Source: Argentina anserina (taxonomy: Eukaryota; Streptophyta; Magnoliopsida; Rosales; Rosaceae). Taken from it: a stretch of 64,000 nucleotides of DNA. The DNA lies in contig NC_065873.1 of the NCBI RefSeq assembly GCF_933775445.1, positions 23,498,001 through 23,562,000 of the forward strand, given 5' to 3'. Shown here one piece after another: positions 1 through 64,000 of this stretch (positions within the stretch are counted from its first letter, which is position 1; each line of letters begins with the position of its first letter). A program made the translations under genes and the position numbers. The notes below the pieces were generated by a model that was given only the letters and a program-made list of their open reading frames with translations, had not been told where the DNA came from and searched no databases.

Positions 1-391
1 TGGACTCGTTTCTGATCTCTTCTCCATGCATCATGTACGTAGAACGTACAGTTAAATAGTTACGAGAAAGGAAAAGGACTTTGCATTAGTTCATACATGT
101 TAAATGCTGTTTTTTGTGGTTTGAGGCATGAAGAAGTGAAGAACCCTTAAATAGCGTCGTTATTGGACTGTTTCCATTCCTTTATTATTAATCAAGGGAA
201 AAGGACTGATTGTTAAAGGAATAAAATTCAGCTTTGATACAAATCGGGTTGCACCAGAAGTGGACTTATCAAAATCAAAGACTAATTAGATTTCATGGAC
301 CTGCTCCTAAATATGGTTGGAGTTCTTATCGTGGTTTCATTTGGTCGGCGCGTGGAACGATGGTGAAGACCGCGGGAAGGACGAAAGAGAG

Positions 392-631
392 CTAATCAGC
401 ACTCATGGCTTGGACTTCGAAGGCGCAGTTGACCGGAAAGAGATCGATACGCACTGAGGACTGGCCGGGGAACACCCATGACTTCTTTGCGACCTTGATC
501 TCTTCGATTCCTGTACCAGTGTTCACTATATACTCCGATGGGCTTGCTATCCTAAGCATGATTTCGTTAATGGCTCGATGAAAACACAATAATATTCTAA
601 TGATTAATGAATGGATGTTCGAATGACTCAC
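392..631 (-). CDS. possible C-terminal exon of an unidentified gene
   Basis: An open reading frame on the minus strand ends with a stop at 392. Its last 50 or so residues (around PSEYIVNTG, then [19 protein letters not shown]) have balanced composition unlike the surrounding AT-rich DNA, and a TTAG acceptor-like site lies near 555. This suggests a terminal exon whose upstream exons would lie to the right, towards 700-960, but I could not build a model and do not recognise the family. It may equally be a chance open frame or a decayed gene fragment. Confidence 0.25.
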
Positions 632-1172
632 TGCCCTGCAAATGATTGAATATTAGTATAGTATTGAGCTCGTTTGAAGTTGGAAGACTTGATTAGGACT
701 ATTTGGGAGTCAACAATGGGATTGTTAACAAACAAGAGATCACCAAACTTCAAAGCTGTTGTGTAGCTTGGACGTACACAGTTATTTTGTAAGTCAGGGT
801 TTGATCAATGGGTAGCTTAAACCGTCATAGAGTTTGAACCCATCCACCAACTGGATCAAACAATACGGCCATAAAAGTGATACCGACTTGAAGAGATCAA
901 AAGACATGCCCAGTTCGGGTACTGATGAATGAAATCTAGGGAAAATACACCTGCCTGCTGTATAGGGATTGTTGATAATAAGAGGATGGCAGTCTAAAAA
1001 CTTTTGGCAGAAGCACAGTATCTTGATAATAAGATTCGAAAATCAATGGTTCCAAGATAACCTCAACATTCAGATTACATAAAGGTGCAAATAAACTGGC
1101 AAAAATGTTCCAGAAGAAACTCAATCTAATGTAGTTGCATGCATAACACTAGTTCACTGCCCAAAATGCTAT
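632..1172. other. intergenic, 3' side of RPS11
   Basis: No gene is seen here beyond possible weak exons of the unidentified frame at 392-631. The right part (about 1000-1172) is presumably the RPS11 3' untranslated region, as the RPS11 stop codon lies at 1173-1175 on the minus strand. Confidence 0.4.
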
Positions 1173-2921
<1,749 letters not shown>

Positions 2922-3023
2922 CTCTGCGCTTCTTCTCTGGTTCAAGTCGTCGGCGACGGCGCGCGAAACAGGTGAGAGAGAGTGAGAGACTGCGACGCTG
3001 CTTTGAGATGAAATATATGTCCG

Positions 3024-3123
3024 GAACCCTAGTTGTATTGGTTTTTATGGGCCTGGTCGGACTAATAGTAATGTTGGGCCGAGCCCAAGATTTGTTTTCC
3101 GCTTGGAGCTTAATGTAAGGCCC
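3024..3123 (-). promoter_or_regulatory. telo-box and site II motifs upstream of RPS11
   Basis: An AACCCTAG telo-box-like motif lies at 3024-3031. TGGGCC/AGGCCCA (site II) motifs lie at 3049-3054, 3075-3080 and 3118-3123. In plants this pair of motifs is typical of ribosomal protein and cell-cycle promoters, and they lie 100-200 bp upstream of the RPS11 start. That they drive RPS11 is an inference from known promoters. The region could also serve the divergent gene at 3676. Confidence 0.6.
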
Positions 3124-3675
3124 AATGTTGGATGGCGGGAAAATAGGAAAGCCGGGAAACCAGCCTGAGATTGTGGCCCTACGCGGACTCGAAATATGGT
3201 AATTCCTCGAGTTACGAGCCGTGAGGCGGACACGGTTTTTGGGACCCTATAACCTTTTTGAAATTTCTACACTTCTTGCTGGTGGTTTGACGAATCTGCC
3301 CCTTACTTCGGCGGATTTTATTTTCATTTTCATTTTTATTCCAGTAGTATATGCTAATTGCTAGCTAGGTACGGCTATGTATTTCCAAAGAAGGGCGGGG
3401 CGGTACCATTATGTTTCATGTTAGGCTTCATGTAATGTACACTCAAAAAAACTCAAGAGGGTATTCCCGTCAAAGTAACTGGGGGCTCACAAATCCGAAA
3501 GAGACGTGGATGTACTGGTAATCGAGTGCAGGGTCAGAAGTATCCAACGATCCTCTCCCTCCATTCCCATTGCAAGACCGTTAACCTTTGCTCTCCCTCT
3601 CTTACTTCTTCTTCTTCTACTCTTCCGCTGAACCCTTCTTCTGCCTTTCTCTCTCAGCCTCTCAACTCCACAAGG

Positions 3676-6600
3676 ATGTTACAGTACTCCACATCTCTAC
3701 TACCCTCCTCTCTACTTCTTGCCACTTTCTTGTTGCTCTTCCTCTCGCATGGGGATTCTCATTTCTCGACCCTCCTACTCCAAACACCACCACCCACTAC
3801 TTCACCACCAGGTACCTACTTCACTTTGCTAATGCCAACCATTTCTCCATTTTGGTCTTCTTTTCTTAGTAATAATGCGTTCAGTTTCGCTCTTTCTACT
3901 GTCTAAGCTTCAAAACTAAGTAAATTTTTGGTTCCACATTGTCCACTCCAGTTGGGGCTTCTCCTTCTTAGTGGAAGATTAAGCTGATATCATACAATAC
4001 CGTACTATATTTTCTTGCTTGTTTTCTTTAGCTTCTGTCAATCCGTCCTCTATATTCCTGCTGTGTTTATGTTAAATTGTTAATTTTCTTCTAATTTTGC
4101 AGGATGGAATTCTGAAGTTGGGTTTTCAGGGAGGTCTCTTGTGGAGGCACCCTATAGTGCTCCGATTGAGACCTCGTCGGTTGTGCTAGCTGCGCAGCGG
4201 ACACGCCGGAAAGATCCTCTTGATGGGTTCAAGAGGTACACTGGAGGTTGGAATATCAGTGAGCGCCATTACTGGGCTGTGAGTTCCTTAAACTTTCTCA
4301 AAGAACTTTGCTTTTTGCCTTTTTGTCCTTTTGAAATATATATTTAAAGGGGGAATCAACATTGTCCCCCTTTTGTGTTAACTGTCTTCTATTAACATAA
4401 AGGTACTTTTGAAATTAGGGAGTAAGGACAAAGTTACTAGATTTTGTTTTCCAGGGAGAAATTTATATTTGCAAAAGTGTAAGAATTTAGTGTTATTTTC
4501 AGCATTTGAACACTTTTCACTTGCCTGATAACAAGTCTGACCTTATGAGTGACATTTTCATATCATCCATATCCATAATGTGACTATGTAAATAAGTTTC
4601 AAGGGATCAGTCGTATATCAGAAACTAATGTTCAAATATATATCAGTCTGCCTTGGTCTGATGCTCACTGTATGATCTTGGTCTAATACTCATTGGTAGT
4701 TTACTTATTTATGGTCAGCAATTCTGATGATCTATAGCGGCACATTCTAGCATTCTCCTGAGTGTGTTATTTTTGATTGCCATATAACACTCATTTTCAT
4801 TCAGTATGAAGTGTTGGAGTTCTTTTCATATACCTTTTATATGTTGAATTTTTCGTTGGAGTGCAGTCTGTGGGTTTTACTGCAGTTCCCCTGTTTGCCA
4901 TTTCTGCAATCTGGTTCCTGGGCTGTGGTTTGTGCTTGCTTGCCATTTGTATCTGTCACTTTTGCTGTCGAAAACAGACTTATGGCTACTCTCGAACAGC
5001 TTATGCCCTTTCTCTTATATTCCTCGTACTATTCAGCATTACCGCAATGTACCTCTCTCTCTCTCTCTCAATATATGTCATGCTTTATTTTTAGCTGCAC
5101 TTTATGAAAAACAGAAAATAAAAATGATCTGCAATATGGTGCTTACAGGATTGGCTGTGTTGTGTTATACACTGGTCAAAAGAGGTTTCATGATAGTACA
5201 ACAAGTACATTGGAGTATGTCGTAAATCAGGCAGATGTTACAGTTGGCCAATTAAGGAATGCATCAGATTATCTTGCTGCTGCTAAGCAGCTCGGAGTGG
5301 ATCAAGTATATTTACCTGCTAACATTCAAACTGATATTGATCAGATTGGTGGAAAACTTAATTCCTCTGCTAACACCCTTTCTCAGCAAACAGCGGAGAA
5401 TTCAGATGACATTCGAGAACTATTAGATTCTGTGTAAGACTCCTGGGCGTTTTTTTTTTTCTTCATTTATCTTTTTTATCTCAGTATACAATTGGTATCT
5501 TATTGTACATGCAGGAGACTGGCACTTATAATAGTTGCTGCTATTATGCTTGTCTTGACATTTTTGGGATTCTGTAAGTTGTTGATATTGTATTTTTTCA
5601 ATAAGATGGTATATCTGGCTGAAAACATGTTATATAGTGGTACTTACGCATTTGTTCTCTCCTTTTCTTCTCCAGTATTCTCAATATTCGGCATGCAAAT
5701 GCTTGTGTACATGTGAGTAAGAGCAAGACCTCCTTTTCTTTTCTCTTTTTTTCCTTTCCCCTTGGTACTTTGCACTGTTTTCAGTTGTTTGTGATATTTT
5801 CTCACATAATAGTTCTGTATTGCTGCAGACTTGTGGTCACAGGATGGATACTTGTTGCTGGAACACTTATTCTGTGTGGCACATTCCTTCTGCTTCATAA
5901 GTAAGTCTTGTGTAGTAATAATCTAGTAGAAAAAGACAACTTCTTGAGAATATGCGGAGTGGGTACTTTGATCAATTATCCATGCACATGCATAAGTTAA
6001 AGTCATGGTTATATTTTCGGAAACATATACTTTGGTTTCACATAATCTTCTTCCAGGACTGAACTAAGCTTCTGCCTTTATCCCAAGGATGATACCGTTA
6101 CCAACACTGAATTTTTGTAAATCTGCTGCTTTGTGTGTATTATTATTAATAAGGTGTTGTTCTTGTCCATGTTTAGCATCTCATTGTAAAAAATGCCCTT
6201 CTTGGCTTCTATTCACTCTTCCATTATTCTTACATGCCAAGTATAAAAAAATTCAGCTCTGTAGTTACTTGGAACATAAACATTCAAGTTCAATTGCATC
6301 TTAGCAGTAATTATCACTCAATAGGTGCTCTTCTATGTGTGTCACTCTGTGCGCGGGCGTGTCACTTTTTCTTTCATAGGTTTGCATTTCTTTACTGCTA
6401 ATGGAATAATGGCTATGATAAAAAAGCTAACATATTCTTTGTTTTGACATAATAGTGTGGCTGCTGATACCTGTATTGCAATGGATGAATGGATTCAAAA
6501 CCCAACTGCGCATACGGCATTAGATGATATACTGCCCTGCGTGGACAGTGCAACTGCCCAAGAAACGATTTTGCGAAGCAAGGAAGTCACTGCTCAACTA

Positions 6601-7262
6601 GTCGATTTGATCAATGAGGTCATCACCAACGTCTCAAACATAAATTTTGCTGCCAACTTCGTGCCAATGTACTTCAATCAATCTGGTCCATTGGTGCCAC
6701 TCCTCTGCAACCCATTTTTTCCAGACTTGACTGATAGAGCTTGCACTGCTGGTGAAGTGAACTTGAACAATGCAACATCGGTAAACATAACCAAATCCCA
6801 CAACATACTTGTACATAAGCAACACCTACATTATCATTTATAGAACAATTTTATTTGACACTTGACTCAAATTCTTTGCAGGTATGGGGGAGTTATGTCT
6901 GCCAGGTTTCACCTAATGGAATTTGCTTCACACCTGGGCGCTTGACCCCAACATTCTACAGCCAGATGATTACTGGCATTAGTTTGGGTGATGGCTTGTC
7001 TAACTATGCTCCTGTACTTGCTCAACTACAAGACTGCACATTTGTGAGGGAAACTTTTAGTGACATATATAGGGATCATTGTCCTGGCCTAAGAAGATAC
7101 AGTAGATGGATATACATTGGCCTGGTGATGGTCTCTACTTCAGTTATGCTCTCACTCCTCTTCTGGGTGATATATGGGAGAGAACGACGCCACCGTGTTT
7201 ATACCAAAGAGTCAGTGGCTGAATCATCTCAAGGTACTGAAGGGGAAAAGGAAATTTCTTGA
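3676..7262 (+). CDS. multi-pass membrane protein, At2g25270/At2g12400-like
   Basis: Nine exons: 3676-3811, 4103-4278, 4867-5048, 5149-5433, 5515-5573, 5676-5712, 5829-5900, 6456-6780 and 6882-7262. All junctions keep frame and give 550 residues. A hydrophobic signal peptide opens the protein (ATG at 3676; an in-frame ATG at 3526 would put the signal deep inside and is less likely). Hydrophobic segments follow at about residues 105-138, 147-170, 261-285 and 290-316, and near the C-terminus (WIYIGLVMVSTSVMLSLLFW), with two large extracellular-type loops between them rich in Cys and in N-glycosylation-like Asn. This five-helix, two-loop layout resembles Tweety and prominin proteins. The plant family is usually labelled transmembrane or plasma membrane fusion protein; its molecular role is not established. 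The last residues are hydrophilic and acidic. No lesion is visible. Confidence 0.88.
5051..5070. repeat. CT microsatellite in an intron
   Basis: A short run of CT dinucleotides just after the donor of intron 3 of the membrane-protein gene. A longer CT run lies at about 11810-11831. Confidence 0.8.
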
Positions 7263-7493
7263 AAAAATATTATGGCATCAGTCCACTTTGCTTGGCAGTA
7301 TAACATAGCTTTTGTCAAAAAAACATAGCTTTTGGAAGCTGTTTGTTTATTGCAGACTAGTACATATTGAATGCTATCTTTCTATGTTCATTTCTTGCTT
7401 TGCAATTCTTTTCAGATTCACAACCTTCATGAGATATTCACTCACATAAGGAAAGATTTTCAATTCATTCACAAATTTGTTGCACACCTTATT

Positions 7494-7556
7494 ATGCCCA
7501 CCACCCACCTCACAAATAAATGTCAACACACTTGCATTTATTTGTGAGGTGGGCAT
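7494..7556. repeat. short imperfect hairpin
   Basis: The left arm 7494-7522 and right arm 7535-7556 are inverted copies of ATGCCCACCTCACAAATAAATG around a 12-base loop. The left arm carries an extra 7 bases from a local duplication of CCACCCA. The arms otherwise pair perfectly. It may be a tiny MITE remnant or a folding transcript. Confidence 0.7.
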
Positions 7557-8270
7557 ATAGGGATTGGCGATAAATTTGCTTTCGGTTCTGTCTCATTCCC
7601 AATTACTAGACACCCCATAATTTAATTGGTGTGTATCCACATCATTCAGAATTCTTTTCTCAATTGCTCAAGTCAAAACTATGTCTATTAATAAGAATTG
7701 TAAGATAGAACTCTTTTTCCAATTATAAGCCCGAACATGGTTTCATTAAAATTTCTTTCGTCACTCCATCAAGATCAGAACATGAAGAGAGTCGGTGAGA
7801 TATTTGTTTCCAACCCCCTAAATCTCCATGGTCCCTTTCTATTTTATTATGTCACAATGCATGTACATTGTATTCAACTTATCCATTCAAATAGACCAAC
7901 TATTAAATTTCTGAAAGAAAAAAGAAATCTCATTTTTACGAGTCACTCTCAAAGAGAAGTTTTAAATACACACATTTAATTACTTAATACACATCTATAT
8001 CTTTTTAGGTTTCAAATCAAATTTCATAGGTATGGGAAATAAGTAAAATATATATCCCTAATTATGAAAATAAAATTTACAATCTTAAAATTTTCAGAAA
8101 CTAATAATGTGAGAAATTTTTTCTGAAAAAAGTCGGAAACTAATATAATTTTTCAATGTTACTGTAGCACCACATGGCAATACTCAATTGTCTACTATTC
8201 TAATCACAATTTGACATGCACGATTTAATCAGAAAAATTATATTTTATCTATTTTAGGTTTCTTTTTAAA

Positions 8271-8320
8271 ATCTAAACCCTAAACCTTAAACCCTATACT
8301 CTAAACTCCAAACCCTAAAT
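8271..8320. repeat. degenerate telomere-like repeats
   Basis: Five or six degenerate copies of the plant telomere unit AAACCCT (AAACCCTAAACCTTAAACCC and onwards). They are short and diverged; such patches are common in plant introns and intergenic DNA. Confidence 0.6.
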
Positions 8321-9250
8321 CATTAATATCCATTAAGGTCATTTCACAAATATTAAAAATATGTTAGATTATAATTTTGGTATAATAAATCCACGTGTCG
8401 AAATATAATATGTAAGGAATACCACTAAACATTGTCACGTGTTACTACGGTAACATATAAAAATTTCTCTATTTATCTAATAGAAAATTAAGTGAAAAAT
8501 TTTGATTATCAATTCATCACTTTATTTCTTTCTTAAAAAAATCATAATTTCCAAGTTAGAATGTCAAACGAATGTAATTTATGTTAAGACATTATGATCT
8601 TTCTTATTTCAATATAATTTATTTATTTTCTCTTCTTCAAAAAAACAAAATCGACGATGAAAATGAAGAATATGTAAAGTTTTATAAAAAAAGAAAATAC
8701 ATTTATCGTTTTCATGTCTGAGAATTCAAAGAACAAGTATATGTAAGAATTTCTTAATAATCAATATTTATGGACCACTACAAATTCAATATATCTTAGT
8801 AAATGCTAATTATATGAAAATTACAAAAATCATATAAAATTATAAGATACATTGAGTTAAGGGTATTTTAAGTGTTTTGGGTTGTGTATTTAGTACAAAA
8901 TTAGAATGAGAAATAAAATAAGTGGTATATTGAGTAGTTGGTATGTATAAAGTATTTAGTGGAGTGTATTTAAAACTTTATGAAATCGGATAAGTAGGGT
9001 AAGTCTGAAAGAGTGGAGTCACAAGTTCTAACCCACAATTCATAAATTGTGGAAGGTGTAACCTGGAATCATCTGCAAGCTAGGGATTTATTTGCAGTAA
9101 GGACATGTTTTGAATTTGCCTCCTGGTCTGGGAAAAATGATGATAAACTGAGAAGTTTGACATATCCATGAGGAATTGAGGATGAGAACAAACAAAACTA
9201 AACACAAATTACAGATGAACTGGTCTCAGTAGGTACATGACCCAGCTGTC

Positions 9251-11535
9251 TACCTCTAAAATTGCCTCACCCATATGAGACTATGAACTACTCATCCATG
9301 TGCTCATGTGAAGTGTTCTTCACCAACTTGGGTCCCCAAAGTCTTATTATTATTTGCATTGCAGCTCCATCATGTGACTCATCCCAAACTGTGCCTTTCA
9401 TGACATTATTCAAATGTTCTGCTGTACTCATATGTAACAGGAATATCACTGTTTTGGGTGGAAATCATGCATCATAATCAAGATTAAGGTATTATACTTA
9501 TGATTAAAAATTTGAACATCTTTACAACTTGCAAATGCAGCCTTCTCAATGCTAAATTAAGTAACTTAATTTCTTCTGTAGTTTCGATCGGTTGACCTAA
9601 TCGACAGTATTTTAAGCTTAATCTTATACACGGCTCCTTCGTATCACAAAATAAACAAATTTCTATAAACAAGGATCATGTATATTATGCGGTAATTAAG
9701 AATCATCAGAAAAATGAAGCATATTCTGAGTGAGCTAGCTATTAGGTCAGCTTTTAAGTAGTATTGTAAGAAACAGGAGTTAATATATGAATTTAGGTTC
9801 ATAATGCCTAACCGAAAATAGTGATCAGATTCGTAATGGTGCTGATAGTCTGGAATTTTGTTATATATTATCCTCATTTCTTAACTACATTATTACAGGA
9901 GAAAATATAGTACATTAAGTTTGTGAAATTGGAAAATGCTCACTGGTTTTGGACAGATATTCAATATGGTGGCGAAGTAGTTGGCTTTGTTTTATCTTTG
10001 GAAGTCACTTTGCAGGTGAGCATTCATTGGGATATATGCTATAGGTTGCCTTCAATCATTTCTCTTGTCCTTCAAAACTGAAACATTGAGAGTGGCTTGC
10101 TGGCTTACTCCCGCTATTCCCAAATTGACAATCTCGGAAAGCTAGCTACTGAAAAATAATCAACAGACGATATATTTGCTAATAGATCGATCTCAATTTC
10201 GGAATCCTTAATACAAAAAATTGATGATAATGGTGTTATCATAGTAACACTGCTAGCACATATGCATTGGAAGATATTCGATCAGATGATCACGCCCTTT
10301 CACAATTTGAGCTACCATTAGTACAGTGATAGTGCCTCCCATCATACCAATCACTCCAATCAGAGATGATCTTCCTCAAGTTTTCAACTAATTTCTCGGA
10401 ACATTTCCAATTACACCATGAATTTGATTATCAGAGTATTCATTAGTCTTTCTTACAATGCAAGATAGGTACATCTTATGGACTCTGCAGGGCCTATGTT
10501 GTCATGGAGAAGACGACTACGTAACATCGATCTTATCTCACAAGGGCAGCCAAATCAATATCAAAGATACCAAATACTAGAAACATTTTTTTTTTTGGAT
10601 ACTACTAGAAACTTTTCTTTGCCTGAAGACTTGAAGGAATCATCTATGTATGGCCATCAATAAGAGCCATCTGACCTTAAACCTTGCCAAAGGGCAAACC
10701 AATGTACATATATAGAAAGTCATACCTATTGTCCTATTGACTTGAACATATTAAGCACAATGAATTATTACAATAATGTCAAATGTGTATCCGCAAGCTG
10801 AGGTTTCATTTTTTTTTTCTTCTCGACTTTGATAAGGGGTTTCTTTTTTAGAAGACCTACATGCGGACAATTTTACTAAAGTGGAATCTAGAACATAACA
10901 TCAGTCGATTACAAGAAGTCCCCCCACATATTGGAAATAAACTCATGATCTGTAACCAATAAACTACATCCCATACCCATAAGAATACATCACAGCCAAT
11001 AAATGAAGGCCGCATCAGCCAATAAGCTCTTGATAAGTTAAATATCCTATGTAACTATATCTTGAATGAAGAATTTCTATCTCAGATTTCCAATACTATT
11101 ACAATTTTATCTATTAAATGGTGAATTGGAAATCAAGCTATGTGCATTCTTGATTTCTCTTAAATCCTTGGCTTGTCTCACACAGCAAAACTATGGAACT
11201 GTAGGACATGCGTGAGAACAGACCAAGGCATATAGAAGAACAAGTGCTTTGGCTTTTTGAAGCTGCTTTAGGTCCTGGTCAAAAGTTCGTCGAGACTGTA
11301 TGTTTCGTATTCGATCTTCTTTCTCAAAAGGTTTCCGTCTTTTCTTCTAGCCGGTTCCCAACCAGATGACCCAGGTAATAAAGTAGAATCATCTGCAAAA
11401 ACTTGATTATGTGACTAGCTAGTAGCTACCACATTATAATACTATGCTTTACTTAATTACTTTGGTCACTTTCATCATCATACAGTTGTAATATTTTCAT
11501 ATACTCTATCACACATCATCCTCCACTTCCTCTTA
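9251..11535. other. intergenic DNA without recognisable genes
   Basis: Moderately AT-rich sequence. Several open frames of 60-80 codons occur (for example 9262-9477 and 10478-10663), but none shows family features, splice context or codon bias. No structural RNA was recognised. Confidence 0.5.
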
Positions 11536-11929
11536 GGGGGTGTATTCAACTAGGATTCTATAGGATTTTCTTGTATTTGAAAAATCTTTTGAAATCTTGT
11601 GGTATTCAATTAAGATTTTAAACAATCCATTGAAATCTCAAGGTATTCAATTAAGATTTCAAAAACTCCTATGAATTCTGGTGGTATTCAAAAATCGATT
11701 GATTTTGAATGATTTCATTTATTAGTTGATTTTGTTGGATTTTGAAGTATTTTTACACTATATCATGCTTGTTAGAAATCAAGCATCTAGACATGAGATT
11801 TTGATGTATTCTCTCTCTCTCTCTCTCTCTCATAATAAGATCGAAAATTTTTATGTTCTTATTTTAATCATGTGTTTTATTTTAATTGCTCAAATCAATT
11901 TTATGGGTTTTTCTTGTGATTTAGTTAGG

Positions 11930-12105
11930 GCTCGTCAACGGGCCGGCCCGGGCCTTAATAAATTTAAATAAGTGTCGGGCCGGACCGGGTATTTTTAAAA
12001 ATACGAAGATCCAAGCCCGTCCACATAATGCGGGCCTTGCGGGCTTTTGCGGGCCGGGCCGGGCCGGGCCTTGTGGGCTTTTACGGGCCGGGCCTTACGG
12101 GCTTG
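11930..12105. repeat. GGGCCGGGCC-rich low-complexity patch
   Basis: Repeated GGGCCGGGCC and TTACGGGCTT words on a GC-rich background inside an AT-rich element. Such patches mark the ends of many plant hAT elements, so a nested hAT end is possible, but no matching second end was found. Confidence 0.5.
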
Positions 12106-12213
12106 TATTAGAAAAACAATATAATATTCTAATTTAAGGGTTTGAAACAATAAAAGAATTGTTAGAAAACATTCTAAAACAAAAGTCACAAATAAATTCT
12201 AGTTTCGAAATAT

Positions 12214-12465
12214 TATCGATCGACACCAATAGATGTGATCGATATATATATTTAGGGACCGTGTAAAAATTTCATCCAATTCGGACCTCGTTTAACCGTC
12301 GGAATTTTCGGTCAACAAAAAAAAGAGGCGTTTTCACATAATAAAATCTTATTGACCGGGGCTTTGCCAAATAGATTTCTTCAGTTCGACCGCGCACGAT
12401 AGGTAACAAAAATTAAGTGATTTCAAATATATAAACAAATTTCCACATTCACATCTTGGTGAGGC
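12214..12465 (-). mobile_element. partial palindromic MITE (family of 42113 and 42616)
   Basis: This stretch is the inverted match of the right two-thirds of the element at 42616-42999: the same terminal ATCGATCGACACCAATAGAT motif, then TTCATCCAATTCGGACCTCG, then CCGGGGCTTTGCCAAATAG. The other end is missing. It lies inside the Harbinger-like element. Confidence 0.7.
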
Positions 12466-12559
12466 CTAGATTTAGTATAATTGTTGTAGGTAAAAAAGAA
12501 ATGATGGTCGTTTTTATAATTATACTAATAGTTGTAATAAAGAATGTCGTTCCGATGAA

Positions 12560-12830
12560 TTTTCTCCTGAAATAGAAAATGATGAAGAACTTGGTATGGA
12601 AGACGAGAATCTTGAACTACCTTCTCAAAGTCAACTACAACAAAGAGCAGAGGCTAATGCTTGGAAACTATTGTTGAAGCTATGTGGGAAAATAGACCAC
12701 GGAATGGTGATAATGAAAGTCAAGAAGATAACAATGCGAATGAAAATAATGAGGACAATGCGAATAAGAGGGATCATGAAGACTATAATGACAATGAGGT
12801 CAGAATGGATGAGTATATTTAGTTGTTTTT
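12560..12830 (+). pseudogene. transposase C-terminal remnant, Harbinger-like
   Basis: A frame starting near 12596 reads an acidic, Gln-rich stretch (LELPSQSQLQQRAEANAWK), then a frameshift leads into MWENRPRNGDNE-like and Asn/Glu-rich sequence. A basic-acidic tail with a Trp-containing helix such as R-x-x-x-A-x-x-M-W is typical of the end of plant PIF/Harbinger transposases. The position within a TTA-flanked element fits. The assignment rests on recalled resemblance only. Confidence 0.35.
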
Positions 12831-13112
12831 ATATTTTTATTACTTTGTAAAATACATTATGATTTTGTAATTTGTTAAAAAAGATAACCAACTTATTAAT
12901 TCTCCATGTTCTATATTTTATTATTTAATAATAATATAAAAATCATACATGCATTTGTGAAATCCAAGCAAATCAAGACAAACCTGGTCAATACAATACA
13001 ATGAAATCTGACTGAATCTATGTGGAGTTGAAATAATCTATGGATTTTCAGAATCCGTTGATTATAATAAATCAATCAAAATTATTTGAAATCAGAGTTG
13101 AATACACCCCCC

Positions 13113-14448
13113 TTAGTCTACCTCCAAATCTCCTTGAATATCTCAACAACTTGTTTCAGTACTACATAATTATATTACTTGTTTATAGGTCATGGCCTTA
13201 TCCTTGAAGAGCAACTAAGTGACAACAAGACCTAGTTAAAGATATGCACCAATTTATAAGTACTTAAACCATTCTACAAGAATTGTGTTTTAAACTATTC
13301 AGGGCTTCACTCTTATCACTATTTGACAGATGTGAAGTTATCTATTGTCTACAGTATACTGATGTGTATTAATTAAAATGGACATCAACTTATAATATAA
13401 GCCGGTTGAATCTAATCCTCTGGAAGGAAGCAAGTTTCCTATAAAGGGTGAAATCCCCAATGATTAGCTAGCTAATTATCTTCTGTAAGATACTTTCCAA
13501 CAGATCTGAAAATTGGATAGAATGAACACAAACATATATAGTTAAAAATTTCATTGTGTATCACACAAAAAAAATAATATTTAGCAGAAGGAGAAGATTG
13601 CAATGGGATATGGTAGGTTTGGTCACTTATCCAAGCTAATACTTTATTAACCTCTAAAATAAACTAATGGGGCGCTATCAGAATCACCTAAACTTAGTCT
13701 CAGTTAGCAAGTAGCCAAACAAGGATAAAAACCACGAGAGTCAAATTTCGCCGGAGCAGCTCTCAATCTTTATAGAGACGGGAACAAAAATGAAAATACA
13801 TTACAATCTCTATAAATTAATAGATTCGACACGGTTGATATTTATTATTTTAATGATATATTAATATATCAATAAATTAATAATCAGTATAATAAATATT
13901 TTCTTTCATTTTTCAAAGAAAAAAGTTTTACTTTTTATATGGTGCATAAATTGTTGGATTTATCATGAATACCGTTGTTCAAAATATTATATTGTCTGAT
14001 GTATTATATTATTTTATTTTATGATAATTAAATCAAGAAAATTCTTCGATGAAATCATCATAAATCTAAAACTTACTATATAAATTATGTCACTATTAAT
14101 TTATATATTCGACGATATTTATATAAATTTTCAAATTTCTATTATACTAAAAATTTAGCGAAATATTAATTTAGCATGTTAGTCACAAGTTAATAACGAC
14201 AAAAAGTATTATTTTAACAATATTATTAATTAATTATATATTAATTTAACGAGATTATATTGTATATTTAAGGGAAAATATCCACTCTTTGTAGAGACAA
14301 ACTAAAGTTTACTTACCATTTCTAAAACTAAACCACTTTGTCTAAACTTCATTTTGTTTCGTGCAAAACACACACAAACTATTAGTCACGTAGTCAAATA
14401 ATGCAGTGAATAAAAGAATCAAACTTCTAGTATATATATATATACACA
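13113..14448. other. AT-rich intergenic DNA, possible MITE at 13797-14266
   Basis: No gene is seen. The part from about 13797 to 14266 is extremely AT-rich with ends that look roughly inverted (ACAATCTCTATAAATTAATA on the left against ATTATATTGTAT on the right), suggesting an old MITE. The ends are too diverged to set borders. Confidence 0.35.
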
Positions 14449-14857
14449 GGCCTTCTTGGCTGCGGAGGTCCGCATCAAGATTTTAGTGCGGATTTCCATC
14501 TTTTTACCACTTTTTGATCGAATTTTCTAATCTCCACCGTCTAGTATCTAGATAATATTGTGTAGATCATCTCTGCAAAATTTCAGCCAATTTGGTAATC
14601 GTTAAGTCACTCAAAATTGTGTTTTTCTGTTAAAAATATGAACGGTAACGGTTCGACAGAATTCAGTCCGTCCATTTGTTATTTGATTTTGAGGGCCTTA
14701 ACGATTACCGAATTGGCTGAAATTTTACAGAGATGATCTACACAATATTATCTAGATACTAGACGGTGAAGATGAGAAAATTCGATCACAAAGTGGTAAA
14801 AAGATGGAAATCCGCAGCAAAATCATTGGTGCGGACCTCCTTAACTGAGAAAATCCG
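14449..14857 (+). mobile_element. foldback MITE, copy 1
   Basis: A 409-bp near-perfect palindrome: the left arm from CCTTCTTGGCTGCGGAGGTC is repeated inverted in the right arm ending GCGGACCTCC...AAAATCCG. The arms are about 190 bp, leaving a short centre around 14640. It is bordered on both sides by TATATA runs, its apparent target. A second copy in the opposite orientation lies at 59929-60336. It has no coding capacity. Confidence 0.85.
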
Positions 14858-15599
14858 TATATATATATATGCTTCAGCTTCATTCTTTAACCAACAGATT
14901 GTGAAGCTTTGACTTAGCTCTAGGCCTCTGGTTAGCTTACAAATGGGGCAAATTATGATATTGAGTATGAAATTTGAGTTCGTCAAGAAGTAGTTTTAGG
15001 GTTAAACTTAAGTACGTCAACTTCTCTAGCTTTTCTATTGTTAATGGCAAGAATGAGAAGAACAGCATGAAATTGAACCACTATGATCCATACGTATTCA
15101 AGCATGAATATATGGAATTTCGATCACCATCATCGTTGATCATCACCATTATTCTAGAAGAGCTCTCGTATTCAACCCGTAATAGAATGGAGTAGCTATT
15201 GGCGTATTTTTACTTGGTCCCAAATCAGAATTGCCAAATTGGGCGAAGAGTACTTTATGACAAAACTAATTAGGAACAAAACTGCCCTACTAATTAGCAT
15301 ACTAATTAGTACGTACATCTTCTTCATCAACTTTGTCCGTTCAAATTATTGTAAAACAAGGAATCCAACTACACTTTTGTACAAAGCTAGCCTTGGAAAT
15401 GGGTTTATGTATGTGTATGAATGAATTTATATTCAATAGTCCAAAGTATTTCAATGGAACCGTTTCAATAAAAACTGCGCATGCAGGGTAAAGGTTAGTC
15501 CATTCCCTCCACCTTCTTCCGCTTCTTCTTCAATCCTAAGACATGTTGACCAATTTGAATTATTCTACAAGAGCAGCCATACATTTCAACTTGATCATT
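14858..15599. other. intergenic DNA
   Basis: No gene recognised. Open frames at 14974-15195 and 15239-15424 lack any family signature. This is the flank of the Tat-type element, whose target duplication AATTC is at 15600-15604. Confidence 0.5.
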
Positions 15600-15604
15600 A
15601 ATTC

Positions 15605-16077
15605 TGTTGACATAGGCTTATGTCCGCCATAATCAGCACAACTATCAGCGCATTAAGGCTAATGTATAGCAGTCTTACAATATTAATAGCAAGTCAGTCG
15701 TACTAGCTACGCAACGGGCCTCCCCGCGGCCCAAACTGGCTACGGACGCGCCCTCACGCGCATTTCATAGAAGACTCCAGAGAACACCTTAATCGGACGT
15801 CGTCCCACATCGAAAGATAGATAAACGATCCACCTCAACTCAATAATAAAAGGTCAAACTCTCGACCTCATAAGATAAGTGTATTAAATCCCCTACTGTA
15901 ACTCTGCATAAATTACCATTATCCTAACTTAAGCGTCGGAGAGTTGAAGACCACGCCGTCGTGGTCTCTACTTTGACGACGTGTGCCACTTATGACAGGG
16001 AAAAGGCAGGGAGTACGGAGTATGAAGCTTCACAAGGAATACGGCGTACTAAACCGAGTGTAATCACAACATTAACA
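15605..16077 (+). repeat. 5' LTR of the Tat-type element
   Basis: Starts TGTTGACATAGG and ends CATTAACA. It pairs with 25943-26415 over the same 473-bp length without indels that I could see. It contains an imperfect inverted motif around CCACGCCGTCGTGG near 15951-15964. Confidence 0.93.
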
Positions 16078-16097
16078 TTGGCGCCGTCTGTGGGAAA
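16078..16097 (+). promoter_or_regulatory. primer binding site, Tat-type element
   Basis: TTGGCGCCGTCTGTGGGAA directly follows the 5' LTR. The first ten bases TGGCGCCG.. are complementary to the 3' end of plant tRNA-Asp, a usual primer for plant gypsy elements; the rest matches less well. Confidence 0.75.
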
Positions 16098-16336
16098 CCG
16101 CAACAAAAAGTCAACAAAAAAAAGGGTCACATGCAACACTTAGCCAAACAACTACACTTCGACATGGGCACTATCAATCCCTCTCCCTCCACTCCGGCAG
16201 ACGGTCACATCGAAGACATAACATACCTCAGCCTCAACCACCCCTACCCTCCGCCAACGACCCTATCATCCTCACACCTACACCCGGAACAGTCGTCAGC
16301 ACGAACGCGACTCCGGATCCGGCAGCTGCCGCACGA

Positions 16337-19300
16337 ATGGAAAACATGGCCCGAGATCTAGCCGAGTGCCAACAGCGCGAGGCACTTGAACGCGAAAAGG
16401 TAGCGGCTCTGCAGAGCGAGCTCGATAGGATACGGGCACACCTCGAACGGTTCGAGCGCAGTCATTTACATGGCAAGTCAAACCGTGAGGGCAGCGCGCA
16501 AACGAGAAGACGAGAACAAGTTCACTTGAGCATCGGCTTGACTCCCTCCGAACTCGCTAAGAAGCGGCCACCATCGCCACGGCGTATTCGCAACCGTGAG
16601 GAAGGGAGCACGAGCGTCACCTCTCGCTCCAGACCCCACACAACCGCTCACAACAGTGAGTCTGCCACGCTAGCTCTGATCCTACAGCGACTAACCGCAA
16701 TAGAACAACGAGATGCCAATCCACGGTGCCAACCAATGTTCGCAGCCAGGCCGGGCCCATTCACTACGCGAATAATGAACATCGTGCGCCCTTCTCAATC
16801 CAAGAGTCCAAAAATCACGCCGTACACAGGCGAGGGTGATCCATTCCGGCACATTGATAACTTCAAGAAAGTCACTGCTAGTAGAGAATTCGACGATGCC
16901 ACCTTGTGCCACCTGTTCAGCGAAACACTAGATGGGGATGCCATGAATTGGTTCTTTGAACAACCGGCGAACTCTATGGATTCTTTCGCACAATTGACCA
17001 CATCATTTCTTAACCGGTTTATCCTTATGGCCGGAGCCGCCGACACAACTGATGACCTATTTCAAGTAAAGCAAGAGAGCAGGGAAACATTGGGCGCCTT
17101 CGTCATGCGATGACAGACAACAGCATCCAAATGTCGGAACCTGAACAAAACGCTCGCCTTGGCCGCTTTTAAGGAAGGACTACGGTCAGAGAACTTCTTG
17201 TTCCATATCAACGTGGACCTTCGAATACGTGGCGCCACATATGATGACATCATGACTGAAGCAGTACGCTACGCTCAGGCAGAATACATCACATACGGGG
17301 AAAAGCGGACACTAGTACGATCAGACAAAACCACCGCGCCGCAGACATCTATACACACAATTCCCCTCCAGCGAGAGCTCTTCCCTAACACAGAAGACCA
17401 TAGCAAAGGCAAGAAAAGAGAGTGGCATCAGGCCAATCACCGAGACGCGCGCAACAACGATCGGCACAGAGGCCGGGACAAGAACATGAGACTTGGCCAC
17501 GAACGTCGCGACAACAGAGACCCTCGCCAAGTTAACTCGATGGGACACCGTCGTGACCGCACCCCACCTAGGGAAGATACCTTGGAAGACTTTTTCCACA
17601 AACATCAGGGCACGTTGAGGAAACCAGCAAGACCACTACGCCCCCAAACCGAAGCAGAAACTGGTAAGTGGTGCAGATTTCATGAAAATGGAAGCCATAA
17701 CACGAACGATTGCCGCACCCTCTACATACTAAGAGCCAATGACGACATGGGGGTTCGCCCGGCGTAGCAAAGAGCACAGCAGAACGTAGTCGCCGCAGTT
17801 GAGAACCTGCGCCGCATCAACGTCATAGAGGGAGGAGCCTCGAAGACAAACATGTCTAACCGAGCAAAAAAGCACTTTGACCGCAACAATCACCCAAGGC
17901 AGGTATACACCATCACAGGAGGAAACGCTAAGCGGCAAAAGGAAGGGTGGAAGCCGATCACCTTCACGGAGGAAGAGGAAATTGGCATCTCCTTACCCAA
18001 TGACGACGCTATCCTCATCGACGCAGTCTTGGGCGGACAATGGGATGTAGGGAAGATGATGATCGACACAGGATCCGCAGTCAACGTCCTATTCAAAAGA
18101 TGCTACGAAAAGATGGAGCGTAGTGGCAAGAAGTTGGTACAAGACCACGAACCGCTAATCAGCTTCTCTGGCGACATAACCCAACCCCTAGGCTCGGATT
18201 ATATGACAGTACGCATTGGGACCGCACCATGCACGGTTTGCGTCGAAGCCGAGTTCATCATAGTCGACGCCTACAGCTCTTACAACGGAATCATCGGCCG
18301 GCCTACACTTAACCGACTGCGAACTTTTATCGCCGGACACATGATGCTCATAAAATTCCCAACTCCGCATGGAACAGGACAGGTCCGGGGTTCACAATCC
18401 GTAGCAAAAGATTGTCAAACACGCGCGATTCGACAAACGCACAACCGACATGAAATCCTGGCAGTACACGCCACAGTAAACTTGACCGACAAGGTCGTCG
18501 ATGCACAAGATGGTGAGACATCGAAGGGCAAGAACAAGCAGAAGACTACGCCATACAAGGCTAAAACACCGGCAAACCCTGAATCTTCACTAAAAAGCAT
18601 TACGTCGTTCCCACACCATCCGGAGCGCAAGATCAAAATCGGCGCAACTCTCAGTCCCGCTGTTGAGAGAGATTTAACAAGTTTCTTGGGCGACAACATG
18701 GAAGTCTTTGTATGGTCCTATGAGGACATGCCCGACATCATCATGCATGAATTGCACATCAAACCTTCCGCACACCTAATCAAACAAAAGCTTCGAAGCT
18801 TCGACGACGAAAAGAGCACGGCAATACGCCAAGAAGTTGAGAAATTGAAAGGCATGAAGTTTGTCCGGGAAGTGCAGTACCCCGAGTGGATCTCAAACTG
18901 CGTTATGGTCCGTAAAGCCAATGGTAAATGGCGAATGAGTGTGGATTACAAGAACGTAAACAAAGCATGCCCAAAAGACAGTTTCCCCCTACCAACAATT
19001 GACCAGCTAATCGAAGCAACGGTGGGTCACGAGTTGCTAAGCATGATGGACGCCTACTCCGGATACAATCAAATACGCATGAACCCGGCGGATCAGGAAG
19101 CTACGACCTTCGTCACTGACAGAGGCATGTACTGTTATGACGTCATGCCCTTCGGATTAAAAAATGCGGGCGCTACGTATGTGCGTTACGTCACACAAAT
19201 GTTTGACCAACACATCGGTCGGGAAATTAAGGTATACGTCGATGACATGCTGGCCAAAAGTATAAAGGCCGAAGACAACGTAGCCAACCTCCGAACCATC

Positions 19301-21799
19301 TTCAATGTGCTCAAAAAATACAAGATGCGATTGAACCTTGAGAAATGTTTTTTCGGCGTAACAAAAAGCAAGTTCCTGGGCTACATCGTCAGTCAACGTG
19401 GCATAAAAGAAAATCCCGAAAAGATACAAACCATCTTGGATATGGCGCAGTCAGTACTCAAGAAAGACGTAGAAGCCCTCCAAGGCAGACTCGTGGCACT
19501 ATCTCAATTCATATCAAGACTGACTGACAAGTGTGAGTCATTCTTCAAACTATTAAGGCACTCCAAGAGCAAACTAATCAAATAGACACCGGACTGCCAA
19601 GAGGCATTTCAGGGATTAAAAGACTACCTCGCCGCAGTACCATTACTGTCAACCCCACAGCCGAGAGAACCTCTGTACCTTTACCTCGCAGTATCCGCAA
19701 CCGCGGTCAGCAGTGCCTTAGTTCGCCGTGATGGAACTAAAGAATTGCCAGTTTTCTACGCAGGCAGGGCCATGAACGGCCTAGAGACAAGATACCCAAC
19801 ACTGGAACAATTAGCTCTTGCGCTCATCGTAGCAGCCAGACGACTGCGCCACTACTTCCAAGCTCATAGCATCCATGTACTTACAAACCAGCGCCTCAAA
19901 TAAGTACTACAGAACCCAAAACACTCCGGACGACTCAGCAAGTGGGCTATCGAGCTGACAGAATTTGACATCGAATACAAGCCACGACCCGCCATAAAAG
20001 GACAAGCCGTAGCTGATTTCATCGCAGAAATGATTCCCCGAGATACGACGGAAGTAGTACCAAATGATGTCATCAACCCCATCAAGATTTCGCCATAGAA
20101 CTTCCATGTAGACGGCTCCAGCTGCGCCAAATCTAGCGGAGCGGGGGTCATCTTGAGCGGACCGGGGGGACTAGAACTCGAGTATGCTCTAAAATTCAAC
20201 TTTGCAGCCTCCAACAATGTAGCAGAGTATGAAGCACTGATCGCAGGACTACAATTGGCCCTCAGCACGGGTGCCACCAGCATCAATGTGTTCAGCGACT
20301 CCCAGCTCATAATCAATCAAATCACCGGGTCCTTTACTGCAAAGGATGAGCAATTAGCAGCCTACCTGGCGTACGCCACAACGCTGTTAAAGCGATTTGA
20401 ATTCTACCACATCAATCAAATACCAAGGGCCAATAACGCAAGAGCGGACTTCTTAGCAAGACTTGCCACGGCGCAACCACACCAATGCCACAAGGATACC
20501 AGGGTCGAAATTCTCCACCATCCCTCCATTTACCAGACCTTGCAACATATATGCCAGGTATAGCGTGACCAAGCCTCATGGATGGATGAGATAATAACAT
20601 TCAGACGTAACGGCAGGCTACCCGAAGACGAGACTATGGCAAAGCAACTAAGGAGGCGAGCGGTAATATATTACCTACGGAACAACACGCTCTATCGCCA
20701 AGGTCTGCTGAAAGCCGACCTCATATCCGTCACAACCAAGGAAGGCAAGCAGATCTTGAACGAAATCCACAGCGGTGATTGTGACAACCATTACGGCAGC
20801 CGCGCATTGGCTGCAAAGACACTCTGCACATGATATTATTGGCCCACACTAACCTCCGATGCACAAGAGCTCGCCAGATCTTGCCACAAATGTTAAATTC
20901 ATGTACCCATACCACGCCAACCCTCAGAATCGGTATCTTACATAGTCAGCCCGTGGATTAATTACCTTTGGGGAATGGATCTAATTGGCCCACTACCCAC
21001 CGGAAAATGCCAATTCAAGTGGGTCATTGTGTGGATCGATTATCATTCCAAATGGATTGAGGCTGTGCCTCTAACGGCCATTACAACCGAGAAGGTTCAA
21101 AACTTCTTACAACGCAACATCTTCTACCGCCACGGTACGCCAGAGTCTATCATCACAGATAACGGCACGCAATTCAATAACGAACACCTCATCACATGGT
21201 GCAAGGCAAGAGGGGCTAAGCTCAAATTCGCATCCGTAGCACATCCAAAAACCAACGGGCAAGTAGAAGCCGCTAACAAGCTAATCAAAGGCCTTCTTAG
21301 AAAAAAGCTGGATGAAGCCAAAGGACTTTGGCCCGAAAAACTCGACCAAGTGCTGTGGGAAATCCGTACCACACCAACAGAAGCCTCGGGCGAAACTCCT
21401 TTTTGCTTAATGTACGGCACGGAAGCAGTCCTACCCATCGAAGTAATTCAGCCAACACAACGGGTTTCGCTGTTTGACCCCGATACCAACTCGGAAAATA
21501 TGCAACTTGATAAAGATCTCTTGGAAGAGAAACGCATCACAACGCATCGTCATAACATCCAGAACAAACAGCGCATAGCACGCTTCTATAACTCCAGAGT
21601 CAAGAGCAGGACACTACAACTAGGCGACTGGGTCCTAAAGAAGATACAAACAAAGGTCACTGGACTACGCCCGAGATGGGACGGACCGTACAAAGTCGTC
21701 GAAATCGTGGCACCAAACACGTACTACCTAGAGGACAAGTACAGAGAGAGATTAGCCCATCCTTGGAACATGGAACATCTCAAGTACTACTACAAGTAG
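16337..21799 (+). pseudogene. gag-pol of the Tat-type element, nonsense-broken
   Basis: One reading frame runs from gag to the end of integrase with no frameshift. It is interrupted by eight nonsense codons, at 17111, 17765, 19583, 19901, 20096, 20561, 20831 and 20894; the natural stop is at 21797. Recognisable parts in order: gag with a coiled coil and a zinc-knuckle-like WCRFHENGSHNTNDC (about 17670-17715), protease with MMIDTGSAVNVL (18056-), reverse transcriptase with YVDDML (19234-), RNase H, a second RNase H starting HVDGSS (20102-), and integrase with its HHCC region (20770-20896) and catalytic Asp, Asp and Glu in WIDYHSKW, TDNGTQF and GQVEAANK. Reading upstream of 16337 the frame stays open without an ATG, so the true gag start is uncertain. 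Cannot make its proteins. Confidence 0.92.
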
Positions 21800-22226
21800 G
21801 GGTCCGCGCATAGCGCAAGACACGGACTCGGACTGTTTGAGTACTTTCGGCACACTGCCAAAGCCATCTTTGTACAAAACAGCTACGGCCAGGCTATCAA
21901 TGAAATGAGGAATTTTCCAAACCATTGATCCTTACTACGCTAGCGTACTATGGCAATTCAATTCCTTCGACAAACTATTTCATTGTGCGCACAACAAAGA
22001 TAACATTAAGCATACAACCAAAAGTACAAGATAACAATCACAATATTGCTACGGCAATAATATAAACAATCACTTGGATCAAAAGAACTTCTATTCGTCA
22101 AAAGATAGTGAGTTCGGCACAAAGGCCGTTACAGAAGAAAATGCAAAAAAAAATTACAGAAATGAAAATGAAGTACTACGGCGACGAGAGATAGATTACA
22201 AAAATCTTATCACCCCATCCTACTCC
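21800..22226. other. spacer between pol and antisense gene
   Basis: Non-coding internal part of the Tat-type element between the pol stop and the stop codon of the antisense gene. Presumably it carries the 3' untranslated sequence of the antisense transcript. No motif recognised. Confidence 0.5.
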
Positions 22227-24088
22227 TCACTCGCAGCTTGATACGCCAACATTGCTCAGGCCGGCGCGCTGGCTGAGTAAAACCAACTTCTCCAGCTTCG
22301 GAGTCCCCAACTGGCTCAAAGGACTACGGTCCAACGCGGACAGATCCTCGAAGACCCGAGATTCTGTAAAGGTGAAAGGCGCCACCTGCGTAGTCCTCTG
22401 TCTCTTAGGAGGCGAAGCTTCCACCATCACATCCTCCACATCTTCAGAAGCAGCGAATGACTTTGTTTTCATCGAAGTCGCGCCCGCCTTCTGCACCTTC
22501 TTCTTCCTTCCGGTCTCTTGGGACACCGCCGGATCAGCCAGATGCGGATCGGCATCAATACGGCCCACCCCTTCCGTATCGCTGCGGCGCGGCAATCCCT
22601 GCTCGTTTGGCAGGCTCGCGTGCGAGGGAATCGGTAGCTCCACGACCGCAGGGGAATCCTCGACCCGCTTCGCCGAGGCATTCACCTTCTTCGTAGATGC
22701 CGCCACCTTCTTAGACATAACACGTCGCAACATCGTTACCGCTAGTCCTTCAGTATCTGGCGTTACGTCGAGATCTTCCTGCTGCAGAAATCTGGCGCAA
22801 CAGATGCGCTCCGATTTTTCAAAATTCCTGTTCACCGAGAGCATCGTAGCTACACATATAATATCATATTAGTACGCCATAAACAAAGAATAGAAGAGTA
22901 AAGAACGTAGCACTTCTACTTACGATGGCGACGGAGCAATCCTTGTTCAAACAGAAGGTACGGGTTCGTCAATACCTTCAAATCGTGGACTAAGTCCTCA
23001 CCTTGGGACCTCCAAAGATATGTCACACGATTTACTCGATCAACTTCTCGCTCCGACAACACCAACCTCCTTCCAGCTACGCAACAACAAAAAAGGCAGC
23101 GTCAGCAAACAGTTATTCCGTAGCAACAAAATTTAGTAAAGCATTGAAACCTACAATTAATGGCTTGAAACCGCGAAGGAATACGCCTCTCTGGGAGATA
23201 CTCTACCCCGTTAATGCGCCCATATTCCCATCTCATCTCTACTACGAAGCTGTTTTTTCTCCAGTTCGCCTCCGAGGTGGGCCAGTTCTCTAAAACCTGG
23301 TATTCACTGCGCTCATCCCGCCTCACAAATCGCGCAGTCCCTCCATTACCATTGCGCTGGTTATAATCCACCTTGAAGAAATGGAGCACTTCCGCCGCAG
23401 TAGGAGCCGAACACCCTGAGAGGTAGAAGAGTGAGCAGAGACCGAGAAGGACTCGCCACATATTGTAGCTGACTTGGCCAAAAGCCAAGTCAAACTCCGC
23501 CACAAGACACTGCAGGCGGGGATCTAACGGCAACTCCACCCCAAGCCGTAGTACGGAGGGACTTACTAGCGCGTACCCGTTAGGCAACATAGAACCAAAC
23601 TAATCACGCCGAATTGCACGGGTGACGATCGCGGCATGCAACTTAAACTCCTCCACGTAGCCGATCACTACGGTGGAGTCAGCTCCATGTGGTTCTTCCA
23701 CCTCCGACCTCTTTACTCCGCCATCTAACCAATGCCTTACAGGCACTGGGCTCAGTGTTGGGCCTAAAGTGCTAGTCCCCGAAGCACTCGCGATACGCTC
23801 TGACACACCTTGATCTTGTCCCAGAGCGAGATCCACGTCACTTTCTCCAATCTCCTCACGTTGTGACTCCATGGTGCTTGACGATTCACTCGTGTCCCAG
23901 TTCGCCAGCACTCTTGCAAAGACAGCGGTACGATCTTCGAGACGCAAGTCACTTCCACCACTACGCCGCACCAAATCCAAGTAGTTGGCCTCTAATTCAC
24001 TTGTCCACAACCAAGAAGATGACGACGCGGACCAACTTCCTTCTACAAACGTGGAATCGCTGTCATTTAGTATATTTTTCCTAGGCAT
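22227..24088 (-). pseudogene. antisense spliced gene of the Tat-type element
   Basis: Three minus-strand exons can be read: exon A 24088 to about 23185 (ATG at 24088, MPRKNILNDSDSTFVEGSWS), exon B 23076-22924 and exon C 22856-22227. The B-to-C junction has a GTAAGT donor and TAG acceptor and keeps frame; the exon A donor is not settled (a GTATTC at 23184 fits the phase). Exon A carries a domain around VELPLDPRLQCLVAEFD and NMWRVLLGLCSLF that resembles the putative gypsy-type transposon domain (Pfam Transposase_28) from plant retroelements. Exon C is Lys/Ser-rich with a KRQR basic cluster. Exon A contains one in-frame TAG at about 23598, so this copy is broken. Antisense genes of this kind are known from Tat elements such as Grande. 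Function unknown. Confidence 0.65.
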
Positions 24089-24185
24089 TATGCCGCAGCA
24101 AGCAACACTGAAGTCAAAGGCGAACACCTTAGAACTAGAAGTCAGAAAGTTAGTCAGATATATCCTATGAACCTCGCAAGAACGA

Positions 24186-24245
24186 GTTTGAAGAACATGA
24201 AGAACATGAAGAACACGAAGAACACGAAGAACATGAAGAACATCA
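24186..24245. repeat. 9-bp minisatellite GAACATGAA
   Basis: Six or so 9-bp units alternating GAACATGAA and GAACACGAA just upstream of the antisense gene start. Being a multiple of three, it reads on the minus strand as repeated LHV/LRV tripeptides. Confidence 0.8.
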
Positions 24246-24909
24246 AACCCAGTTAATGGCGAAAACCCATCCGCACCGCCCGTACAAACACCCCACTTTA
24301 CCGGAAAACACCCATTCAAAGATCAAATAGACCCAAAACCCACAAATCTGCCGGAAAAACCCAAACCCAAAACCACTGATCTACCCTATAAGCACAAATC
24401 TACCAACAAATAACCAAAGCCACAAGCCTTATAAAGGAGATTCAGATCAAAAACATACCTCACAAAACCGATTCACACAAAAATCTCGATGAGTTCTTCC
24501 AAACGCGAAGAGGAGCAGACAAGAGCAAAAGAGAGGGAATGGGAGAATTTAGATTTCGAAAAACTTAGATCTGTCGATAATGACAGCCATTCTATCCCTT
24601 TCACCCCTTTATACTAAACTTCACCTCACATCTCGCCCGTTGATTTCTCAAAAGCATCCCTTAACCGTCAGATCCAGATAACCGTTACTCACATCTTAGC
24701 CGTCGACCCAAGAGACATTGCTCTACATCCCACCACGTGGCATGAGTTACCGAGGTAACGTTTCAGTTATGCACGCCTTAATTACACGCAATAACTGTCT
24801 TCTCGGATAACGTCACCCCACGAATTTGAATCGTTCGCGAAACATCCGCCCAATACATGTATGACACTTGCGGCCCACAGCGCGAATGGCGCTGCTCTCA
24901 ACCTACAAA
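24246..24909. other. internal non-coding DNA of the Tat-type element
   Basis: Lies between the antisense gene and the 66-bp array. Probably holds the promoter of the antisense gene. A TATA-like TATACTAAAC lies at about 24609-24618, but in plus orientation, so it gives no firm support. No coding content seen. Confidence 0.4.
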
Positions 24910-25777
24910 CACTGCGCTCACAGATAGCGACGAAAGACGTCCCACGCGTAAGAACTTACTATGCTATGACGGACGCACTACGCTCACAGATAGCGACGAA
25001 AGACGTCCTACGCGTAAGAACTTACTACGCCATGACAGACGCACTACGCTCACAGATAGCGACGAAAGACGTCCTACGCGTAAGAACTTACTACGCCATG
25101 ACGGACGCACTACGCTCACAGATAGCGACGAAAGACGTCCCACGCGTAAGAACTTACTACGCCATGACAGACGCACTACGCTCACAGATAGCGACGAAAG
25201 ACGTCATACGCGTAAGAAATTACTACGCCATGACGGACGCACTACGCTCACAGATAGCGACGAAAGACGTCCTACGCGTAAGAACTTACTACGCCATGAC
25301 GGACGCACTACGCTCACAGATAGCGACGAAAGACGTCCTACGCGTAAGAACTTACTACGCCATGACAGACGCACTACGCTCACAGATAGCGACGAAAGAC
25401 GTCCTACGCGTAAGAACTTACTACGCCATGACGGACGCACTACGCTCACAGATAGCGACGAAAGACGTCATACGCGTAAGAAATTACTACGCCATGACGG
25501 ACGCACTACGCTCACAGATAGCGACGAAAGACGTCCTACGCGTAAGAACTTACTACGCCATGACGGACGCACTACGCTCACAGATATCGAGGAAAGACGT
25601 CCTACGCGTAAGAACTTACTACGCCATGATGGACGCACTACGCTCATAGATAGGGACGAAAGACGTCCTACGCGTAAGAATTTACTACGCCATGACGGAC
25701 GCACTACGCTCACAGATAGCGACGAAAGACGTCCCACGGGTAAGATCTTACTACGCCATGACGGACGCACTACGCTC
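24910..25777 (+). repeat. tandem array of thirteen 66-bp units
   Basis: Thirteen units of exactly 66 bp (24910-25767) plus about 10 bases of a fourteenth. Unit core: CACTACGCTCACAGATAGCG, then ACGAAAGACGTCCTACGCGT and AAGAACTTACTACGCCATGA. No unit has an indel. Units 5 and 9 share the same variant (CGTCATACGCGTAAGAAATT), so the array grew partly by block duplication. The length keeps frame, and two plus-strand frames and one minus-strand frame stay open across most of it. Tandem repeats in the 3' region are common in Tat elements; coding use is unlikely. Confidence 0.95.
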
Positions 25778-25926
25778 AAAGAACGATCAAACGTACGACA
25801 CAACACAACTCGGCATTCCTTAACCGGGGAGTGGGGGGACTACGAGAGGGTCAGTGAGACCCATTGTTGATTATGGCAGAACACTCAAATATTAACTCCC
25901 CAGTCAAGAAATCACCTCCCTAGACT

Positions 25927-25942
25927 GGGAACTTGGGGGACT
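25927..25942 (+). promoter_or_regulatory. polypurine tract, Tat-type element
   Basis: GGGAACTTGGGGGACT directly precedes the 3' LTR, the position of the plus-strand primer for reverse transcription. Confidence 0.7.
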
Positions 25943-26415
25943 TATTGGCATAGGCTTATGCCCGCCATAATCAGCACAACTATCAGCGCATTAAGGCTAA
26001 TGTATAGCAGTCTTACAATATTAATAGCAAGTCAGCCGTACTATCTACACAACGGGCCTCCCCGCGGCCCAAACTGGCTACGGACGCGCCCTCATGCGCA
26101 TCTCATAGAAGACTCTAGAGAACACCTTAATCGGACGTCGTCCCACATCGAAAGATAGATAAATGATCCACCTCAACTCAACAATAAAATGTCAAACTCT
26201 CGACCTCATAAGGTAAGTGTACTAAATCCCCTACTGTAACTCTGCATAAATTACCATTATTCTAACCTAAGCGTGGGAGAGTTGAAGACCACGCCGGCGT
26301 GGTCTCTACTTTGACGACGTGTGCCACTTGTGACAGGAAAAAGGCAGGGAGTACGGCGTATCAAGCTTCACAAGGAATACGGCGTACTAGACCGAGTGTA
26401 ATCACAACATTAACA
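25943..26415 (+). repeat. 3' LTR of the Tat-type element
   Basis: Begins TATTGGCATAGG (the first TG has changed to TA) and ends CATTAACA, followed by the AATTC target duplication. Matches 15605-16077 apart from about 23 substitutions. Confidence 0.93.
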
Positions 26416-26420
26416 AATTC

Positions 26421-27617
26421 AATAGTCAATGCTAAACGGGTGACGCATGGAGAATATGGATGGAGTTTTAGCTTGATGCGTATATGTATAAATGTATAAT
26501 CGTTTACTAATCCATCAATGGGGACTTTAGTGTCCGTACAAGAACCGTCACTTAGTAGTTCTTTTTTTTGACAATTCACTCAGTAGTTTTTTCAAAGAAT
26601 ACAAATCACAAATGCTTACCTTATACGGAGAATCAGAATAAATTTTATAATTTCAATTGAAACTATCAAACTATCTAGCTAGATCAAAGTAAGTTTAATT
26701 GGGCCGAGTGTCAAGAAGGAAGCCCCAAGCCAAGTTTGATTCACAAAGTGTTAAAGTGGTCAGACTTCAATTCACGATGATGTTTTATTTTCTTTTATAA
26801 CGTATTCGACTAAATCAATATATAACATTATAACATACTTGACTGACAATTTTAACTTGTATATTAGAATTGTAGTCTGCTTATCAATAACTTGAATTTA
26901 CAATCCCAAATCCATAAAAAACCAAAAAAGTAAATCCAACAATTCAAAAGCATAATGTATTTGATCCTATGGTAAAAAATATTGAAATATCAAAAGAAGA
27001 TCAGAAAGATTTGAATAAAAAGGGAACAAAATCCCTAGAGGACAATAGATGTGCACTCTTAATTGAGCATTACAAAAGGACTCCACCTAACGAAATGAAT
27101 TTCAACCTAAAAGGACCCAACTCATCATTATTATTACAAACAGCCCACTCACAAATCACAATGCCCACCATTTTAATTTCTCTACATCTCAAACTTCCCG
27201 GTAAAGTAAACAAAAAAACCTAACACCTACCGGTCTTGAGTCTTCTCATAAAAATAAGATAAAATAAATAAAAACAAAATCTCCGCAGGAGGAAAAAGGA
27301 AAAAGTCCGGGTCAGTTTGGGAAGTCCACAAACAACCAGCCAATGTCAAGATGTAATTAAGGGAACAAACCTGGGCTTCCTGTACATTCCCGTGCCAGCG
27401 TTGCCCAATAGAGCCGAAACGTGGCAGGCTCCTCAGTAAAAGCAGGGCTGGCCAAGCGGCTCCAAGCCTCCAACCCTCGTCCTTTACCTCAGGTCGCAAT
27501 CACCACAGCCGTTGGATAAGATTCCGCAAAGAGAAACCACCAGACGCTCTGCAACACAATACCCCAAATACCCACTCAACTTCCAACTAATTCCCACCCG
27601 CCCTCCCGCCTCCCATC
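26421..27617. other. intergenic and upstream DNA of the serine-rich gene
   Basis: AT-rich up to about 27230, then more GC-rich approaching the promoter of the gene at 27742. No gene seen; open frames at 26969-27223 and 27227-27499 have no recognisable content. Confidence 0.5.
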
Positions 27618-27624
27618 TATAAAA
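27618..27624 (+). promoter_or_regulatory. TATA box of the serine-rich gene
   Basis: TATAAAA lies 118-124 bp upstream of the ATG at 27742 and is followed by a CT-rich leader (TCTTCTCTCTCCTCC), the usual arrangement of a plant core promoter. Confidence 0.7.
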
Positions 27625-27741
27625 ACCGCCCTTGAGACTCATTAGGTTTGCCAAACCAAACCCCGAAAGGGCCCTTAGGGCAAATAACAAACCACCTCCC
27701 TCTTCTCTCTCCTCCAGCTTTCTCTCTCTAAAAACTCTCCA

Positions 27742-28419
27742 ATGGCGACTGCATCTGCTTCATCTCATCGCACCCGAACCCGCCCCAGTGGGCCGGTTCT
27801 CCGCTCTCTCTCACCTTCCGGAAGATTCTACACCGGTTCTTCCAACGCCTCCATCCAATCCACCGCCTCCGGCTTCGCCTCCTCCACCAGCTCCAGCTTC
27901 TCCTCACCGTCCTCCGCCTTTTTCAACAGCCACCAGGACAACCACAGCCACTACAACCACAACGACTACCACCACCACCGCGCCGCTTCGCCGACACGCG
28001 TCAATCTCTACACCTCCAGCGCGCTCTCCCCGGCCGTCCGCTTCTCCATCGAGCACCGCTCCATCTCCCCCAACCGATCCATCACTGTTTCCAAGAAGAA
28101 CGGCCCGATCGCGGCGGCGAGGAAGACGTGTATGTGCTCGCCGACGACGCATCCGGGTTCTTTCCGCTGCAGTCTTCACAAGAATCAAGGGAGCTCAAAT
28201 CAGCAGCATCACAATCAGACGCCGTACCCGAACAACAGGCTGAACATGCGCAGATCTGCCATGACGAACTCGCTGGTTCGAATCAGCGGTGTCGAGGGCG
28301 AGTGGGTGAAGAGAGCTTTGACGGCTCTGATTCGTCCGTCTTCGCATCAGCAGCGGCGGAGGGCTGGGTTTCAGCCACGGCAGAGCCGCCTCTCGGTCAT
28401 GTCCAAGGCCGATAGCTGA
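27742..28419 (+). CDS. serine-rich protein, At5g25280-like
   Basis: A single exon of 225 residues. The N-terminal two-thirds is rich in Ser, His and Asn (SPSGRFYTGSSNAS, then a His/Tyr stretch near residues 65-80). A conserved core RKTCMCSPTTHPGSFRCSLH lies at about residues 126-145, and the C-terminus is basic (KRALTALIRPSSHQQRRR). This Cys-containing core defines a plant family annotated as serine-rich protein-like (At5g25280, At5g11090); its biochemical role is not known. No signal peptide or membrane segment. The ATG follows a TATA box and a pyrimidine-rich leader, and the gene is intact. Confidence 0.85.
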   Translation: MATASASSHRTRTRPSGPVLRSLSPSGRFYTGSSNASIQSTASGFASSTSSSFSSPSSAFFNSHQDNHSHYNHNDYHHHRAASPTRVNLYTSSALSPAVRFSIEHRSISPNRSITVSKKNGPIAAARKTCMCSPTTHPGSFRCSLHKNQGSSNQQHHNQTPYPNNRLNMRRSAMTNSLVRISGVEGEWVKRALTALIRPSSHQQRRRAGFQPRQSRLSVMSKADS

Positions 28420-31051
28420 GTGATGTTTTATCTCTCTGGATTGTTTTTTTGTTTTACAGAGCAGACACAGGTTGGTTATTTTCTGGTCATTTTCTCTATT
28501 TTTCCGATCTTATATTCCGGCGAGTCCAACATCGTCGCACCAGATCCGAATCAGATCCAAAGGCTTTTGCTCACTCCAGCTCAACTCAGACGAAGAAATA
28601 TTGAAGCGGTGGCGCCGAGTCGACCCCGGCGAGCTTTGTGCTTCTGGATGACTACTGCTACTACTGAACGGCACTGTGAAAAGAGAAACTCCATATTTGT
28701 ACAGTTGAAATGATATCATTAGTTTTTGGAAATTGGAAGCAACCATTTTCGGAACCTTATAATCTAAAATCCAGAAATCTTCAAAACTAAAATCTAATCA
28801 AGAAAGATCCATGATCAATTTCATTAAGCTGCAAAGATTGGTTCAGTTTGGTTTCTCGTTTTGTGTGACACAGCTGTTCCATCTATTGCAGCGTCCCGTT
28901 CACCACCGTTGTGTCTGCTCTCTCGTTCACAGTTCCGTTCAGTGGTCCGTCCCGTTCGGTTCAGTTCCGTTCTGTGGTCCGCCCCGTTCAGTTGCGTTGC
29001 GTGTTGTTAAGCTCCGTTCCGTTTACTCCGCCGTATTGTGTAGCGGGTTGCGTTGTGTTTATGCCAGGTATATTCCTTCATTAATTTCATTACTCTTTGT
29101 TATTAGACTTCGTCAAATTTCATTTGCTGTCCTTTAAATTTTTCTAACTTGTCTTGAGCTGGGTGCCTTCTGTTGCAGGCTTCATATTTGACTACTCATG
29201 GACTTTGAGGGAAATGAAAATTTGAACTATATGACGTTTGAGAATTCCCGGAAGGCCTCGTGTCTCCATTGGTATTGACGAAATCAAAAATGACTCCAGA
29301 AGAAAATAAAACTAAATAAAAGAAATTTTAAAATTGAAAACAATAATGATAAAATTGGAAGAACTGTATCCCTAGCTTGTATAGAAAGTTTGAAAAATAC
29401 GAAAATAAATGAATGGATTTTTGTGTGTACATGGTAACTCCGATATTTACACAGAAAGAATCTATTGATGGACCAATGACCAATCTAATGACTAATGACT
29501 AATGAGAAAATAACTGGCATGGTATGGGAAGCCAGAAAGTGATGACATAATATGACCTGGAAATTTGAAAGCAGAAGGCTGGACCATTAATAGAGACACT
29601 AGACGGTAACTTTGACGTGATCCGTGATCGGTGCCGTGACTGAAATAAAAGGAAGAAAAGAAGATTCTTGAATGGGACACAAGAAATGCTATATATTAAT
29701 GGGTGGTGATGATGATGTATGTAGCCATCATGACATCACAGCACCTCACATTCCATGGTCTAGCTCAATCCACCAACCAAACCTAAGCTTTGAAGGGAAG
29801 CATCTTCAAGCTCTCTCTTTTTCTTTATTGAGAAAAATGTCGAGATTTTCAACCCTTTTTGGTTGCCATGTCCATATCAATATTCTTCACAGAAACCTCT
29901 CTTGCAGCTGGTAGCCATGGCCTAATACGACATCGTTGACGGGGGGATGAAGCGGTAAGGAACGCATATTTGGGGTCACAATTGCAGGGAATATAAGCCT
30001 AACTCTTGTTCTGGGGTTGAGGCTGACGTCTCACTCCTTATCCTAGACTACTGGTGTTACGGTTTTACATGGAAATCGGATTGAACTGAATTGGCAATTT
30101 CTTATTCATTTGGTTGAGATTCTCTGAATCATATTTCCATATCGGATACAAGTCAGGTTTGCGTGGAGATGCATATATGCTGCCAAACGTGATATGTGCA
30201 TATAGACATGAATTCACATTAAAATTTTATGTCTAGTGGTATGGAAAGAATGATGGTGCAGTAATTAAGCTGATAAAAAATTTTAACGGAAAAAAGTTGG
30301 TCCATCACTGTCTGTGGTCATCACGTTCTTTGTATGTACGTACTCTCTATGAATTTAGAATGAACATTTAAAGTTTTAAACGGATAACAGAAACAAGAAG
30401 AGAGAGCAATGGAGAAAAATGTGCAGTAGATACTCACATGTGTCTCATGGTGTTTTTTTTTGTTGGGAGGAAAGATGAGAATGTAATAATAGTTGATACA
30501 CAATGTTCGTAAGTTGGCAAAGTTTTTCGGTGCAAGTGTGATGTAAAGAAATGAAAAGGATACTGATGCTCGATTGAGTGAGGTTGTATGATTTAATGTC
30601 AGTTGATCAGTCTTCCTTTGTCTTAAAAAAATGGTACGCTAATGCAATCACATAATAATGCTAGCTAGCATTCATATTGATTTAAACGGACCGTATCACC
30701 TCCCTCCTGAAACTATTCAAATGGAGTGTGGTACGTTGTTGATTGCTGAATGCACTCAACGCGATGGCGATGGTATAATATTCCCAAATGTAACGTCGTT
30801 CCCTCGCATTCCACAACAAAGTCGCCCTTTTGTGCATCGACACTCCCATAGTATGGTATCATTGGTGTTCAATATAAACTTCTAAACATTAAGTTGACTC
30901 GGGTGCTTCCGGTAATGGCAAATAAGTTGTTGTGGTGATTTTAGCCCACCTTAGTTTCTTGAATTTTTTAGGTTGCATACTAAGGGTCGCTTAGAATTAC
31001 TTATATCTGATTTTGGACAGTTTTGCATGCTTCAATTTTAATGTAGCCCTT
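28420..31051. other. 3' flank and intergenic DNA
   Basis: 28420 to about 29160 is probably 3' untranslated or downstream DNA of the serine-rich gene, with a degenerate CGTTCCGTTCAGTGGTCC repeat at about 28897-29050. Beyond that no gene is recognised up to the copia derivative at 31052. Confidence 0.45.
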
Positions 31052-32205
31052 TGTTGAGTTATTTGCTTGTTTTTAGGTGTTTATTGAGTCATACATACTC
31101 GGTCTTTGCTTCTGTTTAATAATTCCACTATTTAGAATTAGATAGGACTGTTAGTGGTCAAACCTACACTAACCACATTAGCATATGTTATGCTAATTGT
31201 GATCCTTTGTTTTAGTTTTCTGTTAGTTTTGTAAGGCTATATAAAACCAACTTTGTTCAATAAGAGGGTGGCTCATTCACTCCAGTTCTGTTGAGTTCTA
31301 GTTTATTGAATCTTGTTATTAGTTCTCAACATTCTGGTATTATAGCATAGAATAAACTAAAAAATTAAATTAAAATTTTAATTAAAAAAGGCCAATAGTA
31401 CCTTTTTTTTTATGGTATCAAATGAGTTCTAGTTTGTGAAGTGTATGGGATAACTAACACTGAGTTTTTTTAAGTTATTTACTTGTTTTTAATGAATGGT
31501 GGTGCAATTACTTGGTCTTCGAGGAAACAGCCTATAGTCACGCTTTCAACTACATAAGCAGAATTTGTGGCTGCCGCAGCTTGTGCATGTCAAGCAGTCT
31601 GAATGAGGAGAATCTTAAAGGAGTTGGGGTATACACAAGAAGGTTGTACAACTGTGTTGTGTGATGATAATTAAGCTATTTAGTTATCCAAAAATACAGT
31701 TTTGCATGGACGAAGTAAGCATATTAATGTGCGGTTTCATTTTCGGCGTGATCTTACAAAGGATGGAGCTATTGAGATGGTGCATTGTGGTACACATAAT
31801 CAGATTGCAGATTTGTTAACTATGCCATTGAAACTGGATGCCTTCAAAAAGTTTCGTGAGCAGCTAGGAGTTTGTGAAGTGTCTGGGATAAACTAACACT
31901 GAGTTGTTAGTTTAAAAGAGAGATTGTTGAGTTGTATGCTTGTGTTTTAGGTGTTTACTGAGTCATACATACTCAGTCTTTGCTTCTGTTTAAAAATTCA
32001 TAGTCTTTAGGCTTAGATATGATTGTTAGTGGTCAAACCTACACTAACCACATTAGCAGATGTTATGCTAATCGTGATCCTTTGTTTTAGTTTTATGTTA
32101 GATGTGTAAGGCTATATAAAGCCAACTTTATCCAATAAGAAGGTGGCTCATTCATTCCAATTCTGTTGAGTTATAGTTTATTGAATCTTGTTATTAGTTC
32201 TCAAC
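31052..32205 (+). mobile_element. internally deleted Ty1/copia element
   Basis: Two LTRs of about 280 bp (31052-31331 and 31925-32205), both starting TGTTGAGTT and ending GTTCTCAAC, enclose only about 590 bp. The interior keeps a degenerate primer-site-like TTCTGGTATTATAGCA after the left LTR and the end of an RNase H frame (31530-31896). The rest of gag-pol is gone. No clear target duplication is seen. A non-autonomous or decayed copy. Confidence 0.85.
31500..31896 (+). pseudogene. copia RNase H C-terminal remnant
   Basis: A frame ending at 31896 reads SKHINVRFHFRRDLTKDG, then VHCGTHNQIADLLTMPLK and FREQLGVCEV, the conserved C-terminal part of copia RNase H. Upstream, GGAITWSSRKQP and LSTT-stop-AEFVAAA continue the domain with several nonsense codons. 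Its stop lies just before the 3' LTR, as in intact elements. Confidence 0.85.
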
Positions 32206-32654
32206 TGCACTCAAGCTTGGATCGTGTTCAATACTCTACACTTGTACCTCAAGTCAAGTCTAAAAAAAAGAGGAGGAGAGAAAATTCAAGTAAAATAACA
32301 TGCCTGGGCTAGAAATGAGCCCAGGGAAAAGAAAACACGTTTGGGCTAGGCTACCCGCGCTAATATTCGGGTTCTCCGCGCCAAACCTCGTAAAGCCCGC
32401 CACCGATCCACAACAATAACTCTTTAAATTACCCACGTCCGGACACGCCCGCTGTTTTCAACTAAAATTTCCCTTATAAACACTCGTCACGTGTCTTTTC
32501 TCTATTTAAAATTAGATTTGCTTAATTATTTTAGATATGTAAAATAAAAGTTGGTCGGTAATTTGTTTCTCCCGCAGCTAACTCGGCTATTTCACATCGT
32601 CTTTTCCCCACTTCCCTAAAAAACTCAACTCTCCAGTCTCTGCAATTTTCCCCC
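32206..32654. other. promoter region of the MICU gene
   Basis: No gene. The final 80 bases are a CT-rich leader (TCGTCTTTTCCCCACTTCCC). Several GGGCTA/TGGGCT motifs occur at about 32307-32345. No clear TATA box. Confidence 0.4.
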
Positions 32655-35456
32655 ATGTCCCTCCGACGATCCGCACCGTCAATTTACCAACGCCTCCACA
32701 TCTACAACTTCTCCACAGCATCCCATCCTTCCTCTTCGCCGCTCCCTCTGATCAGCACCATCTCCGGCTTTGACTCTAACCCCCAAAACTCGTATTTGAA
32801 ATGGATCTTGGGCATCACGGCCGGGTCGGGCCTTGGGCTGCTGCTGTGGTCTAATCAGGACTCGGATTTCTTCAACAAGTCGTCGCCGGCCTTCGCTGAC
32901 TGGTCAACGGGTTTGGAGAACCGGCCGACACCGCGTTCTCTGCTGCAAAAACTATCGTTACCTGAAATTAAGGCCAAGTTTCTCTTCGGAGGTATGGATT
33001 TTCAATTTTTACCGCGAGTATTTCAATTTCTCTCTTTTTTTCTGCTTTGAATTTATCCTTTTTTTTTTGGGGGGCGTAGATGCCTATAGGAGAAGGATCT
33101 TCTTCAATTATGAGAAGCGTATGAGGTTGGGGAGTCCGCCGGAGAAGGTATTCATCAATTTAATTTAACTTTATGTACTTGTGGCCGTATAATTGGTTAC
33201 TTATCAACAATAATATAATAGCGGAAAATTCATGCTGTATTAGGTGGTAGATGGAAGACTTGATTTTGGATAGACGAAAATGCGGCATTGTCGTAAATAT
33301 GTATGAAAAATGGAGACTGGTGGGAAAGAAAAAATAAAAAGTTTAGTTGACAATTGCTAATGGTTTGGGTTAGGATATGATGCCTGATTATATTTAGGCA
33401 GGAAAGAGGACTTACAACCTAGGCTCAAGGCCCTGGCCGTATTAAGTAAATTTATAACGCAATCATATATCTATCTGATGTTGATGATGCTTGTTTGGTT
33501 ATTCTGTTAATATTTTTATATGTAGAATCTCTTTGTAGTTATCAAAATATATGTTTGGCAATGACATGGTTATATACTTGATTGTCACTTTTGGACCTTC
33601 TCTTCTGTTTTCCAAACTGAACATGTCTTCTTTTTCCATTTTACTTGCCTGAAATTGTAAATCTAGATGATTGCAGAGATCTTAATTATTGGGGTTTGAG
33701 TTTGTGAAAAATACTCCCGCTATGACTAGTGTCCTCTTCTGCTTCATGTAGGTGTTTGGGTACTTTGCATCTGCATGTACATCAGATGGCGAATTACTTA
33801 TGAGACCAGAAGATCTCATGAGGGCAGTGGTTCCTGTTTTCCCACCATCTGAATCCAACCTTGTTAGAGACGGGTATTTGAGAGGTGAAAGGAATCCTGG
33901 CGAGTTGCGCTGTACACCATCAAACTTTTTCATGCTTTTTGATGTAAACAGCGATGGATATATTTCCTTCAAAGAGTGAGTTTCTCTTCGTTCTTCATTT
34001 TAAATCAATCAATTATGCATTTTTTTTGCCACTTCTAACAAGATTCCTTTTAACAGGTATATCTTCTTTGTAACACTGCTAAGCATTCCAGAGTCCAGTT
34101 TCTATGTGATTTTCAAAATGTTTGACACTGACGATAGTGGGTAAGTACATTTAGAGCTTTTCAGACTCTTTCTTGGACCTTCATTATACTTGGTTTGGTT
34201 TTGACATGAATGTTTGTCCATTATGCATAGAGAAATTGACAAGGAAGAATTTAAAAAAGTGATGACATTGATGCGAGCCTGCAATAGACAGGGTGCTCAG
34301 AAGAGGGGCGGACTTCGAAGTGGACTAAAAGTTAGGGATTCTGTTGAAAATGGAGGGCTTGTGGAGTTCTTTTTCGGTGAAGATGGGAATGCTCACCTTC
34401 AACTTGATAAATTTGTCCAGTTTTTGAGAGACTTAGACAAGGAAGTAAGATTCTATTCATTTGGTTCCCTAGACCTTAGGCATTTTCGTCATGTTCAACA
34501 CACTATTCATGTTCAGTTTTTCTTGGTCAGTTCTTTGCCTTTAGCCTTCTGCCCTTCGTCATGCTAGGATATATGCATTTTCATGAAGCCTAGGTTCTGT
34601 TCAGTTTAATTCATGTGGAGAAGTTAACATTCAACGATTTAGCTGTTATAAATTCAATATTAATGACATTGCCACTTTTTATTGCGTCTTGCAATGTATG
34701 CAAATAATGCCATGCACTTTACCTTGTTAGTTTGTTATTTAAAATGCACATCGGTATTTAATTTCAAAATTGTATCTTTAGATGCTGAGGTTGGAGTTCT
34801 CCCACTACGACTACAAACAGCGAGGAGTCATGATTGCAAAGGATTTTGCATTATCAATGGTTGCATCCGCTGACATGCGTCATCTGAGCAGTTTGCTTGA
34901 TCGGGTTGATGAACTGGATGATAAACCAGATCTTAAAGAGGCTCACATCTCATTTGAGGAATTCACAAACTTTGCAGAGCTTCGCAAAAAACTGCAGCCA
35001 TTTTCTTTGGCCCTTTTCAGCTATGGTAAAGCAAATGGCAGGTTAACACGAGAGGATTTCAAGGGAGCTGCATTTCATGTAAGATACTAGTCTTTCTTAC
35101 CTCTTGATTATAACTTCATTTCAGTCTATGGTTATTGCTTTTCTAGAGTTTTGGGAGCTGTTGGATAGGCCACCATTGATTAAATCTCACCTTACATAAA
35201 TTGACTTATCCAATCTCATTATCACAGGCAAGTGAGGCAACAGGTAATCAAGTATAACATTATTTCTCATAATTTGGTTAATTGATTGCAGGTATGTGGC
35301 ATAGCTCTCAGTGACAATGTGGTTGAAATCATCTTTCATGTTTTCGATGCAAATCGAGATGGACATTTGAGCTTGGACGAGTTTGTTCGCGTTCTACACC
35401 AACGCCAAAGGGACATTGCCCAGCACGTGGAGATGGGAATTATAGTTCATGACTAA
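32655..35456 (+). CDS. MICU: mitochondrial calcium uptake protein (MICU)
   Basis: Seven exons: 32655-32991, 33080-33147, 33752-33975, 34057-34140, 34231-34444, 34782-35078 and 35292-35456; frame is kept at every junction, giving 462 residues. MICU is the EF-hand gatekeeper of the mitochondrial calcium uniporter, acting in the intermembrane space. The N-terminus is basic and Ser-rich like a mitochondrial presequence, followed by one membrane segment at about residues 49-65 (WILGITAGSGLGLLLW). Three EF-hand loops are visible: DVNSDGYISFKE (199-210), DTDDSGEIDKEE (233-244) and DANRDGHLSLDE (427-438). The first two are adjacent, as in the plant homologue At4g32060, where a third functional hand is a plant feature. 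Downstream by 1.5 kb lies the PHOX gene, the same pairing as At4g32060-At4g32070. Confidence 0.94.
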
Positions 35457-36981
35457 CTTGACCTGTTTACATGGATCTTCAGTTATGATGCTGAATTGGT
35501 TTTGGTTGTAAATCTGAAAATGTAACCTGTAAGTAGTCTAGATTAAGTTATAGCTCTTTTAAATGCTGTAGTCCGCGCACCTACACATCTCCAGCTCCCT
35601 TTTTAGTGTAGAAGTCTGGAGTTTCATTTTGTGTGGTGTGCATGAAGAATGTAGTTGAACTGGAGCCGTAAGGCCTTTTTTTGTTATAAAGCTTGCTTGC
35701 TGAATAAAAGAAAGACATGTTTGATATAAATTTCATATCTATTTTGGTTTCCATGAATGTTGGTTTTGGTTTGGCATTGCAATTTTTTAACGACAGTTGA
35801 GCATCATCTGGCATTGGCTTTGCTGTTGCCCATCCCATGTAAGCTGCCAAACACATGTAGGCCAGACATGTAGGCCATCATTAGCAAGCATTATATATCC
35901 CTGGCCATAGCAGCGTTACCTCAGCACTAACCTACCTTCGCTCAATTATTCTGCACTTTACATCCGATTACTTGTGCTAATCCGTTTCACTTACACCACG
36001 GTCATCATTAAACAATAAACAATTGTTGAGTTAACTTAACATTCTAAACTTCTGATCTTTGCCTTTGAGTCTCAGGCATAAGATTCTACACTTAAAACTC
36101 TTATACTTCACTCATTTGTATTAACTTGTCAAGTTCCCACTTAAACTCTAATGAAAGAGCACCTTCTTTTCCTGGAATACTGGAAAATGCCCTGTATTGA
36201 AGCGGGAGCCCACAAAGATTTTATTCCTTGCTAAGGCTAGGTAAACTAAACCACTGTAAAATCAATTACAGAGATGAATATTTGTCCCTCTCAGTGGCCT
36301 ACCTCTTCCAGACGCGTGGTTCACACCAGGGACGGTTCATTCCCGAGTCATCTCTTAGAAATGGCGCGGAAATTCACGCGCGCTCGGAGAAGGTGGAGTG
36401 CGACAGTGTCTTCTCGGAAAACGTTGACCTTTAATTCAGGAAACCCTAAGAAAGAGGAGACCCCCTTTCCACTTTCCAGCAGCCCAATTTGATATCCCAC
36501 TCTGTCTTTTGTCTCAGCAATCCAGAGCAGACACCCATTAAAAAATCAATCAGCTTTTTTGATTGGCTTCTTTGGGTTTGTCTCTGGATTAGTTTCCCCT
36601 AATTTTGCTGAGTTTGGAGCCCTAATACATCAATCAGGTTCACAAAGACTGGATTTTTATTTATTGTAATTTGCTTTCCTTGCTGCAATTAGTGTTTGGG
36701 TTCTTTGTGCTTATTCCTTTTCATATTACAATTACTTAGAGCTTCAATTTTGGAGCCGTTTAGCTTCTGCTGTACATCAAATTGTTACACTTGTATCTGG
36801 TTGTAGCTGTGTAATTATACGTTGGATTTCATTTAATTGTAATTCAAACAGTCAAGCTTCTATATTGGGGTCAGTTTTTGTCTTGTTGCTCATTTCATGA
36901 GAAGGGTTTTGGGTTAAAGACAGAGCTCTCAGAACCCTTTTTGTTTTTGGGGGCTGTTTTTGTGTGTTTGTTGAAGTATCA
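35457..36981. other. intergenic and PHOX upstream region
   Basis: The first 100-300 bases are presumably MICU 3' untranslated sequence. From about 36360 to 36981 lies the probable PHOX promoter and leader, which contains a small upstream frame at 36361-36492. No other gene seen. Confidence 0.5.
36361..36492 (+). other. possible upstream ORF before the PHOX gene
   Basis: ATG to stop, 43 codons, Arg/Ser-rich (MARKFTRARRRWSATVSS). It lies about 490 bp upstream of the PHOX start. Whether it is in the transcript depends on the unknown transcription start and a possible leader intron. Confidence 0.25.
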
Positions 36982-39237
36982 ATGGGAAAGCCAACTGGGA
37001 AGAAGAAGGACCATGAAGTGCAGAAGCCTGGGAGTAAGCAGGGGAAAACTGTGGATCGGAACTCGAAAGCGTTGGACGAAGACACTGCTATCTTCATCAA
37101 CATGTCCCAAGAGCTCAGAGAGGAAGGTCACAAGCTGTTCCAGAAGCGTGACAGTGAAGGGGCTATGTTGAAGTACGAGAAGGCGTTGAAACTGCTGCCG
37201 AAGAATCATATTGATGTTGCTCATTTACATAGTAACATGGCTGCGTGTTATATGCAAATGGGTCTTGGGGAGTATCCTCGAGCAATTAATGAATGCAATT
37301 TGGCGTTGGAGGTGTCACCGAAGTATAGTAAAGCGCTGTTGAGAAGGTCGAGGTGTTATGAGGCTTTGAATAGGTTGGATTTGGCATTGAGGGATGTTAA
37401 TACTGTTTTGAGTATGGAGCCGAATAATTTGAATGCATTGGAGATTTTGGAGAGTGTGAAGAAGGTGATGAGTGAAAAGGGGATTGTTGTTGATGAGAAA
37501 GAAATTGGTATTGCTAATGTACAGCAGACCGCCCCTGCTGCTCGTTTTCGTAAAGTGGTGAAGGAGAAGATAAAGAAGAAGAAGGGTAAGAGGGTTGGGG
37601 AGAAGACAGAGGACAAGGCTGTTGTGGAAGAAAATGTGAGAGCTGTCAAGGACAAAGAAGTGGTTACAAAGACTGTTGAGAAAGACAAACTGGTCCCAAA
37701 GCATGTTGAGGAAGAAAAACAAGTTGCGAATCATGTGGAAGAGAAGCATATTGAGAAAAAAAACGTAGTTACAAAAACGGTCAAGTTGGTATTCGGAGAG
37801 GATATAAGATGGGCTCAGTTACCAGTTAGCTGTAGCATGAGGCTGGTCAGGGAGATAGTTAGGGATCGATTTCCTGGCCTGAAGGGTGTCTTGGTGAAAT
37901 ATAGAGATCAAGAAGGTGATTTGGTTACAATTACAGCTACAAATGAGTTGAGGTTAGCCGAATCATCATGTGATACAAGGGGGTCGCTTAGATTTTATAT
38001 AACAGAAGTCAGTGCTGATCAAGAACCAATTTATGAGGGCTCAAGTGAAGAGGAAGTGTGTAAGGAAGATCTGACGCGCAGTAATGGTTTTGAGAATGGG
38101 GACGGCGGAAATCATACAGAAGTGGGAAAAGGGTCTACAACTTGTGTTGAGGACTGGATTATCCAGTTTGCAAGATTGTTCAAGAACCATGTTGGTTTTG
38201 ATTCTGATTCATACTTGGATCTTCACGAACTTGGGGTGAAGCTATACTCGGAGGCAATGGAAGACACTGTAACACTTGATGATGCTCAAGAACTTTTTGA
38301 TATTGCTGCAATTAAGTTCCAAGAGATGGCGGCTTTGGCATTGTTCAATTGGGGAAATGTCCACATGTCTAAAGCAAGGAAGTGGGCATCCTTGCCTGAA
38401 GATGCTTCAAGGGAAGCCGTTATTGAACATGTCAAGGCTGCATATGAATGGGCGCAGAAAGAATATAAGAAGGCAGAGAGTAGGTACGAAGAAGCTGTGA
38501 AAGTAAAGCCAGACTTCTATGAAGGTTATCTTGCACTTGGCCAACAACAGTTTGAACAGGCTAAGCTTTCTTGGTACTATGCGATTGGAAGCAAGATTGA
38601 GTTGCAAAATGAGCCTTCTTCAGAGGTGCTTCAGCTTTATAACAAGGCTGAGGACAGCATGGACAAGGGAATGCTATTGTGGGAAGAGATGGAAGAGCGG
38701 CAGCTAAATGGACTCTCCAAAGAAGATAAGTATAGAGCCCAATTGCAGAAAATGGGATTGGATGGTCTATTTGAGGAGATGTCTGCTGATGAAGCTGCTG
38801 AACAGGCTGCAAATATGAAGTCACAAATATACCTCCTATGGGGAACCTTGCTGTATGAGCGTTCTGTTGTGGAATATAAGCTAGAGCTACCAACTTGGGA
38901 GGAATGTTTAGAAGTTGCCATTGAGAAGTTTGAACTTTGTGGAGCCTCTCCAACAGATATAGCTGTGATGATAAAGAATCACTGTTCCAATGAAAATGCA
39001 GTGGAAGGTAAAGTACACAGGATCTCAGAAACTTTTTGAGGTTTTAAGATTTGAAACATATGATCAATTTGCATTAATTTAACTACAGGTATGGGGTTCA
39101 AAATTGATGAGATAATCCAGGCGTGGAATGAAATGTATGATGCTAAGAGGTGGCAGTTTGGTGTACCCTCTTTCCGCCTTGAACCATTGTTACGTCGACG
39201 TGTACCAAAACTTCATTCTATTTTGGAGCATGCTTGA
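36982..39237 (+). CDS. PHOX/CLMP1-type TPR and PB1 domain protein
   Basis: Two exons, 36982-39007 and 39089-39237, giving 724 residues. N-terminal TPR repeats at about residues 44-160 ([20 protein letters not shown]) fit HSP90/HSP70 carboxylate-clamp types. A Lys/Glu-rich linker with KKKKGKR near residue 198 follows, then a PB1 domain at about 266-342 ([15 protein letters not shown], ending LRFYITEV), and a long helical C-terminal half with more TPR-like repeats ([19 protein letters not shown]). This order defines the plant PHOX family (At2g25290, At4g32070, At1g62390/CLMP1). CLMP1 is needed for chloroplast separation; others are proposed myosin or chaperone partners. I chose the ATG at 36982, not the in-frame ATG at 36964, because MGKPTGKKK matches the family N-terminus. 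Position next to MICU suggests the PHOX1/PHOX4 type. Confidence 0.92.
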
Positions 39238-40011
39238 GTCTTTTTGTTTTTGTTAGTTGAGTGTTTTTTGGAGACTTTGACAGTTTGTATACATAGTTTG
39301 CAGGCTGCTTGGCTGCACAGGTAATTATCTCTGTAAATTTCAGAATTTTATAGGTTTACTTAATAATTCAAATGCTCTGGTTTATTAGAACAATATGATT
39401 CAAATGGAATAGTTGAATTTTAAGAGGCCTTTAGTGAATACATATTCAATCTAAACTCCAGCTTTTGTTGTTTGGCCTATTTATCTGTTGATTTAGCAGT
39501 CACCACAAATCGTTAAAATCTTAGATTTTGTTACAATCTTTAATCTTTCATGCTCAGTGCAAATTATATGTCAATGGACTGTTATGTGAGTGCAGGTATT
39601 TTGGTTTAACATAATCTCTGTTTCTTGGGTGATTGCAGGTATTCTGGTTTTCTCAATGTTCTCAATGGACTGTTGTGTCATGTGTCATGTGTGCATCTTC
39701 TTGTTTGCTTTGGGAGCAACAAAGCTTTGTGTATGTTTGAATTTGATTATTTTGGTGTGGGAGATTTGGCTTGCAGTCCCATGTCACTTGTTTTATATGT
39801 TGGAGATTCTTTAGAGAGAGATCATTCAGACTCACAGTTAAGGTATAGGGTATAGAAGTGTATTCGATTTGTTCATCCAAATTTCAAAGAATAAGTTGTG
39901 GCACCAATTACTCAGGTTGATTCTTGCCTACTTAGACCGGGTTTGTCATACTCGTAGATTTATATCTGTAAGTTGAAATGATTTAATGGGGTTGTACAAT
40001 AGCAGAGAATG
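39238..40011. other. 3' flank of the PHOX gene
   Basis: Probably contains the PHOX 3' untranslated region. A duplicated TGCAGGTATTYTGGTTT motif at about 39593 and 39637 looks like two alternative splice acceptors, hinting at a 3' leader-type intron. No other gene seen. Confidence 0.4.
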
Positions 40012-40552
40012 CTACTTTTCCTTTTGAAGACGCACAATGAAAGTTGTGACAATATTTGACTCAGCACTAGAGGTTGGCCTTGGCTCCAATACAAGGAGTT
40101 TCTTGATATACTTAACCTCAAACGACTCAAACGTCCAGCCAGAGCTCGAGCTGCTATGTGGTGATGGTATCGTTCTGATTTGAGGATTTGCGATTGGATT
40201 CACTAGCTCAAGAGGAAAATAACGAGAACCTTCAGTCAGCAACCAGCGATCGGAAGACGTAGTTGCAACTTTATACTCTTCTGGTAATACATTGTTGAAG
40301 TTGTAGACCCTTTTATCTGAGAGACAATGGAACCTGTATTTCCAGAAGAATTTTCCATAAGTACGGTGACCAAGCATCAGCCATGGCTCCGGCAAAGGAG
40401 GACTAGAGATCACAACAGAGAGCCACGACTTGGATACTGAAGCAAAAAGAATTCGATTATTAGGGGCCAAACGTTTGTAGATCTCTTCCAAGAGTTCTGG
40501 TGGCAGGACGTACAAACTCCTTTGGGGAGTCTTTGTTATGCATTTTGTGAGT
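40012..40552 (-). pseudogene. F-box/DUF295 gene fragment, copy A
   Basis: A minus-strand frame of 167 codons holds an F-box (LPPELLEEIYKRLAPNNRIL) and the first part of a DUF295 region, then stops at 40012, half the length of copy C. The frame has no ATG: upstream it runs from TTG (40515) back to a stop, and the nearest ATG at about 40540 is in another frame. The copy thus lacks both a start and its second half. The family are SKIP23-like F-box proteins, putative substrate receptors of SCF ubiquitin ligases. Confidence 0.75.
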
Positions 40553-41914
40553 AACTATGGGTAAAAGATTGATCATATATCTAGAAAACAAGAACAATTC
40601 GAGAGAGACCATCAGCTTTTATAGGTTATCAAACAAGAAATCCAAAAACCTTGGTTAAGAGGGAAGCTAATCCAAAACCAAATATAAATCCCTACATTGT
40701 GGATAGACTACTCTAGAAAGGGAGAATATGAAGTCCTAATCACAGTAGGAAACATTTTGTCCCAAAAATTAATTTGGGAGAAGGTGATATGGATAGTGGT
40801 AAATATTCACGACCTAGAAAGTACTTGATCGCAAGACGACCCCCAGTAAAACAAACGAAGATATTCTTGATGTTGACAACAACAAAACAGAAAGATCATC
40901 ACTATATTGTACACCTTACTAATCCTACGATTACAGTGAGGGATCATTCTACCCTTATCTAGATCAACAATCATATCCTTATTCGGTGGAACAAACCAAG
41001 TGGGTCCTCGCCAGAAGCATCTTGGGGGTCGAATGGAGATTTGTTTGACGGTTTCATATTTCAGTGAATAAACACCAAATCTCGGATTATCTCCAGGGAC
41101 AGTGAAGTATATATGATTCTCTTCAAATTGTGAAAACTTTCCAACTGGTAAGGAAGTACATCCATCACTACACCAAAAGAATGCTTGATCACCTAAGCTT
41201 CGCAACTTGACAGTGCGCAAGGGCGTATCCTCATTTATATGTAGTTTAAAGACCTCAAATCCAAGTGTAGGGTGCTTGAATAATCTCTTTACAAGCAATA
41301 TGTCTCCATGAGACTCCCACTAAGCTGAACTCTTCTCGACTCCGTGGAAACTTCTTGGTATCTGTGCCTCTAACAACATAACAGCTCCCTGAAAGAGTCT
41401 TCAATTGTTCATCTAAGCCAAAAGCAACAAGATGTGTTGTTGAGCCACTACTCTCCAAGGAATATAATTTTTATTGTTAATTACGGTATCATCGGAGGAC
41501 TTTCTATAATAATGCCATGGCCGATCAGTGTCACACGTAATTGAGACGATTTGGTTCCTCTCAGAAAGTATTATTACACCAGTTGGTGTTAAACAACGAC
41601 AAGCGTGGCCCATAGACTAGGGGTGGCACTTAAGACCGAGAAACCGGAAAAAAACCGAACCGAAAAAACCGGACCGAAACCGAAAAAAAACCGAACCGAA
41701 CACAAACCGAAACCGAAATTTAAAAAACCGAACCGAACTGAAATAATCGGTTTGGTTTCCGGTTTGGGCACATAAGAAACCAAACTGAACCGAAAAACCG
41801 ACTATTCATAAAGTAATGTCGTTTTACGTTTATATTACCTAATATTTGATTTGATTAATGTGATTTTAGGTTTATATTATATATAATTATATGTTTCTCT
41901 TTTGTAGTGTTATA

Positions 41915-41998
41915 TATGTATATATATATATATATATAATCATCTATGTTTATATGTATGCCCATATATGTATGTTTCAAATAAGTTTGCTAAAAAAA

Positions 41999-42049
<51 letters not shown>

Positions 42050-42050
42050 A
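41915..42050. repeat. TA and CA microsatellites
   Basis: Runs of TATATA at about 41917-41938 and of ACACAC then ATATAT at 41999-42048 inside the hAT-like element. Confidence 0.85.
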
Positions 42051-42112
42051 GCGGATGTGTAATTACTAAATCCGCCTCAATATGAAGCAACTATATGAAG
42101 GAACTTCTCGGG

Positions 42113-42497
42113 ATCGATCGACACCAGTCGATATGATTGATATATATATAGTGACCCTGTAAAAAATTCATCCAATTCGAACCTCGTTTAACCGTCGGAA
42201 TTTCCGGTAAACCGAGAACAATACTAATATGTCATAAGGGAAGACCAATTACCAAAATACGAACACCAAAAGTCGTTTGCATATCTGAAATCACCTAATT
42301 TTTGTCACCAATTGTGTGTGGTCGCACCAAAGAAACCTATTTGGAAAAGCCCCGGTCAATGAGGATTTTAATATGTCAAAACGCCTCTTTTTTAGTTGAC
42401 CGTTGGTACGAACGGTCAAATTATGTTCAAAACAGACGAAATTTTTACAGGTTCCCTAAATATATATACCGATCACATCTACTGGTGTCGATCGACC
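42113..42497. mobile_element. palindromic MITE, copy 1
   Basis: Starts ATCGATCGACACCAGTCGAT and ends with the inverse, GGTGTCGATCGACC. The inverted arms continue inwards through TATATATA, then TTCATCCAATTCGAACCTCG. About 385 bp, no coding capacity. A second copy lies at 42616 and a partial one at 12214. Confidence 0.75.
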
Positions 42498-42615
42498 ATA
42501 TTTCGAACTGGAGTTGTCGATCGCCGAAGTGTCCACTAATGTATCATAATCTTTATATTAGGGTTAAAATAAAACTATCACATTATGAAGCGACTATATG
42601 AATGAAACTTCTCAG

Positions 42616-42999
42616 AATTGATCGACACCATCCGATGTGATCAGTATATATATTTAGTGATCATTTTAAAATTTCATCCAATTTGGATCTCGTTTAACCG
42701 TCGGAATTTCCAGTAAACCAAAAACACTAATATACCATAAGGGAGGACCCATTACTAAGATGCGAATGAGAAAAGTTGTTTACATATTTGAAATCACATA
42801 ATTTTTGTCATCAATCGTGCGTAGTCGCAACAAGGAAACTCATTTGGCAAAGCCCCGGTCAATGAGGTTTTATTATGTGAAAACGCATCTTTTTTGTTAA
42901 CCGTTGGTACGGACGGTCAAACCATATTTAAAATGGATGAAATTTTTACATGGTTCCTAAATATATATATCGATCACATCTATTGGTGTCGATCGACAA
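42616..42999. mobile_element. palindromic MITE, copy 2
   Basis: Same family and orientation as 42113-42497, 119 bp after it. Starts ATTGATCGACACCATCCGAT and ends ATTGGTGTCGATCGAC. Both copies are preceded by TATGAAGCRACTATATGAA, so the pair may have arisen by tandem duplication rather than two insertions. Confidence 0.75.
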
Positions 43000-44216
43000 T
43001 ATTTTGAAACTAGAATTTAAAAAAAAAACCGAAAAAAACCGAACCGAACCGTTCGGTTTTCAGTTTGACCTATCGGAGAACCGCGAACTAAACTGAACTG
43101 AACCGAAGTTCAATTTCAGTTCGGTTTCCGGTTTGAGCCCAAAACTGAACCGTTTGAACCGAATGCCACATCTACCATGGACCAACTGTACCGATATTGT
43201 CCTAACTTAGCCACCTCACATGTGTTGACTTTTAATCACAAAAGGTCTCGGTACAATTGGTTATTATCCACCCACTTATAATCTCTATTTTATTTGTCAC
43301 TTTTTAAATGTGGGATCTCTTCTCTCCAACACGCACTTTCACGTGCAACCTAATTTTTATGTCTGCACGTGACAGATTAACATCCCACACATTGGGACGA
43401 AATAAACCAAGATCCAGTAACCAACGACACTTGGTGACCATCCAATCGGAAAACCCTCCGATGACATGATAATGACACCCATCATGGGCCCATGACAAAT
43501 TGGCACCCAACTCGAGCCCACGAAAGATTGGAGGCGCGACTGGAGAGTGACCTGCTCTGATACCATGTTAAACAGCGACAAGTGTGGCTCATGGACCAAC
43601 TGTACCGATATTGTCCCAACTTAGCCACCTCACAGGTGTTGGGTTTTAATCACAAAAGGCCTCGGTATAATTGGTTATTATTCACCAACTTATAATCTAT
43701 ATTTTATTTGTCATTTCTTAGATGTGAGATCTCTACTCTCCAACAGCTGGGACATCACTTTTGGCTGTTGAGCTAATTTCCTTGACTACTACAAGGAGTT
43801 TCTTAACGTCTTCAATTGTTGCATAATCTAATGGTGGTAACTTAATTTCAGCATTCAGAGTTGGATTCACAAGGATGGTTGGCTTTTTCCCTGCAATTCC
43901 TTGAGGATTAGGACGTTCAGTGAGCACCCACCATTGGATGTCCCTAGTATGCTACAATCTTGTGGTATTACACTGTCAAACTTGTAATACCTTTTCTCTG
44001 ACAGGCACAAAAACTCAATACCTCAGGCAGAAGAGGAGGCTGAGGCTTTGTGGAGGCGATAGAGAGACATGCCTTGCAAATTGAAGCAAAACGCATTCGA
44101 TCAGATATGAGCAATCGCTTATAGATTTCCTCCCACAGTTCTAGTGGTAAAACTGAACAGTTGCAGCCACGGTCACGCTTCAGTTCTCTCATATCCTCTG
44201 AACTCTCTTTAACCAC

Positions 44217-44544
44217 TTTTGGTGTTTTGAGAATAAACCTCGGACTATATCTGTGTGCTTATATAGGCTCTTCGGATATGAAGTCCTAATAGCCATAGGA
44301 AACAATTTTAGTCAAAGTTAATTATAATAAGGGAAAGGGTTCCAATTAGGCAATTATGACAACATCAATAGTCTAGTGATTCTTGTGCTCCCATCACTGA
44401 ATGAATACATGTCCGGCAGTTATGTCTAAATGTAAGAGTAGCAGTTCAGAAAAATTATTGAATACTAATATTTTCAGCCATATCATCCATAATCAGATTG
44501 ATTACTCATTGCAATTTTAATCTATCTATATTAACAATGGTATC
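44217..44544. other. spacer between F-box copies B and C
   Basis: Upstream region of copy B and the 3' flank of the original copy C. A TATATAGG-like motif read on the minus strand near 44262 is a possible copy B TATA box. No gene. Confidence 0.4.
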
Positions 44545-44597
44545 CTAAATTGTAGGGACAAACCAGAATGATTCTGTTAAAGTTGAAAGTTGTCTTG
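44545..44597 (-). pseudogene. displaced 3' end of F-box copy C
   Basis: Reading on from copy C across the copia element, counting one GTAGG duplication only, gives about 16 further codons (ending SFWFVPTI) and a TAG stop at 44547-44545. FWFVP matches WFVPP in copy B. These codons were cut off from copy C by the insertion. Confidence 0.75.
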
Positions 44598-44602
44598 GTA
44601 GG

Positions 44603-44769
44603 AGTAGAATATGCTACAATCTTATATATTGAATTGAGTACTTACAAGGTATTTATAACATTCTAAGCTATCAATTATCAAGTATGAACACAAAGATTGA
44701 TTTGTCAATTTATACGGCTAGGGATTTGGTTGGTGAGATTGTGTTGTTGTATGTTGACTCATGCTAACA
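44603..44769 (-). repeat. 3' LTR of the copia element
   Basis: 167 bp, begins TGTTAGCATGAG on the minus strand and ends ATTCTACT rather than the usual CA. A polypurine tract (TTGAGGGGGAG on the minus strand, 44780-44770) adjoins it. Confidence 0.92.
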
Positions 44770-44845
44770 CTCCCCCTCAAGTTGGTGCATACACATCGAC
44801 CATGCCCAACTTGCTAAGTGAGTCATAAAAAGCCTTTTTAGACAC

Positions 44846-47800
44846 TCATTTTGTGAGTATATCTGCAAGTTGATCTTCTGAAGGAACAAAAGGAAAGCTA
44901 ATGGTCTCAGCATCTAGCTTCTCCTTTATAAAGTGACGATCAACCTCCACATGCTTTGTACGATCATGTTGTACAGGATTCTGTGAAATATCAATAGCTG
45001 CCTTGTTGTCACAGTACAGCTGCATAGCACACTTAGGCTTAACACCCAAATCTTGTAGCAAATTTCTAAGCCATAACAACTCGCACACTCCCTGAGCCAT
45101 ACCTCTGTATTCTGCTTCAGCACTTGATCGAGCTACCACCTTTTGTTTCTTACTCTTCCAAGTAACAAGATTACCCCCAACAAAGGTAAAATACCCTGAT
45201 GTGGATCTCCGATCTGTAATATTTCCAGCCCAGTCTGCATCTGTGAAACCACAAACCTCAATGATATTGTTGTGTTTAGAAAACATCACTCCTCTCCCTG
45301 GAGCTGACTTCAAGTACCTCAAAATCCTCACAACAACATCCATGTGATCCATACTGGGATTATGCATGAACTGACTCACTACACTTACTGCATATGCAAG
45401 ATCTGGTCTGGTATGTGATAAATAAATCAGGCGTTCAACTATCCTCTGATAACGAGTCTTGTCAGTAGGCACCTGATCTGGGTACTCTGCTAACCGATGG
45501 TTCTGCTCAATAGGAGTATCAATTGGAGTGCAATCCAACATACCTGTCTCTGTTAGTAGATCAAGGATGTACTTTCTCTGACATAGATAGATACCATCAC
45601 TTCCCCGGGCTACCTCAATGCCCAAGAAGTACTTGAGTGTTCCTAAGTCTTTCATCTCAAACTCTGTAGCTAGTTGCTTCTGTAAACTATCCATCTCAAT
45701 AGTATCATTACCAGTAACTACCATATCGTCAACATATATAATTAGGGCTGTTACCTTCCCTTGTTGGTGTTTGAGAAATAATGTGTGGTCTGAATTACTC
45801 TGCTTGTAGCCAATTTTCTTCATGAATTGTGAAAATCTTCCAAACCAAGCACGAGGAGACTGTTTAAGACCATACAAAGACTTTCTTAATCTGCATACAA
45901 AGTTATCTGGAGAAGCTGCCACATATCCAGGAGGAAGATCCATATACACTTCTTCTGTAAGTTCTCCATGAAGGAATGCATTCTTAACATCAAATTGTCT
46001 AAGTGACCAGTTTAAAGTAGCAGCAAAAGAGAGCAATACCCGAATAGTGTTCATCTTTGCAACAGGTGCAAATGTCTCATCATAGTCTATGCCATATGTT
46101 TGGGTGAACCCTTTTGCTACTAGGCGTGCTTTATACCGGCTTACTGACCCATCTGGATTATGTTTTACTGTAAACACCCAACGACATCCCACTGCCTTCT
46201 TGCCATGTGGTGGAGCTACAAGCTCCCAAGTGTTGTTCTTCTGTAATGCTTCCATCTCTTCTTCCATCGCTTTTCTCCATTTTGGATCTCCCAATGCATC
46301 CTGCACTTTGTTAGGTATTGATACAGCAGAAATTTGATTCACAAATGATTCATATGACTTAGACAATCTTTTGGTAGACATAAAATTTGCCACAGGATAC
46401 TTAGCTTTAGCCTGAAGGGTAGGTTCATATGTTTTTGTTGGCTGACCTCGAGTAGACCTATTTGGCAAGACATATTGTCTACTATTAGCTTCACTAGTAT
46501 TAGCCCCAATAGAATTACTAACCTCAGATGAGTGATCTTCTGTACCAGGGGAACGTTGGTCAGGGGTATAAACAACAGTAGGGGAGGCAGGAGGGGCAGT
46601 TGTACTCTCAGCTTCTGGTACCTGAATCTCTGGAGTGACTATACCAGAATCATCAGTAATCTCAACCGAACTTGTCACCATATCTCCTGGCTGACTTGTC
46701 TCCCCCTTTCCATGATACAGCTCTTCAAAATATGAAATCTCCCCTGAAGGGTAGTATCAGAAGACGTGAAATAGCTCATGTCCTCAAAGAAAGTAACATC
46801 CATAGTGACATAATACTTTCTGGTAGGTGGATGATAGCACCTGTACCCTTTCTGATGCCCTCCGTATCCAACAAACACACATTTAACCGCTCGGGCATCC
46901 AACTTAGACCTCTGATGTTTTGGAAGATGGACAAAAACAACACAACCAAAAACACGGGCGGGAAGATTATGAAAAGAGGGTAAGGAAACATGGGATGCAA
47001 GCACCTCATATGGAACTTTGCCTTCAAGGACACGAGATGGAAGACGATTAATGAGGTGAGTAGAAGTTATGACAGCATCACCCCAAAGGTATTTAGGCAT
47101 ATGGGCACTAAAGAGAATACACCGAGCCATTTCAAGTAAATGACGATTTTTTCTTTCGGAAACTCCATTCTGCTCAGGTGTGTAAGGACACGTTGTTTGA
47201 TGAACAATGCCATGTGCGTTAAAGAACTCCTGAAAGACACGATTCACATATTCCCCCCATTATCAGAACGAAAATTTTTTATTGTGGCATTATATTGTGT
47301 TTGGACAGTGGTATAGAAGGCTTGAAAAGCCGAAAAAACCTCATTTTTGGTTTTCAGAAGGACAATCCATGAAAGACGTGTGCAATCATCAATAAATGAC
47401 ACATAATACTGCATTCCCGAAATAGTAGACTCTTTGGAGGGTCCCCAAACATCAGAATGAATTAATTCAAAAGGAATGATACTTTTATTAGAAGTACTAG
47501 GGGAATAGGTAGACCGATGACTCTTGCCTAAAACACATGTTTCACAACGAAAAACTGACTCATCCACACCAATAAACAAAGTAGGCATGGATTTTTTCAT
47601 TATACTAAATGAAGGATGCCCCAAGCGACGATGCCATAACCAAACTTCACTTAGCTTATCAGAAGTGGAGAGTAAAGCGATCCGGGACTATGCCCCTGGT
47701 TTTTCTCCCGCATATGTCTGATCCAGATGAAACAACCTGCCCCGTAGATACCCCCGACCAATTAACTCCCCGGTGAGAAAATCCTGAAATATCACATACA

Positions 47801-49106
47801 TGGGAAAAAATGTCACAGAGCACTTAGCTTCAGTGTTTAATTGTGGGACCGATATCAAATGATGAGATAAAGCAGGTACATATAACACATTGTGAAGCTC
47901 TATTGTGGGAGTAATACGAACTGACCCTTTACCTAATACGGGGAATGCCTCACCATTAGCATTAGTAACATATGGTACTGGTGGAGGAGATAATATAGTA
48001 AAATAAGATTTGTCATAAGTCATATGATCGGATGCACCAGAATCAATAATCCATGTATCAAAACTACCAAAGTGAGAAATATGTAAAGTTATACCAATCT
48101 TACCACGACCAGCTATTGATGCTGTGGGTGTTACTCCTCCTGCTATATGATGATCGTGTCCAACTACACCATAAATATCTGGTTCCTGGATCAGTTGAAT
48201 AGCTGCTTTTGCTTTAGGACGATAATTAGGCCTTTGGGGCCTAAGGTGTGGATACAACTTCCAACAGGTTGCACGAGCATGGTTGGTATCTTGACAATAA
48301 GAGCAAGGAGGGCGGGGCTGATTCCCGAAGCCTGGTGGTGGTCCTCGGTGATGAAGTGAGGATGAAATGGCCTGCTGAATGGGCGGTGCTGAAGATCGAG
48401 CACGGATAGTAAGGCTGGAAACTTCAACTTGTGTGTGATGAAGGCTGTTCTGCTGAGATTCATCCTTACGGATATATGTGAAAGCTGCAGTTAAGCTAGG
48501 TGGCTCGGTCTGGCGGAGCAATTCCCCTTTCGCATTGTTATGTTTAGTATCAAGACCTTTCAGAAAATGGTGAACTCGCTCAAGCTCCTTCTCACGTTGG
48601 TACCAAATAATATCCTCCTGATGTTTGATCATGCAAGGACGTTTCACATCAATCTCAGCCCAAATATTTCTTAGTTTGGTGAAATATTGCGCCACCGGTT
48701 GCCCATCTTGTTGCATCGCCAAAGCGGTGCACATTAACTCATGAACCTGTATGAAATCAGAGTCACTAGTATATAAGCCTTCAAGTGTGAGCCATATTGC
48801 CTGCGCAGTGTCACATGCCTCCACCAAATCAATTATTTCTTCATTCATAGCTTTCCACAAGACGGACATCACAAGGCCATCATTGTCGTCCCATTTAGTG
48901 TAGGCAATAATATCATCTGCACTAGGAGCCTTAGTTATTCCGGTTACATGCCCCATCTTGTGCATGCCTCGAAGGTGAGCCGTCATAAGTCGCTTCCATT
49001 TGCGGTAATTGGTCCCATTGAGTTTAGTTCCCCCAAATGACCCACTATCAGAACTCTTGACAGATACCTCAAATTTCGGAACATCAGCTTCGTCTCCAGA
49101 ACCCAT
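44846..49106 (-). pseudogene. gag-pol of the copia element
   Basis: Starts at 49106 (MGSGDEADVPKFEVSVKSS). Gag follows, with a CCHC knuckle CSYCQDTNHARATC (about 48310-48270) and protease WIIDSGASDHMT. Integrase (HSDVWGPS, DDCTRLSW, SDNGG, EQNGVSERKN), reverse transcriptase with IYVDDMVV, and RNase H ending LADILTK at 44846 come next. Three lesions are visible: an in-frame TAG at 47690-47688, and two losses of one base in G runs, at 47258-47253 and 46744-46741. The rest is intact. An element this young with three breaks may have been mobilised in trans, or the G-run losses may be sequencing errors. Confidence 0.93.
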
Positions 49107-49845
49107 TGAAAAAGAATATGAAATCCGGGTCGGGTCACAATCCGGGTCGGGTCACAATCCGGGTAGGGTTGAAATCCGGGTCGGGTCGTAGTCCGGGTCG
49201 GGTCACAGTCCGGGTCGGGTCGCAGTCGAATGCGGGCCGAGTTCGAAACTTAATGCGGGCCGGGCTGAAATTGATTGCGGGCCGGGCGGGTCGAGGCTGA
49301 GGGAGCGGGGCAGATATAAGGACGGAGCGATGGAAGAAGCAGAAGGAAGAGGGCGAGCGTGTTGCGGCGGGCTTGGCCTGAGGGAGCGGTGCCGGGGTCC
49401 AGAGAGCGGCGCCAGGCGTACGACGGCGACGAGGTCACAGTGGCGGTGAAAGGGGCGGAGCAGCAAGCAGCTTGCAGCGCCGGTAGGTATGGATCTCGAT
49501 ACGCCGGTGCTTGGTGAGGAGCGCTAGATGATGGCGATGGCGACGTCGGAGGCGCGCGGAGGGCCGGGTTTGGATGAGGAGCACGACAGCGGGAGTCCGG
49601 TCGGGTTTAGATGAGGAGTGGAGCAGCGGAGGAGCACGGCAGTGGAGGAGTGGAGGAGCACGACAGCGGAGCATCACGGCAGTGGAGGAGCGGAGGAGCA
49701 CGGCAGCGGAGGGGCACGGCAGCGGAGTAGCACGGCAGTGGAGCAGCGGAGGAGCACTTCACGTTGCGTTGCCGAGCTCTGCCAAAAAAAGGTAAACAAC
49801 CAAAAATAAAACCCAGAAAAAAGACAGAGCAATGCTCTGATACCA
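49107..49845 (-). repeat. minisatellite-rich leader of the copia element
   Basis: The 740-bp leader between primer site and gag is strongly GC-rich. It contains a 17-bp unit repeat (CCGGGTCGGGTCACAAT) at about 49122-49226 and a second array of GGAGGAGCACGGCAGCGG-type units at about 49606-49765. The arrays keep open frames by composition, but no protein family is seen. Confidence 0.8.
49834..49845 (-). promoter_or_regulatory. primer binding site, copia element
   Basis: TGGTATCAGAGC on the minus strand directly after the 5' LTR, complementary to the 3' end of initiator tRNA-Met, the usual copia primer. Confidence 0.9.
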
Positions 49846-50012
49846 AGTAGAATATGCTACAATCTTATATATTGAATTGAGTACTTACAAGGTATTTATA
49901 ACATTCTAAGCTATCAATTATCAAGTATGAACACAAAGATTGATTTGTCAATTTATACGGCTAGGGATTTGGTTGGTGAGATTGTGTTTATGTATGTTGA
50001 CTCATGCTAACA
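49846..50012 (-). repeat. 5' LTR of the copia element
   Basis: 167 bp, nearly identical to 44603-44769; differs at two adjacent bases (GTTTATG against GTTGTTG near 49987). Supplies the present stop codon of F-box copy C at 50002-50004. Confidence 0.93.
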
Positions 50013-51084
50013 GTAGGTTCAGGTTGAAGATTGATTTGGTGCACCCATCTTTTAGAGAATATACACCATGTTCCTCCTCTTTTTCTTTCGGAGTATCAAT
50101 GAAATATATGTGATTCCCTTCAAACTGTGAAAACTCTCCAACCGAAAGAGAAATGCATCCACCCCTTCCCGAGAACAATGCTTGATCTCCCAAGCTTTGC
50201 TGCTTGACAGCGTCGACGCAACATTTACCTTCAACCAGTTTAAAGACATCAAATCCACCTGTTTGAACTTGTCTTGTCACAATCAAGAGATCTTCCCCGG
50301 ACTCCACTAAGTACGCCTTTGCTCGATTCTTCTCAGAAGATGAGGGGTGAAATATGCCTTGAACAACTTGGAACTGCATTGGAAGGAGCTTCATTTGTTC
50401 ATCCCAGCTGATTACAGTAAGAACAGTATATGGGTGGATCTCCAAGGCATATATTTTTCCCTTGTAATATACAATATCTTCGGAGTTACAGATGTAGTGA
50501 TATTCCCATCTATTCCTGTCAAGCTTGATAGAAATGATAAAATTTGTAGCAAGTAGAATCACAGATGTGACAACTGAAATGTCACCGGTGGTCTCGACGA
50601 CTACGACAAGTTTCTTAATGTCTCCCACATTTCTGTCTGAGCTTATAGGTGGAAGCTTTATTTCAGCATTCAAGATTGGATTCACAAGAACTAGTGGTTC
50701 TTTCCCTGCAACTGGTAATTGGCGTTGAGTAACAATCCAACCATTACATGACCCCAAAATTTCACAACCTTCATTTGGAATTATAGCATCAGGCCTGTAA
50801 AACCTATTGTCAGAAAGACCAAAGAACTCGTTCTTATTTTCTGGTACTAGGCGGTCACCATGAGGATAACGAAACACCAGCCATGGCTCTGGAAGAGCAT
50901 GAGACTTTGCAGATGCGGCGACAAAGAGCCAAGGCTTGCAGATTAAAGCAAAACGAGCTTGGCCGGATATGACCAATTTCTTATATATTTTCTCCAAGAG
51001 TTCTGGCGGTTGATCAGACCAGTCCTTTTGGCTGAGATCAAACTTCAACTCTGGCATTAGCATATTTTCTGAACTCATTTCCAT
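50002..51084 (-). CDS. F-box/DUF295 protein, copy C, C-terminally altered
   Basis: A single-exon frame of 360 residues, start at 51084 (MEMSSENMLMPELKFDLS). An F-box lies at about residues 22-60 (QPPELLEKIYKKLVISGQAR) and a DUF295 beta-propeller-like region after it (GKIYALEIHPYTVL, then SLGDQALFSGRGG). F-box proteins of this group are putative substrate receptors for SCF ubiquitin ligases. The final residues LLA and the stop come from the copia LTR, which replaced the original 16-codon end now at 44597-44545. The body is intact, so a nearly full protein could be made, but its polyadenylation signals would now be those of the LTR. The loss removes the conserved WFVP motif. Confidence 0.85.
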   Translation of the reverse strand: MEMSSENMLMPELKFDLSQKDWSDQPPELLEKIYKKLVISGQARFALICKPWLFVAASAKSHALPEPWLVFRYPHGDRLVPENKNEFFGLSDNRFYRPDAIIPNEGCEILGSCNGWIVTQRQLPVAGKEPLVLVNPILNAEIKLPPISSDRNVGDIKKLVVVVETTGDISVVTSVILLATNFIISIKLDRNRWEYHYICNSEDIVYYKGKIYALEIHPYTVLTVISWDEQMKLLPMQFQVVQGIFHPSSSEKNRAKAYLVESGEDLLIVTRQVQTGGFDVFKLVEGKCCVDAVKQQSLGDQALFSGRGGCISLSVGEFSQFEGNHIYFIDTPKEKEEEHGVYSLKDGCTKSIFNLNLLLA

Positions 51085-52555
51085 TTCTCAAAGCTCCCGA
51101 AATACAGTATTGAGGTGTTAAGACTTGAGAGTTGAGAGTACGCGCGGATATATTTATAGGCGTTCAGACTTGAATTCCAAAACGCGCTAGGAAAAATTAA
51201 ATTCCTACTACGTACAGTAATGTTTTCTCACCACCTGTCATATACCACATAAAATTTTATTTAAACTACCCATTTTAATTAACATAAAAATCAAGAGTTT
51301 TACACCTACCTTGTCAATTGTCATGATTCGAAGGTACCTAATTAATAACCTACTTCAGAGAATACACACCATGTTTCAATATTCCTTTACGCTCTTAGTA
51401 AGATGTATGACATTTGTCTCGGCTTTCGCTCTTTACCAGCCCTAACTGGTCTTGAGATGTGACTAATCTTTGTTCAATGAATGTCACTTCTTCATGCTAT
51501 GATGAATAAGTGTGATGTCGATATACGAAATAAATTTACCGACCACTTTTCATTTGCCAATTTTATACCTATCCTTCTGTCAATATATATTCTGACCTGT
51601 AACATAGTGAGAAGACTAACTATATTAGTAATGATGTTTGTCGTGACTTTTATTTTTTCGGTATCACTACTTGTGGTTTTGTGTAAAGTAAGTATTTTAA
51701 TTCTTCAAATACGTGAGTGCAGCTGCACCGGATCCCACTTAAAAACAAATAAAACTTTTATTCATATCTCTTAAAATGACATTTAAACCTTTTTTTTTTT
51801 CAAGTTAGTTTTAACTTTGTCAACGCATGTTAAATTACAAAAAGACATATAAAAGTAAACCATATAAAAAAATTCTCAACTTACCTATTATAAAGTATGA
51901 ATGTAGATAATTCTCCTTTATCATTTTAAAATCTGTTATTCCTAATGTATCAATTAAAAATCTATGTAGAATTTTTCATGAACTTCGGTTTGAGACTTTG
52001 AGCGTGAGAAAACGTACAAAACTCGTTCATGAGATAGTAGAAACTTTCATGTGAGTTCTAGTGTTGCATATCAATGAATCAAAAAAAAATTCAATTTTAT
52101 TATGAATAAGAGAATTAATGAAAGATAAAATTAATTTGAGGAGATAATTAATGTAATTATCAAGTATTTTTTGTATTGTATAATAAATGAATTTAAAAAA
52201 AATGTAAGAAATAAATTAATAAATAATAATTTAATTGGATATATCAAATTAGAACATGGGCAATATAAAAAAATTAAAGAGATCTAAACAGCTATTTAGT
52301 TTTTTTTAAGTAAAAAAAAGAGGTCAATTATTTTAGAGATACGAACAGAAATTCTTTTAAAAATCCAAATTTGATTGCAATAAAAGAGAAACAAGAATGA
52401 GAAAACCAGTTGGTTAGTCCCACTTCGATTCTTCCAACAAGTAAAGCAAAGCTCAACTGCATCAGATTCTATATTTCTCTGCCTCTCACTCTCTCAACTA
52501 ATTCGCACCCAACTTTTGGGTTTCCTTTGTCTTCTTCATCCTCGAGATTACATCC
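51085..52555. other. intergenic, promoters of F-box C and MEMO1
   Basis: AT-rich. A TATTTATAGG read on the plus strand near 51150 (minus CCTATAAATA) is a likely TATA box for copy C, about 70 bp upstream of its ATG. The last 170 bases before 52556 are the CT-rich MEMO1 leader. Nothing else seen. Confidence 0.5.
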
Positions 52556-55155
52556 ATGGAGATTGTCAGAAGACCATCGCACGCTGGTTCTTGGTACACC
52601 GACAACCGTCAGTATCTCTCCTGCACTCTTAACTCAGAAATATAATTCATATGCTTCAGATTAGTATTACACCAATTATTAGAGTCGTTTGTTAAAGTCA
52701 TCAAACTTGATATTTTTGTTAGAGAGTGATAATTAGCTTATTGGGTTTAAACAGATATGATTCTTATGCATAAAAGATTTGATCTTTCAGCCAAAAAGCT
52801 AGCAGAAGAGCTTGAAGGATGGCTTAGAGAATCTGGGCTCACTAAATCTCCTGATGTACGAGGTGTCATTGCTCCGTGAGTTCGATTTCAATACCTGCTT
52901 TGAATTGGTTTCTTCCAGAAATTGGCAGATTGTTTTGATTGTTGTGTGGAGTTTCAGGCATGCCGGTTATTCATATTCGGGGCGTGCTGCTGCCTATGCA
53001 TTTGGCAACATTGACCCAACAAACATGTGAGTTATCTTGTCATGGCTTCTCATTGGATCCCTATATGTAGTAGGAGTTGATTACATTGTGATATCTTAAG
53101 GCGAATCATTTTTATAGCCGTAAATATTGATTGGTGTTGCAATGAATTGCACAAAGGTTTGCTAATTTTGCGAGAAACTTGTGTTGTCAGCACTCGGGTG
53201 TTCCTTCTTGGTCCATCTCATCACTACTACACTTCAAAGTGTGCCGTTTCAACAGCCACAGTTTACCAGACCCCCATTGGGGACCTACCTATTGATTTGG
53301 AAGGTACGGGGATTTTCAAAGTTTGATTTACAGTGTTTGTGCTCTAGTATTGCTGTGTTGCATAAGCCTTGATGATAAATGCTATGTAATTATGCATGAT
53401 ATAGTGGAGATTGTGTGTAGTGAACTGGGGCATGACTTGCATCTTGTTTAAGTGACATTTTTTGTTTTCACTCAATAGATTCTGCTAAGGAAATATGTCA
53501 GAAGATGACCATGTGTTATCATGTATAGTAGTTTAGTATATTTCTGTTCACTTTTGAGGGTGTTTTCTAAATTTTATTTGTACCACTTTTCAGTGATTGA
53601 GGAGCTAAAGACTACTGGAAAATTTGAAACCATGGATATTCGTGTTGATGAGGCTGAACATAGCATGGAAATGCATTTACCATATCTTGCTAAAGTTTTT
53701 AAAGGGTATTGTTTTCAATTTCTTTTACTTTTTCAAGCCGAATTGTTCTATTTTGTATTCATTTCTAGAAGGGATAATTTATGGCTACACTTATATGCAG
53801 GCACCCAGTCAAAGTTGTACCAATTTTGGTTGGTGCTCTTAAACCTGAAGCAGAAGGTACATATGGACAGCTCCTTGCCAAATATGTAGATGATCCAAAA
53901 AATTTCTTCTCTGTGTCATCAGACTTTTGTCATTGGGGATCTCGGTATGTTTATTAGTAGTTCTGTGTAGCTCTTGGTCTCTACTGGCACGAGTGCCAAT
54001 GTCAATGCATATCCAAATTAACTGCTCTGGATTTAGATGAGGCCATCTACAGTGTCACCATGAGAGAAATGTGCATGAGTGCTAGGCTCTCAAACTCTAT
54101 CACACAGATACATACTGAGTGCTCTTGTTGCACTTGGGAACCTACCTGTTACGATTAGAGCTCATAATTACTTTTGAATATTGCCAAGGATATCAAAGCA
54201 GTGGTTGGATGAAATTAAAATATCACTTACAATTAAATAAAATTAAACATATACTTAAGACTGCCATTTCATTTCATGGGAATATGAATTGATAAGTTAA
54301 GATGATGGTTGGCATGATTTGCTCATTCTCATCTCTTGCGATGCTATTTTTATGTATGCATGAAGCTGGGTAGATGTAAACCATGCCTGAGCTTGTCGTT
54401 CTTTCTCAGGTTCAGCTATGTGCATTATGACAAAAAACACGGGGCCATACACCGATCCATTGAGGCGTTGGATAGGATGGGAATGGATATAATAGAAACG
54501 GGAAATCCAGATGCATTCAAACAGTATCTCTCGGAATATGATAACACTATTTGTGGGCGCCATCCAATAAGCGTTTTTATGCATGTAAGTACCCCTTATA
54601 TGGAACTATGTCTCTGAAAGGGAAGCCTTTTTTTTTTTAAATTCTGGTAAGAATATCACATCCCATGATGCAAAAAAAAAAGGCCTCCTAGCTAGGATGA
54701 GGCCGGAATAAAAGGGCTATATAATTGACTATTTGAAGCTGTTGGAGAAATATGTTTCTGTTTCAGCTTTAAAACTTTTGCTATCAATGTAAAGACCAGT
54801 ATCCTTATGTTTCTAGGTTCTAAGATCATTCTCTTTGGAGAGCATCTATGTCCATGTTATTTCTCATTTTTGTGAACTCATTAAGGATTTGCTACTTTGC
54901 AAAAGAATTGTAGGTTACCTAAACTACAAAATGCTTCTTCTTCCCCATTGCTTGTAGAGGCTCTTTTTATTTATTTTTCTTTCTCATTTGTAATATTCTG
55001 ACCTTTCAATTATACTATTCTGAATGCAGATGCTGAGAAACTGCTCAACAAAAATAAAGATCAATTTCCTCCGATACGAGCAGTCAAGTCAGTGCAAAAC
55101 TATGAGGGACAGCAGCGTAAGCTATGCCTCTGCAGCAGCAAAGTTGGATTCTTGA
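52556..55155 (+). CDS. MEMO1 family protein
   Basis: Eight exons: 52556-52607, 52791-52875, 52958-53026, 53191-53303, 53594-53705, 53801-53944, 54410-54584 and 55030-55155; all junctions GT-AG and in frame, giving 291 residues. It starts MEIVRRPSHAGSWYTD. Conserved MEMO motifs are present: VIAPHAGYSYSG, FLLGPSHHYY, AEHSMEMHLPYL, SSDFCHWG and CGRHPISV, including the His, His and Cys that bind the metal in this fold. The fold is related to class III non-haem iron dioxygenases; in animals MEMO1 acts in ErbB2 signalling and iron binding, but the plant role is unknown. The Arabidopsis homologue is At2g25280, which lies between homologues of the membrane protein and PHOX of this window. Intact. Confidence 0.94.
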
Positions 55156-56398
55156 AGACTTATTCCATCAACAGATTCAGCAATTTAATACCGAGTTAAC
55201 TGTAATGCTTAGCTCGAGTATCAATGCATTTCATGAACAACTGCCCCTGCTTGTAGATAAGGATCAGGTTGGTCACGCTTTGGTTTTGAAATTATGGTGA
55301 CAGGGATCATAACTCTCTTTCCTTGCCATCTATTGCTTTATCCGATGAGGATCTAATATTTCGTTTGGTGACTTGAGTTTTGGTTTTGAAATGACTCGGG
55401 TAGAAGAATGTCAACATCCTAAACTGATTGAATAGTTTCTTTATCAAACTCAACTTGGGTAGCTTAGTATAAAACATTAGTATATAACTATATATGGGTT
55501 TCGAGAAGAACATCAGTAAGTTCTGTAACATTTATAGAACCTTTAAAGGGGTTAACGTTCTGCATTCACACAAATGACACTTGAGAGCTGAAGCAGAAAC
55601 CAACGAATACATAATATAGATAGAAGTCAGAGTTCCACAAACTAGAGTTTCATAAACTTGAAATTGTTTTCCAAATCTAGTCATACAAAGAGGAAGCGGC
55701 TGAAAGTTGAATTTGGAGGCACACTGCTGTCCAAATTCCTTTTAACCAGCGGAAGTATACCCCATTTGCCTTCTAAATCTAAAGGCTCGAGGGCATGAAC
55801 TTCACCGTGAGAGAGTCCAACGGCAAACTGGCCGGGTTTGTTATTTGTGTATAGCTCCCTTACATAAATCATACCTTTAACATACGATTCTTCATTCTTA
55901 CACGACCAAGATCACATACGAGCAATATAAGAATTCATACCTTTGTTTGGTTAATGTGCTCAATAACATATATGTTACACACACACACACACACTATATA
56001 TTCTAATTCGAAACCAACGGTGCGATAGCTAACTCTTCCTATGTGGCAATAAAACTAGATCACCACGATTGAAATTTCTCGTCATCAACAACTATATATT
56101 CCGTTCAATATGTGATATAACTACTCGTAAAGCTTCTGAAAGAAAATTGAGATGGCAACACATGAAGAGCTAATGCAGACATGATTTATTAAATTGAATA
56201 AACTGGAAACTAAAATCAAACCAGAACATCACACAAATATGAGTTTTTGAAATGAAACTGGAAATTAATGCGACAAAGGCACAAACTAATAATAAGCAAA
56301 CTAAATGGTTATTGTTTTCAGAAAATCGATTGCATGCCTCTCTAGCTGGTTCAACTAGCCAATTGTACTGCTTCAAGATTCGGGAGGTGCTGGTGGCT
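55156..56398. other. intergenic DNA between MEMO1 and TOPLESS-like gene
   Basis: Contains presumed 3' untranslated sequence of both neighbours. A minus-strand frame at 55681-55872 (YVRELYTNNKPGQFAVGLSHGEVHALEPL) resembles the WD40 part of TOPLESS-type proteins (AVGLSDGSVHVLEPL-like) and could be a displaced remnant of the missing WD40 half. A CA microsatellite lies at 55977-55994. No other gene. Confidence 0.5.
55681..55872 (-). pseudogene. possible TOPLESS WD40 C-terminal exon remnant
   Basis: The minus-strand frame reads QFAVGLSHGEVHALEPLDLEGKWG. TOPLESS-related proteins end with a blade of the same form (a run like QFALGLTDGGVHVFEP, then Gly-Lys-Trp-Gly). The frame starts after an acceptor-like site (near 55850) and ends at a stop near 55681. 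It lies about 500 bp downstream of the LisH-CTLH gene on the same strand, so it may be the last exon of a once full-length TOPLESS gene. I found no exons for the intervening WD40 blades. Confidence 0.5.
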
Positions 56399-57286
56399 TC
56401 AATATTGAATCTTCCCTTCAAGGAGAGGATTTGCCTCTAAATTGGTTCTCATGTAACCCAACATCTCCCTTCTTTTATCTTCAAGATTTCCATAACCCCT
56501 GAACGCTTCATGCATCCTGCAAACATTTGATTGATTTGAACCATATATACTTATAAATGATATAAACATGTGAACTTTAATCAATATACATAATACATTA
56601 CAACCTTTAAAATCATCGATACACTAATCAAATTAAACCATATATACCTGAAATCATCCAAGCTAGCTAGCTCGCTTGCAGAAACAATTAGATTGGGCTG
56701 GTACCGCTCAAAGGGTCTCAAGTCTTGGTCTATGATTTTCCGCGCCTCAGCACGATCGACGTCCCTGTAGTGCACCAAGTAGTAAATTAGCAATTAGTTA
56801 AATAAGGTGAAGCATGACGAGTTAAAAGGCTTTCTGTAGTTCATAGGTGAGTGTTACTTACTGATCGAGTACCGCCACAAATTTGTGCCAGTTTATCTCG
56901 AAGTAAACATTGGCCGAGAACGCATTGTCATAGATGCCCGGCAAAAAACTGACTAGGTAATCCTCCGCATCTTCGAAAAGTCCCGACACAAAACAGTGTT
57001 CGAAATAAGCCAGGTTGAAGAAATAGCCAGTTTCCTTTTCCAGGCTAACATATAAAATATGGAATACTAATTATGATTAGTACAATTAATTAATATTAGC
57101 ATGTAATATTAAGGTGGCTGTGACTATTGAAATACATTATATAATACGAGTAATTTAGAATATATCTGGCTAGTGATGGATCAAGGGAAATCATACTTAC
57201 GTCCTGGCAGTTTCATGGCAATTCATAGAGTCGAGAAATGCTATCGCAGCGCGAACCAGACGTTTGTGAGCGTTATTATCAGCCAT
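56399..57286 (-). CDS. TOPLESS-like protein, LisH-CTLH region only
   Basis: Four coding exons: 57286-57201, 57044-56862, 56764-56648 and 56516-56399, all in frame with GT-AG borders, giving 167 residues. Residues 8-40 form a LisH motif (RLVRAAIAFLDSMNCHETAR, then TLEKETGYFFN) and residues 36-130 a CTLH region (YFEHCFVSGLFEDAEDYL). The last exon has the EANPLLEGKIQY motif, matching EANPLFRDKLQF of TOPLESS, and then a TGA. In TOPLESS corepressors this region tetramerises and binds EAR motifs of transcription factors, while the WD40 propellers that should follow are absent here. The product could bind EAR proteins or TOPLESS itself without repressing: a competitor. Intact frame and a consistent 5' leader intron argue for a live gene. 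Confidence 0.85.
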
Positions 57287-57307
57287 TGCAGTGTATATAT
57301 GCTAGAC

Positions 57308-57680
57308 CTGTATCATTCCAAGTTCCAACCATCAACCAATTACCAGGATGAGCCAAAAGATTTCATATCATAGTAGATAATATACAAAGATGTGTAGCAG
57401 ATCGATCCTACATGGCTACATGAAACAAATCGAATTATCTATGGTTTTAAGCATAGACAACAAGGGTGGCAAGAAATTAATGAGGTAAACAACAAGAAAA
57501 ACCAAGGAATTGGGAAGTCCTTCGAAAACCCCAAAACCATTAGTTTCGATTCGTGAAAACAGAACTAAAACAGAAACTCATTCTAGCTAGCTAACAGGGT
57601 AGAATGAGAACGAAAATAATACGATCTATCATCTATTAATCAAAATAAAGGAAGAAAGTATTAGAGATAATGGTTCTCAC
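57308..57680 (-). other. 5' leader intron of the TOPLESS-like gene
   Basis: A donor GTGAGAACC (57680 downwards) and an acceptor GATACAG (to 57308) bracket 373 bp just upstream of the ATG at 57286. With the TATA box at 57729-57736 this gives a short, normal leader, so the intron is plausible but only predicted. Confidence 0.5.
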
Positions 57681-57728
57681 TTGAGCTCTGGGGCTCGCTC
57701 AGTGTATATAATGCTAGAGTTTGGCATC

Positions 57729-57736
57729 AATTTATA
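57729..57736 (-). promoter_or_regulatory. TATA box of the TOPLESS-like gene
   Basis: TATAAATT on the minus strand, about 50 bp upstream of the predicted first donor. Start of transcription expected near 57700. Confidence 0.5.
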
Positions 57737-59524
57737 GGGATAGAGAACGGATTATTTGGTAATATACATATGCTTGGTTGTGTATTAGACCATCCACACT
57801 CGCAGGGAACCGCGTTTGGACACACGCGCCCCTATGAGTTCTATACTCTCTAGAGGGGATGATTTATCGAGTTCTTTTTCTTTACTATATCTTGTGAAGC
57901 GAGTAATATTGGCATATAGTACATGCCGTGTAGATAACTTATTTCACTTTCATTACATTGTGAAAAAACTTAGAACATGTGGAGAAACATGAGATTGTTT
58001 TTAAGAATTGTGGTGTCGCGTGAAATTTACACAATTAAAGAACGTGTGAAGAATTATAGAATATTTATGTGTATATAAGTAATACGATTGAGTCAATTAA
58101 TTAATTTATATTCATTAGTGTAGTGATTTTAACGATCAAACAAATCAAATCTATGAGAATGTTTACTTAATGAATTACTTTCTAGATTAATTGTTAGTCA
58201 TTTATTTACTCGATCATTTTTAAGTTTTCTTTCATTTCAATATCTAAATTATGACACGTACTTTCAATGACAAAGGGTTTGAAATGCGAAACACTTATTA
58301 AACGTCACTTCCCATAAAATGTATGCAATAAAACTTTAAACTTAAAACTATATAAGTTTTAAAGATTCTGGAAAATAAGCGCTTTGATCAATTGTGACAT
58401 CTGATCAACTGGGCGTAGAGAATGAACGATGCATAAAAGGAAGATAACAATGTCAAACTTTAACAAAGACATCGGACAATGCATCGGTTGTCTAAATAAA
58501 TAGTCTAAAGATGATCAAACTAAATTGACAGATTATTTATGTTGTTTTCATGAAATATTGTTAAGTTTAGGCAAACCAGACCGAAAATCCTAATTCCTTA
58601 AAGCATGCATGCTATATAATAGTCGTGTGATGGAGATATACGATATTTAGAAACCCCAAAGTAAAGAAAGAAAATTGTTGCTTAATTCTAACTGGGTACA
58701 TGTCTTAACTTGAGTGTGTTGGGTAACTTAACAAAAGCCCTGGGCTAAGCGCGTGGGAGCCCCGAGCCCCGGCGTTGATAATTAAAATACCAATATTCAG
58801 TTTGATTACCATATAAAACCCTTTAAACACATGTTGGACGTGAGTTGTGACATTGAAATTAGACATTTCATTTACGGAAAAACAACTATGACCGGAATGC
58901 ACGGGCATTAACATATAAATAGGAAACAAATATGTCGTAATTAATTGGCATGCAATTATGACGAATATTTAAAAAAAATTACAACATAAATGTCCCTTGG
59001 TTGTAGTTTACTAAATTAAAAAGAAGGATAAGCATGAATTTTTCCTTTCTTGTGTTTTAAAATTTGAATCTGTGTGTTGTGACAACCAAAATGTACGCCA
59101 GATAGTATATATTTACTTTTGAATTTATTACCATAAAACCCATTGTACCCTATTTATTGGTACTAATTATATATGACTGGCAATATATGTTGACGCCAGT
59201 AAATTTGAATCCAAAAATCTACTACGTACGTACCTTTTGGTGAGAGTATGTATGTTTGTTTATATTTCAAGTGTATACATTATTAATGTAAAGATAAATG
59301 AGAGGTAAATTTTAAAAGTGTGATGCGCATCTGCATGTATTGTCGACTTCTAGACCACTATCTAACTCTTTAGTCTCTTGGAGTCTTGGGTGCTTCATTC
59401 TTGCAACAAGCCCTACTGTCCTGGATAGTTTATATATCGAAATGAAAATAGCCCGATATTGATCAATAACACAAGCTAACATTTTAGCTTAGTACGTTGG
59501 GTTTATATATATATACAGTACATA
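57737..59524. other. AT-rich intergenic DNA
   Basis: No gene or repeat recognised. Open frame 58705-58929 on the minus strand has no recognisable content. Confidence 0.5.
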
Positions 59525-59910
59525 TCCATAGTTTACTCTGAAATTACAGAGTGAAGTTCCAATTTTGGCACATTTTTTGGTCAAATTTTTTTCACCATAA
59601 ACGATTCAATATTTAAGTATGTTATTCAAGATCATATCTATAATATTTCATCTAATTCAGACATCGTTAAGGTATTGAAATTATATAAAATCAATGAATA
59701 AATTAAAACTGTTCAACGTGAACCGTTCGTGTAAATCTCAATTTTGAAAGCTCAAACCATTGTCAAATTGGATGAAACTTTTGTATAGATGATCTTGAAT
59801 ATCATACCTAAATATTGAATCACTTATGGTGAAAAAATTTGACCGAAAAGTGTGCCGAAAATTGGAACTTCACTCTTTAATTTCAGAATGAAATTTCACT
59901 CTGAATATTG
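59525..59910. mobile_element. foldback MITE, second family
   Basis: About 385 bp with long inverted arms: TTACTCTGAAATTACAGAGTGAAG on the left against the inverse in CTTCACTCTTTAATTTCAGA on the right, continuing through CCAATTTTGGCACA and TTCACCATAA. The centre lies near 59700. Bordered by TATATA on both sides. Confidence 0.75.
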
Positions 59911-59928
59911 ACTATATATATATATATA

Positions 59929-60336
59929 CAGATTTTCTCAAATGCGGAGGTCCGCACCAATGATTTTGGTGCGGATTTCCATTTTTTACCACTTTTTGAT
60001 CGAATTTTCTCGTCTCCACCGTCTAGTATCTAGATAATATTGCGTAGATCATCTCTGCAAAGTTTCAGTCAATTTGGTAATCGTTAAGGCCCTCAAAATC
60101 TAATAATAAATGGACGGACCGAATTCTGTCAAACCGTTACCGTTCATATTTTTAACAGAAAAACGAAATTTTGAGGGCCTTAAAGATTACCAAATTGGCT
60201 GAAATTTTGCAGAGATGATCTACACAATATTATCTAGATACTAGACGGTGGAGATGAGAAAATTTGATCAAAAAATGATAAAAAGATGGAAATCCGCACC
60301 AAAATCTTGGTGCGGACCTCCGCAGCCAAGAAGGGC
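59929..60336 (-). mobile_element. foldback MITE, copy 2
   Basis: A 408-bp palindrome of the same family as 14449-14857 in the opposite orientation, with arms around GCGGAGGTCCGCACCAATGA. Bordered by TATATA on both sides. It directly follows another foldback MITE. Confidence 0.85.
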
Positions 60337-61001
60337 TATATATATATATAGAAGTTCTTCAGCTATACAATAACATATAATTATGGGTTTGTGCGGTTGC
60401 CTTCAAATTAACACTATTAATTAATTTTATATATCTACATATAAGCTTCTAGGGAGGAAAATTTCGGACCAAATTTAAAGTAAGTAATAACTACTTAGTA
60501 TAAAACTGTGTGGATTCGCTAATTAATCTCCTTGAAATTAGCTAGCTGGAGTACTTTGCTAGCTAGCCCTTCTATTAGTTTTCGGCTTTGAAATTTGAGA
60601 AAAAGTTTTCAGTAATGGAGTGGAGAAAAGTTTTCTCAGTAACTCAATCTTCACCTATTTCACATTTTTACTGATATACAGACATACAGTATATGATTGA
60701 GATAAAAAATAAGCAGGCAGTCAGATATTTATTAAGATCCAATTCATAGAAGCGCTAAATTATAACATTCGTCATATCAAAATCAGCTTCCGGAACTTAA
60801 AGCACAGACTACTAATGTTTAACAAGGAAATTGAAACTAAAGTAAACGACAGCAATGGACGGATAATCGGACTCATATCATCTGCATGTCTGAAAAAAAA
60901 AAAGGGTCGAAAACATAATTGAGAACTGAGATTCTGACAGTCAATCATCCTCAGTCTTTGGAGCGATTAAAAGACCAACAATATATTATTAAGACCAATC
61001 A
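60337..61001. other. intergenic, 3' flank of second TOPLESS-like copy
   Basis: AT-rich, no gene recognised. The right part is presumably the 3' untranslated region of the broken gene at 61002. Confidence 0.5.
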
Positions 61002-61513
61002 TTAGTTCCTTCGAGGTCTTGGAAACCAGCTTGGAGTAGTAACAGTATGATTATTCGGTCCTGGTAACGCAAATTGGCCGGGAACTGCTTGAGGTGCTGG
61101 AATTGGAATAAGCGAAGCAGCAGGAATTGCCAGAGGAGCTGGAAGTTGTGGAGGTAGGATTACTGAATTTTTTTCGTGGTGGATGGGATACCGAAGTTTC
61201 CCAAACAGCAGAGGATTAGAGTACAAGTTCCATCTAATGACATCCAGCCTCTCCATCCTGTGGTACTGTGGATCCCCGTAGAACAAAAACAATTTATGCA
61301 TCCTACAATATTTGATTAATCGAACACATACATCAAAATTATTTAATATATGTATATATAATCTCACTCAACTACAACTTTTGAGTCGAAATCGTCGCAG
61401 TAATTAATCTATACCTGAAGTTATGCATATTCACCAGATCGGTTGCTTGGCTAAGCATGTGTTGATTGTAGACCGCCAAAGGTTGAAGTTTCTCACGGAT
61501 GATAAAACGCGCC
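61002..61513 (-). pseudogene. second TOPLESS-like gene, 3' exons only
   Basis: Two exons remain on the minus strand. 61513-61415 encodes a CTLH stretch (FIIREKLQPLAVYNQHMLSQ). 61302-61002 encodes MHKLFLFYGDPQYHRMERLD and SNPLLFGKLRYP, then a Pro/Ala-rich tail of about 60 residues (LPAPLAIPAASLIPIPAPQA) and a stop. Exon borders are at the same places as in the gene at 56399, so the two are tandem duplicates. The upstream exon is cut at 61513 in an Ala codon by the end of an LTR element; earlier exons are not in the window and may lie beyond it. The long tail is absent from the other copy. Confidence 0.78.
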
Positions 61514-62272
61514 TGTAACGACCCTAAAATTTCGAGCTTAAAAACTCAAAATTCTAAAGTCGTTAAACACAAAATAATCTCAAGAAAATCGAAATCATTT
61601 AAGTGCACAGCGGATCATCACTGAGTTATCAATACAACTCAGAAAACCAATTATTACAACCCAAATTTATAATTTACATTACGTAAGTTGGAATGTAATA
61701 ATCCTCACAATCTCTCACAAAATAGACACACAAAATCCTCACACAAGCTGGAGGTAAATCACTTCATGTTCTCTGAGCGGTCCGTCAATTCCCGCTAATC
61801 TACACCTGCGGAGTCATCCACAACACCATCGAATTGGTGCACCGGGATTGTAAACACAAACCCGGTAAGCTTTACAGCTCGTATGAGTAAAATCAAAATA
61901 TAATTCGCATATCAAAATATACGAAAGATCACAAAACAACAAATATAACTGCCCTCATGAGTCACTCGTCAGCCCATCTGGTTGACCCAAAGAAATATGA
62001 AATAAAACGTTCATGAGGAAATTAGGTAACCCTTCTGGTTACCCAATGCATTTATAATACGGGTACCAAGAACGCTGGTACACATCTGTTACCCCTCTCG
62101 TAATACACCGTTGATATTGGATAGCCACCCGCTACCCAACATCCAAAATACACCGAGTACCCATGAGCAGATAACCACCCGTTACCTCGCATGCAGTACT
62201 AAGGCAGACAGACTAGAGCTCTAACTGTATCGTAACTTTCGCCCGGCCAAAGGCTAGGTTTCGACTTGCCAA

Positions 62273-62470
62273 ACACGTACAATAATCTCACATCATATTG
62301 TACCAAAATCAGGTCCGAAGACAATTCACATTTTAACAATCACAATGTTAAAAATCACGTACAATAATCACACATCATATTGTACCACACATCACGTCCG
62401 AAGACAAATCACAATTTTTAACATTCTCCGTGATAAAATCATGTACAATAATCACTCATCATATTGTACG
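62273..62470. repeat. 84-bp tandem repeat, three copies
   Basis: ACGTACAATAATCNCACATC recurs at 62273, 62357 and 62441 with 84-bp spacing, with CGTCCGAAGACAAATCACA between copies. Part of the LTR element. Confidence 0.75.
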
Positions 62471-63086
62471 TTTTAAAACTTTCACGATATCACCAAAATA
62501 AAAATCATAACAATATATTATATAGCAAACTATATATATTCGTATTTATTACCATTTATACAATATATACATAGTTCACTATATTCTATACATGTCATAT
62601 TTCATAAACACCTGAAGAATTACGTACAATATTCTCACATACTCATGCTCAATTTTCCGTCACCGAAATGACTATTTTTAATGCATTAATAACAGTACGT
62701 AATTTAATGAACTATATATATATTATGTACCTATTACCATTATACTATATATATGTAGTCCACTAAATTATATACATGTTATAATTCATTTGATAAACAC
62801 ACTTGCAAAATGTTGAATCACCACGAGGGTAGATTCGTAAATTCAGTGAGATTTTACTCACCTTATCGACTCGAGCGTAATTCACAATTCCCGATGATAT
62901 TTCCTTTCCTCGATTTAGCGATCACCTTGAAAAGATAAGAAAAGAATTTAGAATCGTTTCGTAACCTTTAAATGCCGAAACAGTAATAATCGGTTACTGT
63001 TCAGCAATTTTCGGTTTTACGAAGTTACTGTTCAGTGGTACTATTCACTGTTACTATTTCCGGATACTGTACAAATATGCAATTAA

Positions 63087-63341
63087 TACGTATTTTTGTA
63101 CGTATAAATATTATGTACGTATTTCTGTACGCATAAATATTATGTACGTATTTCTGTACGTATAAATATTATGTACGTATTTCTGTACGTATAAATATTA
63201 ATACATATTTCTGTACGTATAAATATTAATACGTATTTCTGTACGTATAAATATAATATACGTATTTCTGTACGTATAAATATTAATACGTATTTCTGTA
63301 CGTATAAATATTAATACGTATTTCTGTACGTATACGTACGA
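63087..63341. repeat. 28-29-bp tandem repeat, nine copies
   Basis: Nine units of TACGTATTTCTGTACGTATA plus AATATTA(TG). Each unit contains the palindrome TACGTA and a STTGTACG-like core, so single strands could fold. Part of the LTR element. Confidence 0.9.
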
Positions 63342-64000
63342 TTTAAATGTAAATACAAATTCAGTAAATAAAATTTACTAAATTACCCTTTTACAAATTA
63401 CTTTTTACATTTACTGAAAGTAATTTATATTTACATTTACCGAAGGCAAAACTTAATTACATTTACCGTAGTAAATAAAATTTACATTTACATTTAAGTA
63501 AATTACCAAAATACCCCTATCGGAAACACTGTCGCACCGCCGCACGTGGCGGCGCGTGGGGTGCACGCGCCACCCGCCGGCAGGCCGCGCGTGGGGCACA
63601 CGCGCCGAGCCCAGAGACGGCGCGTAGCACGCCACCGCCGCCCCAAAACTCTCCCCTCCCTTCCTCCGCCCTTCCCTCGGCCTCACGCCGCCCCTAGGCT
63701 ACTCCACGCACTAACACGCGCCGCCCACTGCGGCGGTAAGCCTTCTCTTTCAAACCTTCTCCAATCCCCCTCCGATCTCCTCACATCCATCCCAAAATCA
63801 TCCAAAATCATCACACAACATCAATATCATCATTCCTTACCTTGATTGCACGGCGGAGCCCTTGAATCGACGATGGTGAAGCTTGAGGTGCCGGCGGAGG
63901 AGATCGAGCAGTAGTGGAGGTAGGCGGCGATTCGAGGCTTAATCCTTGACGCGTGGTTCCAGGGATGAGGAGGAGCGGTGGCGAGCTTGCCTCGAGCACG

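What the first reader, a model, noticed from the sequence alone, without database searches (positions are those of the whole stretch)
56399..57286. TOPLESS-like protein reduced to LisH-CTLH, a possible natural antagonist
Four exons join in frame to 167 residues that cover only the tetramerisation and EAR-binding region of TOPLESS. There is a proper stop and none of the WD40 propellers. TOPLESS uses this region to bind EAR repressors and to self-assemble, so a propeller-less protein could compete as a microProtein-like inhibitor. The function is inferred; the frame, splice sites and leader intron are seen.
Basis: partly seen in the sequence, partly recalled or inferred. Interest (0 to 1): 0.75.

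Follow-up and report, generated by a model that had tools for sequence, protein, structure and literature searches.

The report
Short TOPLESS-like protein, altered EAR pocket
This plant gene appears to make only the front module of the gene-silencing protein TOPLESS; it groups with short proteins from strawberry and apple, and the pocket that TOPLESS uses to grip its partners is changed, so it probably does not simply compete with TOPLESS.

Summary
Four minus-strand exons (57286-57201, 57044-56862, 56764-56648, 56516-56399) join into a 167-aa LisH-CTLH/CRA protein with the intron positions and phases of full-length TOPLESS genes (PDB phmmer E 3e-25). The short genes form one clade with a strawberry and an apple database protein (99.9/100). 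All five carry Trp78-His79-Phe81 where canonical sequences have Lys, Gln and (10 of 11) Tyr; Arg67 and most MED21 contacts are lost. The A, B and C tips together show purifying selection (omega 0.22; omega 1 rejected), but A's own branch does not reject neutrality. So the gene structure is real and its kind looks old, but its presumed EAR pocket is rebuilt; simple EAR competition is not supported. Most likely it is a stand-alone dimer module for another ligand, under relaxed constraint here. No transcript or binding data were available; function is inferred.

The parts
57201..57286 (-). Exon 1 of gene A: ATG and LisH-like region; donor GTAAGT
56862..57044 (-). Exon 2: CTLH region; carries the changed pocket positions (W78 H79 F81 in TOPLESS numbering)
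56648..56764 (-). Exon 3: CRA region
56399..56516 (-). Exon 4: end of CRA (helix 8 region) and stop TGA, at the equivalent of TOPLESS residue 163; helix 9 absent
57308..57680 (-). Putative 5' leader intron (splice consensus only); the stretch 57305-57700 matched only itself in the own genome
56373..56402 (-). Short proline-rich stretch in another frame, over and just after the stop, resembling the tails of B and C
56185..56190 (-). Candidate AATAAA poly(A) signal
55717..55842 (-). Remnant of a last (WD40) exon of a TOPLESS-type gene, open frame, not joined to gene A
61002..61513 (-). Sister short gene B: exon 4 with proline-rich tail and stop, and the 3' part of exon 3; exons 1-2 lie beyond the window (L009 about 7698-7334), with a premature TAA in exon 2
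61514..64000 (.). Window part of one LTR (about 3.08 kb in all) of a young LTR retrotransposon inserted in exon 3 of B

Best explanation
Gene A is a member of a short-protein branch of the TOPLESS family, found here in this genome and in database proteins of strawberry and apple, that consists of the LisH-CTLH/CRA module alone (in the others with a proline-rich tail) and has no propellers. Shown: homology, exon structure, shared descent with four other short proteins, selection over the A, B and C tips together, and pocket positions changed in the same way in all five. Inferred: the module still folds like the TOPLESS N-terminus and dimerises, but its changed groove no longer grips LxLxL EAR peptides in the usual way and reads another ligand, so that it works as a stand-alone adaptor rather than as an EAR competitor. 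In this genome the group is loosening: B is broken, C has apparently lost its old tail, and A has lost its tail and is the most diverged.
For: Short clade of five against 11 canonical-pocket sequences, SH-aLRT 99.9 / bootstrap 100. W78, H79, F81 in 5 of 5 short; K78 and Q79 in 11 of 11 others. A,B,C tips omega 0.22, lnL -3848.33 against -3865.06 at omega 1; A and B jointly 0.22, -3849.31 against -3865.31. A's 167 codons and three introns carry no lesion, while simulated neutral drift of 0.05 substitutions per site leaves about 5% of runs lesion-free (assumed indel rate). The AlphaFold model of the apple relative matches the TOPLESS N-terminus (5nqs_A TM 0.61/0.76) and has a low-confidence tail. 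Near B and C, (rows to E 0.3) shows no WD40-exon match beyond two weak rows (E 0.08 and 0.29).
Against: A's own branch does not reject omega 1 (free 0.51, lnL -3849.23 against -3849.31), nor does B's at -3850.79. A keeps 32 of 44 positions invariant in the other four short proteins, the lowest share of the five. No expression, binding or structural data for A. The roles of residues 67, 71 and 78 are recalled. Synonymous sites are saturated (NG86 gave a dS for 1 of 7 pairs), so omega values are rough. P0048 and P0050 are database gene models and could be partial.
Confidence: 0.5

Rival explanations
1. EAR decoy: A binds EAR repressors and keeps them from TOPLESS, a microProtein-like competitor.
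For: CTLH/CRA homology kept; F74 kept in 5 of 5 short proteins. Engineered TOPLESS 1-188 fused to a targeting peptide blocks EAR repressors in plants (PMC5466438, passages).
Against: Pocket positions 67, 71, 78 (roles recalled) and 150 changed in A; helix 9 missing; unfused TOPLESS 1-188 had no effect on lateral roots (PMC8203292, passage).
Confidence: 0.15
2. Poison subunit: A joins TOPLESS dimers or tetramers and makes propeller-less, client-poor complexes.
For: In A the LisH contacts L8 and F15 are kept, and the CRA interface positions 102/116/117/122 read R/S/E/D where the genome's T6 has K/T/Q/D, mild changes.
Against: LisH contacts S5 and E19 are H and M in A, and B and C change the interfaces more; TOPLESS 1-188 made monomeric still repressed (PMC8203292, passages); TOPLESS 1-188 bound itself more strongly than the longer 1-288 (PMC5466438, passage).
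Confidence: 0.13
3. Recently dead relic: A is a decaying duplicate whose intact frame is luck.
For: A branch omega 0.51, not distinguishable from 1; tail lost; sister B broken by a TAA and a young LTR element; C tail apparently disrupted; A the most diverged of the five.
Against: No lesion in frame or splice sites, which in a simulation with an assumed indel rate bounds neutral drift to about 0.05 substitutions per site.
Confidence: 0.22
4. Mini-repressor: the module alone represses through MED21, as TOPLESS 1-188 does when tethered.
For: TOPLESS 1-188 represses when fused to IAA3 or IAA14 (PMC8203292, passages).
Against: MED21 contacts V145, E146, K149 are G, Y, T in A; K148 is R; no tether is known.
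Confidence: 0.05

Closest known systems
TOPLESS/TPR corepressors (N-terminal structures 5nqs Arabidopsis TOPLESS, 4zhe rice TPR2)
   Same: LisH-CTLH/CRA homology; intron positions and phases of the genome's own full-length genes; 32-36% identity to those six over the module
   Different: No helix 9, no proline-rich linker in the reading frame, no WD40 propellers; pocket positions changed
Fragaria vesca 'topless-related protein 2-like' (P0048, 247 aa) and Malus domestica ACFX13_017499 (P0050, 225 aa)
   Same: Short, WHKF pocket, no WD40 match in Pfam; 38% and 41% identity to A
   Different: They keep proline-rich tails; the strawberry one holds an RGRPRGRGRR stretch like an AT-hook (motif recalled)
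CoSRI, engineered TOPLESS 1-188 fusions (PMC5466438, passages)
   Same: Propeller-less TOPLESS N-terminus
   Different: Man-made, canonical pocket, about 25 residues longer, fused to a targeting peptide
Tomato truncated TPL sequences (PMC3935560, passages)
   Same: Partial TOPLESS copies; two of three lie on chromosome 3, which also holds intact family genes
   Different: They lack LisH and CTLH: the opposite truncation

Membership tests
TOPLESS/TPR family (by descent) | CTLH/CRA domain PF21889 | tested here: met
   E 6.5e-26, 91.5 bits, cut-off 27
TOPLESS/TPR family (by descent) | LisH_TPL PF17814 | tested here: inconclusive
   15.5 bits, below the cut-off 30.7; canonical T6 scores 52.8, apple P0050 22.5
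TOPLESS/TPR family (by descent) | Conserved intron positions and phases in the N-terminal region | tested here: met
   introns 1-3 as in six full-length genes of the genome
TOPLESS/TPR corepressor (as working system) | Two WD40 propellers | tested here: not met
   none in frame; only a last-exon remnant nearby
TOPLESS/TPR corepressor (as working system) | EAR groove with R67, K71, K78 (roles recalled) | tested here: not met
   A/N/W in gene A by sequence; binding not tested
TOPLESS/TPR corepressor (as working system) | MED21 contacts V145 E146 K148 K149 (PMC8203292, passages) | tested here: not met
   G/Y/R/T in A by sequence; binding not tested
microProtein | Single interaction module derived from a larger multidomain family | tested here: met
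microProtein | Inhibits the parent family through shared contacts | not testable with these tools
   no binding or expression data

The most novel reading that the evidence does not exclude
A branch of stand-alone LisH-CTLH proteins, so far seen in this genome, strawberry and apple, has turned the TOPLESS EAR pocket into a new reader (Trp78-His79-Phe81); in strawberry it is joined to an AT-hook-like tail, so it could sit on DNA and recruit or block partners outside the EAR code.
Probability: 0.3. Interest if true: 0.7.

Novelty: new variant of a known kind. Interest (0 to 1): 0.45.

Why it matters
TOPLESS reads EAR motifs in many plant hormone pathways. A branch that kept the fold but changed the pocket in the same way, and lost the propellers, would show how the EAR code can be rewritten and give a natural test of which pocket residues matter.

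Tried and rejected
Search with A alone in the protein set: 71 candidates, none at E up to 10; a four-sequence alignment was needed to reach P0048 and P0050. Many of the 118 hits are N-terminal TOPLESS pieces with canonical sequence, perhaps partial gene models, so a short database entry alone proves little; 2 of 118 carry WHK. The control with an approximate full-length query showed that plant TOPLESS proteins are in the set (1770 hits, 120 listed). Pairwise YN00 failed for 6 of 7 pairs and NG86 gave a dS for 1 of 7 (A-B, 3.07).

The downstream exon remnant was considered as A's own lost end. I think this less likely, because the remnant is 57% identical to canonical T6 over 42 aa while A's module is 36%, and neutral DNA as old as the A-B split should not be recognisable (inference). 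Splicing round the stop into it: no good donor before the stop. Leader intron as a repeat element: one match, itself (the tool warns that this does not prove a sequence rare).

Papers: ten searches. Aimed at truncated, short or microProtein-like TOPLESS forms; at the family in strawberry: 17; at structure and pocket residues: 23, 30, 39. No description of such short proteins was seen in the listings or passages; most listed papers were not opened. Passages only were seen of PMC8203292, PMC3935560, PMC5466438, PMC7446885 and PMC13251949. No held paper gave the EAR-groove residues, so these are recalled.

L029 was fetched and not analysed.

Full report
OBSERVATION. The minus strand of 57286-56399 holds four exons that join into 167 residues ending at a TGA. 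Splice sites are good. Introns 1-3 have the positions and phase of those in six full-length TOPLESS-type genes of the same genome. The product matches TOPLESS and rice TPR2 N-terminal structures (E 3e-25 and 5.1e-25) and Pfam PF21889 (E 6.5e-26); LisH_TPL is below its cut-off. It ends at the equivalent of TOPLESS residue 163, so helix 9 is missing.

SURROUNDINGS. The window is C2:23498001-23562000 of a 236.8-Mb genome in 146 contigs. Exon 2 of A (E to 0.001), of C or of the strawberry protein (E to 1) each find the same nine loci, a lower bound by the tool's own words: six full-length genes (D on C2; one each on C1, C4 and C7 and two on C6, with matches through to the last exon) and three short ones. 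A, B and C lie within about 22 kb of C2, and D starts about 4.4 kb further on. B has a premature TAA in exon 2 and an LTR element in exon 3 with a GCGCC target duplication; its two LTRs show 6 mismatches over 3077 aligned bases (4 in 2488; 2 in 589), which at a recalled rate of 1.3e-8 per site and year is roughly 75,000 years. C has an intact module; its tail seems interrupted and degraded when compared with the strawberry relative, on weak matches only (E 0.004 and 0.006). Near B and C, (rows to E 0.3) shows no WD40-exon match beyond two weak rows. Near A a last-exon remnant lies at 55842-55717; in the own genome it matches itself and the last exons of five of the six full-length genes.

RELATIVES. 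With a four-sequence alignment as query, 118 proteins of 0.55-1.75 times the length were found; 2 of 118 carry the WHK signature, P0048 from Fragaria vesca and P0050 from Malus domestica. The tree of 16 sequences puts A, B, C, P0048 and P0050 together against 11 canonical-pocket sequences (99.9/100); C pairs with P0048 (99.9/100, 68% identity); the order among A, B, apple and the C pair is not firm. Two of those 11, P0054 and P0062, are themselves short database entries. The species of the window is not known to me; a rose-family plant is inferred from the closeness of C to P0048. That apple and strawberry belong to different subfamilies, so that the branch is old, is recalled.

POCKET. K78W, Q79H and Y81F are shared by 5 of 5 short proteins (the 11 others: K 11, Q 11, Y 10 and F 1); R67 is lost in 5 of 5 (kept in 9 of 11 others), K71 in 4 of 5 (kept in apple), L150 in 5 of 5; F74 is kept in 5 of 5. 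That 67, 71 and 78 line the EAR groove is recalled; a preprint passage places a variable helix 8 patch in the EAR pocket (PMC13251949). MED21 contacts named in PMC8203292 are mostly lost; E146 is kept in P0048.

SELECTION. Short clade omega 0.17 against 0.019 for the rest (lnL -3849.98; one ratio -3858.10): constraint, but about ninefold looser. With all short branches at omega 1, lnL falls to -3884.27; the A,B,C tips give 0.22, with lnL -3848.33 free and -3865.06 at 1; A and B jointly -3849.31 and -3865.31; C alone -3849.70 free and -3853.18 at 1. A alone is not separable from 1 (-3849.23 free, -3849.31 at 1), and B at 1 costs little (-3850.79). Codon positions 1, 2 and 3 of A and B are 0.58, 0.68 and 0.42 identical over 158 codons. 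Simulation: 4.9% of neutral runs stay lesion-free at 0.05 substitutions per site, 0.1% at 0.1 (0.1 indels per substitution assumed). Positions invariant in the other four short proteins and kept: A 32 of 44, B 32 of 39, C 32 of 37, P0048 32 of 33, P0050 32 of 38.

STRUCTURE. P0050 with an alignment of 31 rows: mean pLDDT 76, ten-residue blocks from 31 to 160 at 83-96, the LisH end at 64-75, the tail from 171 at 38-48. The top 23 PDB matches are TOPLESS and TPR2 N-termini (E 5.1e-12 to 1.0e-10). This is the apple relative, not gene A.

READING. The short gene is a real gene structure of what looks like an old kind. The evidence points to a changed ligand pocket rather than to a plain EAR decoy. 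Function is inferred. In this genome the kind is eroding, and A itself may be near the end of its life or newly specialised; the data cannot tell.

Noticed in passing
window 55717-55842 (-): Remnant of a last TOPLESS WD40 exon; in the own genome its other matches are the last exons of five of the six full-length genes.
   Followed up: partly
window 61514-64000 and L009 1-7216: Young LTR retrotransposon with LTRs of about 3.08 kb in exon 3 of short gene B, target duplication GCGCC, 6 LTR mismatches over 3077 aligned bases.
   Followed up: partly
window 57289-57306 and 57700-57718 (-): Near-identical direct repeat (TCTAGCA..TATATACACTG) flanking the putative leader intron of gene A, one copy just before the ATG; the DNA between matched only itself in the genome.
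   Followed up: partly
P0048 (Fragaria vesca protein): Short TOPLESS-like protein holding RGRPRGRGRR near its end, like an AT-hook (motif recalled).
   Followed up: no
L017 (C6:3166500-3176499): A divergent full-length TOPLESS-type gene, 54-64% identical to the other five over the N-terminal module.
   Followed up: no
window 16076-21799 (+): Retrotransposon frames; reverse transcriptase PF00078 tested, gag- and integrase-like parts by eye. Frames of repeated peptides at about 24.8-25.9 kb.
   Followed up: partly
window 44846-49151 (-): Retrotransposon with long open frames; RVT_2 (PF07727) E 4.3e-77 in 44846-46753, Copia-type by recall.
   Followed up: partly
window 36901-39039 (+): Open frame of 712 aa with TPR repeats and a PB1 domain.
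   Followed up: partly
window 40012-40554 (-) and 50002-51087 (-): A frame with an F-box, and a frame with a KIB1-4 beta-propeller domain.
   Followed up: partly
window 53509-54614 (+): Memo-like gene pieces (PF01875; one of two frames above the Pfam cut-off), convergent with gene A.
   Followed up: partly
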